The notes below the pieces were generated by a model. That model was not told where the DNA came from. It did no database searches and saw only the letters and a program-made list of their open reading frames with translations. A DNA stretch of 64,000 bases from Desulfatibacillum alkenivorans DSM 16219 (GTDB lineage: Bacteria; Desulfobacterota; Desulfobacteria; Desulfobacterales; Desulfatibacillaceae): positions 1-64,000 of the forward strand of contig NZ_FQZU01000032.1 in NCBI RefSeq assembly GCF_900142135.1, written 5' to 3'. The position numbers and the translations under genes are program-made. Positions 1 to 64,000 of the stretch are shown here, in pieces (position 1 is the first letter of the stretch; every line of letters starts with the position of its first letter).

Positions 1-214
1 AGCCGTGTTCCATGAGCAAATCCACGAGCCAATACCAGTTGAATGTGGACTCCACCACGACGCCCTCCATGGCGTCCTGGTAAGGGGCCAGGGCTTCCAG
101 GACAGCTTCGCTGTCATTGGTGTTTTTCCTGGAGAAAACCTTTTTGCCGCGGTGATCCATAATCCCCATGTAATTATTGTTTGAATGCAGATCAATTCCC
201 GTGTACAATTTCAT
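1..214 (-). CDS. IS110-family transposase, N-terminal part (cut by window start)
   Basis: The protein starts at the ATG at 214 and reads MKLYTGIDLHSNNNYMGIMD at its N-terminus. The GIDLHS motif carries the first acidic residue of the DEDD (RuvC-like) active site of IS110 transposases, and the downstream VVVESTFNWYWLVD segment is also typical of the family. A good ribosome binding site (GAGGAG) lies 8-10 bases upstream on the minus strand. Only about 71 codons are inside the window, so completeness cannot be judged. IS110 elements move without conventional inverted repeats. The element's non-coding left end would lie just to the right of this start. Confidence 0.88.
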   Translation of the reverse strand, partial: MKLYTGIDLHSNNNYMGIMDHRGKKVFSRKNTNDSEAVLEALAPYQDAMEGVVVESTFNWYWLVDLLMEHG

Positions 215-440
215 TGGGCGTCTCCTCTTTTTGGGGTGAATGGTTTTGTGCAACTCCATCCTACCATTGCGGCTTACCCGCAATAAACAAAAAGGGTAGG
301 CGCCTCTTATGATTATCAAATCTACGTTTGACGTTTGAGAGCCTGGAAGCCAGCCAGGGCGGCCGCTAAAGGGCGAGGCGCCATTCGTGATCATAGCCAT
401 TCTCAACGAAGCGTAGCTTCAGGGCTTGCCCTGCGTTTTG
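215..440 (-). other. Non-coding end of the IS110 element, structured; candidate bridge RNA region
   Basis: This stretch lies upstream of the transposase start and holds no convincing gene. It is rich in small hairpins: ATTGCGG/CCGCAAT (266-284) nested in CCTACC/GGTAGG (260-300), CCTGG/CCAGG near 343-357, GAAGC/GCTTC (409-421) and AGGGC/GCCCT (421-432). IS110-group elements are known to encode a bridge (seek) RNA in the non-coding end upstream of the transposase, so a structured RNA here is plausible. The element boundary was not located, and no loop was matched to flanking target sequence. The assignment is inference. Confidence 0.3.
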
Positions 441-556
441 GAGCGGACTATGCAATGGAGCAATCCACGAGGGAGGAAGGCGGTCTGTGTTTGCTGGCAA
501 AGCCTTGATTTGTGTATAACTTTATATTGCATTGTCATACAGAAAAGGAGGCTTTC

Positions 557-711
557 ATGGAAAAAACAATGCAAGCCCCTGGAAAACAGACCGAGGACGC
601 CCTGGTTCAGGCAAGAGTGGACAAGGATATGAAGGAGGCCGCCGCCGCGGCGATCTGAGGAAGGTTGACTCCGTTGACGATCTCATGGGGTCCTTGAATG
701 AGGACGATTAA
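557..711 (+). pseudogene. RelB/DinJ-type antitoxin remnant (internal deletion, frameshifted)
   Basis: A strong ribosome binding site (AAAAGGAGG, 543-551) precedes the ATG at 557. The first frame encodes 33 residues and stops at 658; it contains VQARVDKDMKEAA, the N-terminal ribbon typical of RelB/DinJ antitoxins (VQARVD.DLKE). In a different frame, 661-711 encodes KVDSVDDLMGSLNEDD and a stop, which looks like the C-terminal tail. Functional antitoxins of this family are about 80-90 residues, so some 35-45 residues are missing between the two parts. The tail overlaps the start of a toxin-like frame at 698, the usual dinJ-yafQ arrangement. It is most likely inactive. Confidence 0.6.
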
Positions 712-757
712 CTATACCTCCCGTTTTAAACGCGATTTCAAGTGTGAAGAAACGATT
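698..757 (+). pseudogene. YafQ/RelE-type toxin remnant, only the N-terminus left
   Basis: The ATG at 698 begins MRTINYTSRFKRDFK, closely resembling the N-terminus of YafQ-like mRNA interferases (T.YTSRFKRD.KR). It overlaps the antitoxin tail by 14 bases, as in intact dinJ-yafQ modules. After about 18 codons the similarity ends in a poly-T stretch, directly before the hairpin repeat units starting at 772. The remaining frame reads on to a TGA near 861 with no toxin-like sequence. The catalytic part is absent, so this is a dead fragment, perhaps truncated by insertion of the repeats. Confidence 0.55.
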
Positions 758-771
758 TCCCCTTTTTTTTT

Positions 772-1004
772 TGTCGGGTCGCTACACAATAGGTCTCAGA
801 AGGCCATATCGTTTCTGACTGACGCCTCCGGAATTATGATTGTACAAGATAGCTCCGCATGACCCGACCTACAAATTAACAATATTTCAGGATGTTATGT
901 AGGCCGGGTCATGGGGAGCACTGGAAATGCCCTTGAACTCAAATAATGCTTTTTTGCTGCATTTGAATTAGTAAAATAGGAGGTCAGGGCGCAGCGACCC
1001 GACA
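772..1004. repeat. Two tandem hairpin (REP/MITE-like) units sharing GTCGGGTC/GACCCGAC arms
   Basis: The outer ends are a perfect 12-base inverted repeat (TGTCGGGTCGCT at 772-783, AGCGACCCGACA at 993-1004). An inner inverted repeat at 858-873 and 898-913 matches in 15 of 16 bases. Read another way, the block is two units of about 95-105 bp (773-868 and 903-1003), each bounded by GTCGGGTC- and GACCCGAC-type arms. No open frame inside looks like a transposase, so it would be non-autonomous. It sits immediately after the truncated toxin fragment. Confidence 0.6.
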
Positions 1005-1084
1005 GTTTTTGTGAAAGAATGGGGACAGGTCTACGTTTGGCGCTTGTGAAATTGTAAAGATTTTTCGAACAGTTCATATTCAAT

Positions 1085-1125
1085 AAAAAACCCCCGGCGG
1101 GAGGAATTTCCGCCGGGGGTTTTTA
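1085..1125. terminator. Strong bidirectional terminator
   Basis: A perfect 10-bp GC-rich stem (CCCCCGGCGG at 1091-1100, CCGCCGGGGG at 1110-1119) has an A-run on its left and a T-run on its right, so it can work on both strands. It lies about 50 bases beyond the stop of the glutamate synthase operon that ends at 1172 on the minus strand. Confidence 0.88.
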
Positions 1126-1171
1126 TATTCGGACAAACGGTTGGGATCGACCGTTCAGGGTATACCACGAT

Positions 1172-3496
1172 TTAGCCCATGGGATCGTTTTCCACCAGGG
1201 TCCAGATGCCGCAGGGGCAGGCGCCGGCGCAGAATCCGCAGCCGATGCATTTTTCCGGATCCACGACCATTTCAAAGCGCTTGCCTGGCTCTTCCACACG
1301 GGAGATGGCGGCCTGGGGGCAGATGGCCTCGCAGATGCCGCAGTCGCGGCAGGTTCCGCAGGAAGAGCAGTCCATGGCGCACGCATCAACTTTTTCGAAC
1401 TCCCTGACGCGGGGATTGAAGTAGGCCATGCTCACGCGGGTTTTGTCGATCTGGGGCTTTTCCAGGGCCTCGGGCCTTTTGCCTTCCATGATGGCGGTGA
1501 TGGCCATGGCGGCCCTGCGTCCGGCGCCGATGGCGTCGGTGAGGAGTCCGGGCATGACAATATCGCCGATGGCGAAGAATTTGGAATCCGTGGTCTGGAA
1601 GTTTTCGTCCACTTCCACGAAGCCGCGCACGGTCTTGACGGTTTCGGGCAGAAAGGCCGTGTCCGGGGCGTCGCCGATGGCGACCACCACGGTGTCGGCG
1701 TCCAGGAAGTCGCCGTTGGTCAGGGCCACGCCCTTATCGGTGATTTCCTTGGTGAAAACCGGCCACAGGAAGGTTGCGCCTGCTTCTTCGGCGGCTTTTC
1801 TTTCCTCGCCGAAGGAGGCGGGCTTTTGCACGTCGATGAGCGTGATTTCCGTTGCGCCCAGGCGATGGGCTTCGGTAGCCACGTCGCAGCCCACGTTGCC
1901 GGCGCCGATGATAACCACGCTCTTGCCGGGTTTGACGTCGCCGGCCTTGGCTTTGCCCAGGAAGTCCAGAGCGGTTGCGGCGTTTTCGATGCCGGGCAGG
2001 GGCGGCATTTTGGGCTTGCCTGCGCCTGCGGCTACGACCACAAACTCGTGCTCTTCCTGGAGTTTGGCCACGCCGGCCTGATCCAGTTTCTTTTCAAGCT
2101 GGACGTGGGGCAGGGCTTCGGCCATGCGCTCCAGTTCCTTGTCGATCACTTCCTTGGGAATTCTGGTATTGGGAATGACCGAGGACATTTTGCCGCCCAG
2201 TTTCTTTTCCATGTCGTAGATGACGGCTTCGTGTCCGGCCATGCGAAGCTGCCAGGCCACGGAGATGCCGGCCACGCCGCCGCCGATAACGGCCACTTTT
2301 TTGCCGGAAAGGGGCGGAAGCTCGGGCAGGCCGGCGTTGATGCTGGCCTTGCCCAGGACCTTGACGTCAATGGGCGCCATGCCGGACAGGTTGCGCGTGC
2401 AAGCCTGCATGCACAGGTTGGGGCACAAATAGCCGCAAACGGTTGCCGGGAAGGGCGTGAAGTTGAGCGCCATATCCACGGCTTCGTCCACTCTTCCTTC
2501 ACGGATCATGGCCCAGCGCTGTTGAACAGGGATTCCTGAAGGACAGGAGGACTGGCAGGGGGAGGCGTACACCTGATCTTCCCACACCGGGACGAAGCGG
2601 CGGAACTCGCCGGTTGCGACCACGGGAATGGTTTCCCGCTCCACCTTGACCAGATCGCCTACCAGACCGCCCGCGCCCAGTTCGCTTTCCCACACGTTTT
2701 TCGCGAAATCCTGCATGGACATGCGGGGCGTCGCGGATTTTTGCATGGGCGTTTTGGCTAGGATAAGCTGCCAGTCTTCGATCCTGGCCAGTTCGTCGTA
2801 AAGCTCGGGCTTTTCGATTTTTTCCAGGAAGTTTTTCAGGTTGGTGAACAACCATTCCTGGGTTTCCTCGTCAATAGGGACGAGGCTGGCGTCTGCCTGG
2901 GAGAATCCCTTGAAAGGCCCGCGCACGAAAACCTGGCCGCGCACCATGCCCACGCAGGGGCGGTAACCCAGCACGTTATCGGGATTTTGGGGGTCGTATC
3001 CGCAAACCACGGCTACGCCGCCGGCCATGAACTCCGCAAAATAGTCGCCCACGGATCCCAAGACCCACAGCTCGGGCGGTGCAAAGCGGGGATTGGCCTT
3101 GGTCATGGTCATGCCGCGGGAGCCGATGTTGCCGCCGATAAACACCTTGCCCTGGGCCATGGCGTTGGCGGTTCCGTTGGTGGCGTGTCCGAGAACGGCG
3201 ATTTCGGCGCCGGCGTTCAGCCAGCCCGTATCGTCGGAGGCGGGGCCTTTGACGGTGATGCGGGTGTTGGGGAAGCCCATGGAGCCCAGGCGTTGCCCCG
3301 GGGACCCGGTTATGGTGATGTTAACGGGTTCATCGCCGGCGCTCCACAGTCTGCCGCCCAGGCCGTGCTGGCCTGCGGCGTCGATTTCCAGGTTTCTTTC
3401 ACCGGAAGCCACGGCGTGTTGTATCTGCTCTTCCAGGACTCGGGACTCGATGCGATGCCCCTTGTCGATTCCCGAAAGTTTGTATACGTTTTTCAT
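1172..3496 (-). CDS. Glutamate synthase: GXGXG domain fused to GltD-like FAD/NAD(P)H oxidoreductase and ferredoxin domain
   Basis: This 774-residue protein joins parts that are often separate. Residues about 30-200 form the glycine-rich beta-helix of the GltB C-terminus (for example GGRLWSAGDEPV). From about 315 a GltD-like module follows, with the N-terminal Fe-S cysteines (CQSSCPSG, CGYLCPNLC), an FAD-binding GGGVAG near 404 and a second nucleotide-binding GAGNVG near 530. Residues about 705-760 hold two [4Fe-4S] motifs (CGTCRDCGICEAICP and CIGCGFCAGACP). It should pass electrons from NAD(P)H or ferredoxin to the FMN subunit encoded just upstream. It is the last gene of a three-gene operon, 50 bases after the FMN subunit gene and just before a strong terminator. 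The extra C-terminal ferredoxin suggests flexible electron donors, which is inference. Confidence 0.87.
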   Translation of the reverse strand: MKNVYKLSGIDKGHRIESRVLEEQIQHAVASGERNLEIDAAGQHGLGGRLWSAGDEPVNITITGSPGQRLGSMGFPNTRITVKGPASDDTGWLNAGAEIAVLGHATNGTANAMAQGKVFIGGNIGSRGMTMTKANPRFAPPELWVLGSVGDYFAEFMAGGVAVVCGYDPQNPDNVLGYRPCVGMVRGQVFVRGPFKGFSQADASLVPIDEETQEWLFTNLKNFLEKIEKPELYDELARIEDWQLILAKTPMQKSATPRMSMQDFAKNVWESELGAGGLVGDLVKVERETIPVVATGEFRRFVPVWEDQVYASPCQSSCPSGIPVQQRWAMIREGRVDEAVDMALNFTPFPATVCGYLCPNLCMQACTRNLSGMAPIDVKVLGKASINAGLPELPPLSGKKVAVIGGGVAGISVAWQLRMAGHEAVIYDMEKKLGGKMSSVIPNTRIPKEVIDKELERMAEALPHVQLEKKLDQAGVAKLQEEHEFVVVAAGAGKPKMPPLPGIENAATALDFLGKAKAGDVKPGKSVVIIGAGNVGCDVATEAHRLGATEITLIDVQKPASFGEERKAAEEAGATFLWPVFTKEITDKGVALTNGDFLDADTVVVAIGDAPDTAFLPETVKTVRGFVEVDENFQTTDSKFFAIGDIVMPGLLTDAIGAGRRAAMAITAIMEGKRPEALEKPQIDKTRVSMAYFNPRVREFEKVDACAMDCSSCGTCRDCGICEAICPQAAISRVEEPGKRFEMVVDPEKCIGCGFCAGACPCGIWTLVENDPMG

Positions 3497-3546
3497 TTAT
3501 CCAACTCCATCCGGCAAAGAGCCGGCTTCAGGTTCTTTGTCGGTTC

Positions 3547-5181
3547 TTAAACCACGTAGTCGATGCTCAGCCTCTGCGCGATGTTGTAGTCGTTGATTCC
3601 CAAAGCGTCGGACATGCCGATGGGCAGGGAGGTGGATCTTCCCAAGGGCGCCACGATCTTTTTCAACTCCGTATCAAAGGCCAGGTACATGTCCACCAAG
3701 CGCTGGGCGACCTGTTCGGGATCCAGTCTTCTGTAAAGCCTGGGATCCTGAGAGGTGATGCCCTTGGGGCAACGGCCGATATTGCAGATGTTGCAACGGT
3801 CGGTTTCGCTGCCCAGGCAGCCGGCGGCCGCCTGCATGACGTACTTGCCGGTCTGCACGCCGCTGGCGCCCAGCATGATGAGGGCCGCGGCATTGGCGGC
3901 CAGGTTGCCGCGCTTGCCTACGCCGCCGCCCGCGAACAGGGGCAGTTCGTTCTGCTTGCCGATCTTGACCAGATTCAGGTAGCAGTCCCTGATGTTGCTG
4001 GCGATGGGGTGGCCCATGTGGTCCATGGACACGTTGTAGGCTGCGCCGGTTCCGCCGTCCTCGCCGTCGATGGCCAGGCCCGCGGCAATGGAGTTGCGGG
4101 CCAGGTTGTTCAACACGGCGCCGGAGGTGGAGGTGGCCGAAATCTTGGGATAGACGGGCACGCGGAATCCCCAGGCCATGGACATGGACTGGATCATCTT
4201 GGCCACCGCCTCTTCAATGGAGTACTTGGTCTGGTGCGTGGGCGGGCTGGGAAGGCTGACGCCCTGGGGCACGCCGCGGATAGCCGCAATGAGCTTGTTG
4301 ACCTTGTGCCACATCAACAGGCCGCCGTCGCCGGGCTTGGCGCCCTGGCCGTACTTGATTTCCACGGCGCAGGGATCCACCTTCATCTCGGGCAGGGCGT
4401 GAATGATTTCGTCCCATCCGAAATACCCGGAGGCGATCTGCAGAATCACGTATTTGAGAAAGCGGGACCTGAGCAGCCGGGGGGGGCATCCGCCTTCGCC
4501 GGTGCTGATGACCACGGGCATGCCCACTTCTTCGTTCAAGTAGGTGACGCCCATCTGGAGCCCTTCCCACATGGTGGGGGAGAGGGCGCCGAAGCTCATG
4601 CCGCCGATGATCAGGGGGTAGATCTCCCGGACCGGAGGAATCCAGCCCTGCTCCCTTTGGAGCTTGAGGTTCTCCTCGGGGGGCAGAACCCTGCCCAAAA
4701 GGGTGCTCAACTGGAAGTCGTGGCGGCCGGCGTCCAGGGCCGGGTCCGTGAGCATGGAGATTCTGGTGAACTTGATTCTGTCCAGAACGCCTTCCGGATC
4801 GTTCCTGCGGCCGCCCCTGCGGCGGGGAATTCCGCCTTTATTGTTGTGGAAGCGCAGCTTGTCCGCTTCGTCCGAATGCATGGGTATGATGGCGTCGTTG
4901 GGGCAAACCAGGTTGCACATGCCGCATCCCACGCATGCGTTGTCGGGATTGGTCTTTTGGCGCACGCCGTAAAAGGATTCAAAATTGTTTTCCGGAGCTT
5001 TTTCCAGACCCATGGGGGGCTGGATGACCCGCTTCCGGTACACGGCCAGTTCCAGGGCCAGCATGGGACAGGCGGCGGCGCACCGGCCGCAGAGGGTGCA
5101 CTTATCCTTATCCCATGCAATCTGCCATGGTAAGTCTTTTACGCACAGAGTGCTTGGGGTAATGATTGTGTCTGCCTGCAT
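3547..5181 (-). CDS. Glutamate synthase FMN-binding synthase subunit with N-terminal 2x[4Fe-4S] (GltB central-domain type)
   Basis: The protein has 544 residues from the ATG at 5181, which has a GGAGG ribosome binding site about 8 bases upstream; a longer frame reaching 5310 runs into the preceding gene and is unlikely. Residues about 27-40 (CTLCGRCAAACP) and 85-97 (CVGCGMCNLVCP) are ferredoxin motifs. The rest is the FMN barrel of glutamate synthase, with IIGGMSFGALSP, EIKYGQGAKPGDGG and DGEDGGTGAA. Near residue 463 is CNICNIGRCPKGI, the three-cysteine [3Fe-4S] signature. The protein would convert 2-oxoglutarate and ammonia to glutamate, with ammonia from the amidotransferase encoded just upstream. 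The two reading frames overlap by 43 bases, which suggests translational coupling. The arrangement resembles archaeal split GOGAT. Confidence 0.9.
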   Translation of the reverse strand: MQADTIITPSTLCVKDLPWQIAWDKDKCTLCGRCAAACPMLALELAVYRKRVIQPPMGLEKAPENNFESFYGVRQKTNPDNACVGCGMCNLVCPNDAIIPMHSDEADKLRFHNNKGGIPRRRGGRRNDPEGVLDRIKFTRISMLTDPALDAGRHDFQLSTLLGRVLPPEENLKLQREQGWIPPVREIYPLIIGGMSFGALSPTMWEGLQMGVTYLNEEVGMPVVISTGEGGCPPRLLRSRFLKYVILQIASGYFGWDEIIHALPEMKVDPCAVEIKYGQGAKPGDGGLLMWHKVNKLIAAIRGVPQGVSLPSPPTHQTKYSIEEAVAKMIQSMSMAWGFRVPVYPKISATSTSGAVLNNLARNSIAAGLAIDGEDGGTGAAYNVSMDHMGHPIASNIRDCYLNLVKIGKQNELPLFAGGGVGKRGNLAANAAALIMLGASGVQTGKYVMQAAAGCLGSETDRCNICNIGRCPKGITSQDPRLYRRLDPEQVAQRLVDMYLAFDTELKKIVAPLGRSTSLPIGMSDALGINDYNIAQRLSIDYVV

Positions 5182-6275
5182 ATGTGAACCTCCTGACGAT
5201 CCGATGAAACTATTGCCGTATCCAAATGCATTGGTTGAAAATCCAAACTCTTGTCGCGATCGGGAATCACCGCGTCCAGCCCGCATTCCTCGGAAGAGAA
5301 CGCGTAGCACCCGGGCCTGCCGCCCACGATGCCGGGACGGAGCTTCTTCCGGTCCTGGACCATGAACAGGGACTTGTTGGGCAGGCAGCCGATGACGCAG
5401 TTGGGGCCGTCGATGATCAGCCTCCGGCAGGTCTGCCTGAGCTGTTTCAGGAAGGCCTTGTTGGGGTGGTCGCCCATTTCGTCGTCGGACAAGGGGGTGA
5501 TGACATGTTTGTACGCTTCCAGGGGAAGCCCCAATTGATATGTGGAATAATGGAGAATGTGCGCGAACACCTCGGAGTCGGAGTTGTAGCCCATGTATCC
5601 GGGGAATCCTCTGGAAGAGAGGTATTCCTTGATGGGCACGAAGGCCGTGTTTTCCCCGTTGGTCATGGTGCAGATTCCCTGGATGAAAAAGGGGTGGCAG
5701 GCGTACAGGTTGATGGCGTAATTGGTGTTCTGCCGGCCCTGGGCCATGATGACCCTTGCCATGAGCTCCTTCCGGTCCAGGCCGAGATGCTGGACAACGG
5801 TCAGGGGGTCGCCGATCTCTTTAATCATGATGGCGTCCGGCCAGAAGCTGAAGACGATCATGTCTCCGTCGGCCTCGCCCATCCTGCGGAGGTCCAGGCG
5901 CACTTTCATCAATTCAAAGGCCCGTCTTTCCGCGCTGTATGCATGCCATTCATCGGGGTACTCATAGGCTCTGATGAGGTATACATCCCGCTGGGGAACG
6001 CCCGGAGGAGAGGGCTTGGGCGCCTTGATGGTCACCTTGTATTTGGTGGTGAAGCCCAACTCCATCATATGGACATCCAGCTTTTTCAAACCTTTGGATG
6101 TAAAAATCCCGGAGAGCACCGGAGCATCTTTAAGGTCTTCAAAAGGACCGCTCAGGTCGGAGAGGAAGAGCCCCACGCCCGAGCCGTCATGACCTTCCCG
6201 CATCACGTCCAAAGCCTTGGCCGCCACCAACGGGGAGAAAGGCTCGTCGCTAGTCATGGCAAATAAACGGCACAT
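5139..6275 (-). CDS. Glutamate synthase glutaminase subunit (class II glutamine amidotransferase)
   Basis: The protein of 378 residues begins MCRLFAMTSDEPFSP, placing the catalytic nucleophile Cys2 directly after the initiator methionine as in class II (Ntn) amidotransferases. HDGSGVGLFL and YMGYNSDSEVFAH fit the GATase II fold of the GltB N-terminus. It hydrolyses glutamine and supplies ammonia to the FMN subunit. The ATG at 6275 has AAAGGAG about 11 bases upstream. As the first gene of the three-gene operon (then FMN subunit, then GXGXG-GltD protein), it is transcribed from an upstream region with a plausible sigma70-type promoter at 6350-6378. Its last 14 codons overlap the next gene. Together the three proteins account for all domains of a complete GOGAT. 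Confidence 0.88.
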   Translation of the reverse strand: MCRLFAMTSDEPFSPLVAAKALDVMREGHDGSGVGLFLSDLSGPFEDLKDAPVLSGIFTSKGLKKLDVHMMELGFTTKYKVTIKAPKPSPPGVPQRDVYLIRAYEYPDEWHAYSAERRAFELMKVRLDLRRMGEADGDMIVFSFWPDAIMIKEIGDPLTVVQHLGLDRKELMARVIMAQGRQNTNYAINLYACHPFFIQGICTMTNGENTAFVPIKEYLSSRGFPGYMGYNSDSEVFAHILHYSTYQLGLPLEAYKHVITPLSDDEMGDHPNKAFLKQLRQTCRRLIIDGPNCVIGCLPNKSLFMVQDRKKLRPGIVGGRPGCYAFSSEECGLDAVIPDRDKSLDFQPMHLDTAIVSSDRQEVHICRQTQSLPQALCA

Positions 6276-6349
6276 TTTTGAATTAACTCCTTTATAAAAC
6301 TACAATCTTGTTGTTTTTTAGAGAATAAATTGCTTTCTCGTAAACAGCC

Positions 6350-6378
6350 TTTTTATCTCATTCCCGCATAAATGGCAA
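6350..6378 (-). promoter_or_regulatory. Candidate promoter of the split glutamate synthase operon
   Basis: On the minus strand TTGCCA (6378-6373) and TAAAAA (6355-6350) are separated by 17 bases in an AT-rich stretch about 75 bases upstream of the start at 6275. A separate inverted repeat CGCCGG-N6-CCGGCG lies upstream near 6436-6453. Assigned by eye; the -10 match is moderate. Confidence 0.4.
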
Positions 6379-6510
6379 GACTTTTTAGGAATCGTTTTTA
6401 TCAACGCTTTTTCCGGGCCTTGAATTCATTGATTCCGCCGGAAAAAACCGGCGAATTCCCCGTTAAAAATCCATGGCCTTTAATTCGATCCCCTTGCATA
6501 AAAATGTAAA

Positions 6511-6552
6511 AAACGGCCCCTTTCGGGATGTTGAAAAACCGAAGGGGGCCGT
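6511..6552 (-). terminator. Terminator of the 6593-8245 gene
   Basis: Arms ACGGCCCC(T/C)TTCGG pair across a short loop (about 6513-6526 and 6539-6552) with one mismatch. On the minus strand the stem is followed by a T-rich run (A-rich on the plus strand at 6500-6513). It separates the FMN paralog gene from the glutamate synthase operon, so the two are probably transcribed independently. Confidence 0.75.
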
Positions 6553-6592
6553 GATGGAAAATAGCGTCTTTTTAGGGTTTTAAAACCGGGCC

Positions 6593-8245
6593 TCAGGAGT
6601 TGAGAATTTTCTTGGCGCGCTCGTCGTTGGCTTCGGTGATAAAGGCGATGCCCGTTTCCCTGGCCGTCTCCCGGTTGGCGGCGAAAATGTCGTCCCGGGA
6701 AATGGCCTTGAGGCTGAATTTCCGGGCGCCGGCCATGAATTGCTGCAGTCCGCAGGAGAGTTTGTCCATGAGGGTGCAGAAGGCGATGGCGCCGTACGGG
6801 ATGTTTTTCATTTCGTCCTTCCCGACCTTTTTTTCCACGTCAAAATAGGAAGCGAAGATTTCCTCGGGGGCGGCGCCAATGTTGGAAACGGTTTTGGGCA
6901 GGGAATCCCAGTTGCCGGAGACGGCCTCCCTGCGGTCCGGATGGAGGGCGCCTTCGATATTGGAGCCCAAAAAGCCCGGAATCATGATGGCCCGGCCCAT
7001 GCACACCATTTTGGTATAGGGGGCGCCCAGGGCGAGGGCCTTGAAAACATGGTCTTCCAGGGCGAAGCCGCCGGCGAAGGACATGTCCACCACATCCAGG
7101 CCTCTGGCCGCCAAAATGGAGGCGTATTCGTGGGCTTTTGAATGGAGGTGGATGGACGGGACTCCCCAGGCCTGCATCATGTTCCAGGGGCTCATGCCAG
7201 TGCCGCCGCCGGAGCCGTCAATAGTGAGGAGATCCAGCTTGGCGTCGGTGGCGAACTTGACGGCCATGGCCAGCTCTTCCATGCCGTAGGCCCCGGTTTT
7301 GAGGGATATGCGTTTGAAGCCGATGCTGCGCAGATAGTCCACGGTGGCCATAAAGGCTTCCTGCACCTGGGCCGCGTCGTCCAGGTCGGTGTTTCCCAGG
7401 CGGCTGTGGCGGGCGAAGGCGTTTACGGCGCCTTCCTTAAAGCCTCTTTGGACTTCCGGAACCGTGGGGTCAGGGTCCACTACGTATCCGCGGTTTTTCA
7501 GGAACAGGGCGTAGTCCAGGCTTTTCACCTGGATTTCTCCTCCAATGTCCTTGGCGCCCTGGCCCCATTTGAGCTCCATGATGCATTTGTCGCCGTATTT
7601 ATCCGCCACAAACTCAGCCACGCCGTTGCGCGCGTCCTCCACGTTCAACTGCACCAGAATTCCGCCGTAGCCGTCAAAATACCGCATGTATCCGTCAATG
7701 CGCCGCTCCAGTTCCGGGGCGCTTTTTATCTTTCCTTTGCGTTCCGATCCCGGGCCGATGTCAGACTTCCGGTCCACGCCCACCACGTTTTCGCCGATGA
7801 CCACGGGCATGCCGCACAAGGCGCCGCCGATGGAAAAGGAGTCCCAATACTTGGCGGCGATGAAGGTGGAGCCCAAGGCGCCGGTTTGCAGGGGGAGGCG
7901 GGTTTTTGTTTTGATTTCCTTGCCGAATTCCGATTCCAGGCAGGCGTTGGGAAAAATGCAGTCGTCAGGCGAGTTGCTCAGGCCTTCTTTCAAACCGTGG
8001 GCGCCGTAAGCCCGGCCCTGCACGCGCAAGGAATTGTACGAAACGCCCACATGGGTGGTGTTGTTTGCGCCGGCCGTCACCGTTCCGAAATCGCGGGGAT
8101 ATAAGAGCTTGCGCCCGATGAGGCTGGACGACCAGGTTTCGCATTTTCCCATGCAGTCGGCCCTGCACAGGGAGCACAGGCTGGATTCCGTGGGGTTGCC
8201 CCGATTGGTGGTTCCGATTGCGTCGTTGTTCTTGGCGAATCGCAT
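6593..8245 (-). CDS. FMN-binding glutamate synthase-like protein, paralog 1
   Basis: The protein has 550 residues from the ATG at 8245 (GAGGGAG upstream); the frame extends to 8341, but the paralog at 8615-10267 starts at the matching methionine. It contains the glutamate synthase FMN barrel signatures ELKWGQGAKDIGGEIQV and DGSGGGTGMSPWN. It lacks the CxxCxxxxCP [3Fe-4S] motif present in the operon subunit at 3547-5181. Instead it has an N-terminal cysteine set, CSLCRADCMGKC (C-x2-C-x3-C-x3-C, near residue 20). It has no amidotransferase or GXGXG domain. The fold suggests an FMN enzyme acting on a 2-oxo acid or amino acid, but the reaction is unknown. It is transcribed alone, between two terminators. 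Confidence 0.8.
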   Translation of the reverse strand: MRFAKNNDAIGTTNRGNPTESSLCSLCRADCMGKCETWSSSLIGRKLLYPRDFGTVTAGANNTTHVGVSYNSLRVQGRAYGAHGLKEGLSNSPDDCIFPNACLESEFGKEIKTKTRLPLQTGALGSTFIAAKYWDSFSIGGALCGMPVVIGENVVGVDRKSDIGPGSERKGKIKSAPELERRIDGYMRYFDGYGGILVQLNVEDARNGVAEFVADKYGDKCIMELKWGQGAKDIGGEIQVKSLDYALFLKNRGYVVDPDPTVPEVQRGFKEGAVNAFARHSRLGNTDLDDAAQVQEAFMATVDYLRSIGFKRISLKTGAYGMEELAMAVKFATDAKLDLLTIDGSGGGTGMSPWNMMQAWGVPSIHLHSKAHEYASILAARGLDVVDMSFAGGFALEDHVFKALALGAPYTKMVCMGRAIMIPGFLGSNIEGALHPDRREAVSGNWDSLPKTVSNIGAAPEEIFASYFDVEKKVGKDEMKNIPYGAIAFCTLMDKLSCGLQQFMAGARKFSLKAISRDDIFAANRETARETGIAFITEANDERAKKILNS

Positions 8246-8406
8246 AAATAATTCTCCCTCATATGACTGGAGTGATTGAAAGGGCATGGAAAAAGTCCTG
8301 TAATTGAAAACGCCGGCGCGTTTGCGGAACAATGGTCTCAATGGTTTGGCGGCTGGTGCAGACCCTGGCGCCAGGCGCGTCCCTTACGCCGTTTACTTCA
8401 TGTAAA

Positions 8407-8435
8407 AAGGTAAAGACCGGTCCAGCCGGTGTCAA
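8407..8435 (-). promoter_or_regulatory. Candidate promoter with embedded inverted repeat upstream of FMN paralog 1
   Basis: On the minus strand a perfect -35 TTGACA (8435-8430) is followed after 17 bases by TACCTT (8412-8407). Between them lies ACCGG-N5-CCGGT (8416-8430), a symmetric site placed where a regulator could bind. A second perfect palindrome, CTGGCGCCAG, lies at 8365-8374 in the likely leader. No ANTAR-type hexaloop pair was found in this leader, unlike the paralog's. Confidence 0.5.
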
Positions 8436-8529
8436 CATTTTTGGCGGATAGGCCTGAATTTCCAGGGGAATTGCAAGAATGGGAGTAGAATTTATTAGTA
8501 TGAGTGACAGGAGTTAAGAATAGCTAAAA

Positions 8530-8570
8530 AAAACAGCCCCGGCCGGGGAACATGATCCGGCCGGGGCTTT
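8530..8570 (-). terminator. Terminator of the 8615-10267 gene
   Basis: A perfect 12-bp stem, AGCCCCGGCCGG (8535-8546) with CCGGCCGGGGCT (8557-8568), has an A-run at 8526-8533 that becomes a U-run on the minus-strand transcript. It lies about 45 bases beyond the stop codon of FMN paralog 2. Confidence 0.87.
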
Positions 8571-8614
8571 GAAGGAACGGAGCGCAAGGCTCCATGACAC
8601 AAACTCAATTAACT

Positions 8615-10267
8615 TTAGGAGTTGAGGATTTTTCTGGCGCTTTCGTCGTTGGCGTCCGTGATGTGCGTGATGCCCGTCTCTGCAGCGGTTTCCCGGTTGC
8701 CGGCGAAAATGTCGCTTCGGGTGATCTGGTTGATCTGGAATTTCCTGGCGCCGGCCATAAGCTGCTGCAGTCCGCAGGAGAGCTTGTCGGCCATGGTGTA
8801 GAAGGCAATGGCGCCGTAAGGAATGTGCTTCATTTCGTCCTTGCCGACTTTCTTTTCCACGTCAAAGTACGAAGCGAAGAGTTCCTCGGGGCAGTTTCCG
8901 ATGGAGGAGACGGTCTTGGGCAGGGAGTCCCAGTTGCCGCAAACCGCTTCCCGGCGTTCCGGATGGAGGGCGCCTTCGATGTTGGAGCCCAAAAATCCCG
9001 GGATCATGATGGCCCGGCCCATGCACACCAGTTTGGTGTAGGGGGCGCCCAGGGCGATGGCCTTGAAGATATGGTCTTCCAGGGCGAAGCCGCCGGCAAA
9101 GGACATGTCCACAACCCTTTCGCCCTTGGCCGCCAATATGGAGGCGTATTCATAGGCTTTGGAGTGGAGGTTGATGGAGGGCACGCCCCAGGACTGCATC
9201 ATGTTCCAGGGGCTCATGCCGGTGCCGCCGCCGGAGCCGTCGATGGTCAAGAGGTCCAGTTTGGCGACCGTGGCGAACTTGATGGCCATGGCCAGTTCTT
9301 CCATGCCGTAGGAGCCGGTCTTCAGGGTGATGCGTTTGAAGCCGATGCTGCGCAGATAATCCACGCTGGCCATGAAGTCTTCCTGCACCTTGTCCACGGA
9401 GCTCAGGTTGGTTCCGCCCAAACGGCTGTGGCGGGCGAAGGATTTGATGGCGCCTTCCTTGAAAGCGGTCTGGACTTCGGGCCTGGTGGGGTCGGGGTCC
9501 ACAACGTATCCGCGTTCTTTCAGGAACAGGGCGTAGTCCAGGCTGGTCACCTGAATTTCTCCGCCGATGTCTTTGGCGCCTTGGCCCCACTTAAGTTCGA
9601 TGATGCATTTATCGCCGTACTTATCAACCACGAATTCGGCCACGCCGTTGCGGGTGTCTTCCACGTTAAGCTGAACTATAATTGCGCCGTATCCATCATA
9701 GTAGCGCAAATATCCGTTAATGCGCCTTTCCAGTTCGGGCGCGCTTTTGATTTTGCCTTTCTTTTCCCCGCCGGGCTGAATCTGGGACTGCCTGTCCACG
9801 CCCACCACGTTTTCGCCGATTACCACAGGGATGCCGCACAGGGCGCCGCCGATGGAAAAGGAATCCCAGTATTTTGCGGCGATGAACGTGGAGCCCAATG
9901 CGCCGGTCATCATGGGGATGCGGGCTTTGGTCTTGATTTCCTGTCCGAATTCCGTTTCCAGGCTGACGTTGGGGAAGATGCAGTCGTCAGGGTCGTTGGA
10001 AAGCCCCTGGCTTAAGCCGTGAGCGCCGTAAGCATAGCCCTGAATGCGCAGGGAGTTGTACGAAACCCCTACATGGGTGGTGTTGTTGGCGCCGGCGGTG
10101 ACCAGTCCAAAATCCCGGGGATACAACAGTTTACGGCCAACCAGGCCGGACATCCAGGTTTCGCACTTGCCCTGGCAGTCGGCCCGGCACAGGGTGCACA
10201 AGCTGGATTCCGTGGGATTGCCGCGGTTGGTGGTGCCGATGGCGTCGTTGCTTTTTGAAAAACGCAT
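8615..10267 (-). CDS. FMN-binding glutamate synthase-like protein, paralog 2, with ANTAR-type leader
   Basis: This 550-residue protein is colinear with and very similar over its whole length to the product of 6593-8245, so the two genes arose by tandem duplication. It carries the FMN-site signatures ELKWGQGAKDIGGEIQV and DGSGGGTGMSPWN and the N-terminal cysteine set CTLCRADCQGKC. It lacks the [3Fe-4S] motif of ordinary glutamate synthase. The start at 10267 has GAGGGAGAGAAG upstream. The leader (10354-10436) has two hexaloop hairpins, the second overlapping an intrinsic terminator, so expression is probably controlled by antitermination by the GAF-ANTAR protein encoded divergently at 10547. 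The substrate is unknown. Nitrogen metabolism is likely from the family and from known ANTAR regulons, but this is inference. Confidence 0.8.
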   Translation of the reverse strand: MRFSKSNDAIGTTNRGNPTESSLCTLCRADCQGKCETWMSGLVGRKLLYPRDFGLVTAGANNTTHVGVSYNSLRIQGYAYGAHGLSQGLSNDPDDCIFPNVSLETEFGQEIKTKARIPMMTGALGSTFIAAKYWDSFSIGGALCGIPVVIGENVVGVDRQSQIQPGGEKKGKIKSAPELERRINGYLRYYDGYGAIIVQLNVEDTRNGVAEFVVDKYGDKCIIELKWGQGAKDIGGEIQVTSLDYALFLKERGYVVDPDPTRPEVQTAFKEGAIKSFARHSRLGGTNLSSVDKVQEDFMASVDYLRSIGFKRITLKTGSYGMEELAMAIKFATVAKLDLLTIDGSGGGTGMSPWNMMQSWGVPSINLHSKAYEYASILAAKGERVVDMSFAGGFALEDHIFKAIALGAPYTKLVCMGRAIMIPGFLGSNIEGALHPERREAVCGNWDSLPKTVSSIGNCPEELFASYFDVEKKVGKDEMKHIPYGAIAFYTMADKLSCGLQQLMAGARKFQINQITRSDIFAGNRETAAETGITHITDANDESARKILNS

Positions 10268-10353
10268 GTTCTTCTCTCCCTCTTCTATGAAGACCTCATC
10301 AATAACTCGGCTTTTTTGGCCGCCCTCCCTTGGACGAGCACCTTCAAAATGCC

Positions 10354-10392
10354 AAAAAAAAGACGTCTCACCTATTACAGGCGGACGTCTTT
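10354..10392 (-). terminator. Leader terminator (attenuator) upstream of FMN paralog 2
   Basis: On the minus strand AAAGACGTC (10392-10384) pairs with GACGTCTTT (10367-10359); inner bases CGCCT/AGGTG extend the stem and a U-run of at least seven follows (A-run 10354-10360). It lies about 87 bases before the start codon at 10267, inside the leader, so it would stop transcription before the gene unless prevented. Confidence 0.85.
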
Positions 10393-10436
10393 GTCCCTTG
10401 TAATCACGGGTTTGGCGTGCACCCCGTTGTGCCGCC
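10375..10436 (-). promoter_or_regulatory. ANTAR-type RNA target: P1 and P2 hexaloop hairpins overlapping the leader terminator
   Basis: On the minus-strand RNA, hairpin P1 (10436-10414) has stem GGCG-GCAC / GTGC-(A)-CGCC around a six-base loop AACGGG. Hairpin P2 (10403-10375) has outer stem TTACA/TGTAA and inner stem GGAC/GTCC around a six-base loop AAAGAC. Both loops have A at position 1 and G at position 4, the established ANTAR recognition rule. P2's loop and 3' arm are the 5' arm of the terminator at 10354-10392, so the two structures exclude each other. ANTAR protein binding to P1-P2 would therefore favour read-through into the FMN paralog 2 gene. Confidence 0.87.
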
Positions 10437-10453
10437 CGCCCGGAATTTAGCTA

Positions 10454-10482
10454 TACTTAATTATTTGTTTGGTTTTTGTCAA
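10454..10482 (-). promoter_or_regulatory. Candidate promoter of the ANTAR-controlled leader
   Basis: On the minus strand a perfect TTGACA (10482-10477) lies 17 bases from TAAGTA (10459-10454) in a strongly AT-rich stretch; the overlapping TATAGC is 21 bases away. Transcription from here would start just before hairpin P1 of the ANTAR leader. The -35 is strong, the -10 weak, which may indicate an activated promoter. Confidence 0.5.
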
Positions 10483-10510
10483 TAACTTTTTTCGGCCCAA
10501 AGCCCCAAGA

Positions 10511-10539
10511 TTGACTTTTTCCCTTTTTAAGGATATTCT
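10511..10539 (+). promoter_or_regulatory. Candidate promoter of the GAF-ANTAR gene
   Basis: TTGACT (10511-10516) and TATTCT (10534-10539) are separated by 17 bases. The expected transcription start falls within a base or two of the ATG at 10547, so the message might be leaderless or nearly so. An AAGGA at 10529-10533 could be a ribosome binding site for a transcript starting further upstream. Confidence 0.45.
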
Positions 10540-10546
10540 CCAAACC

Positions 10547-11263
10547 ATGGAAAAAGCAGCCCCCAAAGAATACGACGCCTATATAAAAGGTCTCATGGAT
10601 ATCAGCCGAGCCATCACCTCGGAGTTGTTTTTGGAAGACATCCTTAAACTCATTGTCCTGGTGACCGCCAAGGTCACGGGCGTTGACATCTGCTCCCTGT
10701 GGCTGGTGGAGGAAGGCAAGAATCCTAATAAAAAGGTCATCCGGCTGGCCGCCACCCAGGCCATGGACCCGGATTACGTCATCGACCGGACCTTGTGCAT
10801 GGGCGAGGGCGTGGTGGGGCACGTGGCCCAGTCCAACACCGCCCTGATTGTGAAAAACGTCCTGGAGGATCCCCGCTTCAAGGAAAAGGACATGGCCAGA
10901 AAGCTGGAACTGGTCTCCATGGCCAGCGTGCCCATGACCATCGGCGGGGAAGAGGTCATCGGCGTTCTGAACTGCTTCACCTGCAACACCCACGATTTTC
11001 CCGAGACCGAAATCAACCTCATCCGCACGGTGGCCAACCAGGCCTCCCTGGCCATCCACAACGCAAGGCTCATGGTCCGCACCAAGGTCATCGAGCAGGA
11101 GCTCGCCACCCGCAAAGTCATTGAAAGAGCCAAGGAAATCGTCATGGCCCGCAAAGGGCTAACCGGGGACAAGGCTTTTCGGTGGATTCAAAAAAAATCC
11201 ATGGACAACCGCAAGACCATGAAGGAAATCGCCGAAGCCATCATTCTTTCGGAAGATATGTAA
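10547..11263 (+). CDS. GAF-ANTAR transcription antitermination regulator
   Basis: The protein has 238 residues from the ATG at 10547 (MEKAAPKEYDAYI). Residues about 15-165 form a GAF sensor domain (GEGVVGHVAQSNTALIVKNV and a VPMTIGGEEVIGVLN strand pair). A helical linker leads to a C-terminal three-helix ANTAR domain (about 175-236) with KVIERAKEIVMARKGLT, DKAFRWIQKKSMDNRK and MKEIAEAII, the expected spacing for the family. ANTAR domains bind tandem hexaloop RNA hairpins and prevent terminator formation. Such a target is present 110 bases away in the divergent leader of the FMN paralog 2 gene. There is no receiver domain, so the input is probably a small molecule sensed by GAF; the ligand is unknown. 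It is transcribed divergently from its likely target. Confidence 0.9.
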   Translation: MEKAAPKEYDAYIKGLMDISRAITSELFLEDILKLIVLVTAKVTGVDICSLWLVEEGKNPNKKVIRLAATQAMDPDYVIDRTLCMGEGVVGHVAQSNTALIVKNVLEDPRFKEKDMARKLELVSMASVPMTIGGEEVIGVLNCFTCNTHDFPETEINLIRTVANQASLAIHNARLMVRTKVIEQELATRKVIERAKEIVMARKGLTGDKAFRWIQKKSMDNRKTMKEIAEAIILSEDM

Positions 11264-11550
11264 ATAGAATTGTTGAGGCGGGAGGCGCCTATTTTGGCCA
11301 GCATCAGTGAAAAGGCGCCGGCTCAGGCGGGAAGCCGAGTCAGGCCAGTTCCTCTTTCTTTTTAGCAAAGCGGGATACCGTCGTAATAGTCCCATCCTCT
11401 TGGTGAAAGAACGGCATTTTAAAGCCTAAACAAAAACCCCTCACGAACTTAACCTAAAATTAATCCTTTCATGCTGAATTTGTAACAAATCCACTCTATA
11501 TTGCGCTCGCCTGTCATGGGCGCGACTATGAACCTTAACCGGAGTGGAAT

Positions 11551-14034
11551 ATGAGCCGTTCCATGCCTGCTCTGCCTGCCGAAGCGATTTCGCCCGCCTT
11601 TGATCATTCCAATTCATTCATCGCCAAAGACAGGGGGGCGTACTGCAAGCTGTTGGGCGCCGATCCCCGGCATCCCGAGTCCTTCATCCAAAATCTGCCT
11701 TTCGCCCCGGGCGACGCCACCGCCGGCACGGAAAACGAACTGCAGTCCGCCGTCAAAGGGGCGCCGGAGGACGTGGACCTGCCTTCCATTATTGCGGCTT
11801 CCAATTATTTGAAGAACATCCGCAAGCGGAGCCTTTCGGGAGAGGCGCCGGCCCAGCTCGTGACGGATTTGGAGCAGTTCCTGGCCGACAATCCCGGCAA
11901 GATCTGGGAGAACAGCTGGGTGCGTTTTCCCAAAGGCGCGTTGAACGAGACAGCCATGCGGGTTCTCAATCATGACCTGCTGGAGGACAAACGTGCGCCC
12001 CAGGGGCCTATGCGCGGAGACGCCCGCAAGTTTTCGTTCAAGCGGGAGGGCCGGGAGTTCTTTCGCCTGCCCATCAGTTATATATTGAAGATTTCCCTGG
12101 CCCAGGCTTTGGGGGAGATGCCGCCCAGCCTGAATCTGGTGCGGGAATTGGGGCATCGGATGATGTCGCATTTTTCCAACGACAACACCTCGCCCGAAAC
12201 CTTTTCGTTTTACACGGTCAAGCTGCGCAGGAAGAATCGCATGGGCCGGGGAATCGCAGGCGAGACCGCGCTGCGTTTTCTGGTCTGCCAGGCTTTGATC
12301 CAATACGCCAACCGGTCTTTTGGGCTGCTTTCCCAGGGCCAGGAAGCCGTGTTGTACATGGCGCCCAACCCGCCCACGCGGCAAAAGGCCTTGAACGACC
12401 TCATCTCCGACGCGTTTTACCGGGATCTTTTCATGAGTCCGTGCCTTTCGGGCTGGGATCGGGGCGAGGACAAGCACAAGTACATGGCCTTGTGCCATCA
12501 GGTGCTATCCCGCAGCCAGTTGAACGCCGTGGCCAAGCTCCGGGAGGCCCACATCATCAACAACAACCTGGTGGTGCTGCCCAACACCTCCAATGTGAGC
12601 CTGGCCAATAACGGAACGCACCTGAGCCTGGGCAGCCTCAAGCTGGGCAGGCTGTTGACGGACCCGAATTCGGGCTTCGGCGCCCATGACGAAAAATACC
12701 TGGGCGATCTGGTCATAAAATTCTGCGAGCACTTTCTCCCCTTGTTTGTGGGGACCTACAGCGCCGCGCCCTATCGCCTGGACTTTACGGATTTTCATCC
12801 GGAAAAGGCTTTGGGATACCTCCCCCACGAGTTGGACTTCACCCATTTGCGCATGATCTGGCGGCGGTGGAAGAAAAAGGCCAAGCTGAAAATCCTGGGC
12901 CAGCCCTGCACCCCTTTCGGCCCCTTGTGGCTGGATCGGCCTTTGAGAAAGGTGTTCGGCCTGTGCGGGGATTTTGTCCCGGACTTCCGGTTGATCGACT
13001 ATCTGGTCACTCTGAAAAGCACGGAGGAAAGCCACGCCCTGGACGGAACCCTGGGCAATGATTTGCGTTTGAAGCGGGATTTGGACGCCCTGGGGGTCTT
13101 CGACGAAAGCATGAGCCTTTACCTTTTATACAAGCAAAGGCAGTTTGCGTTCATGGGTTTTTCCGGGTTTGAAGGCCGTCATTACAGTTTGTTCGAAAGC
13201 CTGTCAACGGACATGGTGCACGCGGCCAATCTGCAAACCCTGATTACGGCCTACGCCTTCAAGTGCATATTGAACGGCAAGATTTCCCACGAAGACCTGC
13301 CCAGCGACCCCTTTACCGAAAGCGAACGCAGGCAGGTGTTTTTCGGGGCGGCCATTGGGATTCCCACCTTTTTTGTGAACAAAAAAACCAAGAACCGCTT
13401 TATGCTCCGGGTGCTGCGGGACGCCAAAAAAATGCGCTTCAGCCGCCGCTATCCCGGATACTTGCGGGTTTACAACCTGGAGTACAGGATTGCCCTGATC
13501 AACATGATCCGGGCGGAGGCCCAGGACCTGATCGAACTCATGGGCATGGAGGAAACCGTCCAGGACCTGGAGGAGCGGGTGCGTTTTCCTGAAAAGTTTT
13601 CCGCTGCGGGCAAGCTGACCGAGTCCATCCTGGAAAAGGCAAACGCCAAAAAGCCCATGGAGCTTTCCGGCCGGGAGTTCGCCCAGGCCGCGGAGTATTA
13701 TTACCGGAACGATTTGCGCATGAAGCATATGTGCGAGGCCTGCGACTTTCTTTCCGAAGAATTGGAGCGCCTGGACGGCAAGGCCCTGTTGGGGCGGGGC
13801 CGCTACCGGGAGATGCTGAACGCCGTCCTGGAAGGGGAAGGGGCCTTGCAGTTTTTGTCCCGGGTGAAGCTGGACATCCTGCGGGGCGATGCGCCTGCCA
13901 GCGTTTTGGAGCGCTTTTTGGCTTTATGCATTATAGCGGTGGGCGCGCAACTGCCCGAATACGAGAGAATATTAGATGAACCTGATGAAAAAAGCCTGGA
14001 GCGGGTCTTTCCCGCACCAATACATTCAGCGTAG
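11551..14034 (+). CDS. Large protein of unknown function, first gene of a lipid-related operon
   Basis: I do not recognise this 827-residue protein. It starts at ATG 11551 after a purine-rich CCGGAGTGGA and shows no signal peptide or transmembrane segment, so it should be cytoplasmic. It is rich in basic and aromatic residues, with segments such as FSFYTVKLRRKNRMGRG (about 220), LPNTSNVSLANNGTHLSLG (about 345) and LKILGQPCTPFGPLWLDRP (about 445). The C-terminal third is mostly helical. Its last 59 bases overlap the start of a phosphatidylserine decarboxylase gene, and an Lgt-like membrane protein follows, so a role in membrane lipid or lipoprotein modification is a guess from context only. 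Length and composition argue for a real gene. Confidence 0.75.
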   Translation: MSRSMPALPAEAISPAFDHSNSFIAKDRGAYCKLLGADPRHPESFIQNLPFAPGDATAGTENELQSAVKGAPEDVDLPSIIAASNYLKNIRKRSLSGEAPAQLVTDLEQFLADNPGKIWENSWVRFPKGALNETAMRVLNHDLLEDKRAPQGPMRGDARKFSFKREGREFFRLPISYILKISLAQALGEMPPSLNLVRELGHRMMSHFSNDNTSPETFSFYTVKLRRKNRMGRGIAGETALRFLVCQALIQYANRSFGLLSQGQEAVLYMAPNPPTRQKALNDLISDAFYRDLFMSPCLSGWDRGEDKHKYMALCHQVLSRSQLNAVAKLREAHIINNNLVVLPNTSNVSLANNGTHLSLGSLKLGRLLTDPNSGFGAHDEKYLGDLVIKFCEHFLPLFVGTYSAAPYRLDFTDFHPEKALGYLPHELDFTHLRMIWRRWKKKAKLKILGQPCTPFGPLWLDRPLRKVFGLCGDFVPDFRLIDYLVTLKSTEESHALDGTLGNDLRLKRDLDALGVFDESMSLYLLYKQRQFAFMGFSGFEGRHYSLFESLSTDMVHAANLQTLITAYAFKCILNGKISHEDLPSDPFTESERRQVFFGAAIGIPTFFVNKKTKNRFMLRVLRDAKKMRFSRRYPGYLRVYNLEYRIALINMIRAEAQDLIELMGMEETVQDLEERVRFPEKFSAAGKLTESILEKANAKKPMELSGREFAQAAEYYYRNDLRMKHMCEACDFLSEELERLDGKALLGRGRYREMLNAVLEGEGALQFLSRVKLDILRGDAPASVLERFLALCIIAVGAQLPEYERILDEPDEKSLERVFPAPIHSA

Positions 14035-15010
14035 AACCGGTGGAATCGTGGACGAAGCCCTGGTGGGCGACCTGGCGGTGCTTGGGCTTTACAGCACGGC
14101 CCGGGAAAAGGCGGGCTGGCTTTTCAACGCACTCACCAGCGCCCGGGCGTCTCGGGTTTTGGGATTTTGCAATTACGACCTGCCCATTTTAAATCCGGGC
14201 CGCAACGTGCGCGTTCTGGCCGAAAAAATGGGCGCCGACCTGGACGAGTGCGTGGATCCTCCCGAGTACTTCACCAGCGCCCGCCGGTTTTTCGAGCGCA
14301 AAATCAAATACTGGCAGACCCGGCCCATGCCGGAAGATCCCCGGGCCGTCGTCTCTCCCGCGGACGCCCGGGTGATTGTGGGCTCCCTGGAGGAGCACTC
14401 CAGCCTGTATCTCAAGGAATCCCTGTTCGGGTTTGAGGACTTGCTGGGATTGGACAAGCCGGGGTGGCTCAGGGCCTTTAAGGGCGGGGATTACGCGGTG
14501 TTTCGCCTGACCCCGGACAAATACCATTACAACCATTCCCCCGTGGCCGGCCAGGTTGTGGATATCTACGAAATTCACGGCGCCTATCATTCCTGCAACC
14601 CCGGCGCGGTGATTATGGAGGCCACGCCGTATTCCAAGAACAAGCGGGCGGTGACGATCATCGACACGGACGTTCCCGGCGGAACCCAGATCGGCCTGGC
14701 CGCCATGATCGAGGTGGCGGCCATGATGATCGGCGACATTGTTCAGTGCTACAGCGGCAGGGAGTATGACTCCCCCCAGGAGGTCGAACAGGGATTATTT
14801 TTGGAAAAAGGACAACCCAAAAGCCTGTACCGGCCGGGAAGCTCCACGGACGTTGTTTTGTTTCAAAAGGGCCGCATGCAGTTCAGCGGGGACTTGCTGC
14901 AAAACACTTTGAGGACGGACGTGCAAAGCCGGTTTTCCCAGGGCTTTGGAAGAGCCATGGTGGAGACCGAGGTTTTGGTTCGCGAGCAGATTGGCTGCGC
15001 ACTCTCCTGA
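13976..15010 (+). CDS. psd: Phosphatidylserine decarboxylase family protein
   Basis: The protein has 344 residues. VVSPADARVIVG is the conserved N-terminal Ser-Pro-Ala-Asp-Ala segment, KYHYNHSPVAGQV carries the conserved histidine, and RPGSSTDVVLFQKG near residue 285 is the GSS/T self-cleavage site that generates the pyruvoyl group. The enzyme would decarboxylate phosphatidylserine to phosphatidylethanolamine or act on a related lipid. At 344 residues it is somewhat longer than short bacterial forms. The ATG at 13976 overlaps the upstream unknown gene by 59 bases; a second ATG at 13985 (MKKAW) is also possible. The overlap suggests translational coupling to the unknown 827-residue protein. 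Confidence 0.88.
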   Translation: MNLMKKAWSGSFPHQYIQRRTGGIVDEALVGDLAVLGLYSTAREKAGWLFNALTSARASRVLGFCNYDLPILNPGRNVRVLAEKMGADLDECVDPPEYFTSARRFFERKIKYWQTRPMPEDPRAVVSPADARVIVGSLEEHSSLYLKESLFGFEDLLGLDKPGWLRAFKGGDYAVFRLTPDKYHYNHSPVAGQVVDIYEIHGAYHSCNPGAVIMEATPYSKNKRAVTIIDTDVPGGTQIGLAAMIEVAAMMIGDIVQCYSGREYDSPQEVEQGLFLEKGQPKSLYRPGSSTDVVLFQKGRMQFSGDLLQNTLRTDVQSRFSQGFGRAMVETEVLVREQIGCALS

Positions 15011-15049
15011 TAGAAAAAATATTACATTGAATTGGAAAGGATGTATATC

Positions 15050-16108
15050 ATGGCGCAATACGCCGATTACATTTTCGTGGCCTGCCTGGCGGCCGTGCTG
15101 GGCGCGGTCCTGGCCTGGGGATTCAAAACCCTGCCTGACGCTTCCTGGCAGTTCGTGGCCTCGGCGCCCAAAAAGCGCAGCGCCGACGGCAAAAGCTGGG
15201 AGGCCGTGAACTTTACTTATTACGGCTTGATCATCGCCTGCTCAAGCGCTTTCAGCGTGACCCTGGCCGTATTCCTGCTTGGGGCGGCTTCCGTGCCGGT
15301 CTGGTCCTCGTTGGCCGTCACCCTGGCTTTGATGATGATTTGCATTCCCTCGTCCAAAATTCTGGCCCGGATTGTGGAAAAGAAAAAGCATACCTTCACC
15401 GTGGGCGGGGCGTTGTTTATCGGCGTGCTGACCATGCCCTGGATCGTCTGGGGATTGAAGGCGGCAGCGGGAGAGGGCGCCGGCATTCAGGTCCTGCCCG
15501 TATGCGCGGCCATGGCCGTCGCCTACGGATTCGGCGAGGGCCTGGGCAGGCTGGCCTGCATCAGCTTCGGCTGCTGCTACGGCAAGCCGTTTTCCCAGGT
15601 GCATCCCGTGCTGCAAAAGCTCCTGAACGGAAAGGGCTTTGTGTTCTCGGGCGAAACCAAGAAAATTTCCTACGCCTCGGGCCTGGAAGGGCGGAAGGTC
15701 TTCCCGATTCAAGCCCTGACAGCCGCCATATACTGCGCCAGCGCCCTGCTGAGCACCCTGCTTTTCCTGCGGGGGCATTTTGGGCTGGCCTTGCTGCAGG
15801 TGTTGATGGTCACCCAGGTGTGGCGGTTTTTTTCCGAAATGCTCCGGGACGACTACCGGGGAGAGGGGAAAATATCCGCCTATCAGATCATGATGATTAT
15901 CGCCATATTGTATACGGCCTTGCTGCCCTTGGTCTTTCCCATGGGCGAGGCCCTGAAGCCCGCCCTGGCCCTGGGCTGGAAGGCTGTCTGGTCTCCCATT
16001 GTGATATTAGCCGTCCAGGCCTTGTGGGCGGCTTTATTCGTCTATTACGGTAAAAGCACGGTGACCGGCGGCGCCATTTCCTTTCATGTGATGAAGGATC
16101 ATATATAG
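15050..16108 (+). CDS. Prolipoprotein diacylglyceryl transferase-like (Lgt family) membrane protein
   Basis: The protein has about 352 residues from the ATG at 15050, which has GGAAAGGA 8 bases upstream; a TTG at 15032 in the same frame is less likely. It is strongly hydrophobic, with about seven or eight transmembrane segments. GLGRLACISFGCCYGKP resembles the Lgt signature region (GR.G.F..GC.YG.P), and RFFSEMLRDDYRGEGKIS resembles the Lgt C-terminal arginine motif. The classical GRIGNF asparagine is replaced, so it may be a divergent member with another acceptor. It follows the phosphatidylserine decarboxylase by about 40 bases and is followed by a terminator, completing a three-gene operon that suggests phospholipid-derived group transfer. 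Confidence 0.72.
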   Translation: MAQYADYIFVACLAAVLGAVLAWGFKTLPDASWQFVASAPKKRSADGKSWEAVNFTYYGLIIACSSAFSVTLAVFLLGAASVPVWSSLAVTLALMMICIPSSKILARIVEKKKHTFTVGGALFIGVLTMPWIVWGLKAAAGEGAGIQVLPVCAAMAVAYGFGEGLGRLACISFGCCYGKPFSQVHPVLQKLLNGKGFVFSGETKKISYASGLEGRKVFPIQALTAAIYCASALLSTLLFLRGHFGLALLQVLMVTQVWRFFSEMLRDDYRGEGKISAYQIMMIIAILYTALLPLVFPMGEALKPALALGWKAVWSPIVILAVQALWAALFVYYGKSTVTGGAISFHVMKDHI

Positions 16109-16137
16109 CGAAGATTGATAGTCCGATGAATGAATTG

Positions 16138-16170
16138 GGGCGTCCTGGAATATTGCCGGGACGCCTTTTT
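16138..16170 (+). terminator. Terminator after the lipid-related operon
   Basis: GGCGTCCTGG (16139-16148) pairs with CCGGGACGCC (16156-16165) through one wobble, followed by TTTTT. It lies 30 bases after the stop at 16108. Confidence 0.88.
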
Positions 16171-16549
16171 GCGTTTTATTCCGAGGCGCCTTTAAACAAA
16201 TAATCATATTCCAGGGCAAGCCAAAAATGACGCTGGGTCCCGGCTTGCGGACGATCCTGAAAAGCGGATCGCCCTTGCCGGGATGACGGCCTCTTGCGCC
16301 TGTCGAAAGTCCCGAGGGCGCTTGCCGCTCTGCCGCCAGGGGCAGGGCGGCATCCAAAACCTTTTGCTTTTTATAGCTCCCGCTCTCCGTCATCCCCGTG
16401 GAGGGAGGCGGCGGGATGATTGCTTTTTTCAATCATCCGGACGCACTCCCGGAAACGGGGACCCAGTGTCCTTGTGGAAAGGAGGCTGGGTATGGATAAA
16501 AAGTCATGAAAGTGAATGAGCAGATTACTCGAATGACCGCAACTTGGTA
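16171..16549. repeat. Intergenic stretch with dispersed REP-like sequences
   Basis: There is no gene here that I can support. Sequences of the type CTGGGTCCCGGC...GCCGGGATGACGG (about 16231-16290) and, inverted, GTCATCCCCG (16390-16399) and CGGGGACCCAG (16455-16465) recur. A related copy (CTGGGTCCCCGCGTTCGCGAGGATGACG) occurs at 36323-36350, so these look like members of a dispersed palindromic family. Confidence 0.45.
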
Positions 16550-18052
16550 TTACTCCTCCAGGATAAAGCCGTCTTTCCCGGCTTTTTGAATGCTCCATCG
16601 GCGCGCCGTCAGGGCGTCCAAAAAGCGCTTGTCGTGGCTGACCAGAACCAGGGCGCAGGGGCAGCCGGCCAGGGCCTGCTCCAGGCACTCGATGGAAGGC
16701 AGGTCCATGTGATTGGTGGGTTCGTCCATGACAATCACGTGGGGCTCCCTGGCCATGCCCAGGGCCAGGCACAGCTTGCGGATTTCCCCCGGGCTGGGGG
16801 TTGCGCTTTCCAACAGCCTGTGAGGCCGGGATCCCAGGCAACTGACAATGGTCATGAGGCGGCCTTTTTCCTCGTTGGGCAGGCTTTGCACCTTCGCCAG
16901 GATTTCGCGGGATCGGGCTTCGGAAAGCTCCTGGGGCACATAGGTCAAATGATCCGGCGAGACGGTGAAGTTTTCCGCCATTTTGCGAATCAAGGTGCTT
17001 TTTCCCACGCCATTGGGGCCTGTCAGGCCGATCCTGTCATTAGGCGAAATGCTCAAGGCCGGATGCCTGAGCATCTTGCCGCCTCCCAGATCCAAAACCC
17101 CTTCAGGAAGGTCCAGGACCCGGTCCTTTAAGGATTTGGCGCCGGGCAGCCAGATTCCCAGGGAATATTCCTTGGCCGTGCGGGTTTTGTCCAGGTCTTC
17201 CGCAGCCCGGTCCACGCGGCCTTCCAATTGACTGAACCGCTTTCCCGCCGCGCCGTCCCTGCCTGTCAGCCTGGCGGCGTCGATTTTTGACTTGGCGTCG
17301 TGATCCTTGCTGGAAATTCCGCTTTTGGATTTTTTCCCGTCCGCCTGTTTGGCCTTGTCTTTGCGTTTTCCCGCCTCCCGCTTCAGCTTTTTCAGCGCCT
17401 GCTTCTTTATGCGCCTTTGCTTTTCCAAGGATTTGCTTTCCTCTTCCGCCGTCCGCCTGCCTTTGCTGTAACCGCCTTTGCGGAGAGTCGCGTGGGGCGG
17501 GTCCACAAACAAACAGGATTGGCACAGGGAATCCAGCAAGTCCCTGTCGTGGCTGACCAGAATGCCGATTCCGTCAAACCCCTCCAAGGCTTCGCAAACC
17601 ATGGCTTTGGCCCGGGCGTCCAAATGGTTGGTGGGCTCGTCAATGGCCAGTAAGTCCGGCTCTCGCCATAAAGCCAGGCCGATTTGCGCCCGTTTGCGTT
17701 CTCCGTGGGACAGCGTGCTCCAGCGGTAAATCCAGTCGTCTTCAACGCCCAGCTTTCCTTTTAAGATGCTGGCTTCCCTGGAATACGATTCGCAGAAATC
17801 CGAAAACCCTTCCGGCATGTGGTCCGTCCTTTGGGGGCAATACACGCAGCGATCCGGCCTGATAATGCCTCCCTGGACGGCAGCCAAAAGGCCCACGGCC
17901 AGCTTGAGCAGGGTGCTTTTACCCGCGCCGTTGCTGCCCGCTACGCCGAACCAGCCTTTGCCCAATTGGAAGTTAAGCCCCTGAAACAACACCTCGGGGG
18001 AAGAGGGGTAATGATACGAAACATTTTGAAATTGTATGAAATCCAGCGCCAT
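16550..18052 (-). CDS. ABC-F family ATPase (twin ATP-binding cassettes)
   Basis: The protein has 500 residues from the ATG at 18052 with a GGAGG six bases upstream; the frame continues upstream to 18211 through the leader. Cassette 1 has Walker A GSNGAGKST (about 37-45), signature LSHGERKRAQ and Walker B LLAIDEPTNHLD. Cassette 2 has GPNGVGKST, SPGEIRKLCLALG and VIVMDEPTNHMD. No transmembrane segment is present. A long lysine-rich inter-domain region (about 220-300) is unusually basic and could contact ribosomal RNA. ABC-F proteins act on the ribosome in translation control or antibiotic resistance. The attenuator-like leader at 18089-18148 would fit an inducible gene, but resistance itself is not shown. 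Confidence 0.85.
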   Translation of the reverse strand: MALDFIQFQNVSYHYPSSPEVLFQGLNFQLGKGWFGVAGSNGAGKSTLLKLAVGLLAAVQGGIIRPDRCVYCPQRTDHMPEGFSDFCESYSREASILKGKLGVEDDWIYRWSTLSHGERKRAQIGLALWREPDLLAIDEPTNHLDARAKAMVCEALEGFDGIGILVSHDRDLLDSLCQSCLFVDPPHATLRKGGYSKGRRTAEEESKSLEKQRRIKKQALKKLKREAGKRKDKAKQADGKKSKSGISSKDHDAKSKIDAARLTGRDGAAGKRFSQLEGRVDRAAEDLDKTRTAKEYSLGIWLPGAKSLKDRVLDLPEGVLDLGGGKMLRHPALSISPNDRIGLTGPNGVGKSTLIRKMAENFTVSPDHLTYVPQELSEARSREILAKVQSLPNEEKGRLMTIVSCLGSRPHRLLESATPSPGEIRKLCLALGMAREPHVIVMDEPTNHMDLPSIECLEQALAGCPCALVLVSHDKRFLDALTARRWSIQKAGKDGFILEE

Positions 18053-18062
18053 ATATCCTCCG

Positions 18063-18077
18063 GCCGCCTTTGGCGGC
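18063..18077 (-). other. Hairpin immediately upstream of the ABC-F ribosome binding site
   Basis: GCCGCC-TTT-GGCGGC forms a 6-bp stem ending two bases from the GGAGG at 18056-18061. On the message it could affect access to the ribosome binding site. On the plus strand it is followed by TTTTT, so it may also be a weak terminator of antisense transcription. Confidence 0.45.
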
Positions 18078-18088
18078 GTTTTTCCAAT

Positions 18089-18148
18089 AAAAAAAGCCAC
18101 GGGGCGAAAACCCCATGGCTTTGCAGTCAAACAAAAAAAAGCCACGGG
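18089..18148 (-). promoter_or_regulatory. Attenuator-like leader of the ABC-F gene with two competing hairpins
   Basis: On the minus strand the sequence CCCGTGGCTTT occurs twice (RC of 18138-18148 and 18093-18103), and AAAGCCATGGGG (RC of 18111-18122) lies between them. The middle segment can pair with the downstream copy to make a 12-bp terminator followed by a U-run (A-run 18089-18095), or with the upstream copy to make an antiterminator of equal length. A reading frame with no stop crosses the region into the ABC-F start. Ribosome-mediated attenuation is known for several ABC-F resistance genes; applying it here is inference. Confidence 0.65.
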
Positions 18149-18341
18149 ACCTTGCGTAAACCGGAACAAGCGCGTCTCCCGCAGCATGATGCCGCACGGA
18201 CGAATCCGCACGCCTGCCTGGCGGTCAGGCGTGAGGATGTTGAAAAGGCCTTAGGGCCTTGTCATGCTCAATTCCGGTTTATGCGTTTTTCAACCCGCGA
18301 CTCCTGATTGGTTTGATGATTCGTTCTTAGGCGAACCCTTG

Positions 18342-18368
18342 GTAATACTATTAGGCGCGCCGTGTCAA
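18342..18368 (-). promoter_or_regulatory. Candidate promoter of the ABC-F gene
   Basis: On the minus strand TTGACA (18368-18363) is followed by TATTAC (18347-18342) with a 15-base spacer, shorter than ideal. It lies about 290 bases before the start codon, leaving a long leader that contains the attenuator. Confidence 0.4.
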
Positions 18369-18509
18369 CCCCTTATGCGGCATGCTTCGGCGCGCTGACA
18401 CACTGTTATAAATGGGCTGGACATTTTCGAGGAACGGGTGATAATAATGTCCATTATCCCCTTTTAACGTGCACCCTTTTGTACCTTTTACAAATCCTTG
18501 GAGAAGAAA

Positions 18510-19292
18510 ATGAGCATGAAATCCCCTGCTGAATTATTCGATCTGTCCGGAAAAACCGCTGTAATCACCGGAGCCTCCTCCGGGCTTGGCGTGGCTTTCG
18601 CCCAGGGCCTGGCCGCCGCCGGCGCCAACGTGGTTTTGGCGGCTCGCAGAACCGGCCGTTTAAAGGATCTGGCCGCGGAATTGGAAAAAACCGGCGTGGG
18701 CGCCGAACCCGTCACCTGCGACGTCACCGTGGAAAAAGACGTTGACAATCTGGTAAAGGCGGCCCTGGACCGCTTCGGCCGTCTGGACATTTTGGTGAAC
18801 AACGCGGGCGTGGCCATCCCCCACGCCGCGGAAACCGAGCCTTACGAGAGCTTTAAGATGGTCATGGACATCAACGTGAACGCCCAGTTTCTTTGCTCCC
18901 AGAGGTGCGGCAGAATCATGCTGGAAGCCCGCAGCGGAAGCATTATCAATATAGCTTCCATGCTGGGGCTGGTGGGCCTTGGGTCCATCCCCCAGGCGTC
19001 CTACAACGCCTCCAAGGCCGCCATGATCAACATGACCCGGGAGCTGGCCGCTCAATGGTCCAAACGGGGCGTGCGCGTGAACGCCATCGCGCCGGGCTGG
19101 TTCCCCAGCGAGATGACCACCGACATGTTCGGCGATGAAAGGTCCGAGGCCTTCATGGAAAAACGCTCCCTGCTCAGGCGGGGAGGCCGCACCGAGGAAT
19201 TGATCGGCGCCTTGCTGCTGCTGGCCTCCGAGGCGGGCAGCTTCATCACTGGCCAGACCATTGTGGTGGACGGCGGGTGGACCGCCATCTAA
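18510..19292 (+). CDS. Short-chain dehydrogenase/reductase (SDR)
   Basis: The protein has 260 residues from the ATG at 18510 (TTGGAG ribosome binding site upstream; an in-frame TTG at 18498 lies inside it). The classical SDR motifs are present: cofactor-binding TGASSGLG near residue 20, NNAG near 94, catalytic YNASK near 165 and a preceding serine in IINIASMLG. The C-terminal GQTIVVDGGWTA is typical of 3-oxoacyl reductase-like members. It should be a cytoplasmic NAD(P)-dependent oxidoreductase. The substrate cannot be told; short- or medium-chain hydroxyacyl or alcohol substrates are common for this group. It is a single gene, convergent with the giant gene at 19395. Confidence 0.88.
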   Translation: MSMKSPAELFDLSGKTAVITGASSGLGVAFAQGLAAAGANVVLAARRTGRLKDLAAELEKTGVGAEPVTCDVTVEKDVDNLVKAALDRFGRLDILVNNAGVAIPHAAETEPYESFKMVMDINVNAQFLCSQRCGRIMLEARSGSIINIASMLGLVGLGSIPQASYNASKAAMINMTRELAAQWSKRGVRVNAIAPGWFPSEMTTDMFGDERSEAFMEKRSLLRRGGRTEELIGALLLLASEAGSFITGQTIVVDGGWTAI

Positions 19293-19322
19293 GCATTCAT
19301 TATCAATTCCCATAAAAACACA

Positions 19323-19354
19323 GAGAGCCGTATCGCTTGTGCGATATGGCTCTC
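19323..19354. terminator. Bidirectional terminator between convergent genes
   Basis: GAGAGCCGTATCGC and GCGATATGGCTCTC pair with one mismatch around a TTGT loop. On the minus strand a GTGTTTTT follows; on the plus strand GTATTT. It lies between the SDR gene and the secreted dockerin protein gene. Confidence 0.75.
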
Positions 19355-19394
19355 GTATTTGATGCGCGGCAAGGCCTGGGACGGCCCGCCGTAA

Positions 19395-22300
19395 TTATTG
19401 AACGTGCTGCAGGACGAACAGGGCGTCGCGCATATCGGCGGCGCCGTCGTTGTTGGCGTCGCCGGACAGGTTGACGCCCGAGGCCGGGTCATAGCCGGAG
19501 ACAACCTGCACGGCCAGGATGGCGTCTTCCAAGGTCACCAGGGAGTCTCCGTTCAGATCTCCGGGGATTTCCTCCACGGTTACCTCGGCGGTATCCGGGT
19601 CTCTTTCCGTCTCCAGATCATCCGAGACCGTTATCGTGAACGTTCCCAGCTCTCCCAGGGAAGTCGCCCGGCACTGGCTTCCCAACTCGGACAGGCTGGC
19701 CAGGGTTTCGTCGGAAAGGGACCAGGAATAGAATCCGCTGCCGCCTTCCGCTTTCAGGTCCAGATATCCGTTTTTCTGCATTACATACGGCCCTGGCGGA
19801 TAAATGCCGAAGAGGTTGGAAACCACGTTGAGGCCCACGGAATTGGATTCCAGGCCCGTAAACACCGCATCCTCGGCCTTGAGATTCGCCGTCCCGGCGG
19901 TCAGGCCGGAGACCCTTCCCTGGGCGTTTACCGCGGCTACGGCGCCGTCATCCGAAGAGAAGGTATAAGCGCCGGACCCGCCCGAGACCGTCAGATCCAT
20001 GGACTGCTCCACCGCCAAGTCCGCGGACGGGGCGGTGAGGACGATGGGCGCCACGTCCTTGACCAGGGGATTCATGCCTCTGGCGATTTCCTCACCGTCC
20101 GGGGCCAGGTCGCCGTCCGTATCTTTCAGCGTGGGGTTGGTCCCCAGCACGGCTTCCTCGGCGTTGGAAAGGCCGTCGTTATCCGGGTCGTCGGTTCCGG
20201 CCTGGGCCAGGGAGTTGAAATACAAGCGTTCCCAGGCGTCGTTCAAACCGTCCTGATCGTCCAGAATGACGGGGCCGAAAGGCTCCACCAGCTTGCGTTC
20301 CGCGCCGGCGCCCGTAACCGGGGTGACCGCGTAATAAACGGGCTCGCCGAATTGGGCCTGAGAGTCCACAAAGGTTGTTGCCTGCTGGATGGCCAGGGGC
20401 GTCATGCCGTCCACGGTGAAAAAGGGCTGAGGCGCGGAATAGACCTTGAAACTGGCGGCAAGTCCGTCAGAGTACGACGACCAATCCAGAGCCGCTGAGG
20501 GAACTCCGCCCGTGGATGTATTGGAAACCTGGATTACCACGGGAGCGGGAGCGCTTTGGCCTCCGGTCTCCCGAAAATCCATGGGCATGGCCGGCATGCC
20601 GCCGTTAACCGAGGTGATGACCGAAACGGACCGGGCGCCCAGATTCACGGCATAAGCGCCCACATGGTTTGAACTTTCCACACCCCAGGCGGGCGTGACA
20701 ATGCCCGACTCGTCCGCGGTCCAGAACAGGCGTATGGTTCCCATGTTAGGCTGGGAGCAGGCCATGACAAGCTCCTGGTTTCCGGTGGTCAGGCTGGCCA
20801 GGGATAGGCCGTTGTCCGTAAAAAAGGCCAAAAAGTTCCCGGACGGAGACAGGGCCGGAGACGCATGGGAGTCCACGCCGCAGATTTTTTCCACAAAGGC
20901 CATGTTTGGCGTCAGGCTGACAATAGCTTTCTGATTATTCGTATCCGAGGATTTGGCGAAGGCGTAAATCACGCTACCGTCCGGCGACCAGCAGGGGGCG
21001 TCTCCGCCTACATAGACTTCTTCCTCCTGGGTTGCAAAAGTGAACACCCGCACTTGTGTGGGATCGGAAAAGCTGATGTTAAGCGCGTAGGCGATTTTGG
21101 CGCCGTCCGGCGAAAGCTCCAGGGAGGTCACGTCGCCGTCAAGCACGGTAACCAATACCTGGGGATCGTCGCCCGCCAGGGAGTTGCTGATGATTTCCTG
21201 GCCCACGAGGCCGTCGCGATTCCGGGCGTAGATAATCCGGGCGCCGTTAGAGGTGAAGTCCGGGGTAAAGCGGGAAGGAAAAGAGTTATCCACTGTGGTC
21301 AATGCCTGGGTCTGGCGGTTCCAAACCTGCAGGTTGCCGGACATGAAATACAAGCAGGAGCCGTCCGGGCTGCTCACCACGTCCTGGGCGGAGGAACTCA
21401 ACTGCACGCTGTTTCCATCGGGCATCGTTATTTCATATATTCCCCCCATCATGGCGTCGGCGTAATCCAGGGTTCCGCTCACGTTCAAAGGCGTCACGGC
21501 CATGGTGGTGAAGGTGATGACGCTGTTTGCGGAAAGGCCGTTTCCCGCCGTATCGGTCAGATCGCCGTCCATCTCCACGGTGTAAGTGGTGGAGGCGGTG
21601 AGGGCGCTGCTGGGGGTGATTGTGAGCACGCCCGCATTATCGGCATAGGCGGAAAAGGGAACGGAAGCGGCCCCTTGCAGCAGGGTCACGCCAGCCTGGG
21701 CCGTATCATCATCCACAGCCTCGTTAAACAGGAGTTTGACGGCGCCTCCCGGAGGAAGCGCCTTGGAGCCCGACTCCGGGATGGAGCCCGTAAAAATCGG
21801 GCCGTCCACGTCTTCCGTGGAGAATCCCCAGTATACGGGAACGCCCAAGGCCGCGCCGGTCGCGTCCAAAACCTGGCCGGCAATGTGAACCCGGTAATTG
21901 GCCGCTGAGACAAGCTGGCCCGGGTTCAGGGTCAGGACGTCCGCGTCGGAATCGTAGGATATGGTCACGGGATCGCGGGCCATGAAATTGCCGTCAGCAT
22001 CCACGCGAGTCAGGGCGATCCACTCGTTGGTCAGGGCGGCCGGGTCCATGGGACCGGAAAAGCTGACCGTGATGTCCGCAGTGGTAGAGACGTCGACGGC
22101 GCCCTCGGCGGGAGTTTTGTCCGTGACGGTCACGGCGCTGGTTCCCGCGCCCAATGCAACGATCCGGGGCGTATCGTCATAGCTCACCAGATAATCGCCG
22201 AAAAGTTGAAAATGGCCCGACGTCGAACCAAGATCCACGGGATAGGTCCTATGGGTCAGCAGATCGTAGGCCGTGGGAATCATGTCCGCCGATTGTTGCG

Positions 22301-25300
22301 CCGCAGACATGTTGTAGGGCGGCGCATTAATTCTTTCCTGGAAGTAGACCAGGCTTTCCGAAATCTGGAAAGGCCAGACCTGGGGCTGCATGCTGACCGT
22401 GAAGGTCGCGCCGGCGTCCAGATGATACACCAGCAGTTTGCTGGAGTCGCAGGTATTTTCCCAAAACATGCCGTTAATGGTTCCATGCATGGTGTACACC
22501 AGGGCAACGGCCCTTCCGTAAACCACGGCCGCCTTGTCGACGCGCACCGGGTTGTCCGGATCCCTGGATACCAGATCCGTCAGGGCAAGGGTGCGCACAT
22601 CCAGGGAATGGAGGCTTTCGCCTTTGGGAACCCTGTAATCCGGGCCGTCTTCCCCATCCGTATCCGTGGTTACATAGTCGCCGCCATCGCTGATTTCAAA
22701 AACCGCGTGATTTCCGTCAAATCCGCTGAGGACGGGATCCTGCCAGTCTTCCAGGCCGGTTAGGGTGTGCAGGTCCACGGGCTGGGGGGATCCGGCTTCC
22801 CAAAGGCGAATGACCGGGTCGGCGCCGGAAAAATCAATCCAAACGACCGTATTGCCGTGGATAAATCCGCTGGTCACGCTGGCCGAGCCGGTGGGGACGG
22901 GCGTTGTGGTTCCGTCCTCCGTATTGTACAGGAACAGGGAGAAGGTTTTGTCCGCCGGGTCCATGCCGGGGGCTTCGCCGCCCGTGTTTTCGGGATAAAG
23001 CACCCACGGCTCGGAGATATCGAGGAAGGAGCAATAGGTGGTGGGGTCGGCGTTCACGCCGCCTTCCGTGATGTAGTAATAGCCGGCGTCGAAAAGCAGA
23101 GAATCTTCGCCCGTAAGCAGGTTGAAAAGATAAATCTTGCCTCCGGAGATGTAATAATAGTGCATGCCCATGACCTTATACCGCATGCCAACGGCAACAT
23201 ACTCGCTGCTGCTGATGGTGCGGGGCAGGGCGGGGGCGGCGTATTCCTGGGCGATATCCATGGCCGCGTCCTCCACCGGAGCGCCTATGGTAAACGAAAG
23301 GCTGCGCGATCCGCCTTGATCCGCCTTCACCAGCAGGTCGTAGCGGCCGCGGGCCGAAACCTGGGCGCCGTCAATGATCGACTGGGGCGCTTCTCCGTTG
23401 CGCCATAAAGCCGCCTGATATGGGCCTGCAGAGACTTGAATGCCGATGGTCACGGGATCGGTGTATGCTGCGCCGTCCTCCACGCCTGTGATTTCAATGG
23501 TTGGAGGCAAGGTTCCGGCTGCAAATGACTCGGTGGTGAAAGACCAGGATTTTTCCACCAGGGGATTGCCGGCCTGGTCTGTGCAGCCTTCGCCGAAGGT
23601 TACGGTGTAGACTGTTCCCGGCAGCAGAGAGCCGGGGTACATGTAAAAGGTTTTCGTCGCCTCGTCATACCGGCCCGTAAATGGCTTGGAAACGCCGTTG
23701 GCCTGGATGATCGCATTGGGGGAAACCAGGGTGGATGCGTCCATGGCTTCGTTGAACACGGCGCGAATGGTCTGGTAGACGGACACGCCTTCGCTGTTCA
23801 GGCCCGGCGTGTGATGCACCAGGCTGGGGCGGATGTCGTCGCCCGAGGTTTCGGGCCAGTACAACTGAAGCTGTTGCCTGGCCCAGGCGGCCCAGCCTGC
23901 AAAGCCTTCCCGGACATTGGCCATGTACAGGTCATTATAAAGGCCCGCCTGGTCTATCAGGTCCTGAAGCGTTTCCTCGTTTTCGGGCATGACGCAATAG
24001 GGGTTTCGTTGCTGCATCCAGCCGTTCAGCGAGGAGGGATTGGCGAATATTTGCTGGAACAATGCCTTGGCGTCCGAGCGAATATCCATGACCCGCTCCA
24101 TGTCGCTCAGGTTGTAAAAAGCGGCGACGTATTCCAGCTCCTTGAGGAAATCCAGGTATCCCTGCTCCGAAGGGAACGCCGGCAAAGAGGTGTAATCGCT
24201 GACTATAAATTGAACCATAGTCCGCAGGGTTGCGTCGTTTTTCATGCGGTTCAAAAGTTCGTCAGCCGCAGCCAGGTCCTGATTGAAATCGCTCTGGCCC
24301 TGGAGGTAGTCGTCGGCCGACTCGACGGCCCGTTGGGCCATGGTTGCGCCGAAGTCGTAATCCAGGTCCGCCATGTACACGTCGAAATGGGTTGCATCCC
24401 ATGTTTGCTGGGCGCCGCCCCATTCGTCATCGCCCGAGGTGCAGAGGTGCATCCAGTTGGCGTCGGCATGATCGGCCAGGGCTTGCACGGCTGCGTCCCA
24501 GGCCGTCTTTTTATCCTCGATATCGGTCAACAGGCCGTGCTTGCCTTCCATGAAGGCTGCGTAGTTGGCCGCCTGGGTTTCCAGGGCTTCCACGTTGTCC
24601 CAGACCATGTCCATCAGGTCCTGGGTCAGGGGGCTCAGGGCGAAATGGGCTACGGGGCTGCCGGAGCCGGAATAAATGCGTTCGGAATTGGTTTCCAGGC
24701 CCGCCTCGGCCATAACCTGGTACGCCTTGGCCAGCTTTTCCAGGCTTTCCGGATAGGTTCTGAACGTATAGTCGTTGATGTCCGGCGTTTGAGACGGCAT
24801 TTCATAGGAATAAACGGATTCGGAAAGCGGAAAGGCCGGGTCGTATTCCCTGGTCAGATAATAGGGGCTTGGGCCGGAAAAACCGGGCAGATTGGTCTGC
24901 ACGATCCCCAGGGCCTGCTCGTCAAACACATCCAGGTCCTCGCTGGGGAATCCGGATTTGTCCCAATAGGACTCGGCCGAGGCGTTGATCTGCGCTTCCA
25001 GACCGTCCAACACGGCCTGCAGGGCGTCGTGGTCGGCGACCGCCTGCGCCCTGGCCGCATTGTAGCCGTCCAGCATGGTCTGGGCGTAATTGGACAGCCA
25101 GGTCCAGTTGGCGGAGACGTCGTTAAGATAAACGTTCTTGTTTTCCTGGGGCTCGCCGGAATCGTTGATGTTGTTCACCACCTGATTTTTTTCCGCCAAA
25201 GCCTCGGCCATGATTCCGTTGTAGATTTTGTTGAACTCGCTCCAGCAAAATTCCTCGGCGGCGAAATCGGCGGAAAGGGCGTCCAGCGCATTTTGATAAG

Positions 25301-26123
25301 GCGCCGCGTCGAAAATGTAATCGGTGTTGCTGAAATCCAGGGGCCAGATCGGGTCGGAGGCCGCCCTGTGGGAGTAGTGGGCGATATTTTTCAGGTGAAG
25401 GTTGAATTGTTCTATCTCGGATCTGAATACGATGAATCTGCTTTTGGCGTCTTTCATCAATGCGAGGTTTTTTTTCGCCTTTTTAATGAGCAGTTCCACC
25501 TCGGATTTGAACAAATCCGTGTTCAAGGATTGCAGATTGGCGTTTTCCACCGCCGTGTAATCCTCAATGAACTGGTTCATGCCTTCCCAGGCGTCCTTGA
25601 TAAGTCCCGGCGCATCCACAGACATCGCGTCTTTGATTACCGAACCCACGTTTTGAAAGGTGTTTTTTACGCCTTTTAAAACCGCAAAGGATTTATCCTG
25701 AAAGTCCAATGTACGCATGGCGGGGATTCCCTTGAGGCCGTCCTCGGCGTTTTGGAGGGAGTCCGCGGCCGTTTGGATCAAGTCGTCCCAATACTCCGAG
25801 GTGAACTGGACGCCTAAATCAATGTTTATTTGAGGAGGCGTGTAAGAAGGGTCTTCCCGCCGCACCTCCTGCACTTTATCGTAAAAGGCCGTTTGGAGAT
25901 TATTCTCGATGTAATCATTCAACTCTTCGAGTTTGTCAAAGGCCTGCTCCAGATTTTTAGCATGGGTAAGGCTTTTGATTTCTTCGGCGCGGGCGTCTAT
26001 CTCCGTGCAAACCGCATTGATTTGGGTGCGCGCTGAAGCGGCATCTGCCAGGGAATTTTGAGGGGAAACCAAGAGAAATGACGAGACAATCGCCGCCACA
26101 GCCAGAAACAAACGGATCCGCAT
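19395..26123 (-). CDS. Giant secreted protein with Ig-like domains, TolB-like propeller and C-terminal dockerin
   Basis: The protein has 2242 residues and starts with a signal peptide (MRIRLFLAVAAIVSSFLLV, cleavage near ALADA-like SLADA). Residues about 30-750 are mostly helical and of unknown fold. Big_5-type Ig-like domains follow near 765-875, 1325-1440 and 1445-1545, each ending in a W/TFTTE-like strand. Repeated SPDG motifs at 1550-1860 indicate a TolB/WD40-like propeller. A calcium-binding thrombospondin-3-like stretch (DPDNDGLSNAEE, DTDGDLAPDGEE) lies near 1965-2030, then a BIG2-like domain. The last 55 residues are a dockerin type I pair (DLNGDSLVTLEDAILAVQ and DANNDGAADMRDALFVLQ). 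No cohesin is seen in this window. It is probably a cell-surface or released protein; a ligand is not evident. Confidence 0.82.
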   Translation of the reverse strand: MRIRLFLAVAAIVSSFLLVSPQNSLADAASARTQINAVCTEIDARAEEIKSLTHAKNLEQAFDKLEELNDYIENNLQTAFYDKVQEVRREDPSYTPPQINIDLGVQFTSEYWDDLIQTAADSLQNAEDGLKGIPAMRTLDFQDKSFAVLKGVKNTFQNVGSVIKDAMSVDAPGLIKDAWEGMNQFIEDYTAVENANLQSLNTDLFKSEVELLIKKAKKNLALMKDAKSRFIVFRSEIEQFNLHLKNIAHYSHRAASDPIWPLDFSNTDYIFDAAPYQNALDALSADFAAEEFCWSEFNKIYNGIMAEALAEKNQVVNNINDSGEPQENKNVYLNDVSANWTWLSNYAQTMLDGYNAARAQAVADHDALQAVLDGLEAQINASAESYWDKSGFPSEDLDVFDEQALGIVQTNLPGFSGPSPYYLTREYDPAFPLSESVYSYEMPSQTPDINDYTFRTYPESLEKLAKAYQVMAEAGLETNSERIYSGSGSPVAHFALSPLTQDLMDMVWDNVEALETQAANYAAFMEGKHGLLTDIEDKKTAWDAAVQALADHADANWMHLCTSGDDEWGGAQQTWDATHFDVYMADLDYDFGATMAQRAVESADDYLQGQSDFNQDLAAADELLNRMKNDATLRTMVQFIVSDYTSLPAFPSEQGYLDFLKELEYVAAFYNLSDMERVMDIRSDAKALFQQIFANPSSLNGWMQQRNPYCVMPENEETLQDLIDQAGLYNDLYMANVREGFAGWAAWARQQLQLYWPETSGDDIRPSLVHHTPGLNSEGVSVYQTIRAVFNEAMDASTLVSPNAIIQANGVSKPFTGRYDEATKTFYMYPGSLLPGTVYTVTFGEGCTDQAGNPLVEKSWSFTTESFAAGTLPPTIEITGVEDGAAYTDPVTIGIQVSAGPYQAALWRNGEAPQSIIDGAQVSARGRYDLLVKADQGGSRSLSFTIGAPVEDAAMDIAQEYAAPALPRTISSSEYVAVGMRYKVMGMHYYYISGGKIYLFNLLTGEDSLLFDAGYYYITEGGVNADPTTYCSFLDISEPWVLYPENTGGEAPGMDPADKTFSLFLYNTEDGTTTPVPTGSASVTSGFIHGNTVVWIDFSGADPVIRLWEAGSPQPVDLHTLTGLEDWQDPVLSGFDGNHAVFEISDGGDYVTTDTDGEDGPDYRVPKGESLHSLDVRTLALTDLVSRDPDNPVRVDKAAVVYGRAVALVYTMHGTINGMFWENTCDSSKLLVYHLDAGATFTVSMQPQVWPFQISESLVYFQERINAPPYNMSAAQQSADMIPTAYDLLTHRTYPVDLGSTSGHFQLFGDYLVSYDDTPRIVALGAGTSAVTVTDKTPAEGAVDVSTTADITVSFSGPMDPAALTNEWIALTRVDADGNFMARDPVTISYDSDADVLTLNPGQLVSAANYRVHIAGQVLDATGAALGVPVYWGFSTEDVDGPIFTGSIPESGSKALPPGGAVKLLFNEAVDDDTAQAGVTLLQGAASVPFSAYADNAGVLTITPSSALTASTTYTVEMDGDLTDTAGNGLSANSVITFTTMAVTPLNVSGTLDYADAMMGGIYEITMPDGNSVQLSSSAQDVVSSPDGSCLYFMSGNLQVWNRQTQALTTVDNSFPSRFTPDFTSNGARIIYARNRDGLVGQEIISNSLAGDDPQVLVTVLDGDVTSLELSPDGAKIAYALNISFSDPTQVRVFTFATQEEEVYVGGDAPCWSPDGSVIYAFAKSSDTNNQKAIVSLTPNMAFVEKICGVDSHASPALSPSGNFLAFFTDNGLSLASLTTGNQELVMACSQPNMGTIRLFWTADESGIVTPAWGVESSNHVGAYAVNLGARSVSVITSVNGGMPAMPMDFRETGGQSAPAPVVIQVSNTSTGGVPSAALDWSSYSDGLAASFKVYSAPQPFFTVDGMTPLAIQQATTFVDSQAQFGEPVYYAVTPVTGAGAERKLVEPFGPVILDDQDGLNDAWERLYFNSLAQAGTDDPDNDGLSNAEEAVLGTNPTLKDTDGDLAPDGEEIARGMNPLVKDVAPIVLTAPSADLAVEQSMDLTVSGGSGAYTFSSDDGAVAAVNAQGRVSGLTAGTANLKAEDAVFTGLESNSVGLNVVSNLFGIYPPGPYVMQKNGYLDLKAEGGSGFYSWSLSDETLASLSELGSQCRATSLGELGTFTITVSDDLETERDPDTAEVTVEEIPGDLNGDSLVTLEDAILAVQVVSGYDPASGVNLSGDANNDGAADMRDALFVLQHVQ

Positions 26124-26390
26124 GGTTCAGTCGCCTTAAAACAAAAAATTGTAGGAAAATGTCGAAAGCATAGTAGAGGGTGCGAGAGGAATGTGTACAT
26201 CAGAATGCCAACAAATACAACTCTACCAGGTTTTGGTTTGATATGTCAGCGGACGAAACTTCGGGAGGAAAAAATAGTGATTCTATGGACTCAGATTACG
26301 GAAAGAAGGCCGTGGATTATTGAAAAAAATATGAATTTTTCAGCTCTTGAATAAACATTTTCAATGAAAAAATTTTACGTTCCGGCTTGA

Positions 26391-29120
26391 TTATTTTTCC
26401 TGATCCAAAATGCTGCGGAGCATCTCCGCCAAGTCCTTTCGTAAAACCGGCTTTAGCAGATATCCTTCAATTCCAATGGCTTTTGCCACTTTTTCGTCGA
26501 TTTTCTCGTTGAAGCCCGTGCAGATGACCGCAGGTATGTCAGGGCGTATGGCCGAAATCTCCTTTATAAGCAAGTCTCCGGTCATATGCGGCATGGTCAT
26601 GTCCGTCATGACCAGATCGATTTCCGAGGAATTATGGCGAAAATGGTCCAAAGCATCCAGGCTGTTCGTAAAGCAGCATACTTCATAGCCCAGGCGATTC
26701 AACATTTTTCCCACGGTGTTGACCACAGGCTCTTCGTCATCGACCAGCATAATCCTCTCGTTGCCGGAAGGTATGCGCTCGCCGGGAGCAGCCAGGGCCT
26801 GTTCCTCCGACTTTTTCATTAAAGGAAGAAAAATATCGACCACGGTCCCTTTGCCGGGTTTGCTTTTGATTTTTATCTCTCCCCGGTGGTCCTTAATAAT
26901 GCCATGAACCACGGCGAGCCCCAGGCCGGTGCCTTTTCCGGTTCCTTTTGTGGTGAAATAGGGCTCAAATATTCTATCCATTATAGCCGGATCCACGCCG
27001 ACGCCGTTATCTGCAATGCTTATTAAGGCAAAGCGGCCGGGGGGCAGGTTATGATCGGTAAGATCCTCTTTTTCCAATCGGCATTCCCTGAGGCTGACAA
27101 AAATGGAGCCGCCCTGGTCCTGCACTGCATGGTACGCGTTTGTAATGAGGTTCATGACCACCTGATGCATCTGGGTGGGATCGGCCATAACCACGCCGCA
27201 GTCGGGCAATATATCGCTTGTGATTTCAATATCGGCGGGAATAGTTGACCGGCTAAGATTCACGGCTTCCTTCAAAACCTGTTGCAGCAGCGAAGGCTGT
27301 TTTTTGGGCTCCGCCTTTCTGCTGAAAGCCAGGATTTGTTTGACCAGTTCGCTGCCCCGTTTCGAGGCCTTAAAGATTTCGCGCACGCATTGCCATTCCG
27401 AACCGTCTTTGGGCAAGTCCTCCAATAAAAGTTCAGACATGCCTAGAATGGGAAACAGAAGATTGTTGAAATCGTGGGCTATGCCGCCGGCCAGAGTTCC
27501 AATGGATTCTATTTTCTGCGTCTTTTGAAGCTGCCTTTCAATCCGCCTTCTTTCGGTCATATCCACGATGACGCCCCGAAGGCCGGCGGGCTGATCGTTG
27601 GCGAAAATGGGGCTGGTATGGAATAGAACGGGAAAGGTGGAGCCGTCTTTGCGTATGGCCGTATACTCGTTGACGCCTACGCTTTTTCCAGCGAATTTGG
27701 CCAGGATGTTTTCCACGGCTTTGGGCCTGTCTTCCGGGCTGATCATATCCAGGCCGTTCAATCCGTTTTTGAAATCCTCCTCGGTGTAGCCGAACATTTT
27801 GTAGGCTTGACGGTTGACAAAGGTCAGCCTGATTTCCCCGTTGGTTTCAAAAACGGTTTCCGGCAGCATTTCCGAAAGCTCCCTGAACCGGGCTTCGCTT
27901 TTTTGCAGGGCCTGTTCAGCCTGCTTGCGTTCGGTGATGTCCGTTGCAAAGCCTTCAATAAGGAAGGCGCCGCCCTTGCGGGAAGCCGTAATCCGGGCGT
28001 CCATATTCAGCCATTTTTTTTCGCCGCCGGGCAGCTTGGCTTCGTACTCAAAATTCTTTACAGAGCCGTTTTTCTGCAGCAGTCGGATAAATTCCCGGCG
28101 CCTCTCGGGATCTGCATAAAGCTGTTCGCCCAGGTTGGAGTAATAGGCCAAAGCGCCTTCCACGGCGTCAAATCCCAGGATGCGGGCCATGGCGGTATTG
28201 CACAATGCCACCCCTCCCTTGGAATCCGTGCGGAAAATGCCCGCAGGAGCGTTTTCAAACAGGCTCCTGTATTTTTCCTCGCTCTCCTGCAGGGCGGCCT
28301 CCGCATTCTTGCGCGCCGTAATATCCCGGCTTACGCCGGAAAACGAGACGGGCTCTCCGTTTTCATTCCGCCGCATGACCGCGTTGATTTCCATCCATAT
28401 GGCTTGACCGTTCCTGCTGCGATGGGGAGCTTCCAGCATTACCCTGTCCGGGCTGTTTTCATCCCGGATCAGTTTTCTGAAAACCGAGAGGACTTCTTCC
28501 CGTTCTTCAGGCGCGAAAAGGAGGTCTAATTTGCTTCCCATGGCTTCCTCCTGATTGTAGCCCAGGATTCGCGTCACGGATCTGGAGCAATAGGTGAAAA
28601 CCATATCTGCAATGTCAAAGGTCCAGACGATGTCGTTGGAATCCTCCACGAGAAGCCGATACCTCTCCTCGCTTTCCAAGAGGATTTGTTCGGCCTTTTT
28701 TCTTTCGGTAATATCCTCCACAATTCCCACGCCGCCGCACACATCATTATCCCGGAATCGATAGGGCGAAAAGTGAACCCGGATGGGAGTCACTTTTTCG
28801 GCGGTCACGGACCGGTAATCCCCTTTATAATACCCTTGCCGGTTGTTTAACGCCTCTCTGACGGCGTGGACGAATTTTTCGTCCCGCAAGTGCAGCATAT
28901 TAAGGCCGATTAAAGCCTTTTTACTGGAGCCGATGATTTGAACGAACATGTCGTTACAGGCAGTGATGACGCCTTCCTGGTTAAAATGCAGAAAGCCCAG
29001 GGGCGCGTTTTGAAAAATCAGGCGGTATTTTTCCTCGTTTTCCCTGCGGGAATCTGCAAAGGCCCGCTCCAATTCCCTGATGCGGGCCTCCAACTCTTCA
29101 TATGTGGGTTTGCGGGACAT
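26391..29120 (-). CDS. Soluble hybrid sensor histidine kinase with four PAS domains and C-terminal receiver
   Basis: The protein has 909 residues without transmembrane segments. After a short coiled coil, four PAS/PAC units follow (about 25-145, 150-270, 280-400 and 405-525), each ending in a D.TERK/R-like motif. The kinase core has GGIAHDFNNLL (phospho-acceptor His near 547) and HATPase boxes NLITNAYHAV, DNGVGVD and GTGLGLAVVHG. The receiver domain has VDDEEPV and the phospho-acceptor Asp in DLVMTDMTMPHMTG near 836, with a final Lys in LLKPV. It probably senses a cytoplasmic redox or small-molecule signal. No response-regulator partner with an output domain lies beside it. The ATG at 29120 has an AGGAG about 12 bases upstream. 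Confidence 0.88.
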   Translation of the reverse strand: MSRKPTYEELEARIRELERAFADSRRENEEKYRLIFQNAPLGFLHFNQEGVITACNDMFVQIIGSSKKALIGLNMLHLRDEKFVHAVREALNNRQGYYKGDYRSVTAEKVTPIRVHFSPYRFRDNDVCGGVGIVEDITERKKAEQILLESEERYRLLVEDSNDIVWTFDIADMVFTYCSRSVTRILGYNQEEAMGSKLDLLFAPEEREEVLSVFRKLIRDENSPDRVMLEAPHRSRNGQAIWMEINAVMRRNENGEPVSFSGVSRDITARKNAEAALQESEEKYRSLFENAPAGIFRTDSKGGVALCNTAMARILGFDAVEGALAYYSNLGEQLYADPERRREFIRLLQKNGSVKNFEYEAKLPGGEKKWLNMDARITASRKGGAFLIEGFATDITERKQAEQALQKSEARFRELSEMLPETVFETNGEIRLTFVNRQAYKMFGYTEEDFKNGLNGLDMISPEDRPKAVENILAKFAGKSVGVNEYTAIRKDGSTFPVLFHTSPIFANDQPAGLRGVIVDMTERRRIERQLQKTQKIESIGTLAGGIAHDFNNLLFPILGMSELLLEDLPKDGSEWQCVREIFKASKRGSELVKQILAFSRKAEPKKQPSLLQQVLKEAVNLSRSTIPADIEITSDILPDCGVVMADPTQMHQVVMNLITNAYHAVQDQGGSIFVSLRECRLEKEDLTDHNLPPGRFALISIADNGVGVDPAIMDRIFEPYFTTKGTGKGTGLGLAVVHGIIKDHRGEIKIKSKPGKGTVVDIFLPLMKKSEEQALAAPGERIPSGNERIMLVDDEEPVVNTVGKMLNRLGYEVCCFTNSLDALDHFRHNSSEIDLVMTDMTMPHMTGDLLIKEISAIRPDIPAVICTGFNEKIDEKVAKAIGIEGYLLKPVLRKDLAEMLRSILDQEK

Positions 29121-29394
29121 GCTGTTTGCAGACTCCTGTCAAAACGCCGCACTTCGGCGCAGTCTATAATGGGAAAGAGGAAGCAGGGTCGTCTTTCCGC
29201 AAAAAGACATCTCCCTTTTTTCGAAAATGGACCCAAATATTCAATAATAGCGGATTCAAAACTGGGGGTCAAAGAAATTTGTTGTGATTTCAGGGGCCGT
29301 GATACGTATTTGCTGCATCAAAATTGGAAGCCTTTGGAATGCGTATAGGGAAGTAAAGCCGTTTTTCCCAAAAGCATAAGCGTTTTGAATTCGC

Positions 29395-30825
29395 CTAAAG
29401 CGCTTGCGTCAACCAGCTTCCCTTTTCACGCAGTTGCAGATAGAGGGATTCCGCGTTGGCCAGCAGGACCGGGTCGTATGGGTCGAGAACCTTCCGGACT
29501 CCGCTGCGGATGGGGTTCTGCCTCCCCATGGGCTGCGTAATTTTCGCCATTTTTCCCAAATTTTCCAAGGCGGTCGCGGGGTTTTTACACAGGTCTTCGT
29601 AGCAGACCAGGCGCGCATTCACATCGTTGCTTTTAGGATAAAGAAACCCATAGGCGTCTATCCACAACCGCAGCCAATAGTCCAGGGCAAGGGGGGCGCC
29701 TTTGGCTTGCGCCTCTTCAGAAAACCGGAACGGGCGATGACCGCCGCCGAACTCATGGTGGGCCAGCCAGATCATGTACTTCAGGGCGAAAGCGTCCTGC
29801 TTCTGGCTTTTGAGGAACAGGCGATGCTGGTTCATCAAAGAGGCTGCGTGCGTTAAAGGATGGCGAAATGGAATGAGGATGACCGCGTTGGGAAAGGACT
29901 CCCGAACGGCGTCCAGCCGCAGGATATTATTATTATTTTTGGATAGGTACCTGCCTTCGGCGTTTTCATGGGCGCAAAGAATGGAGGCGATGTAAGCCCG
30001 GAATTTTTCCACGGTTTCCTTATCCGCCTGCATGGGGGAAAGGTGGTCGGAATGGAGGTATTTTTCAGCGCAAAAGGTTTTCCAAAAGACTTCCTCCAGG
30101 GCTTCCGGGCTGTCAAAATCCACCAGAACGCCGTCTTTGTGGGCGCGCTCCTTTTTTTCCATGTCTTTTCTGGAGCCGGCGCTCAGCTTCTTCCACAAGT
30201 TAGGCGCCAGAACAAAGGGCATGTCCCGATAGGTGAGGGAGCAAAAATCCCCGCTTTCGTACAAAAGCCGCATGAGCAGGGTGGTGCCGGCCCTGGCCAG
30301 GCCCGAGACGAATACGTGCCCCCTCTGATCGTCCGGCTTGCATTTTACGGAGGCCTGCTCCACGTCGAACGAAGCTTCGCGTATGATCCGGGGCCCCAAA
30401 GCAAGGTGATGCAGCAGCCTGGACGAGGCGGAATAGTCCTGATTTTCCTTGCCTGAGGATCTGAATGCAAGGCGTATAGGCAGATATGCGACGGAAAGAA
30501 CCGTGGAGAATATCAGGCCCTTGGGGCTGATGAAAAAGGGAGGGATCGCCGGATCAAGGCGGCCGCCCAGATAGTACAATAAAAGAGCGGGGGTGAAGAT
30601 CAGAAAAATCAATCCTCCCAGCTTGAGGGAGGCGGCGAACATTCTGCCGGCATAATAAAGCAGGAGTTTTTCCTTCCAATGGTCCGAAACCCCTTTTCGG
30701 TTTACGGTCCCCAACGAAACCGTCATGCATTCCTGCACTCGCCCCGCCGTTTTTTCTATGTGCACAATCAGGGCGATTTCTATGCAAATTGCAATACACA
30801 GGCTTACGGCGAGGTAGGGAATCAC
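29395..30825 (-). CDS. PAPS-dependent sulfotransferase family protein, membrane-anchored
   Basis: The protein has 476 residues and starts with GTG at 30825, which overlaps the stop of the small upstream gene by four bases (GTGA) and has GGAAGAA upstream. The N-terminus has a transmembrane segment (about 1-22) and two more hydrophobic stretches at about 68-90 and 100-120. HVFVSGLARAGTTLLMRLL (about 170) is the 5'-phosphosulfate binding loop of sulfotransferases, and VILIPFRHPLTHAASLMNQH fits the 3'-phosphate binding region. It should transfer sulfate from PAPS to an unknown acceptor at the membrane. It is the last gene of a cluster with arylsulfotransferase-like genes. Confidence 0.82.
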   Translation of the reverse strand: MIPYLAVSLCIAICIEIALIVHIEKTAGRVQECMTVSLGTVNRKGVSDHWKEKLLLYYAGRMFAASLKLGGLIFLIFTPALLLYYLGGRLDPAIPPFFISPKGLIFSTVLSVAYLPIRLAFRSSGKENQDYSASSRLLHHLALGPRIIREASFDVEQASVKCKPDDQRGHVFVSGLARAGTTLLMRLLYESGDFCSLTYRDMPFVLAPNLWKKLSAGSRKDMEKKERAHKDGVLVDFDSPEALEEVFWKTFCAEKYLHSDHLSPMQADKETVEKFRAYIASILCAHENAEGRYLSKNNNNILRLDAVRESFPNAVILIPFRHPLTHAASLMNQHRLFLKSQKQDAFALKYMIWLAHHEFGGGHRPFRFSEEAQAKGAPLALDYWLRLWIDAYGFLYPKSNDVNARLVCYEDLCKNPATALENLGKMAKITQPMGRQNPIRSGVRKVLDPYDPVLLANAESLYLQLREKGSWLTQAL

Positions 30826-31031
30826 TGTTCTTCCTTTTTCCTTTTGATTTTTCTAACCAGTCTTTTGATGGGATACCAAAGCACAGCAAACAAAGCCAGC
30901 AAAATAGAGGCTAATACGCCCAAAATGGTGCCAATGGCGCCCAACCCCAGGCCCGGCCCTACGTAGGCGTAGGCATTGGTCGACGCCAGCAGAAAGAACA
31001 AAACCAAAAAAAAGAGTGGAAGTTTCCTCAT
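30822..31031 (-). CDS. Small secreted/membrane protein with YVGPG motif
   Basis: The protein has 69 residues from the ATG at 31031 with AAGGAG seven bases upstream. A signal peptide (MRKLPLFFLVLFFLLASTNA) is followed by AYVGPGLGLGAIGTILG, one transmembrane helix and a strongly basic C-terminus (KRLVRKIKRKKEEQ). Small proteins with a YVGPG start after the signal peptide are widespread and of unknown function. It lies 17 bases after the arylsulfotransferase-like gene and overlaps the sulfotransferase gene by four bases, so all three should be co-transcribed. A role as a membrane partner of the sulfotransferase is inference. Confidence 0.72.
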   Translation of the reverse strand: MRKLPLFFLVLFFLLASTNAYAYVGPGLGLGAIGTILGVLASILLALFAVLWYPIKRLVRKIKRKKEEQ

Positions 31032-31048
31032 AATAGCTCCTTGCCTTA

Positions 31049-32362
31049 TTACCGGCTTTTGGTGCATGCGGATTCAAAGCGCTTGTAACTCTCTTCATCC
31101 ACAAAATAGGCGTTTACTATGGTTAAATCAAGGGCGTTGAAACGATTCACAAACCGCGACAAAACACCTCCGCTTTCGTCCAGGTGATAGAACTCCGAGT
31201 GGTTGGCCAAAAACAGCAAGGATCCGTCATCCAGAAAGCTGTAATTGCCGGTCCAGGTTCTGTGCCAGCGGAAGTCTTTTCCATCCGCCAGGATGGTGCG
31301 TTCCTTGTCGAAATTGACATATTCGATGGTGCTGTGCCGGAAGTTGGTCCGGTTATTGTAAACGGTTATGCCGTCCGGCCTCCAGAGGGGATAATGCTGG
31401 CGATTGAAATGGTCGATCCACAAAACCCTGGCTGTTTTGGGATCCACGACCATGACCGTATCAATATGCCTGAAGCTCAGCAACAGGGCGTCCGGAGGAA
31501 ACAGCGGGCACACCCCTTTGTTAACGGAAACCGTGTTGGGATGGTACGGGTCTCTCCCCCGGAAATATCCCGTCTTTTGGGCGAGATTCGGGTCTTTGTC
31601 GTCAACGGCCGACGTCTCCCGGGCTTCCTCAAAATACCGGAATTCGTCCGTAAGGGGCATACGGAGTTCCACCACGTCAGGATTGTTCATGACCAGATCG
31701 ATCATCCTGAGGATCGTGGTCACGGATTGATCCTTCTTATCCACAGACACCACGGTGTCCCATCTCCAAAGATAGAGCTTGTCTCCCCATTCGTCCATCT
31801 CATGGTGAAAACCGCTGGGCGGAATCTCCCATTTAAGATCCCCGCACCATGAATAGCATCGAAGCGCGTCCGAGTTATTGGTGATCAGGTCTCCTTCCCG
31901 GGATATGAATATGCGCCTGGACTCCTTGCTCTGGCCTAAAAAGGGCAAATGCCAGGACCGGACCACATCGCCCTTGTGGTCAATAAGAATGGCGTAAGGC
32001 GCCAGGCCGTTCGAGGCTGCTTTAAAAATCCCGTACACCATATAGTATCCGCTTGTTTTTTCGGTAAAAAAAAGCGGCAATCCTTTTTGCTCCGGATCGA
32101 AGAAATCCGGGGACAAGGGCTTTCCGTTTGCAAAGCCCGGGTGGTTGTCCGCCTCGAACTGGGCGGTGTCTTCCTTGAATTCAGCCACAACCCTGCGCGC
32201 CAGCGGCGTGTCGTCAAAGGGGTCGCCTTTGACGAAGTTCTCCACCGTAATAAGGAAGCCGTCTATCAGGCTCCAGGGAAAAATGTGGTATCTGGCGGAC
32301 AGGAAGCCCCAGGAAAACAGAAAGACGACGATTAAATACCACAATGCGATTTTTGATTTCAT
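31049..32362 (-). CDS. Arylsulfotransferase (ASST)-like protein, copy 2
   Basis: The protein has 437 residues with an uncleaved-type N-terminal membrane anchor (ALWYLIVVFLFSWGFLSA), so the body is likely periplasmic. Segments FHHEMDEWGDKLYLWRWD, DPYHPNTVSV, DALLLSFRHIDTVMVVDPKT and RQHYPLWRPDGITVYNN follow the blade pattern and histidine placement of arylsulfotransferase-type beta-propellers. Known ASST enzymes transfer sulfate between phenolic compounds without PAPS. It is very similar over its full length to the product of 32670-33986 and is probably a tandem duplicate. It is the first gene of a short operon with the YVGPG protein and the PAPS sulfotransferase. Substrate is unknown. Confidence 0.75.
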   Translation of the reverse strand: MKSKIALWYLIVVFLFSWGFLSARYHIFPWSLIDGFLITVENFVKGDPFDDTPLARRVVAEFKEDTAQFEADNHPGFANGKPLSPDFFDPEQKGLPLFFTEKTSGYYMVYGIFKAASNGLAPYAILIDHKGDVVRSWHLPFLGQSKESRRIFISREGDLITNNSDALRCYSWCGDLKWEIPPSGFHHEMDEWGDKLYLWRWDTVVSVDKKDQSVTTILRMIDLVMNNPDVVELRMPLTDEFRYFEEARETSAVDDKDPNLAQKTGYFRGRDPYHPNTVSVNKGVCPLFPPDALLLSFRHIDTVMVVDPKTARVLWIDHFNRQHYPLWRPDGITVYNNRTNFRHSTIEYVNFDKERTILADGKDFRWHRTWTGNYSFLDDGSLLFLANHSEFYHLDESGGVLSRFVNRFNALDLTIVNAYFVDEESYKRFESACTKSR

Positions 32363-32669
32363 GCTTGGAAAACCATCTGAAAACAGCGGATAGGTCCTTT
32401 CACATCATTGAGGGTATAATGCCGCCGGTCCGGGCCTTTATGTTCAAACCAATTGCCTTTGCCGCCTGTTTGGGCCCCGGAAGGCGCGGGGATGCCTGTT
32501 TAGGAGCGATTCGAACACTGAACGGGTTACCACAGGGCGCCTGAAAAAGCAAACGCCCGGCCGGGTTTTTCGGGCTTGTGAACCGGCCTTGCGCGCACTT
32601 TCCAAAGGCCGTCTTCCCCCCAAGACGCTTGCCATGCCAACCCGCTGTGTATCCAGGCCGGCAGGGGGA
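32363..32669. other. Intergenic region between the two ASST-like genes
   Basis: Apart from the terminator at 32546-32576 nothing was recognised here. A CCCGGCCGGG palindrome (32556-32565) is part of that terminator. No gene or known RNA was found. Confidence 0.5.
32546..32576 (-). terminator. Terminator after ASST-like copy 1
   Basis: On the minus strand GCCCG pairs with CGGGC across AAAAACCCGGC and is followed by GTTTGCTTTTT. It lies about 95 bases after the stop at 32670, so the next ASST-like gene probably has its own promoter. Confidence 0.6.
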
Positions 32670-33986
32670 TTATTCCACCAGGGGCCCCCCGGATTCCAAG
32701 CGTTGGTAAGTCGCTTCGTCAATATAAAAAACATTGGCCACATGCAGCAATTTCGAGTTATGCCGGTTGACGAACCGGGAAATGACCTCTCCTTCCTTGC
32801 TCAGGTGGTAGAATTCCGGTTCGTTGGCTACAAAAAGGATCGACCCGTCATCAAGAATCGCGTGATTTCCCGTGGCGTAGCGGTCGAAGGCGTAATCCTT
32901 GCCGTCCACCAAAATTTTCCTTTGCTTCTTGTCAAAACTTAAATACTCGATGGTGGAGTATTGAAAATGGGGGCGATTATTATAGACGGTAATCCCATCA
33001 GCCTCCCAACGGGGGCTATGCTGACGATCAAAATGCGCCTCCCACAAGACTTTCGCCGTGTTCTGGTCCACCACAAAAACCGTGTCGATATGCCGCATGC
33101 TAATCAGCAGAGCATCCTTTGGAAAGAGAGGACAGACGTCCCCGTTAACGGCGGCGTGATTTTGGTGGTATGGGTCTTCATAGCGAAAAGCGACCTTTTT
33201 CTTGGCCAGATCCGGGTCCTTTCCGTCAAAGGCAATGGTTTTTTTATGTTTTTCCATGTACTGGAACTTTTCGTTCAGCGGGATTCGCAACGACGCCACG
33301 TCCGGATTGCTCACAACCAACTCGCCCATGGTAAGGAGGGTGGCTATTGATTGATCCTCCAGGTCCACGGAGACCACGGCATCCCCTCTCCAGAGATAAA
33401 TTTTGCCGTCATACTCCTCCATTTCATGATGAAAATTACTTATGGGGAGCTCCCATTTTAAATCGCCTTGCCAGGAGTAGCACCTAAGAGCTTCCGAACA
33501 GTTTGTGAGCAGGTTCCCGTTTTTGGTAATCAGCAGCCTTCTGACCCCTTTGCTGTCGTCCAGGAAAGGAACGCTTAAAGAGCGTTTCACATTGCCGTTA
33601 ACGTCAATAAGAATTGCGTATGGGCCGAGCTTGCCTTCAGCAGGGTCGAAAACCCCATAAATCAGATAATAGCCTTCCGTCTTTTTTGTGGAAAATAAGG
33701 GGAGGCCTGTTTGGCCGGGATCGAAAAAATCGGGGCTCAGAGCAGCCCCCTCAGGAAAATCGGCGCAGAACTCCGCTTCGAACTGGGAGGTTCGCTCCAC
33801 AAACTCCGCAATGATTCTTTCCGTCATGGGCGTGTCGTCGAAAGGGTCGCTTTCAATGAATTTTTCTATTTTTATAATCTTCTTACCTATTAAATTCCAA
33901 GGGAAAAACTGATACCGGGCAACTAAAAAGCCCCAGGAAAAAAAGAGGACGGCAATCAAATAAAACAGGGCGATTTTAAATTTCAT
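32670..33986 (-). CDS. Arylsulfotransferase (ASST)-like protein, copy 1
   Basis: The protein has 438 residues with an N-terminal membrane anchor (ALFYLIAVLFFSWGFLVA). It aligns end to end with the product of 31049-32362, sharing ESDPFDDTP/KGDPFDDTP, SNFHHEMEEYDGKIYLW, ISMRHIDTVFVVDQNTAKVL and RQHSPRWEADGITVYNN. The conserved histidines sit in the same places. It is likely a periplasmic propeller sulfotransferase, or a non-catalytic relative. The ATG at 33986 begins MKFKIALFY; the upstream 475 bases are shared with the divergent DUF362 gene. A terminator after the gene suggests separate transcription from copy 2. Confidence 0.75.
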   Translation of the reverse strand: MKFKIALFYLIAVLFFSWGFLVARYQFFPWNLIGKKIIKIEKFIESDPFDDTPMTERIIAEFVERTSQFEAEFCADFPEGAALSPDFFDPGQTGLPLFSTKKTEGYYLIYGVFDPAEGKLGPYAILIDVNGNVKRSLSVPFLDDSKGVRRLLITKNGNLLTNCSEALRCYSWQGDLKWELPISNFHHEMEEYDGKIYLWRGDAVVSVDLEDQSIATLLTMGELVVSNPDVASLRIPLNEKFQYMEKHKKTIAFDGKDPDLAKKKVAFRYEDPYHQNHAAVNGDVCPLFPKDALLISMRHIDTVFVVDQNTAKVLWEAHFDRQHSPRWEADGITVYNNRPHFQYSTIEYLSFDKKQRKILVDGKDYAFDRYATGNHAILDDGSILFVANEPEFYHLSKEGEVISRFVNRHNSKLLHVANVFYIDEATYQRLESGGPLVE

Positions 33987-34461
33987 ATACCAGCTTTCAA
34001 TCCAAACAATGTACGATCCCTCTGCATTGTTTTAAAGGCCAAAGATAACTGAGCGGCAAAACGCAAGATAAACGGCAATATATGAGGCCCGAAAACATGA
34101 GGCTTGGCGGCCTTCTTGCTTTTTCAGGCTAATGGCGGCAAGGGTCTATTCAGGGCTCCAATTAACACACCCTTGCCAAAATTGCAAATTTACACCGGCC
34201 GATCAAAATATTCCTTTTGAAAAACAACAGGTTCTCTGAAATACACAATAATTGCCCATTTTGCCGCTTGCATCCGGCCTCCATGAAAGGTATTCTGCGC
34301 CTATGGAAAACAGGCCTCGTTGACACGGAGGGAGGGGCCGCACCGTTTTTCCTTATCTTCAGAAACTCGTCCAAATGTTTACAATTCGCCTATCGCCGCG
34401 CCGCTCCGGGAGTCTGGCTGCGCCCCTAATGGCTTGGCATAATTTTCAGGAGGCCCTTTGC
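33987..34461. other. Divergent intergenic region, no feature recognised
   Basis: This region separates the minus-strand ASST-like gene from the plus-strand DUF362 gene. Short open frames in it have no ribosome binding site or recognisable sequence. Promoters for both directions must lie here, but none stood out. Confidence 0.4.
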
Positions 34462-35850
34462 ATGAGCAATACCGTTATTGTCAGGCGCTGCGAGGAATAC
34501 GACCGTGAAGCTATCGGCGCGATACTCAAGCAGGGCATGGAGATGCTTCAGTACAGGCCCAGCGGCAAGGTTTTCGTCAAACCCAATGTGGTGTTCGCGT
34601 TTCGTTCCGAGATTTTTGGAGGCAATGCATTTACGGCGCCGCCCTTTGTGGGGGCCTGCCTTTCCACCCTGGCCGCCGCCCCGAAAGTTGACCGGGTGGA
34701 CATGGGGGAAAACTGCGCCGTGGGCATGCCCACCCGGCTGAATTACAAGCATGCGGGATATTATGAGGAAGTGAAAAACGTGCGGTCCCATGCGCCCACG
34801 CCCGTGGGAATCTTCTGCATGGACGAAGTGTTGCGGGACTCCGTGTTTGTGGGCGGAAACGTGCACGACAACCTGCGCATTTCCCGAAAAATGGCCAGGG
34901 CGGACTCCAAGGTTTATCTGCCCAAGCTCAAAGGCCATTGCGTCAGCAACATGACCGGCGCCGTCAAACTGAACATCGGAATTTGCTCGGACGACGAACG
35001 GGCCATCCGCCACGATTTTTTGTTGAACGAAAAGATTGTGGATTTGCTCACCCCCGGCTACCCGGACTTCATCGCCATGGACGCCATTGACGTGGGCGTG
35101 GGCAACGAGGCCTTTCCCTCCCCAAGAAAGCTGGGCCTCATCCTCATGGGCGACAACCCCCTGGCCGTGGACCTCATCGGCTCCCGCCTGCTGGGCTGCG
35201 GCCCGGAAAACGTGCCTTACCTCAAGCTGGCCATCGAAAGGGGCTACACGCCCGGCGCCATCGGGGACGTGGACCTTGTGGGGGATATAACCACAATCGA
35301 GGCTCTGGACAAGCACGCAGAGCGGATTCATCCCTATGACGATGAATTTCACCGTTGGCAGGACGTGAACAAGGAGCTGGACCGGCTGAAGTCGCCCCTA
35401 CGCTTCTATTTCGGCCCCTACCGCCATCAGCCGCCCAAAAAATGCCAGACGGGCTGCGTTATGGGCGTGAAGATGTTTTTGGGCTCCATGGAAAAATTCG
35501 CGGGCGCCGAGGCTTTCGCCAAGGCCAACCCCGTGGTCATGGTGGTGGGCCGGATCGACGAAACCATCGACGCCAAAGGCGCGGACGTCTTTCTGATCGG
35601 GTCCTGCGCCAAAGCGAGCGTCGTCAACGCCCGCAAGATAAAGCATTTCGACAAATGCTTCACCACGGCCAGCGACCTGAACCTGGGTATGGCCCATAAA
35701 CTGGGCATGCCGAGCGTCACAACCAATTTGTCCACCATGCTGCCCATTGTGGGGGGCATGGCCGCCGCCTCGTTCATGAAGCTCATTAACGGAAGGTACT
35801 TTCAGGACATAAGCCACTTTATGACCAAACATCTGGAGCGGAGGGTTTAA
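34462..35850 (+). CDS. DUF362 domain protein
   Basis: The protein has 462 residues from the ATG at 34462, which has CAGGAGG eight bases upstream; the frame opens earlier at 34375 without a good site. KVFVKPNVVFAFRSE near residue 32 (PN following a hydrophobic strand) and LPKLKGHCVSNMTGAVKLNIG near 155 are the typical DUF362 segments, as is PLAVDLIGSRLLG near 245. There is no ferredoxin motif, although some family members have one. The function of the family is not established; links to Fe-S or cofactor chemistry in anaerobes have been suggested. It is a single gene followed closely by a likely terminator. Confidence 0.83.
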   Translation: MSNTVIVRRCEEYDREAIGAILKQGMEMLQYRPSGKVFVKPNVVFAFRSEIFGGNAFTAPPFVGACLSTLAAAPKVDRVDMGENCAVGMPTRLNYKHAGYYEEVKNVRSHAPTPVGIFCMDEVLRDSVFVGGNVHDNLRISRKMARADSKVYLPKLKGHCVSNMTGAVKLNIGICSDDERAIRHDFLLNEKIVDLLTPGYPDFIAMDAIDVGVGNEAFPSPRKLGLILMGDNPLAVDLIGSRLLGCGPENVPYLKLAIERGYTPGAIGDVDLVGDITTIEALDKHAERIHPYDDEFHRWQDVNKELDRLKSPLRFYFGPYRHQPPKKCQTGCVMGVKMFLGSMEKFAGAEAFAKANPVVMVVGRIDETIDAKGADVFLIGSCAKASVVNARKIKHFDKCFTTASDLNLGMAHKLGMPSVTTNLSTMLPIVGGMAAASFMKLINGRYFQDISHFMTKHLERRV

Positions 35851-35864
35851 GGACCGGAGCGCAT

Positions 35865-35901
35865 GCGACCAAAAAAAAATGCCTCCGGCGGGTCGCTTTT
35901 T
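35865..35901 (+). terminator. Likely terminator of the DUF362 gene
   Basis: GCGACC (35865-35870) can pair with GGTCGC (35891-35896) across a 20-base loop, directly followed by TTTTT. It lies 15 bases after the stop codon. The long loop lowers confidence. Confidence 0.55.
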
Positions 35902-36736
35902 GTAAAAAGCTCCGCAAAAACCTTTAAATCTTGGGAGACGCGGAAGACGGGAGCGTTTTGGCTGACGGCAAGGGCTGCGGCAGGTCCCCCGGATGGCGAG
36001 CCCACCCTCTGAACAAGATCCTACCAGGCCTGGAAAGAAATGCCCGTCAAAAACCGATAAGGCAGTGCGCCCCATTAAGAGGTCTTCCGAGCGCCGACGT
36101 TCCTCGGGCGACGCTAATTTCGTAGGTTGGGTGGAGCTTGCGAAACCCAACAAATACAGGCGCGAAGCAGTATCCTGCCAGTGTGCGAAGCATTCTTTGT
36201 TCGGGTAGGGTTGATTCCTTTGCCTTGGTTTACAACAGGCCCCTGCCTTATGAAAAAGAGTCCTTACGGACCCCGGCAGCACACTACGCTGCCGCGGGCA
36301 TCCAAAGAACAAAAGACAATGACTCTGGGTCCCCGCGTTCGCGAGGATGACGGACTTAATCGGCCGGAATCCCGCCTTTGGCCTGCCCTTTTTCCTGCCT
36401 GTATTGGACGCCGCTTGCTGCGCCCGCGTAGGGGTGATCCTTGTGATCGCCCTTAAGGATGACGGGCAACGGGGTAATCATTATCGGTTGGAGAGGGCGC
36501 CGTCCTCCCTGACGGCGCCCTCTCCATCCGCATTTGTCCCCGTATTTTTATTCGAATGTCAAAGACCTTGCCCAGTACAGAAATCGGAAAAAACCGCTTC
36601 CCTGCGTGCGGGCGAAAACCGGAATTATATGTTTCAGGCCCCTTTCGGGTGGCTTGCCAACCAGTCCAAAAGCCTCAAATATCTTATAAAATCAATATTC
36701 TACAGAGTTTCTTGATTTCTTAAACACCTCCCTTAA
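35902..36736. repeat. Repeat-rich intergenic region
   Basis: No convincing gene is present. Recognisable pieces are a GTTGGGT/ACCCAAC hairpin (36126-36151) of the widespread 'TAGGTTGGGT...AACCCAACA' type, a GGCAGC/GCTGCC hairpin (about 36277-36295), the REP-like CTGGGTCCCCGCGTTCGCGA sequence near 36323, and a perfect 15-bp stem at 36490-36525. The mix suggests an accumulation site for small dispersed elements. Confidence 0.5.
36490..36525. other. Perfect 15-bp hairpin
   Basis: GGAGAGGGCGCCGTC (36490-36504) and GACGGCGCCCTCTCC (36511-36525) pair perfectly around CTCCCT. There is no T-run on either side, so it is not a standard intrinsic terminator. It may be part of the dispersed repeats or the terminator of a lost gene. 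Confidence 0.6.
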
Positions 36737-37042
36737 AGTCGCCGTCCCTTAAAGTCCCTGGAACTGCCCATTGCACGGCGATTCACCGGAAAAACGGATG
36801 AACTGATGGCCGCTGCAAAATTTCTGGGCGGCCGCAGGGAAGGGGAGGCTGGCATGGGCGGCCTCAGCCTGGTTTTTGAAACGCTTCCCCACATACTGGT
36901 GCAAATCGTGTTTTACGACCGGGACGAGGAGTTTCCCGCCCGGGCCATCGTCCTGTTTGACGCCAACGCAACAAAGCTCATAGACTTTGAATCCCTGGCC
37001 GTTCTGGCTACCATTTTCATCCGAGATCTGGTCAACCGTTAG
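36737..37042 (+). pseudogene. DUF3786-like protein fragment, N-terminus missing
   Basis: The open frame from 36737 encodes about 100 residues ending in the stop at 37042. The segment GLSLVFETLPHILVQIVFYD, then RDEEFPARAIVLFDANATK and FESLAVLATIFIRDLV, resembles the C-terminal half of DUF3786 proteins (PLP..P.....DEEFP....ILFD.....LD.E.LA). Full-length members are around 200 residues. No start codon with a ribosome binding site precedes it, and a stop lies immediately upstream, so it looks like a 5'-truncated remnant. Two close copies of CCCTTAAAGTC (36730-36756) mark the truncation side. It could still be expressed from the ATG at 36806 as 78 residues. Confidence 0.5.
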
Positions 37043-37052
37043 CAATGGTTCG

Positions 37053-40000
37053 CTACCAGACGTCGATGTTGGGCCGCTTTTTGCCCTGGCGTTTTTCCGG
37101 CTTGGGCATGGATTTGAAGCCCCGCATGATCCAGGCCCTGGTTTCCGCCGGATCGATCACCCCGTCGATTTCCAAGAACGAAGCCATGTTGGTGGCCTTA
37201 CCGTGCTCGTAGGCGGCGGCGACCATGGTTTCGAACAGGGCTTGCTTTTTCTTGGGATCGTCTACGGCGTCCAGTTCCTTTTTGAATCCCAGGCGCACGG
37301 CGCCCTCCAGGCCCATGCCGCCGAACTCGCCCGTAGGCCAGGCTATGTTAAACACCGGGCTGTGATATCCCCCGCCCACCATGGCCATGGCGCCCAGGCC
37401 GTAGCCTTTGCGCAGCACCACCGAGAATATGGGGATGGTCACGCTGGCGCCCGTGTTGAACATCCGGCAGAAGTGGCGCACCTGGGCGGTTTTTTCCGCC
37501 TCCGGCCCCACCATAAATCCGGGGGTGTCGGATAAGGCGATCATGGGAATGTCAAAGGCGTCGCACAGTTGCATGAATCTGGCGGCCTTGTCGGCGGCGT
37601 CCGCGTCAATGGCGCCGCCCAGGTGCATGGAATTGTTTGCGGTCAGGCCGAAGGGCTGGCCTTCGATGCGCACCAGAGCGGTGAGGATTCCCACGCCGAA
37701 ATCCGGCCTTAATTCCAGCACCGACCCTTCATCGGCCAGGGTATGGACCACCTTGCGGATGTCGTAGGATCGAAGCCGGTTTTCCGGGATGCATTTGCGT
37801 AAAAGCCTCTGATCCGCGCAATCCCACGCCTCCACCGCGCCCTGGAAGTACGATAGATATTGCTTGGCCGCCTCCACGGCGTGAAATTCGTCCTCCGCCA
37901 CGATGTCCACCACTCCGTTGGGGGATTGGATTTCGATGGGGCCGATTTCATCGGGATGGCAAACGCCCAGGCCGCCGCCTTCGATCATGGCAGGGCCGCC
38001 CATGCCGATGTTGGAGTATTTCGTGGCGATGATCACGTCGCAGCAGCCCAAAAGAGCCGCGTTGCCCGCAAAGCAGCGGCCCGAAACCACGCCCACCACC
38101 GGCGCCAGGCCGCTCAGCCCGGCGAACTCCGTAAAGGTGTGCAGGTCCAAACCGGCTACGGTCAGGGTCATGGCGTCCACGTCGCCGGGCCGTCCTCCGC
38201 CGCCTTCGGCGAATAGCACCAGAGGCAGCTTCCAGTCCCTGGCCAGGCTCAACATGCGGTCCGTCTTTTTATGGTTGAAAAGCCCCTGGGTTCCGGCCAG
38301 AACCGTAAAGTCGTAGGCCAACACCGCGCACCGGGCCTGATCCGGGCCGAACAAATCGCCGTTGATATCGCCAATGCCTGTAATCATGCCGTCGGCCGGG
38401 GTGCGTTCCATGAGTTGATCCGGCGTGAATCGCGTGCGCTGGGCCGCCAGAGCCAAGGCGCCGTATTCAATGAAGCTGCCCGGGTCGGTCAGATGATCGA
38501 TGTTTTCCCGGGCGGTCCGCTGTCCGGTTTTCCGTCGGCGCTCCACCGCCTGGGGCCGGGCTTCGTCCATGAGGGCCTTGTGGCGCTCCAGAACCTCGGC
38601 CAGATCCGGACGCACGGCGTCCAGGTCCGCGTCCTCTTCGCTTTCCAGGCCTGCGGCGTCCACGTCCATGGGCTCCAGAAACATCAACGGCTGGCATTCA
38701 GCCAGGGTTTCGCCCGGCTCCGAACAAATCCAGCGCACAAGGCCGCTCACCGGCGCCTTGATCAGATGCTGCATTTTCATGGCTTCCAAAATGGCTACGG
38801 CCTGACCCTCGCAGACCATGTCTCCTTCCGCGGCTTCAAACTGCACCACCGTCCCCTGCATGGGCGCTTCCACAGGCTCCGTGTTTTCCGGCCCCTGAAC
38901 CTCCTTAAAGCGAACCACGCTGCCGGGCATGAAGGAGTGTTCCTTTGGCGCCTCAAAATACAACTGCGGGTGCCCGGCGTTTTCAGCACCTGTCAGGGTT
39001 TTTAGATTATCCTCGATAAACCGGGTGCTGATTTGATTGCTCGTCATGTCAGGATGGATCAGCAGATTTTGCAGCAGGGGAACGTTGGAGGCGACGCCGT
39101 CAATATGGAACTCGCACAAGGCCCGATACGCCTTGGCCATTGCGTCGGCAAAATTTCGCGACCGGGAGTGGACTGTCAGCTTGGCCAGCAAAGAGTCGAA
39201 ATTGGGATTGATTTCATACCCCGGATAACCCGCGGCATCCACCCGCACGCCCGGGCCGGTGGGGGGATTGAAATGCTCCAGGCGTCCGCCGGAAGGCCGC
39301 ACCTCGCCGTTTTCCAAAATGGTTTCCGCATTGATCCGGCATTGCAAGGCGTATCCCAAAGGCTTGGGAACGTCGTTTTGCTCCAGACCCAGGTCCGCAA
39401 GGCTTTGACCGGCCGCAATTTGGATTTGAGCCTGAACCAGATCCACACCCGTGACTTCTTCCGTAACCGTGTGCTCCACTTGCAAGCGGGGATTCACTTC
39501 CATGAAGAAAAAGGCATTCTCCGGCGCCGCTGCGTCCGCGTCCACCAAAAACTCAAAGGTGGCCAGGCTTTTCAACCTGACCGTTTCCGCCATTTTCAGA
39601 GCCGCTTTCAGCAGCAGGCTTCGCAACTCCTCGGTCAACGCCGGGCTGGGGGCGAATTCCACCACTTTCTGGTTGCGCCGTTGCAGGCTGCATTCCCGCT
39701 CCCATAAATGGGTCACCGCGCCGGTCCCGTCGCCCATGACCTGGATTTCAATATGCCGGGCCCGGGGGATCAAACGCTCCACGTAAAGATCGCCCGCTCC
39801 GAATGCCGCCTGGGCTTCGGACCGGCAAACCCAGTACGCCTCTTCCAACCCGGCGGGATCGTAAACCGGACGCATGCCCCGTCCGCCTCCGCCGGAAACC
39901 GCTTTGATCATCACCGCCCCGTCTTCTCCCAAGCCGTTCATGAAGGACCGGACCTCTTCCAGGGAGGTGGCGCCCATGGTTCCGGGCAGCAGGGGAACGC

Positions 40001-40376
40001 CGCATTCCTTGGCCAAAAGCCGGGCCTGGGTTTTGTCTCCAAACAAGCGCAGGTTTTCCGGGGAAGATCCGACAAACACAAGGCCCGCTTCCGCGCATTT
40101 TGCGGCGAAGCCGGCGTTTTCGCTTAAAAACCCATAGCCCGGATGAATGGCCGCACACCCCGTTTGTTGGGCGGCTTTCAATATGGCGTCCCTATTCAGA
40201 TAGGCGGCCGCTCCTCTGCCGTTTAATGCAATGGCCTCGTCCGCCATGCGGATATGCAGGGAGGCGCCGTCGTCCTGGGAGTAAACCGCAACCGTTGGAA
40301 TCTTCAATGCGCCTGCTGCGCGAAAAATGCGAACGGCGATTTCGCCTCTGTTCGCCGCAAGAATTTTTAAAGGCAT
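37053..40376 (-). CDS. Single-chain biotin-dependent acyl-CoA carboxylase (BC-BCCP-CT)
   Basis: The protein has 1107 residues from the ATG at 40376 (MPLKILAANRGEIAVRIFRA), with GGAAAGGA about 13 bases upstream; an in-frame ATG at 40412 lacks a good site. Residues 1-450 are biotin carboxylase with the ATP-grasp loop KAVSGGGGRGMR, ERECSLQRRNQKVVE and MEVNPRLQVEH. The biotin carrier motif EAMKM lies near 535. From about 600 a two-part carboxyltransferase follows (GGGGRPGDVDAM, then ALSDTPGFMVGPEAEKTAQV). It would carboxylate an acyl-CoA such as acetyl- or propionyl-CoA, or a long-chain substrate. Usually these parts are on two or three proteins. The substrate is not resolvable by eye; in an alkane- or fatty-acid-degrading anaerobe a propionyl- or long-chain role is plausible. 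Confidence 0.9.
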   Translation of the reverse strand: MPLKILAANRGEIAVRIFRAAGALKIPTVAVYSQDDGASLHIRMADEAIALNGRGAAAYLNRDAILKAAQQTGCAAIHPGYGFLSENAGFAAKCAEAGLVFVGSSPENLRLFGDKTQARLLAKECGVPLLPGTMGATSLEEVRSFMNGLGEDGAVMIKAVSGGGGRGMRPVYDPAGLEEAYWVCRSEAQAAFGAGDLYVERLIPRARHIEIQVMGDGTGAVTHLWERECSLQRRNQKVVEFAPSPALTEELRSLLLKAALKMAETVRLKSLATFEFLVDADAAAPENAFFFMEVNPRLQVEHTVTEEVTGVDLVQAQIQIAAGQSLADLGLEQNDVPKPLGYALQCRINAETILENGEVRPSGGRLEHFNPPTGPGVRVDAAGYPGYEINPNFDSLLAKLTVHSRSRNFADAMAKAYRALCEFHIDGVASNVPLLQNLLIHPDMTSNQISTRFIEDNLKTLTGAENAGHPQLYFEAPKEHSFMPGSVVRFKEVQGPENTEPVEAPMQGTVVQFEAAEGDMVCEGQAVAILEAMKMQHLIKAPVSGLVRWICSEPGETLAECQPLMFLEPMDVDAAGLESEEDADLDAVRPDLAEVLERHKALMDEARPQAVERRRKTGQRTARENIDHLTDPGSFIEYGALALAAQRTRFTPDQLMERTPADGMITGIGDINGDLFGPDQARCAVLAYDFTVLAGTQGLFNHKKTDRMLSLARDWKLPLVLFAEGGGGRPGDVDAMTLTVAGLDLHTFTEFAGLSGLAPVVGVVSGRCFAGNAALLGCCDVIIATKYSNIGMGGPAMIEGGGLGVCHPDEIGPIEIQSPNGVVDIVAEDEFHAVEAAKQYLSYFQGAVEAWDCADQRLLRKCIPENRLRSYDIRKVVHTLADEGSVLELRPDFGVGILTALVRIEGQPFGLTANNSMHLGGAIDADAADKAARFMQLCDAFDIPMIALSDTPGFMVGPEAEKTAQVRHFCRMFNTGASVTIPIFSVVLRKGYGLGAMAMVGGGYHSPVFNIAWPTGEFGGMGLEGAVRLGFKKELDAVDDPKKKQALFETMVAAAYEHGKATNMASFLEIDGVIDPAETRAWIMRGFKSMPKPEKRQGKKRPNIDVW

Positions 40377-40640
40377 CTGAATTTCGCGTCCTTTCCTGAC
40401 AGGGAGTTCCATTTCGGTTTTATGGTTTTATTGATGTCTTTCGAAGGACTTTCAGGCATGATGCGATCCGTATTCTACAGGTTTACACGACCGGAGAAAA
40501 CCTTTTTCTTGGCCCAGGAGCAGATCAACGGCCTGCAAATTTCAGCTTGACAGGGAATTCCGTGCGGTTTATGAGAGCCTTCCTTGCCTGGAATTGTCTC
40601 AGGCTTACCTTTAACTTTTTCTTCACCAAAGGAGGCGACC
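40377..40640. other. Upstream region of the carboxylase gene
   Basis: This region must hold the carboxylase promoter on the minus strand and the start of whatever transcript carries the 17-codon frame at 40641. No promoter elements were clear enough to call. Confidence 0.35.
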
Positions 40641-40694
40641 ATGATTGCACACAATTCTACCAAGACCATGGCAGGCCTCCGTCCAGCCGCATAA
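40641..40694 (+). CDS. Possible 17-residue peptide with a strong ribosome binding site
   Basis: AAAGGAGG lies five bases before the ATG at 40641, followed by 17 codons (MIAHNSTKTMAGLRPAA) and TAA. The ribosome binding site is much better than chance would predict, but the peptide has no recognised relative. It could be a leader peptide or the surviving start of a lost gene. It lies about 270 bases before the RtcB-like gene with repeats in between. Confidence 0.3.
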   Translation: MIAHNSTKTMAGLRPAA

Positions 40695-40754
40695 GTTTTT
40701 TGGATGCGGCCGGCCCGGCCTTTACAAAAATTTCATGTATAATAGATAGTTCTG

Positions 40755-40792
40755 AATGCATTCCCACGCAAAGCATGGGAGCGAAGAACTGA
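40755..40792. repeat. Dispersed palindromic repeat of the 'TTCCCACGC' type
   Basis: TTCCCACGC-AAA-GCATGGGAGC forms a short hairpin (about 40762-40783). Related sequences with GTTCCCACGC...GCGTGGGAAC arms are widespread dispersed repeats in bacterial genomes. Only one copy is in the window. Confidence 0.45.
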
Positions 40793-40840
40793 TTCCGAAC
40801 AGATCAAAGCCATGGGGCTTTGACGCCACTGGCGGAATTT

Positions 40841-40917
40841 CGGGGGACATGACCATATCTCGGTTTAGACGAGTAATAAGTCATTTAAATTAATGAGATA
40901 AGTATCGTGTCCCCCCG
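40841..40917. repeat. 77-bp imperfect inverted-repeat element
   Basis: Arms CGGGGGACATGACCATATCTC (left) and GATAAGTATCGTGTCCCCCC (right) are imperfect inverted repeats around an AT-rich centre with GTCATTTAAATTAATGA. It ends about 50 bases before the RtcB-like start. It could be a REP/MITE-like element or carry promoter or operator sequence for the RtcB-PrfH operon. Confidence 0.45.
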
Positions 40918-40965
40918 GAATGGATCACCTGCGGAATTCTAAAACAACATATACAGGAATACTGC

Positions 40966-42111
40966 ATGATTATATTGAACGAAGCATCGCCCAGGGTGGT
41001 TTTATGCGTCAGCAGCAAGGAGCAGGTGGAAGGCGAGGCCCTGGCTCAGCTTATGTCCGGCGCCGGTCTGCCGGGCGTGGTCCACGCCGCCGGGTTGGCT
41101 GACATCCATCCCGGCATGGGTTTGCCTGTGGGCGCGGCTTATCTCATGGAAAACATGGTATATCCGCATATTCCGGGCACGGACGCCGGCTGCGGCGTGG
41201 GCCTGTGGAGAACCAGCCTCAAGCCCGGCAAGATCAACCTGGACCGCTGGAGTAAAAAACTGAACGGCCTGGACGATCCCTGGGATGGAGATACGGTGGA
41301 GTGGCTGGCCGAATTCGGCGTGGAAGCCTCGGAGCCTGATCCCGGCTTGGGAACCATCGGCGGCGGCAATCATTTCGCCGAGTTGCAGCAGATCGACCAG
41401 GTTTTTGACGCGGACAGGGTGAAGGACCTGGGCTTGAAAAAGCGGGACGTGGTTTTGCTGGTCCACACGGGATCGCGGGGCTTGGGCAGCGCCTTGTTCT
41501 GGGAATACGCCAACGAAGGCGGCGCCCAAGGCCTTCCGGGAGACTCCGGGCAAGCCAGGGAGTTTATGGAGAAGCACGCCAGGGCGCTGGACTGGGGCAG
41601 GGCCAACCGGGCTTTGGTTGCGCGGCGTTTTTTATCCTGCCTGAGCGCCAAGGAAAGCCTTGTTGCGGACGTTTGCCACAACTCGGTGGAAAAGGTTGAC
41701 CTGAGTAGTAAGGAGTTTTTCCTGCACCGGAAAGGCGCGGCTGATGCAACACAAGGGCCTTTTGTCATTCCGGGATCGCGGGACGCTTTCAGCTATTTGG
41801 TCGAGCCCTTGGGGGATCAAAGGGAAAACGCGTTTTCCCTGCCTCATGGGGCGGGCCGCAAATGGCCCCGGGGCCATTGCAAGGCCCGGCTGTCCTCCAA
41901 ATACGGGAAAAGCGACATGACCCACACCAAACTGGGAGGCCGGGTGATTTGCCATGACTCCGCCCTGCTGTGGGATGAGGCGCCTCAGGCGTACAAGGAC
42001 ATCGAAAAAGTGATGCAGGAGCTTGAAAAGCACGACATGGCCAGGCCGGTCGCCCGGCTGCGGCCCCTCATAACCTACAAGACGAGAACCAAAAACAGGC
42101 AGGGGCGCTAA
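40966..42111 (+). CDS. rtcB: RtcB-family RNA ligase (RtcB2 type, paired with PrfH)
   Basis: The protein has 381 residues. TDAGCGVGLWR, GGGNHFAEL, VHTGSRGLG and CHNSVEKV contain the metal-binding Cys and His residues of RtcB ligases, and LPHGAGRKWPRG contains the histidine that is guanylylated. It is shorter than classical tRNA-splicing RtcB (about 400-480), as expected for the subgroup encoded next to PrfH. RtcB joins 2',3'-cyclic phosphate or 3'-phosphate ends to 5'-OH ends using GTP and Mn2+. The prfH gene follows after 29 bases, so the substrate is likely 16S rRNA cut at the decoding centre; this is known for RtcB2-PrfH pairs elsewhere and inferred here. No archease gene is present. Confidence 0.88.
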   Translation: MIILNEASPRVVLCVSSKEQVEGEALAQLMSGAGLPGVVHAAGLADIHPGMGLPVGAAYLMENMVYPHIPGTDAGCGVGLWRTSLKPGKINLDRWSKKLNGLDDPWDGDTVEWLAEFGVEASEPDPGLGTIGGGNHFAELQQIDQVFDADRVKDLGLKKRDVVLLVHTGSRGLGSALFWEYANEGGAQGLPGDSGQAREFMEKHARALDWGRANRALVARRFLSCLSAKESLVADVCHNSVEKVDLSSKEFFLHRKGAADATQGPFVIPGSRDAFSYLVEPLGDQRENAFSLPHGAGRKWPRGHCKARLSSKYGKSDMTHTKLGGRVICHDSALLWDEAPQAYKDIEKVMQELEKHDMARPVARLRPLITYKTRTKNRQGR

Positions 42112-42140
42112 GCCCCGGGCTTTTTAAGGAAGATTATTTT

Positions 42141-42767
42141 TTGAAGAAATACCTAACCATTACATCCGGCCGCGGCCCGGCGGAATGCCAGTGGGCTGCG
42201 GCAAGGGTCAGGGACCGGCTGGTCAAGGAGGCGGGGGAACGCAGGATCCCCGTGGAAATTCGGGAAAGCATCCCCGGCGACAACCTCGGCGATATCCGTT
42301 CCTGCCTGCTGATTCTGGATAAGGAAAAGGCTCGGGATTTTTTAAAATCCTGGGAGGGAACCGTCCTGTGGATCGGGCAAAGCCCTTACAGGCCCCAGCA
42401 TAAGCGGAAAAACTGGTACGTGGGGGTGACCGCCGGCGATGCTCCGCCCGGCCGTGATATCAGCATGGAGGACGTGCGGGTGGACGTCATGCGCGCCAAA
42501 GGCCCTGGCGGCCAGCACGTGAACAAGACTTCCAGCGCCGTGCGCATGGTTCATGAGCCCACGGGGATTTCCGCCATGGCGGGCAATCGCCGCAGCCAGG
42601 CAAGAAACCGCAGGGAAGCGGAAAAAATGCTGGAGCAGCGTTTGTCCGAACAGCAAACCCAGGCGGAAAAGCAGGATGAAACCGCCAGATGGACTAACCA
42701 TAACCAATTGGAGCGGGGCAATCCGGTCCGCACCTTTGAAGGCAAGAAGTTTCGGGAGCGGAAATAA
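42141..42767 (+). CDS. prfH: Peptide chain release factor homolog PrfH
   Basis: The protein has 208 residues and begins at a TTG (42141) with AAGGAAG eight bases upstream; there is no nearby ATG. DVMRAKGPGGQHVNKTSSAV holds the GGQ motif that triggers peptidyl-tRNA hydrolysis. The N-terminal part lacks the codon-recognition domain with PxT/SPF motifs of RF1/RF2, matching PrfH. The C-terminus is rich in Lys, Arg and Gln, as in ribosome-rescue factors. Paired with the RtcB ligase 29 bases upstream, it should release the nascent peptide from ribosomes damaged at the decoding centre so that the 16S rRNA can be religated. Recognition is by family features and context. Confidence 0.9.
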   Translation: MKKYLTITSGRGPAECQWAAARVRDRLVKEAGERRIPVEIRESIPGDNLGDIRSCLLILDKEKARDFLKSWEGTVLWIGQSPYRPQHKRKNWYVGVTAGDAPPGRDISMEDVRVDVMRAKGPGGQHVNKTSSAVRMVHEPTGISAMAGNRRSQARNRREAEKMLEQRLSEQQTQAEKQDETARWTNHNQLERGNPVRTFEGKKFRERK

Positions 42768-43112
42768 CTCCCATCTCCTGACTTTGTCCTTCCTCCATTT
42801 CGGGGGAAGGGCAAACCTCCAACACCGGCTGACAATCCTTTGGAAAAGGTTTTGAACAAAACGCCCGAATCCTGATATAAGCATTACCGCACCTTGTTTG
42901 AAACGCACGATTTTGATGAGCGGAAAAAGCAGTTGAAAAAGTTTTCTTGATCAACCCGGGATGTATCGCAAGCCTCCAGGCAAGCCCTTTCCTGCAGCGT
43001 CAAGTTGTTGCTCCTGCCTGCAACCTCATTAGATCGGGTATTTTCTGATTTCAGTTCCCATTCATGTTGAATGAAGTCGCTGATTGTTCTTTCTCTGCGG
43101 GAGTTGCATTAG
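42768..43112. other. Intergenic region, nothing recognised
   Basis: No gene, strong terminator or known RNA was found in this stretch between prfH and the secreted nuclease gene. Confidence 0.4.
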
Positions 43113-43778
43113 ATGTTCCAAAAAAGATGTTCGGCTGTACTGGTTTGGGCGTGGGTTGTTTTTTGTTTGTCAGCCAGCGTTGCGTGGGGATTTGAGGGAA
43201 AGGTGGTGGGCGTCTCGGACGGAGACACCATCAAGGTTCTCGACCACGGGAGAATGGTCAAGATCAGGATTTACGGGGTGGACGCCCCGGAAAAAAAGCA
43301 GGCTTTCGGAGCGAAGGCCAGGGAGTTCACTCAATCCCTGGTCGCGGGAAAAATCGTTCGGGTGGAGCCCCTGGATACGGATCGATACGGCCGGATCGTA
43401 GGCATGGTCTACACGCTTGACGGCCAATGCCTGAACGAGGAAATCGTCAAGGCGGGCTTCGCCTGGGTGTACAACCAATATTGCAAGCAGGATTTCTGCC
43501 CGGATTGGCGGAGCTTTCAGGCTTCGGCCAAGGCCGGGCGCATGGGATTGTGGGCCGATCCCCAGCCCATGGCGCCCTGGGACTACCGCCGCGGCGGCAA
43601 AAAACTGGTCGCCTCCAAAACGGCGCCAGCCGGGACCTATTCGGGCAACGTGAAGTCCGGCGTGTTCCACGCTCCGGGATGCAAATACCATGATTGCAGG
43701 AATTGCACGATATCCTTTCCAAACCGGAACGCGGCTATTCAGGCCGGATACCGCCCCTGCGGGCTTTGCAATCCCTAA
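43113..43778 (+). CDS. Secreted staphylococcal-nuclease-like protein with C-terminal cysteine-rich domain
   Basis: The protein has 221 residues from the ATG at 43113 (GCGGGAG upstream). A signal peptide (about 1-26, ending SVAWG) is followed by an SNase domain: VSDGDTIKV, IRIYGVDAPEKKQAFG and RYGRIVGMVY carry the catalytic Asp, Arg and Glu positions of thermonuclease, and GLWADPQPMAPWDYR is the usual end. Residues about 175-221 form a second small domain (GVFHAPGCKYHDCRNC...RPCGLCNP) that resembles the Ada-like metal-binding module seen after many bacterial SNase domains. It is likely an exported DNA/RNA nuclease for nutrient scavenging or defence. It is transcribed alone or with the remnant that follows. 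Confidence 0.83.
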   Translation: MFQKRCSAVLVWAWVVFCLSASVAWGFEGKVVGVSDGDTIKVLDHGRMVKIRIYGVDAPEKKQAFGAKAREFTQSLVAGKIVRVEPLDTDRYGRIVGMVYTLDGQCLNEEIVKAGFAWVYNQYCKQDFCPDWRSFQASAKAGRMGLWADPQPMAPWDYRRGGKKLVASKTAPAGTYSGNVKSGVFHAPGCKYHDCRNCTISFPNRNAAIQAGYRPCGLCNP

Positions 43779-43823
43779 GGAGGTGCAGGGCGCGCATGCT
43801 GCTTCCTTGAACAATGAGCTTCC

Positions 43824-44154
43824 ATGAATCACGTTACTGCATGGGATTTCAACAGACGCTTGGGCTATACAACTATTTCCGCCGAAAGCGGCAGCCATGC
43901 TTTGGAAATTCTTGAAGAGGATAGAACGCCCATCGACCTGCTTTTTACGGACGTGATTATGCCGAAAATGAACGGCAAGGAGCTTTTTGGCGGAATCGAT
44001 GCAATCCCCCCAAGGTAAAAGTCTTGAGCATTTCCGGCTGCATTGGCGACCTAATCGTCCATCACGGCATACTGGACGAAGGCGTTTTTATCTTCCCAAG
44101 CCGTTCAGCGTCGGCGGGCCGGCCGAAAAGGTGCGGGAGACCCCGGATGGTTAA
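43824..44154 (+). pseudogene. Receiver (REC) domain remnant of a hybrid kinase, frameshifted
   Basis: The first frame (43824-44018) encodes YTTISAESGSHALEILEE and DLLFTDVIMPKMNGKELF, clearly a receiver domain with its phospho-acceptor Asp. After a frameshift near 44010 the next frame gives KVLSISGCIGDLIVHHGILD, and a second shift near 44095 gives PKPFSVGGPAEKVRETPDG and the stop at 44154. Together they form the C-terminal end of a PAS hybrid kinase receiver. The N-terminal VDD acidic cluster and the rest of the kinase are missing. It is a decayed fragment. Confidence 0.65.
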
Positions 44155-44426
44155 CCGGCCGCCGCTTGGCCGCTGAGCGCTCGCCTTAAATGTTCCCATC
44201 CCCCTAAAGCACCTTTTTGAAAAAATCGACTCAACCCCTTTGTTCCATAAAATGACGCCGCCTTGGAAAGCCTGATGCTTGGCGATTTTGACGCCCTGGT
44301 TTTGGCATGGGTTCTGCATCAAAACTCTGTGAAAGAATGCAGGGGCGACGAAAAATGATGGAAAGCTGCATTCTGTGTAACTAATTGTAATTAAATTAAA
44401 TGCAAAATATTTGAGAGGCGGCTGTC

Positions 44427-45227
44427 ATGAAAATCAGGACTGTTTTTGTCAACCTATTGACGTGGCTGGCCGTTCTATGGGCCTTTTCCACCGCCTGGGC
44501 CGGGCCTTTGGTTCTTACATGGGTTACGGACAATACGCCGGGCGGAGACTATATTGTTGGGGAGGGGAGCAGCTTTCAGGAAAAAAATCCGGGCATTGAA
44601 ATCGAACTGTATCAAATGACCGCGAAAAAACTGAACTTTGAGCTCCAACTGAAACGCATGCCCTGGAAGCAGTGCCTGGAACAGTTGGAATCCAATCAAG
44701 TGGACGGGATTTTTCCCGCCAGTTACAAACCGGAGCGCAGGAAAATCGGGGTGTATCCCATGAGAGGCGAGGCGGTGGATGTGTCCCGCAGGTCCCGTAA
44801 GAACGCCTACTACTTGTATAAGATGAAGGGATCGCCGATTTATTGGGACGGCAAAGAGATTCATGATGCCAGCGGCTTGATTGCCGTTCCTTCCGGCTGG
44901 GCGATAGTGAGCGACATCCGCAAAATGGGCTTGGATGTCAAAGAACTTCCTGTTCATCGCAATTCCCCGGATTTATTACTGTTAGGACGAGTGGAAGGCT
45001 TTATATGCCTGGAAACGGTTTTCGACGCCTATTTGAAGCGAAACGCATCCAAGTATGCAGACATAGTTAAGGAATCCAAACCCGTTTGGGAAAAGCCTTA
45101 TTATCTTATGCTTTCCCATCAATTCGTCCGGGGACGCCCGGAGCTTGCACAGGAAATATGGAAAGCCATTTATGAAATTCAGCAAACAGCCGAGTTCGAA
45201 GACGTCGTTCAAAAATATGTGAAATAG
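44427..45227 (+). CDS. Periplasmic solute-binding protein (SBP_bac_3 type)
   Basis: The protein has 266 residues with a signal peptide (MKIRTVFVNLLTWLAVLWAF, cleavage near AWA-GP). GPLVLTWVTDNTPG, then ELQLKRMPWKQCLEQLESNQ and VDGIFPASYKPERRKIGVYP follow the amino-acid-binding type 3 fold; LLGRVEGFICLETVFDAYL is the second-lobe segment. No ABC permease or ATPase genes are nearby. Instead a membrane hybrid kinase gene follows 62 bases downstream, so it may serve as a ligand-binding input for that kinase rather than for transport. The ATG at 44427 has GAGAGGCGG upstream. Confidence 0.82.
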   Translation: MKIRTVFVNLLTWLAVLWAFSTAWAGPLVLTWVTDNTPGGDYIVGEGSSFQEKNPGIEIELYQMTAKKLNFELQLKRMPWKQCLEQLESNQVDGIFPASYKPERRKIGVYPMRGEAVDVSRRSRKNAYYLYKMKGSPIYWDGKEIHDASGLIAVPSGWAIVSDIRKMGLDVKELPVHRNSPDLLLLGRVEGFICLETVFDAYLKRNASKYADIVKESKPVWEKPYYLMLSHQFVRGRPELAQEIWKAIYEIQQTAEFEDVVQKYVK

Positions 45228-45289
45228 CCCTTGTATTCTATACAGCGAGTGAGCGCCTGCAATGCGGCCGGAATTGAGATTTACGCACT

Positions 45290-48200
45290 ATGGCCGCGGC
45301 GCCGCCGGAGGTATGTGAATTGCCCCGTAAAAACAAAAATCCTTCCATATCCCGGAACCTGATTATTTGGTTGAGCCTGGCGTTCATCGTGTTCAGCAGC
45401 CTGGGATTTTATATATTTTACAGGATTGAAGTCCTGCAGGGGAAGAGACATCTGGAAGACCAGACCCTTCGATATCTCACCGTCATTTCCGAATCCATCA
45501 AATTTCCCCTTTGGAATTTGGACATGGAAAACGTCGAGTTGACCTCCCATGCCTACCTGGAAAACGAGGCGATCGTAAAATTAGCGGTTTTCAGTTCCTC
45601 AGGCGAGTTGTTGTTCAAGTACGACAGGACTTGGAAGCACCCGCCCATTGAGGAACTGACGCGGGATGTTTATTATAACAGGGAAAAAGTCGGCGCCGTC
45701 AGTTTTGCTCTCACGGACGTGTTTATGCGGGAGCAATGGCGCCAGTTGGTGATTGCGGGATTTGTCATACAGTGCATTGCCATAGCCTCCATTTTAAGCC
45801 TCACAAGCATATTGCTCAGAAAGTTTTTAAAAAAGCCGCTGGCTTCCTTAAGTAACCTGGCTATGAAATTCGAGCAAGGCGACTATGAATTTAATCTTAC
45901 CAATCCCCATAAGGAGTTCCTTCCCTTTGTCGATGTTTTGAAGACCATGGGGGCCACCATCCGGAACCAGATAAGGACGCTGAATGATTCCAACGCCGCC
46001 CTTAGAAAGGCGGAAGCCAAATACAGAAGCATGTTTGAGAACTCCCGGGAGGGGCTGTTCAAAACCGATCAGGACGGCGGCCTGGAAAGCGCCAACCCCG
46101 CCCTGGCCCGCATCTTGGGATATAAGTCCCCCCGTGATTTGCCCGACGGTGCAACCATGCTTAAGCAGCATTTGATCCCGGAAAAAGAAAAGCGCATCCA
46201 ATTGTACCGCGAACTGGATGAAGCCGGGGAGGCCGTGGGCGTGGAAGTGCGGGGCGTCCGCAGGGACGGGTCTTTTTTTTGGGGAGAGTTTACGGTTCTG
46301 CGGGTGGAGGGCGAAGCAGATTCTTCCAATTCTTATGAAGGCATTTTGGTTGACACCACGGAGCGTAAATTTCGGGAGATCGCCGAACGGGAAAAGCAGG
46401 CAGCGGTCATGGCCAACGAAACCAAAAGTTTGTTCGTGGCCAATATGAGTCATGAAATCAGAACGCCCATGAACGCCATAATCGGTTTGTCGTCCCTGGC
46501 TTTGCGCACCGACCTCACCTCAAGGCAACGGGATTACCTCACGAAAATTGAATATTCGGCTCAGTCTCTGCTTAGGATCATTAATGATATACTGGATCTC
46601 AGCAAGATTGAGGCGGGGCGGCTGACCATGGAGGCTATTGAGTTTGATCTGGAGGACGCACTCAATAACCTGGCGAAAATGGTCTCCGTAAAGGCCGATG
46701 AAAAGGGATTGGACGTCATATTTGATATTGGGAAGGACGTTCCCGCCGGATTGATAGGCGATCCCACCCGTTTGAGCCAGGTGTTGATTAACCTGACCGA
46801 CAACGCCGTCAAGTTTACGGAGCAGGGGCAGGTGATCATCAAGGTCAGGCGGGAGCAAGAAGCCTCCGGCGCCCAAGGAGCAACTCTGCGGTTTTCCGTC
46901 ATTGACACGGGCATCGGCATGAGGGCTCAACATGCGCCGCACCTTTTTCAATCCTTTACCCAGGCGGACGCATCCATAACAAGAAAGCATGGAGGCACTG
47001 GTCTTGGCTTGACCATCAGCAAACATATTGTGGAGTTGATGGGGGGCGAAATTTCCGTTAGCAGCGAATTTGGTGTAGGCAGCACCTTTACCTTTACGGC
47101 GCACTTTGGCCTGCATAGCCAAACCAGAAAGAAAACCGCCCCAATCCCCTTTCTGTCTGCTCTTAACGTTCTGGTGGTGGACGATAACCGGGCCGCCAGG
47201 GAGGTTATGAAGGAAAACCTGGAAGGTTTCGGGTGCACCGTTCGTACGGCGGCCGCCGGCGGGGAGGCTGTTTCCAAGGTGGAAAAGGCGGATGCCATGG
47301 AACCTTTTCATCTTGTTCTTATGGATTGGAATATGCCGGGAATGAATGGCCTGGAAGCAGCCCGCCTGATAAAGGCCAGCACGCAAATCGCCCATACCCC
47401 CGCCGTTATGATTGTAACCGCCTACGGAAATGAGGAGTTGATCCAGCAATCCAATCAGGCCGGGAACGACGGTTTTTTAATCAAGCCGGTCACGCCTTCC
47501 GTTCTATACAATTCCATCCTCACCGTCATGCAAGGCGCACACAGCCCGGGGCCGGAAACGCAAGAAAGAGAAGCTCTTAAGATTTACGGCCTGGACGGCA
47601 TTCGAGGCGCTCATATTTTGGTGGTGGAAGACAATGAAATCAATCAGCAGATCGTCGTTGAGTTGTTGGAGTTGGAAGGCTTTTCCGTTTCGTTGGCGGA
47701 GCATGGGAAAGCGGCCTTTGATATTATCCATGCTTTGGAGCCCAAGGAAAAAATTGACGCCATTTTAATGGATGTACAGATGTCTGAAATGGACGGATAT
47801 ACCGCCACCCAGGAAATCCGAAAACTGCCCGCCCCCCTGTGCCTGATTCCTATCATCGCCATGACCGCCCATGCCATGCCTTCGGAGCGCGACAAGTGCC
47901 TGGCCTCCGGCATGGACGATTTTATCTCCAAACCCATTGATCAAAAAGGCATGTTTCAGACCTTGGTTAAGTGGATTCCTCCTGGGGGAAGGGCGAAGCA
48001 TGCCGCCCAACCAGGACCCAAAGAAAGCGTTTCGCCGCCTTTTGCCTTGCCCGCCTCGTTGAAACACATCGATTCGGACCTTGGGCTGGCGCAGTTACGA
48101 GGCAACGGGAATTTATACGCCAAGTTGTTGCGGGAATTTTTAGCGGACCACGGCAAGGATCTCTCCTACGTTTTGGAAGCGGCGGCGGCAAAGGAGTATA

Positions 48201-48724
48201 TGAAAGCGGCCAACATAGTTCACGGCCTGAAAAGCATCGCCGGCGGATTAGGCGCACAAGCCCTGTTTGCAAGCAGTGAAAGTTTGGAGCGGAAATTAAG
48301 AGAGGACGATGGACAGGGCCTGGATCAGGCCATGGCCCATTTTTCCGACGCCTTTGAAAATGTCATGGGAGAGTTGCAAGGGCTCGGCGCTGCACTTGCT
48401 TATGAGTTGAAAAAAGTGGATTGCGATCCGGTTTCCGACTCCCAAAAAATCATCACGGTCCTAAATAAAATTGAAGACCTGGCTAAGCAAATGGATCCCG
48501 ACGTTGAGGACGAAGCGGAAGAAGCGGGAGCATTGCTTAATTGCATGGGCAGCCCCTTCAAGGAAATGGGGGAGCAGCTAATCGCCCATGCTTCAAATCT
48601 CGATTTCAAGGACGCCCTGGACACTCTGGGCGATGTGCGGGACGCCGTGCTAAAGACCAAAAGCGGCAAGCGGGCTGATCTGGCAGGCATCCAGGCTGAC
48701 GGGGAGATTGGCGACAATGGATGA
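45290..48724 (+). CDS. Membrane hybrid sensor histidine kinase with two receivers and HPt domain
   Basis: The protein has 1144 residues from the ATG at 45290, but a TTG at 45320 has a much better ribosome binding site (GGAGGT, 45307-45312) and may be the true start. TM1 (about 25-45) and TM2 (about 150-175) enclose a periplasmic sensor domain of about 110 residues. A HAMP-like linker, one PAS domain (about 240-365), HisKA with MSHEIRTPMNA (His near 388), HATPase (NLTDNAVKFTEQG, GTGLGLTISKHIVELMGG), receivers at about 625-745 and 770-890, and an HPt domain with VHGLKSIAGG (His near 976) follow. The architecture is BarA/LuxQ-like. The gene lies after a solute-binding protein gene and overlaps a REC-GGDEF gene by eight bases, so phosphate may flow through HPt to that diguanylate cyclase. 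Confidence 0.88.
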   Translation: MAAAPPEVCELPRKNKNPSISRNLIIWLSLAFIVFSSLGFYIFYRIEVLQGKRHLEDQTLRYLTVISESIKFPLWNLDMENVELTSHAYLENEAIVKLAVFSSSGELLFKYDRTWKHPPIEELTRDVYYNREKVGAVSFALTDVFMREQWRQLVIAGFVIQCIAIASILSLTSILLRKFLKKPLASLSNLAMKFEQGDYEFNLTNPHKEFLPFVDVLKTMGATIRNQIRTLNDSNAALRKAEAKYRSMFENSREGLFKTDQDGGLESANPALARILGYKSPRDLPDGATMLKQHLIPEKEKRIQLYRELDEAGEAVGVEVRGVRRDGSFFWGEFTVLRVEGEADSSNSYEGILVDTTERKFREIAEREKQAAVMANETKSLFVANMSHEIRTPMNAIIGLSSLALRTDLTSRQRDYLTKIEYSAQSLLRIINDILDLSKIEAGRLTMEAIEFDLEDALNNLAKMVSVKADEKGLDVIFDIGKDVPAGLIGDPTRLSQVLINLTDNAVKFTEQGQVIIKVRREQEASGAQGATLRFSVIDTGIGMRAQHAPHLFQSFTQADASITRKHGGTGLGLTISKHIVELMGGEISVSSEFGVGSTFTFTAHFGLHSQTRKKTAPIPFLSALNVLVVDDNRAAREVMKENLEGFGCTVRTAAAGGEAVSKVEKADAMEPFHLVLMDWNMPGMNGLEAARLIKASTQIAHTPAVMIVTAYGNEELIQQSNQAGNDGFLIKPVTPSVLYNSILTVMQGAHSPGPETQEREALKIYGLDGIRGAHILVVEDNEINQQIVVELLELEGFSVSLAEHGKAAFDIIHALEPKEKIDAILMDVQMSEMDGYTATQEIRKLPAPLCLIPIIAMTAHAMPSERDKCLASGMDDFISKPIDQKGMFQTLVKWIPPGGRAKHAAQPGPKESVSPPFALPASLKHIDSDLGLAQLRGNGNLYAKLLREFLADHGKDLSYVLEAAAAKEYMKAANIVHGLKSIAGGLGAQALFASSESLERKLREDDGQGLDQAMAHFSDAFENVMGELQGLGAALAYELKKVDCDPVSDSQKIITVLNKIEDLAKQMDPDVEDEAEEAGALLNCMGSPFKEMGEQLIAHASNLDFKDALDTLGDVRDAVLKTKSGKRADLAGIQADGEIGDNG

Positions 48725-49676
48725 CTTCTCCCGAATCCTTATTGTGGACGACGAACGCCAGAACATCAAGGTGTTGAAGGATTTCTTGCGGGACGACTAC
48801 AAGATCATGGCGGCCAAAACGGGCGAGCAGGCTTTGGAGGCGGCGCGCAGCGAAAATCCTCCAGACCTGATATTACTGGACATTGTGATGCCTGAGATGG
48901 ACGGCTATGACATATGCAGGATCCTAAAAGAAGATGAAAAAACCATGCACATCCCCATTATTTTTGTAACGGGATTAGGGTCCACGAATGACGAAGCCAG
49001 GGGCTTTGAACTGGGCGCCGTGGATTATATAACAAAACCTTTCAGGCCGGTTATTGTCAAAGCGCGAATCAAGACTCATATTCAATTAAAACGCAAGTCG
49101 GACTTGCTGGATCGCTTGGCTTCCATAGACGGATTGACGGAGATACCCAATCGGCGCAGCTTTAACGCCGTCCTGGAGCGGGAAATCCGCAGGGCCTACA
49201 GAAGCGGCTCAAGCATCTCCTTAATCCTGTTGGATATAGACTTGTTCAAGAAGTACAATGACTATTACGGCCATGCGGCGGGCGACACCTGCCTGCGCCG
49301 CGTCGCCAAAAGCATAGAGCGGATTTTGAAGCGGGCTTCGGACATTGTCGCCAGATATGGAGGCGAGGAGTTCGGCGTAATCCTGCCGGACACGGACCTG
49401 GAAGGGGCCATGCACGTGGCGGAAACCATTCGGGAAGCCGTTGCCTCCCTAAATATAGAGCACGCCGCTTCCACCGTTGCGGATATGGTTAGCGTCAGCC
49501 TGGGCGCGGCCTCCCTGCAACCGGATGTCAAGACAGACCCTTTGGACCTGATAACCGCGGCGGATGCAGCTTTGTATCAGGCCAAGGATTCGGGCAGAAA
49601 CAAGGCCTGTGGAGGGGGGAGCCAGCTTCCGGAAGGCTGTGGAGACACAGGCAGGCAGTGGATTCAAAAAGGGTAA
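48717..49676 (+). CDS. Response regulator with GGDEF domain (diguanylate cyclase)
   Basis: The protein has 319 residues from the ATG at 48717, which overlaps the kinase stop (ATGGATGA); GGGGAG lies ten bases upstream. The receiver domain has IVDDERQ and LILLDIVMPEMDG with the phospho-acceptor Asp near 57, and Lys in DYITKPF. The GGDEF domain (about 140-305) has DIDLFKKYNDYYGH and the active-site loop RYGGEEF, so it should make cyclic di-GMP. The overlap strongly suggests co-expression with the kinase at 45290. An RxxD inhibitory site is not evident before the GGEEF loop. Output is probably a change in motility, adhesion or biofilm; the cadherin gene downstream is an attractive but unproven target. 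Confidence 0.9.
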   Translation: MDDFSRILIVDDERQNIKVLKDFLRDDYKIMAAKTGEQALEAARSENPPDLILLDIVMPEMDGYDICRILKEDEKTMHIPIIFVTGLGSTNDEARGFELGAVDYITKPFRPVIVKARIKTHIQLKRKSDLLDRLASIDGLTEIPNRRSFNAVLEREIRRAYRSGSSISLILLDIDLFKKYNDYYGHAAGDTCLRRVAKSIERILKRASDIVARYGGEEFGVILPDTDLEGAMHVAETIREAVASLNIEHAASTVADMVSVSLGAASLQPDVKTDPLDLITAADAALYQAKDSGRNKACGGGSQLPEGCGDTGRQWIQKG

Positions 49677-49725
49677 GGCCTTATTATTGCAAATTTTCTA
49701 AGCCAAAAAAACCTTGCTGTGCGGA

Positions 49726-52401
49726 ATGATGAAAAAGACGACTGACTTAACAATCGAAAAAGGGCGAAGAGCAACCTCCTTATGGATGAAAACGACCCAT
49801 GTGTGCAATGCACGGCGCTTGTTTGCATCGTTTTTTTGCACCGCTTCAAGCAGGGGCGTGGGCTTTACGAGTATTCGAAACAGCCTGTTAACGGTGCTTT
49901 TCTATCTGCTCGCATTAAGCCCCGCCATAGCCGCAGAAGAGGCGCCCGGCTCGGTCAAGGACCATCCATGGCTTTTAATCGTTTTTTTTCTGGGAGGCGT
50001 CATTGCCGTTACCCTGGCGGTTTTTCTTTGGAATTTTTATCTTCAAAACAGGGTGAACAAGACCGTCAAAGAGCTTGAAAAGAAAAATGAACAGCTTGTC
50101 CAATCCCAGGAAGACATCCGGCGCAGCGAACACAAATTCAGGCTGATTTTTGAAAACGCCCCTTATGCCATCGTCATTTTCAGGCTGGATGACGGAACGA
50201 TCCTGGACGCCAGCAAAGCCTTCCTGGAAAGAAGAGGCGTCAGGAAAAAGGACCTGCACAAAATGTCCATCATGGATTTGGTGGTTGGGTCCGAAAAGGA
50301 AAAGCAGCGATATCTAGATCGAATACGGAAGGAAGGCGCCGTACATAACGAACCTGCCATAATTTATGAGCCGGACGGCTCCCATGGGCATATTTTTTAT
50401 TCCACGGTATTATTGGAGGTGGACGGAGAACTTCAGGGATTAAGCATGGCCCTGAACGTCACGAAACAAAAACAGGCCCAGGAAGCCTTGGTCCTTAGCG
50501 AAGAAAAATTCCGCAACGTGTTCAACAGCGCGCCCGTGGGAATATTCCGAAGCACCTTTGACGGCCGCTTGATCGAGGCCAATGACACCCTTGCCAGGTT
50601 TTTGGGCTATGAAAACAGGGAGCAAATACTTAGCCGGGTGGAGTCGCTGGGAAAAGAGATTTACCCCAGCGAAATGGAGCGGCAGCGTATTTTGGACGCC
50701 TTGCTGGAGTCGCCGGAAGGCATTCGAATGGAGGCCGAGTATAAACGCCAGGGCGGAAAGCCCGTATACGGCATTGTGAATGCCAAATTGTCCTTTGATG
50801 AAAATGGAAATCCCGCCTGGATAGATGGCGCCATAGAGGACGTTACGCGGATTAAACAAGCCGCCATGGAAACCCGCAAACTGGCGGCGGCTGTGGAGCA
50901 GTCCAGCGACATTATTGTCATCACGGATCCCAAAGGAGTCATTCAATACGTTAACCCGGCCTTTGAAAAGATAACGGGCTACTCCAGGGCGGAGGCCCTG
51001 GGGCAAACGCCCAGGGTATTGAAAAGCGGCAAGCACGACCAAGCCTTTTATGAGGACCTATGGCAGACTATCCTGGTGGGGGAAACCTGGAAGGGCAACA
51101 TTATCAACAAAAGGAAGGACGGCTCTCTTTTTACGGAAAAGGCCACCATATCCCCCATGGTTGACGACAACGGGGAAATCACTAATTTTGTGGCTTCCAA
51201 AAGGGACATCACGGATGAAATGGCGCTGCGGGAGCAAAACCGTCAGATGCAGAAAATGGAGGCGCTCGGCCGCCTGACAGGCGGGGTGGCCCATGATTTC
51301 AATAATCTGCTGCAGGCCATGAACGGCTTTGTGGAATTGGCTGGCATGGACCTACCCCAGGACCACCGAAGCCGTCCCTTTTTGGAGCAAACCCTGATCG
51401 CTGGACGGAGGGCCGCCAATCTGGTTCAACAGCTTTTGCTTTTCAGCCGCAAAAAGGACATGCAGTTCAAGTACGTGGACCTGAACACAGCGGTGGACGA
51501 TCTGTTGAAGATGGTGGGCCGGATCATTGGAACGGATATCCAGGTGCAATGGAGGCCGTGGAACTCCTCGCTTACGATTCACGCCGACCCCGGGATGATG
51601 GATCAGGTTTTGATGAACCTGTGCGTCAACGCCAGGGACGCCATGCCGGACGGAGGCGTTTTAACCATATCCACCAGCATTATGGAAGCGGACGCTCCTT
51701 TTTGCGCCGCGCATTCCTGGGCCAAACAGGGAAAATACGCAGTCCTGAAAGTCAGGGATACAGGCATGGGCATGGGGGAAGAGGTCCTGGACCGCATTTT
51801 CGAACCCTTTTTTACAACCAAGGAAGAGGGGCGGGGGACCGGCCTCGGTTTGGCTACGGCATACGGCGTTGTCCAGCAGCATGGGGGCATGATTTCTGTT
51901 TCCAGTGAGCTGGGAAAAGGGTCTGAATTCACCATCTTCCTGCCTCTAGTCGGCAGAGAGGTTCGGGTCATCAATAAGGGCGTTGTTGAAAAGGCTGCGG
52001 GCGGAGATGAGATCATCCTGATTGTCGAAGACGATGCCATGGTCAGACAAATGGCCTCCGCTATTTTAGAGAAGGCGGGCTACACAGTGCTGGAAGCCGG
52101 GGACGGCCGGGAAGCCGTTACTCTTTTCAAGTTGCAGCATGATCGTCTTTCTTTGGTGATTCTGGACATCACAATGCCCAATCTAACAGGTAAGGAGGCA
52201 TTTGAAGAGATTCGCAGAATTAAGCCGGAGATGCCCGTACTCGTCTGCAGCGCTTATGATGAAGGGACGGATAAGACCGACTTTGTCGCTAAGGAAGAAC
52301 TTTCGTATTTGCAAAAGCCGTATTCCGCCAACACCTTGCTTAAGACCGTGAGAAAAATCATTGATCACGGGCCTTTGACGGGCATCCTGCCTGAGGAATA
52401 A
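49726..52401 (+). CDS. Membrane hybrid sensor histidine kinase with PAS domains and receiver
   Basis: The protein has about 891 residues from ATG 49726; an adjacent ATG at 49729 and one at 49786 are alternatives, and the ribosome binding site (GCGGA) is weak. Hydrophobic segments at about 50-70 and 83-108 form two membrane spans with almost no periplasmic loop. PAS domains lie at about 130-250, 255-375 and 385-505. The kinase core has GGVAHDFNNLLQ (His near 522), NLCVNARDAM and GTGLGLATAYGVVQQHGG. The C-terminal receiver has VEDDAMV and VILDITMPNLTG (Asp near 811). It lies 50 bases after the diguanylate cyclase gene, with a terminator after it, so it may be part of the same operon. Confidence 0.87.
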   Translation: MMKKTTDLTIEKGRRATSLWMKTTHVCNARRLFASFFCTASSRGVGFTSIRNSLLTVLFYLLALSPAIAAEEAPGSVKDHPWLLIVFFLGGVIAVTLAVFLWNFYLQNRVNKTVKELEKKNEQLVQSQEDIRRSEHKFRLIFENAPYAIVIFRLDDGTILDASKAFLERRGVRKKDLHKMSIMDLVVGSEKEKQRYLDRIRKEGAVHNEPAIIYEPDGSHGHIFYSTVLLEVDGELQGLSMALNVTKQKQAQEALVLSEEKFRNVFNSAPVGIFRSTFDGRLIEANDTLARFLGYENREQILSRVESLGKEIYPSEMERQRILDALLESPEGIRMEAEYKRQGGKPVYGIVNAKLSFDENGNPAWIDGAIEDVTRIKQAAMETRKLAAAVEQSSDIIVITDPKGVIQYVNPAFEKITGYSRAEALGQTPRVLKSGKHDQAFYEDLWQTILVGETWKGNIINKRKDGSLFTEKATISPMVDDNGEITNFVASKRDITDEMALREQNRQMQKMEALGRLTGGVAHDFNNLLQAMNGFVELAGMDLPQDHRSRPFLEQTLIAGRRAANLVQQLLLFSRKKDMQFKYVDLNTAVDDLLKMVGRIIGTDIQVQWRPWNSSLTIHADPGMMDQVLMNLCVNARDAMPDGGVLTISTSIMEADAPFCAAHSWAKQGKYAVLKVRDTGMGMGEEVLDRIFEPFFTTKEEGRGTGLGLATAYGVVQQHGGMISVSSELGKGSEFTIFLPLVGREVRVINKGVVEKAAGGDEIILIVEDDAMVRQMASAILEKAGYTVLEAGDGREAVTLFKLQHDRLSLVILDITMPNLTGKEAFEEIRRIKPEMPVLVCSAYDEGTDKTDFVAKEELSYLQKPYSANTLLKTVRKIIDHGPLTGILPEE

Positions 52402-52459
52402 ATCTCGCCGGGTTTTTATAACGCCGGTGAAAAGACGTCGTTTAAGAATAGAAAAGTAA

Positions 52460-52504
52460 ACGCCCCAGGAGGACTTGATTCCCTCCCTGGGGCGTCGTTT
52501 TTTA
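52460..52504. terminator. Bidirectional terminator between convergent genes
   Basis: ACGCCCCAGGAGG (52460-52472) pairs with CCTCCCTGGGGCGT (52482-52495, one bulge), followed by CGTTTTTT on the plus strand. On the minus strand an A/T-rich run follows. It serves the kinase gene and probably also the giant gene at 52510. Confidence 0.85.
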
Positions 52505-52509
52505 TGCAA

Positions 52510-55500
52510 TTATCGCATGAGGGTTTGTATGAAGCAGCCGCCGTCCTCTTTGCCAAAGTCCGCGGCAACCTTGCCTTTATCCCGGGATGCGGCGATTTTT
52601 GATCCCGCTCCTGACGGGTCCCGTACAAGCGCTTGCGTGGGATCGTCGTCATAAGGCCCGTTATCCGTTATGTAAACGGTGACCTGGGTTCTATCGTGCG
52701 AGAACTCGGCGCCGTCTCCGGCGCCTCCGCTTATCAGGTCCCTGGAAAAATCGTACCAGCCCAACGCCGCACTGTACTTGTACCACCTGCAGGCGGCCGA
52801 CGCGGGCTCGGGCAGAGTCACCGTAAAGGAAACCCTGTCTCCTGCCTGATAAGCGCGCATTTCCACGTCTATGAGGCCGCACATGAGTTGATCCGGCCTG
52901 TTCGTCTCATCGGCTATGGTTTCCGGGTCGATGGCATCCAGATAAGTCACTCCGCCTTCCAGGGCGCAGATTCCCAGGGCCTCGCCGTCAAAGGATTCAA
53001 ACGGGGTGACGTTTTCATCAAAGCCTTTCAGGCCGTTGTCCGCAATTTGGATTGTCAGGCCTCCGGAAGCCATGAGTCCCTGATCATCCATCACGATAAG
53101 CTCCATTTCCACCGCGCCGCCTGGAGCGGCGACCGAAGGCGCTACAAAGGCCGGAGTCTGGGCCGTGGGATCGGACAGGCAGACCGAAGGGCCGCTGACC
53201 TGGCGCCAGAAGTACAGCACATCGCCTTCCGGATCGCTTGACGCAGATCCGTTCAGGATAACGTTAGCGCCTTCCGCAACGTTCAGGCCGGCTCCAGCGT
53301 TCGCCGTGGGCGGGTCGTTTGCGCCTGTTACGTTTACGATGCAGAAGTCCTGAGCTTTAAAGCCTTGTTCGTTGGCGACAGTCAGGCGGAACTCCAGAGC
53401 GGCCCCCGCTTCCAGCACTGTGGGCGCGGTAAAGGCCGGCGTCGCCGTGTCTTCTCCGGCCAGTACAACCTCCGGGCCTCCAACCTGTTCCCATTCGTAG
53501 GTGGCGATAGCTTTCCGGGCGTCAGCAGAGGCGGAGCCGTCCAGAGTCACGGTTGCATCCGCGCTAACCGTCTGGTCCGCTCCGGCGTTTGCCGTGGGAG
53601 GATCGTCCGCGGCGGTCACATTTACAATGCATGTGCGGGTGGATTCCTGGCAGTAATCCCGAACCGTCAGGGCGAATTCCAGAGCCCCGCCGGCCTGCGG
53701 CGGCGCCGTGAACCACGCCCTGGGAGACTGGGCGTCATTGATTTCCACGCTTTCGCCCGACAACTGGGTCCACTGGCAGGTCAGGGCGTCGCCGTTGAAA
53801 TCCGAGGAGCCCATGCCGTCCAGGACAACCTTGGCGCCCGGATCGGCCGTTGCCTGGCAGTATGCCCAGGCCATGGGAGCGTAAGGCCTGGAGGCCGGGT
53901 CATTGGGGGCGGTCTGACAATTATATTCGGTCAGGTTGTCCACGCCGTCCGAATCCAGGTCGCCTGCGGAGTCGTCAATGCTGGAATCCAAGCCATACTG
54001 GCCTTCCCAGGCGTCGTTCATATAGTCTGCGTCCAGATCCTCAGAGTCCGGCGCATACAACTCATACACCGGGCTGTCAGCCTGGGTGTCGTTCACCCTG
54101 ACGCCGATGGTCAAAGGCCCGCTGTAATCCGCGTCCTTGGTCACAGCCGTTCCGTTCACCGTGTAATGATCGCCCGGCAGCACCTGCAGGGTGAAGTCCG
54201 CCGGATAGGCGTTGTCGGGATCTTCCACGGTCAGATCGTTCAGGGTAATCTCTCGGGCCTGGCCGGCTGCTATGGAGATATCCTCCTGTCCGATGATAAG
54301 CGGAATGTCGTTGACCGCAGTGACGGTCACCACCAGGTTGAACCAGCCGCTTTCGTCCAGCCCGTCGTATACCTGGACCGGGACGGACAACACGCCGTTA
54401 AAGTCCGTATTCGGGGTGATTGTTGTATCGGCATAGGAGTAATTATCCCCCGAGCCGATCTGCATCTGGAAGTCGTCCGGATAGGTCTGGTCGTCCTGAA
54501 CCAGAATATCGGAGAAGGTGATTTCCAGCGGGGTTTCCTCAGGCGTGGTCAAGGCCTTGGCCTGTCCTGTGATGACCGGAGGAATGTTTTGCACCTGCAG
54601 GGTGAAGGTTTGCACGTCCTCCAGGTCTCCCTGTTTGGCCATTACGCTGATTTCGTAGGTCCCGATGTCGCCCGGCGCAGAGGTCTGCCAGGTGACGAGC
54701 CCGGTGTTTGCGTCGATGGTCATGCCAGTGGGCGCCTTCAGCAGGCTGAATTCAAGCGCCGTCTGTTTATTGTCCGATTCCACCACCAACTGGTAGGAGA
54801 ACAAAGCTCCGGCGCTCACAAAAACCTGGGGATCGGAAATGATGGAAGCGGAAGCCTCGGGCGGCATGCCCGCCACATAAATATAGAAAGTCTGGGAGGA
54901 TTCCGCCAGTTGGTCGTCCTGAATTGCGATGGTTACGGTCCAGGTTCCGGTTTGCTCTTCCGTGGGAGTCCAGGAGACGAGCCCGGCGTCCGATATCTCG
55001 ATGCCCGCCGCTCCGCCGTCGTCGCTCACGAGGTAGCTCAAAGCATCTCCGTCCGGATCGTAGGCCTGCACCTGATAGGTGAAGGTTGAACCGGCCTGCA
55101 CCACGTCGCGTTTGGGCGTGGAGGTGATGACCGGGACGTTGTTGACGGCGTCATGGTTGATCATTAAAACGGTCACGGAGTTTTCAAAGGGGCTTTCCAC
55201 GGCCCGGGTTTTGACCGTATCGTCGGTTTCTTCTTTGGTCTTTCTATTGGAGAAGCCGCGTCTTTGCACCTCGGCGTTAGCTGCAAGATGCACCGCGTGC
55301 TCGGCCAGGGCTTTCACCTGATCGTTATCCAGGCCAAGGCGCCCGCCTTCCTTGATGCGTACGATGCCTTCGGCCCTGCCCAAGGCCTGTTCCGCCTCAA
55401 CGGAGTTGGGCTCAGCGAGAACAACCTGTTGTCCCAGGTCTTCCTTCCTGAATTCCGTGTCTTCATCCTCCATGCCGTAAGTCAGGTCTTCGTCAAGCGC

Positions 55501-58500
55501 CTTGGCGCCCATCAAAATCTGGGCGGCTTCGCTGACGATTTCGTACTTACCCGCTCTGGTCGTTTCGGAGGTTTCAATCTCCTTGATGGCGGCCGCGGAA
55601 AAACGATAGCGCTTGCCCGGCGTCAGGTCCGTCACCAAAGAAGCCCCAATGAGGGAGTTGTCCAGGTTTTGTTCCGTTTCCGTCTGGTCGTATTTATAAT
55701 TGGGGTCTTCCAGATCGTCCGTCCACACAATCCGGTAGCCGATGATGGCGTCGTCCTCCAACAGGTCCCAGGTCACCAAGGCCGTGGATTCGTTCCGGAC
55801 CTCCACCCTTATATTTTCAATGCTGGGCGGCGCGTCCAGATCCGGGACGTAAATCGGCGCGTCGCTGTAGGCGAACCTTGCGGCGTTTTTGCCGTCATCG
55901 ATTTTCGCCATGATCCAGTAGTAACGGGAGGCCACCGGGTTTTCGATCAGGTCGTAGGTATGGTTCAGGGAGTGCGCTCCGGCCGTTTCCACCGGAACCT
56001 GGGCGTATTGAGAGCCGATGTGCTTGTTTATGTCCCGTTCGTTGGCCAGATACAGGGTGGTGGTTACCGGATCGTCTTCGTCGATCTGATCCCATTCCAC
56101 ATAGATGGTCTGGCCGTCGCTGTATGCGTCGGTGATGTCAATGGAAGGCGCCTTGTTGATGGTTAGCGCTTCCACGATATACTGGCCAAGGCTCGCGGGC
56201 GAGGTGATGCTGGCGGTGTATGTTCCGCCTTCCGGGTTGGACAGGAAGCAGCATGCCTCCATGGCCGCCGCATTTTGCCGGTACATGACTTCAACCGGGT
56301 TATCAACGTCAAAGGGGTTGGCTTCGGGGGTGAAAACCGTTCCCGAAGGCGAGGTCAGCGTAAAATGGGGATCGCCGCCCTCCAGTTCGTAATTCAGCCT
56401 GACTATTACGGGATCTCCGGCGGGGAGTTCAAGCTCCACCGCGTCCCCTGTAAAGTCTTTATCGGACTTTCTAAATCCTTCCCCGGCGTTATCCAGGCTG
56501 TAATGCTTGGATAGCTGGATGAGGTTGGTTCCAAATTGGAACCTGGCTTGTGCGGGATAATCCCCCGAGTCGCCCTTTCTGTCTTCCTGGGTCCAGTACC
56601 GGGGCTGGTTGTAGGGATTTTCCCATTCCAGGGTTTCGGTGACGCCCTTGACCGGGGCGTGAAAGCCTTCGGCGTCCACCCGGAATCCGATGGAGAATAT
56701 TCCAAGGACGCTGGCGTTGCCGCCGATTCCTTCGTTGTCAAAATTGCACCCTACGCCCGCGAATTCAAAACCTCCGGCAATGGGGATGTTGTCGGGAATT
56801 TTTAAGGAGATCCGGGCGTAACCCGAAACCCAACCGTCAAAGGTGATGTATATGCCGCCCGCGCCTGTAAAGTATTGGTAAATGGGCATGTAGGCGCTGA
56901 ACATCACACCCTGTTGCGCCCCGGAGAAAACAATCAGAACCTTGGCGCCGGCGATGTCGGCAATGCCCATAAGCTGGATTGTGCCCTCCAGTTTGATGGC
57001 TCCGCCTATGTCCGTGGTAAACTCCACCAACCCCGCCAGCATGGCGACGCTAACCGGTCCTACTTTCTGAGCGGGGCCGCCTGTAAATCGTATTTCTCCC
57101 ACAAAGACCAGGGATCTTTGCCAACAGATTTCTCCGTCGGAAACCAGGTATTCGCTCACTTCCTCGCAATGCACATCATTCGGCGGCTGATATTTTCCGG
57201 CCGTTCCTTCCAGGCCGATTCCAATGTCCTGCATGTACACGCCGGAATCCCCCAGAGGAATGTTCATCCCTATGACTTTAATGAATACTCCATCAAATTT
57301 GCCGTCCCTGAATGCCACCCAACCGGAGATGCCCTGCCCGGACTCTTCGACAGTGCCCGCCGCCGGAGTCCAGAAAGGCAGCACCACGCCCCCGCCGAAC
57401 TTAAAAAAGGCTTGCGGATCATATTCAATTTGGAGGATGATTCCGGCCACGCCAACTCCCTTGAATTTAAGTTTGGGTATGGCTAAACCACCGTCCTCGC
57501 CAAGGATCGTGCCTTCATCCTCAGGCTTGGGAAATTGCATTTCCAGGTCGTCAAGGGTTAAGGGCTCTCCTAAAACGTTGAAGCCCGGAGCGCAAGTGAT
57601 TTGCATGCCGTTTCTATCTGGCATGGGACTAATATCCGTGATGGGCATATCAAATCCGCTGATGATGACTGTCGGGTTCTCCCACGTTATTCCATCTTTG
57701 TGTATCAACACATTGTCGATGAGTAGGGAGCCGTTTTCCATGTTCCACTGGGATTTCGCATGCATGTCGGGCGAGGGGATTTCCAGGCCCCGGCTTGTAA
57801 AATAGGATCCCTGCTGATCGTATTCCACGCCCGCAATATCCAGCACGCCCGCCGGAAGCCTTACAAACAACTCGTCCTGTCCCGTGGAGGCGTCGTAGCT
57901 TTTGTACAGTTCCAGGTTCTCAAAATGCAGCGGGAAGGAAACATCCAAGAGGTTCCAGTCCACATGGACGTCGGGAAAACGCATCAATGAAGGAGTGGGA
58001 AAGATGCTTCCGTGGTAAATCCTAATTCCCAATGCTTCTCCCGTCGGTTCCAGGTTTCCTGTCACGGTCGACATGGCGCCGCTGAAATCCATTTGGGGTG
58101 TAGTCAGGGTAAAGTCGGAGTAGACGTCCCCTCCATGCTGCGTGTCGGTTCCGGATTCAAAATACACATCGTCCGAGTAAAAGTAGCCCGGACCGAATTC
58201 CCAGTCCAGGGCGGAGAATTCGCTGGCTGCCTGGGTGAAGCTGATGGTGCGGCCCCTGGCGACTCTGGGATAACAATAGTTGACGTCTTCTACATGGAAG
58301 ACTTTTTGCGAGTCGTGCGTGGCGATATCCAGGCTGTTAAAATAAAGCCCCTTGTCATTGGTTACGCCCGCTGGAAAAATGCCGTTCCAATAGTCGGTTT
58401 GAAAATATCCGTTATCGAAGACGGCCGCGCCTCCGTAATCCCAATCCAGAAGCACGTTTTTCAGGAAAAAGTCATCTCCCTGGCCGTTGCCCTTAATGCC

Positions 58501-61500
58501 ATTATCCTTCAGGCTTACGTCTTCCAACTCGATTACGTCTATACCCGCCATGAAACTGGCGCCGTCCATGATCGGCGGATAGTCCGCATAGAACTCCAGA
58601 TTATCCAGGGTAAGCGCCTTATAATCCGTGAAATTCCCAAGATAGAAGGTCTCGGGCGTTTCAAGCCGTTCCCAGGCCGGGTTGAATGTAAAATCGCTCC
58701 AGCTTATGCCCGAAATGGTCAGCCCGGAAAAGTTCAGGCTGGCGTTTTCCGTGGTTATAAACCGGATGCCTGCGTCCGGGCATATTCCCAGGCCGGTGAA
58801 CGGCATGGGGTAATCCCCGCCGTCGGCCAGCAGGGTTCCGTCAAAGACCATGGAGAACCTGGGCGGATTGTATTCGCCCAAAATATAGCTTTCTTTGTAT
58901 TGAATGGCGTCCACGATGGTGGAGAAGCCGCACAGCACAGGCCCGTCATCCGGGTTGACCGGGGTGAAAATCATTTGATCCGCATCCAGCCGGCACGGCC
59001 CCGTAAACAGGTCCAGGTCCCCGGAAAGAAGGTCATAGACGTACTCCTCCCCATCCCAGTACGCCGAACCGTACCACAGATCCGCGATGTTCATATAAGT
59101 CACCGGGCCGGAGAAAAGCACCTGGGTTCCCGTGATGACGATGGGCTTGGTATTTGTATTGATGGTTTTCAGGTCGTATTTGACCGCCTCGTCCGTGCGG
59201 CGCATCCACACGGGAGAAGACGTCATTACGGGGGCGTCCAGGAGATTGCCGTCCCCATCGAATTCCTGTATTGAATCCGTCAGGAACTGCACCTTGCCCA
59301 CGGTCATGGTTTCGGAAATCACATCACCGACCTGGACCGTAACGTTGGCCATGGCGTACATTTCTTCGTCGTCGTACAGATCCCAGGCCTTGGCCTCAAG
59401 CACGTACACTTGCTGTGCTTCAAAATCAAACTCAGACCCTTCCGTAATCCACAAGGAGTGACCGTACACGGCGAAGCGTCCGTTGGCGTCTTCAGTCAAT
59501 TCGTAGTTCAGGATGGCGTCTCCGTTTCCATCCTGGGCGGAGAGTTCGCCAACATGAACATTGCCCGTGTACTTGCGGCATTCTTCAACATCAATGGCCG
59601 ATCCGCCGTCAAGAAGAATAAATTCCAGGCTTGTGGTGGGAAAGTCCACCCGATCCACATTCACGGTGTATTGGGCGGAGGCGTCATAATTTCCGTCATG
59701 GATAATGATTCCCAGGGTGTAGCTTGGCATGACGGCATGATCCAGAGCCGCAGCCGTGACCAGATAGGGAACGCCGTTGGATTCCTGAATCGAAAAATCG
59801 TCATAACCGGCGCCCTGGATTTCATAAGTATAATCGTTGACTGCATCCGGGTCGGTAATGTCGATACGGGCGATTACTGTGCCTACCGGTCTGTCCTCCC
59901 GCACCGGATTCAATAAGGTGAATACGTTGACATCCGTGGGCGGGTCGGCGCCATCTTCCAGGTTGATGATAATGGGTTGGTCCAGGTGCAAGGGCGGCTC
60001 GCCGTTATCCGCGGCCCGAACCTGAATGGTGAATCCTCCGTTGGTTTCATAGTCCAGATCCGCGCCTTCCGCCACCTTGAGTACATCGCCGTCCAGGTAG
60101 AATCTGCCGTCCGCATCGTCCAGCAATGTAAAGGTGTGGGTCTGGGCCGGGTTGGCGTCCACGGCGGTGAGAGTTCCCACAACCGTGTTGGCCGGGGCGT
60201 CTTCAGGAAGGGTGGTTGCCACGCTTCCGTCAATCTGGATGTACAGGGGCGGGGTGTTTTCGCCCGGGTCCATCAAAAACAGGAATTCGTGCGTGCTGGA
60301 AATAGGCGGCGCGCCGTCGTCCAGCGTGGTTATATACAGGTTTATTTGCGGGTGCTCGGCGCTGGAAATGCTCTGGTCCAAAAATAGAGAGAACATCTCG
60401 TCGCCGTCTTCGTTTTGGCCCCATTTTTCCGTATGGAAATAGGAGTCCCAAGGCGGCAGGATGGTGAGGGCCGCCAATTGGCCGGCGTCCGGTTCCAGCA
60501 CGGTCAGCATGCCCAGATAGGCGGGAACGGCGGCGTTTTCGTCAATATTATCGTCCCCGTCAAATTCCAGGTCCGCAGGTTCGTTTTTGTCCTCCACATT
60601 GATGGTTATGTCCGTTTCGCAGGACATGGCGGGGACGCCGTCGTCCGTAGCTTTTACGCGCACCACATGGGATTGGGCCGTTTCGTAATCAATCCAGCCG
60701 ATATAGCGGGCTATCAGGCGGTCGCCCTCGATGACAAAGGCGCCTCCCGAGGAGTCGGAGACGATTTCAAAGGTGTGGCTCTGAGATGCGTTGTCGTCCT
60801 GGACGCTCAGGGTTCCCACTTCGTATTCCAGGGTGTTTTCCGGAACCGTGTTGGAGGACAGGGCGATGGAGTAGGGCGCCGTGTTGATTTCGGGAACCAC
60901 CCAGACAGCCAGGTTTTTCACCGTGGAGTAGCGCGGCGTTCCGTTGTCGCCCTCCTCGGTCCAGCCTTCCTCCATAAAGCCGGAATCCGTGGATGACACC
61001 CGGATGGTCCGGGTGGGGTTGTCCGCGTCATAAGTCAGCAGGCTGGAGTCTCCCACAACCAGGTTTTCCCCGTCGATGGCGAAACCGCCGTTGGTGGGGT
61101 CCGTAATGAGGGCGTATTCGTGCCGGTCCAGGCCTCCGTCTTCGTCCTCTGTCGTGAATGCGCCGATAACCGTTCCGTCGGCCCAGTCTTCCCCGGCCTG
61201 GTTATTGTCCAGGGAAATATCCGTGGGGGCGTCGTTGGCGTTTTGCAGATTGATGGTAAATGTCTTGGTCAGGGGCGAAAAAGCGCCCTGATCGGAAAGG
61301 TCTTGGGCCTCCACCGTGATGGACAGGGTGGGGGAGGCTTCAAAGTCAAAGGCTGGCTGGAGATTCACCTGAAGCTCGTCAATGACGATTCGGAAGGCGT
61401 TTCCCGGATTGTCCGTCAGGGTGTACTGGGTGGACGCGTTGTGGTCCGGATCCTGGCCCGTGAACACGCCTATGAGGGTTCCCGCTTCCGAGTTTTCCGT

Positions 61501-64000
61501 GACCGTTTTGGAGTCCAGGGAGAAGCTCTCCATGGGAAACTGCACATCGTTTATTGTAATGACAAAGGTCCTCTCGTAAGTCAGACCGCCCAGATCCTTT
61601 GTTTGAATCGTGATCTGCTCTGCATGACCGGGGGTGTATACGAGTTTGGAGGCGTCGGCGGCCAGCAGCTTGTCCGAGGCGATTTGAAAGCCCCCGCCCG
61701 TGGAGTCGCTTAAAAGGGTGTAGCTGTGGTAATCGTCGTTGACGTCCGGGTCGTCGGTGGTAAGCGTTGCGACCACCGTACCCGCGGGCGTTCCTTCGTC
61801 CACCTCGGTGGAGGAGAGATGAAGCCCGTATGGCGGGTCATTGGTATCTTCGACTTCGATGGTAAAGGCTTTGACCACTCCCCGAGGCGGAGTTCCGTCG
61901 TCCACGCAATAGATTTCCATGTCGTAGCTGGGCCAGACTTCATAATTCAGGGCCGCATTGACAATCAGCCGCCATTGGTTTCCTGACTGTTCCAGGACAA
62001 AATGGTTTTCGCCGCCCGAGGCGATGGACATGATGTGGGATTGGCCCACGTCCTGGTCGTCGGCCGTAAACCAGCCCACGATTTCGCCGGCGGGGACGTT
62101 TTCCGGAATAGGATAATTGGCGCCCGAAAATTCAATGTCGGGCGCGTCGTTGGAGTCTTCCACCAGGATCCCGAAATCCTGTTCGTACGATTTGGGGGGT
62201 ACGCCGTTATCCGTAACGCGAATACGCACCACATTGGACGCGGCGGTTTCAAAGTCGATTTTTGCGCTGTCGCTGATAACAAGCTGGTCGCCGATGACGG
62301 CGTAGCCGCCGCCCGAGTCGTCCGAGGCGATTTCAAACACATGGGTCTGGGCCGGATTGTAGTCGTCCACGGTAATCACGCCGATCACCTGCCCGTTGAC
62401 TACTTCGTTTTCCGTGACCGTAAAACCGGTCAGTTCGCCGTTTAAATACAGCCTTTCGGGTGCGTAATTGACGCCGGGAGTGACCGATATGACCAGCCCT
62501 TTTTCAATTTGGTATCTGGGCGTTCCAAAATCGCCTTCGGCTGTCCAGCCTTCCTCCATGTAGCCGGAATCCACGCTGCGGATGGTTACGGTGTGGGTGG
62601 TTGGCTGGCCTTGGTAAATGAGCACGTTGGGATTGCCCACCACCAGGATGTTGTCCACCAGGGCGAAGCCGCCCAAAGACGTGTCGTCTATAATCAGGTA
62701 TTGATGGGCGTCCGCAAGGCCGTCTTCGTCCTCGGTGGACAAAGAGCCTACCAGGCTGCCTGCGTCCGCGAATTCCACCACGCTGGAGTTGCTGATGGTA
62801 ATGTCGGTGGGAGGATCGTTGGCGTTGATGACGCTTACGACGAAATCCTCCTCGTAATACAGGGGCGGATTTCCTTCGTCCGTGGCCCGGATGCGCAGGG
62901 TTACGGTTTGGTTTTCCTCGTAATTGATTTTGGAGGCGTCATCCGTCCACAGAACAGAGCCCTCGATTTTAAAAGCGCCGTCCAAAGGGTCGGAAGCGAT
63001 GGAGTGGTTCACCGCCTTATCCAGGTCCGGGTCCGTGGAGCTTAAAAAGGCGATGCAGCCTCCCTGGCCCTCGCCGAAGCCGGTCCTTTCGTTGACCGAG
63101 TCTCCCCCGGTGAAGTCGATGTCCGTGGGAGCCTCGTTGACGTCGTTTATGATGATCTGCAAGTCTCCCGTGTACTCAAGTCCCATGGAGTCAATGGCTC
63201 TTACGGTCAGGGTGTAATACCTGGGGTATCCGTCCAGGGCTTCGTAATTCAGCTTGCTGCTGTCGTTCACAATAACCCGGCCGTCGTTGCGAATTCGAAA
63301 GGCCCCGCCCGAGTCGTCCGCCATGAGTGAAAAAATATGAGTGTCGTTCTCGTCCGTATCCACGGCTGTCAGTTGTCCGACAAGGGTCCCGTTGGGCGTG
63401 TTTTCGTCCACGCCTTCCGGGGTCATGAAAATGCCTGTGGGAGCTTCGTCAATGACGTCGGAGAGATGGAAGGTGAAGGTTTTTTCCACATACTTCGTGT
63501 TTACGCCGTATGGGATTCCGCTGTCCGTGCACCGGACCCTGACCCAGCATTCCGGCTGGGTGTCGTAGTCGAGAAGGGAGGCATTTGCGACAATGACGTT
63601 GCCTCTGTACTGATTGTAGGCGCTGACGGAAAAAGCTCCCGAGGGGCTGTCGGCGATTTTGGTGTAGGTGTAGGTCTGCCCTTCATCCTCATCCACCGCC
63701 TTAAGCCTCATTACCAGGGCGGCGCCGCCGTCTTCCGGGACGGGATCATTGAGTATCGTGGTTAAAATGTCCGTGGGCGCCTCGTTTTTATTGACCAGGT
63801 TGACTGTAAGGATTCGGTCCAGATGCAAGGCGGGGGACCCGGAATCCGTGGTGCGGATGGTTGCGGTAATCACGGAGTTGACTTCGTAGTTCCAATAGGA
63901 ACTGTCCCCAACCACCAGATTTTGGCCGGATACGGCGAAGGCTCCTCCTCCCACGCTGTCCGTTATTACGGAGTAGGTGAATGTCTGTCCCGCGTCTTCA
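52510..64000 (-). CDS. Giant cadherin-repeat surface protein, C-terminal part (N-terminus outside the window)
   Basis: About 3830 residues are visible. The frame is open to the edge of the window (EDAGQTFTYSVITDS precedes an internal GTG at 63954), so the start lies outside. The first ~1560 residues are about 14 cadherin-like repeats of 95-105 residues, each with a Ca-binding DxNDxPT-like linker. Residues about 1570-2520 are beta-rich and unrecognised. Then come fibronectin III-like domains (about 2600-2830), Ig-like putative domains (2950-3320), a thrombospondin-3-like segment, K319L/PKD-like domains (3375-3660) and a choice-of-anchor U-type domain (3660-3800). The protein ends GGCFIQTLMR, a short version of the GGGCFIATAAYG sorting tail. 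It is likely a secreted adhesin. Confidence 0.85.
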   Translation of the reverse strand, partial: EDAGQTFTYSVITDSVGGGAFAVSGQNLVVGDSSYWNYEVNSVITATIRTTDSGSPALHLDRILTVNLVNKNEAPTDILTTILNDPVPEDGGAALVMRLKAVDEDEGQTYTYTKIADSPSGAFSVSAYNQYRGNVIVANASLLDYDTQPECWVRVRCTDSGIPYGVNTKYVEKTFTFHLSDVIDEAPTGIFMTPEGVDENTPNGTLVGQLTAVDTDENDTHIFSLMADDSGGAFRIRNDGRVIVNDSSKLNYEALDGYPRYYTLTVRAIDSMGLEYTGDLQIIINDVNEAPTDIDFTGGDSVNERTGFGEGQGGCIAFLSSTDPDLDKAVNHSIASDPLDGAFKIEGSVLWTDDASKINYEENQTVTLRIRATDEGNPPLYYEEDFVVSVINANDPPTDITISNSSVVEFADAGSLVGSLSTEDEDGLADAHQYLIIDDTSLGGFALVDNILVVGNPNVLIYQGQPTTHTVTIRSVDSGYMEEGWTAEGDFGTPRYQIEKGLVISVTPGVNYAPERLYLNGELTGFTVTENEVVNGQVIGVITVDDYNPAQTHVFEIASDDSGGGYAVIGDQLVISDSAKIDFETAASNVVRIRVTDNGVPPKSYEQDFGILVEDSNDAPDIEFSGANYPIPENVPAGEIVGWFTADDQDVGQSHIMSIASGGENHFVLEQSGNQWRLIVNAALNYEVWPSYDMEIYCVDDGTPPRGVVKAFTIEVEDTNDPPYGLHLSSTEVDEGTPAGTVVATLTTDDPDVNDDYHSYTLLSDSTGGGFQIASDKLLAADASKLVYTPGHAEQITIQTKDLGGLTYERTFVITINDVQFPMESFSLDSKTVTENSEAGTLIGVFTGQDPDHNASTQYTLTDNPGNAFRIVIDELQVNLQPAFDFEASPTLSITVEAQDLSDQGAFSPLTKTFTINLQNANDAPTDISLDNNQAGEDWADGTVIGAFTTEDEDGGLDRHEYALITDPTNGGFAIDGENLVVGDSSLLTYDADNPTRTIRVSSTDSGFMEEGWTEEGDNGTPRYSTVKNLAVWVVPEINTAPYSIALSSNTVPENTLEYEVGTLSVQDDNASQSHTFEIVSDSSGGAFVIEGDRLIARYIGWIDYETAQSHVVRVKATDDGVPAMSCETDITINVEDKNEPADLEFDGDDNIDENAAVPAYLGMLTVLEPDAGQLAALTILPPWDSYFHTEKWGQNEDGDEMFSLFLDQSISSAEHPQINLYITTLDDGAPPISSTHEFLFLMDPGENTPPLYIQIDGSVATTLPEDAPANTVVGTLTAVDANPAQTHTFTLLDDADGRFYLDGDVLKVAEGADLDYETNGGFTIQVRAADNGEPPLHLDQPIIINLEDGADPPTDVNVFTLLNPVREDRPVGTVIARIDITDPDAVNDYTYEIQGAGYDDFSIQESNGVPYLVTAAALDHAVMPSYTLGIIIHDGNYDASAQYTVNVDRVDFPTTSLEFILLDGGSAIDVEECRKYTGNVHVGELSAQDGNGDAILNYELTEDANGRFAVYGHSLWITEGSEFDFEAQQVYVLEAKAWDLYDDEEMYAMANVTVQVGDVISETMTVGKVQFLTDSIQEFDGDGNLLDAPVMTSSPVWMRRTDEAVKYDLKTINTNTKPIVITGTQVLFSGPVTYMNIADLWYGSAYWDGEEYVYDLLSGDLDLFTGPCRLDADQMIFTPVNPDDGPVLCGFSTIVDAIQYKESYILGEYNPPRFSMVFDGTLLADGGDYPMPFTGLGICPDAGIRFITTENASLNFSGLTISGISWSDFTFNPAWERLETPETFYLGNFTDYKALTLDNLEFYADYPPIMDGASFMAGIDVIELEDVSLKDNGIKGNGQGDDFFLKNVLLDWDYGGAAVFDNGYFQTDYWNGIFPAGVTNDKGLYFNSLDIATHDSQKVFHVEDVNYCYPRVARGRTISFTQAASEFSALDWEFGPGYFYSDDVYFESGTDTQHGGDVYSDFTLTTPQMDFSGAMSTVTGNLEPTGEALGIRIYHGSIFPTPSLMRFPDVHVDWNLLDVSFPLHFENLELYKSYDASTGQDELFVRLPAGVLDIAGVEYDQQGSYFTSRGLEIPSPDMHAKSQWNMENGSLLIDNVLIHKDGITWENPTVIISGFDMPITDISPMPDRNGMQITCAPGFNVLGEPLTLDDLEMQFPKPEDEGTILGEDGGLAIPKLKFKGVGVAGIILQIEYDPQAFFKFGGGVVLPFWTPAAGTVEESGQGISGWVAFRDGKFDGVFIKVIGMNIPLGDSGVYMQDIGIGLEGTAGKYQPPNDVHCEEVSEYLVSDGEICWQRSLVFVGEIRFTGGPAQKVGPVSVAMLAGLVEFTTDIGGAIKLEGTIQLMGIADIAGAKVLIVFSGAQQGVMFSAYMPIYQYFTGAGGIYITFDGWVSGYARISLKIPDNIPIAGGFEFAGVGCNFDNEGIGGNASVLGIFSIGFRVDAEGFHAPVKGVTETLEWENPYNQPRYWTQEDRKGDSGDYPAQARFQFGTNLIQLSKHYSLDNAGEGFRKSDKDFTGDAVELELPAGDPVIVRLNYELEGGDPHFTLTSPSGTVFTPEANPFDVDNPVEVMYRQNAAAMEACCFLSNPEGGTYTASITSPASLGQYIVEALTINKAPSIDITDAYSDGQTIYVEWDQIDEDDPVTTTLYLANERDINKHIGSQYAQVPVETAGAHSLNHTYDLIENPVASRYYWIMAKIDDGKNAARFAYSDAPIYVPDLDAPPSIENIRVEVRNESTALVTWDLLEDDAIIGYRIVWTDDLEDPNYKYDQTETEQNLDNSLIGASLVTDLTPGKRYRFSAAAIKEIETSETTRAGKYEIVSEAAQILMGAKALDEDLTYGMEDEDTEFRKEDLGQQVVLAEPNSVEAEQALGRAEGIVRIKEGGRLGLDNDQVKALAEHAVHLAANAEVQRRGFSNRKTKEETDDTVKTRAVESPFENSVTVLMINHDAVNNVPVITSTPKRDVVQAGSTFTYQVQAYDPDGDALSYLVSDDGGAAGIEISDAGLVSWTPTEEQTGTWTVTIAIQDDQLAESSQTFYIYVAGMPPEASASIISDPQVFVSAGALFSYQLVVESDNKQTALEFSLLKAPTGMTIDANTGLVTWQTSAPGDIGTYEISVMAKQGDLEDVQTFTLQVQNIPPVITGQAKALTTPEETPLEITFSDILVQDDQTYPDDFQMQIGSGDNYSYADTTITPNTDFNGVLSVPVQVYDGLDESGWFNLVVTVTAVNDIPLIIGQEDISIAAGQAREITLNDLTVEDPDNAYPADFTLQVLPGDHYTVNGTAVTKDADYSGPLTIGVRVNDTQADSPVYELYAPDSEDLDADYMNDAWEGQYGLDSSIDDSAGDLDSDGVDNLTEYNCQTAPNDPASRPYAPMAWAYCQATADPGAKVVLDGMGSSDFNGDALTCQWTQLSGESVEINDAQSPRAWFTAPPQAGGALEFALTVRDYCQESTRTCIVNVTAADDPPTANAGADQTVSADATVTLDGSASADARKAIATYEWEQVGGPEVVLAGEDTATPAFTAPTVLEAGAALEFRLTVANEQGFKAQDFCIVNVTGANDPPTANAGAGLNVAEGANVILNGSASSDPEGDVLYFWRQVSGPSVCLSDPTAQTPAFVAPSVAAPGGAVEMELIVMDDQGLMASGGLTIQIADNGLKGFDENVTPFESFDGEALGICALEGGVTYLDAIDPETIADETNRPDQLMCGLIDVEMRAYQAGDRVSFTVTLPEPASAACRWYKYSAALGWYDFSRDLISGGAGDGAEFSHDRTQVTVYITDNGPYDDDPTQALVRDPSGAGSKIAASRDKGKVAADFGKEDGGCFIQTLMR

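Follow-up and report, generated by a model that had tools for sequence, protein, structure and literature searches.

A leader RNA of Desulfatibacillum alkenivorans DSM 16219 very probably acts as an ANTAR-responsive transcription attenuator of the gene downstream of it (8615-10267), which encodes a glutamate synthase-like FMN protein and is called the FMN gene below. The leader (10436-10354) was studied in a window of 64,000 nt, i.e., the whole stretch of DNA that was analyzed, and its features are compiled in Table 1. Sequence comparisons give good support to the view that it is a real and conserved antitermination switch of the ANTAR type, for which protein binding and read-through are predicted. 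The hairpins, the loops, the overlap with the terminator, the conservation, the covariation, and the co-occurrence with ANTAR proteins were taken from sequence; the start site, the binding, the direction of control, and the dimerisation of the protein are what we infer.

Table 1. Positions of the leader elements and the neighbouring genes in the window
Feature	Position	Strand	Remarks
GAF-ANTAR protein gene, 238 aa	10547-11263	plus	divergent neighbour; proposed antiterminator
TTGACA (-35-like) element	10477-10482	minus	5' of leader
P1 hairpin	10436-10414	minus	GGCG GCAC (AACGGG) GTGC a CGCC; loop 10428-10423; stem GCAC/GTGC, then GGCG/CGCC across the bulged A
P2 hairpin core	10396-10383	minus	GGAC (AAAGAC) GTCC; loop 10392-10387; extendable to 10404-10374
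Intrinsic terminator	10392-10354	minus	helix 10392-10359; U-run 10361-10354 (eight T)
FMN gene, 550 aa	10267-8615	minus	glutamate synthase-like; regulated gene downstream of leader
Strong hairpin and T-run	8535-8568	minus	after FMN gene; -29.1 kcal/mol, z -4.95
Paralogue of FMN gene, 84% identical	6593-8245	same as FMN gene	downstream
GOGAT-like genes	5139-6275, 3547-5310, 1172-3496	same as FMN gene	label of 5139-6275 is our own, no profile match

The leader RNA and its genes

A sequence-only reading of this DNA had described two hairpins with the loops AACGGG and AAAGAC, of which P2 and a terminator should exclude each other, in the leader of an FMN gene that has a gene for a GAF-ANTAR protein as its neighbour. 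All of this was confirmed, the hairpins on the minus strand at 10436-10354. P1 and P2 are tandem hairpins of at least three base pairs with a six-base loop, and both loops begin with A and carry G as their fourth base, as in the dual-hexaloop rule for ANTAR RNAs set out by Ramesh et al. 2012 (PMC3369931). The linker has 22 nt between the 4-bp cores and about 9 nt when both stems are extended. The P2 loop and the P2 3' arm serve as the 5' arm of the terminator, and therefore P2 and the terminator are mutually exclusive. ViennaRNA gave -41.0 kcal/mol for the terminator state versus -30.7 kcal/mol for the antiterminator state with both hexaloops. Prefixes of the growing RNA were folded every 4 nt, counted from 10445, and P2 was predicted at lengths of 65-81 nt and the terminator at 85 nt or more. 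These energies and folds indicate that termination is the default and that P2 needs help, as in known ANTAR leaders. The leader region was also more stable than its shuffled versions (z -4.38, 0 of 200). A scan for simple consensus terminators did not list the leader terminator, the helix of which carries a bulge.

Pfam matches verified the identity of both flanking genes. The product of the divergent gene had matches to ANTAR (2.9e-20) and GAF (3.6e-20); it scored 72.2 bits with PF03861 (ANTAR) versus a cut-off of 27.3, and it carries the sole ANTAR domain found in this genome. Its best NCBIfam match was NifA (residues 13-202), far below the cut-off of the model. The GAF domain of NifA senses 2-oxoglutarate, and our guess for the signal is 2-oxoglutarate or another indicator of the nitrogen status.

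The FMN protein matched Glu_synthase (PF01645) with 8.3e-12 at residues 294-421, with partial coverage of the profile and a score of 45.4 bits versus a cut-off of 20.4. Its AlphaFold model had modest confidence (mean pLDDT 75.9), and the fold search with this model retrieved TIM-barrel oxidoreductases, e.g., glycolate oxidase and IMP dehydrogenase; the glutamate synthases 1ofe and 6s6s were among many TIM-barrel matches. A phmmer search at E 0.001 retrieved no solved structure. Profile and model suggest that the protein is glutamate synthase-like and that its fold resembles FMN and related TIM-barrel enzymes. Close to the N-terminus the FMN protein has four cysteines (C24, C27, C31, and C35) that were invariant in 30 aligned homologues and are possibly a metal or iron-sulfur site.

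The position of the transcription start was approached via the promoter. The TTGACA element precedes P1 in 45 of the 49 leaders compared, versus 166 of 4900 mononucleotide shuffles, and it was mostly located 40-60 nt ahead of the P1 region. This conservation favours a start just ahead of P1, in the window probably near 10448, and disfavours a start downstream of the hairpins, in agreement with the sequence-only reading, which had required the start to lie upstream of them. The -10 match is weak (TTAAGT), and a strict consensus promoter scan listed no leader promoter. The hairpin and T-run 3' of the FMN gene indicate that the transcript, and with it the switch, probably covers the FMN gene alone. 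Further downstream, beyond the end of the gene 1172-3496, several weak sub-threshold Rfam matches were seen on both strands at 1063-1173, perhaps an inverted repeat that acts as a terminator.

Conservation of the RNA and its ANTAR partner

Homologous FMN genes were gathered from class genomes and from named genomes (best 80 of 552), whose titles suggest that the class is Desulfobacterota. Tandem A1/G4 hexaloops with an overlapping terminator were found in 38 of 124 FMN-gene leaders, which include some genomes counted twice, versus 0 of 620 dinucleotide shuffles. A looser pattern, which presets A1 and G4 of the loops and two closing pairs per hairpin, matched 56 of 127 loci, and after removal of six duplicates 50 distinct leaders remained. 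Because loops and closing pairs are preset, the evidence from covariation is confined to the outer P1 pairs and the terminator. The five P1 pairs outside of the preset two form in 49, 48, 45, 42, and 37 of the 50 leaders, and many types of pair occur. Among 48 distinct rows, pairing reached 91.4% of the P1 cells, and the covariation score of 0.661 exceeded both that of shuffles (0.236, none of 500 as high) and the maximum obtained by sliding (0.236). For the terminator helix the score was 0.299 versus 0.215 in shuffles (0 of 500). The three P2 pairs next to the loop were kept in all 50 leaders, the pattern itself having fixed two of these, and the invariant P2 core thus gives no covariation support either way. 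The compensatory changes in orthologues that had been proposed as a check of P1 and P2 were therefore present for P1, and additionally for the terminator; for P2 the comparison was uninformative.

Alignment A3 contains 45 of the 50 leaders. L037, L050, L064, and L088 were left out (T-run placed too early), as was the outlier L128, which lies 243 nt from its gene; L003 is included without its 3' end. L145 matched the tandem-hexaloop scan with a doubtful P1 and is not in the alignment, and L001, L002, L009, L040, and L041 were skipped as repeats of the window or of L003. The linkers between contiguous stems had 9-33 nt in the 50 leaders (median 18 nt), a count that is too high for stems extending beyond a bulge. 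In the loci with both the motif and an ANTAR gene, the latter was located upstream in the same orientation in 29 rows, with some loci counted twice, and was divergent in three cases, i.e., the window, L003, and L082. In two sites, L199 and L201, the P2 loop starts with G instead of A and G4 is kept, which agrees with the EutV structure, where G4 makes the base-specific contact.

The GAF-ANTAR protein was compared with EutV at eleven listed residues for which Walshe et al. 2022 (PMC8934654) describe roles in RNA contact. Five are identical (R142, K143, K149, M172, and R175), two are replaced conservatively (K147R and Y164F), and four differ (E160G, R168Q, N173D, and R177T). The same five were identical in all 27 distinct motif-adjacent ANTARs, in which Y164 is Y (20) or F (7) and K147 is R or K. 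The EutV residues E160 and R177 were replaced in 27 of 27, R168 in 24, and N173 in 25.

A covariance model, R1, was built from 45 leaders. In a search of positions 1-16000 it detected the leader at 10436-10356 (46 bits, E 2.1e-08) and no second ANTAR RNA at the paralogue or the GOGAT genes; the next-best match (10.3 bits) fell on the leader terminator again, read from the other strand. Genome-wide, the leader was the one significant site (E 8.4e-6), and the next match had E 0.44. The plasmid records had no match to the leader. By eye, six weaker R1 matches in this genome look like plain terminators without the hexaloop pair, and five other matches to the core pattern have no T-run behind them.

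Among 389 class genomes, the R1 RNA was found in 196, an ANTAR in 209, and the FMN protein in 291. RNA and ANTAR occurred together in 165 genomes, ANTAR only in 44, RNA only in 31, and neither in 149, and the co-occurrence was highly significant (Fisher 5.4e-36, relatedness ignored). For the 291 genomes with the FMN protein the respective numbers were 149 (both), 28 (ANTAR only), 26 (RNA only), and 88 (neither), showing that the enzyme often goes without ANTAR control. The class RNA search used a strict filter, and at least 5 of the 44 ANTAR-only genomes do carry the RNA and are its misses (G006, G007, G159, G229, and G304, with L008, L007, L020, L022, and L031). The 31 RNA-only genomes include G105, G017, and G025, and some are nearly complete; gaps in the assembly, weakness of the match, or another partner could account for them.

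R1 was also applied to 24 loci without the pattern, some of which have little upstream sequence, and 11 of them had a match at E 0.01 or better, the remaining 13 none. From 48 more distant loci, seven were matched at this threshold, all of them Omnitrophota (7 of 11 so titled), and 41, including Clostridia, Spirochaetes, and others, had no match at E 0.01. The Omnitrophota locus L122 had three matches (1222-1299, 2748-2808, and 2809-2894), two of which immediately precede the FMN gene at 3001.

Three other explanations were weighed against these results. The leader terminator is strong and would work alone, and A1/G4 in the 50 leaders was preset by the search pattern, so that this count itself is no evidence; the RNA might then be an ordinary attenuator or riboswitch, in which a small molecule, a leader peptide, or another RNA controls the terminator and the hexaloops are incidental. 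This is very unlikely, since P1 covaries around its loop, ANTAR genes adjoin the RNA and co-occur with it, and R1 finds the RNA ahead of unrelated operons outside of its training set. In addition, Rfam contained no family for the leader at the gathering score or up to E 5, and none at the loci of six relatives up to E 0.1. The plasmid records had no match to the leader.

The hairpins might also bind the GAF-ANTAR protein to repress or to act otherwise, e.g., to sequester it, and the literature mentions ANTAR RNAs that titrate the protein or perhaps act on translation. The chance of this is even slighter, because the sharing of one arm by P2 and a terminator that is itself conserved and covarying is the geometry of an antiterminator. 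Equally slight is the chance of a degenerate remnant, i.e., an ancestral RNA no longer working in this strain: P1 of the window has a bulged A and the site scores 46 bits versus up to 75.8 bits in relatives, but loops, terminator, TTGACA, and ANTAR gene are all intact, and L003 from the same genus has kept them with changed stem letters.

RNA targets in other species

The target census comprised 150 RNA sites listed of a larger total in class genomes. In 121 of these the site was ahead of an FMN gene of this family, 83 assigned by coordinates and 38 by tblastn (38-86% identity). The second largest group, 20 sites, was ahead of an FlpD-DUF5981-MTHFR operon, with the MTHFR gene itself present in 19 of the 20 stretches (L188, L191-L194, L196, L200-L202, L204-L206, L225, L240, L244, L245, L254, L256, L257, and L259; L204 and L254 form a tandem at a single operon). 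Four sites precede a gene for a protein that resembles the 844-residue one, which has GXGXG and amidotransferase matches. One site (L189) is ahead of a GltB1-like gene, 68% identical to the GltB1-like gene of the window, and one (L203) ahead of a glutamate dehydrogenase gene (77-1516); three were left without assignment. Because R1 was trained on FMN leaders, the other targets are probably under-counted. For the genome studied here, control of MTHFR was considered and rejected: there are six MTHFR-like matches, and none is on C83, the contig of the significant site.

Judged from these sites, a tie between GAF-ANTAR control and one-carbon metabolism is possible in relatives. A broader proposal is a GAF-ANTAR regulon across Desulfobacterota, and perhaps Omnitrophota, in which one signal would couple glutamate synthesis (the FMN glutamate synthase-like gene, GOGAT subunits, and glutamate dehydrogenase) to FlpD-MTHFR, and in which spacings not tolerated by EutV would be accepted; on this proposal we are evenly divided.

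Proposed mechanism and relation to known systems

As an attenuator responding to the GAF-ANTAR protein, the leader would work as follows. Transcription would start just upstream of P1, and by default the nascent RNA would form P1 and then the terminator, so that transcription would stop some 87 nt before the start codon. With its GAF domain in the active state, the neighbouring GAF-ANTAR protein, presumably as a dimer, would engage the hexaloops of P1 and P2. The bound protein would hold P2 while the polymerase passes the terminator, and the FMN gene would be read.

One of the nearest known counterparts is the EutV/eutP leader of Enterococcus faecalis, which also has tandem A1/G4 hexaloop hairpins with P2 inside the terminator. 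In contrast to EutV, with its phosphorylated receiver, the sensor here is a GAF domain, the target is a glutamate synthase-like gene, four of the contact residues are replaced, and the linkers are mostly longer. The E. faecalis eut linkers have 5-12 nt, with a drastic loss at 14 nt (Ramesh et al. 2012, PMC3369931), and an extension by 20 nt also led to loss (Walshe et al. 2022, PMC8934654). The linker lengths and the replaced contact residues count against the proposed mechanism, as do the genomes in which RNA or ANTAR was found singly. With NasR and the nasF leader of Klebsiella oxytoca the system shares a one-component sensor-ANTAR protein and the link to nitrogen metabolism, but NasR has a NIT nitrate sensor and other target genes; the comparison covered proteins and targets, not leaders. 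One-component ANTARs with NIT, PAS, or GAF sensors are described as a large subclass with two characterised representatives, PAL being one (PMC7496416), and the introduction of PMC3369931 states that by then no GAF- or PAS-ANTAR had been characterised.

The sequence-only reading had regarded ANTAR control of this enzyme family as no textbook case. The novelty implied by this did not hold, since Ramesh et al. 2012 (PMC3369931) had predicted ANTAR RNAs at many nitrogen genes and, in Desulfotomaculum reducens, at glutamate synthase genes; glutamate synthase enzymes also appear there among the genes linked to ANTAR. The RNA rule and the kind of downstream gene are the same; the organism is another one, and in text and Fig. 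9 legend the D. reducens case is a prediction that names neither the sensor domain nor the FMN protein. The novelty is limited accordingly. Beyond that prediction, none of the open-access papers listed, supplements aside, dealt with ANTAR control of the FMN family or of MTHFR. Possibly new are the GAF-ANTAR version kept with the FMN enzyme in many Desulfobacterota and some Omnitrophota, the linkers often longer than in eut, and the targets in other species, including FlpD-MTHFR operons and, at one site, glutamate dehydrogenase.

Taken together, one GAF-ANTAR protein and one detected RNA site make this locus a simple system for finding the signal of the GAF domain. That the switch is conserved points to a shared mode of controlling glutamate synthesis among sulfate reducers, and in relatives the MTHFR sites suggest a link with one-carbon metabolism.
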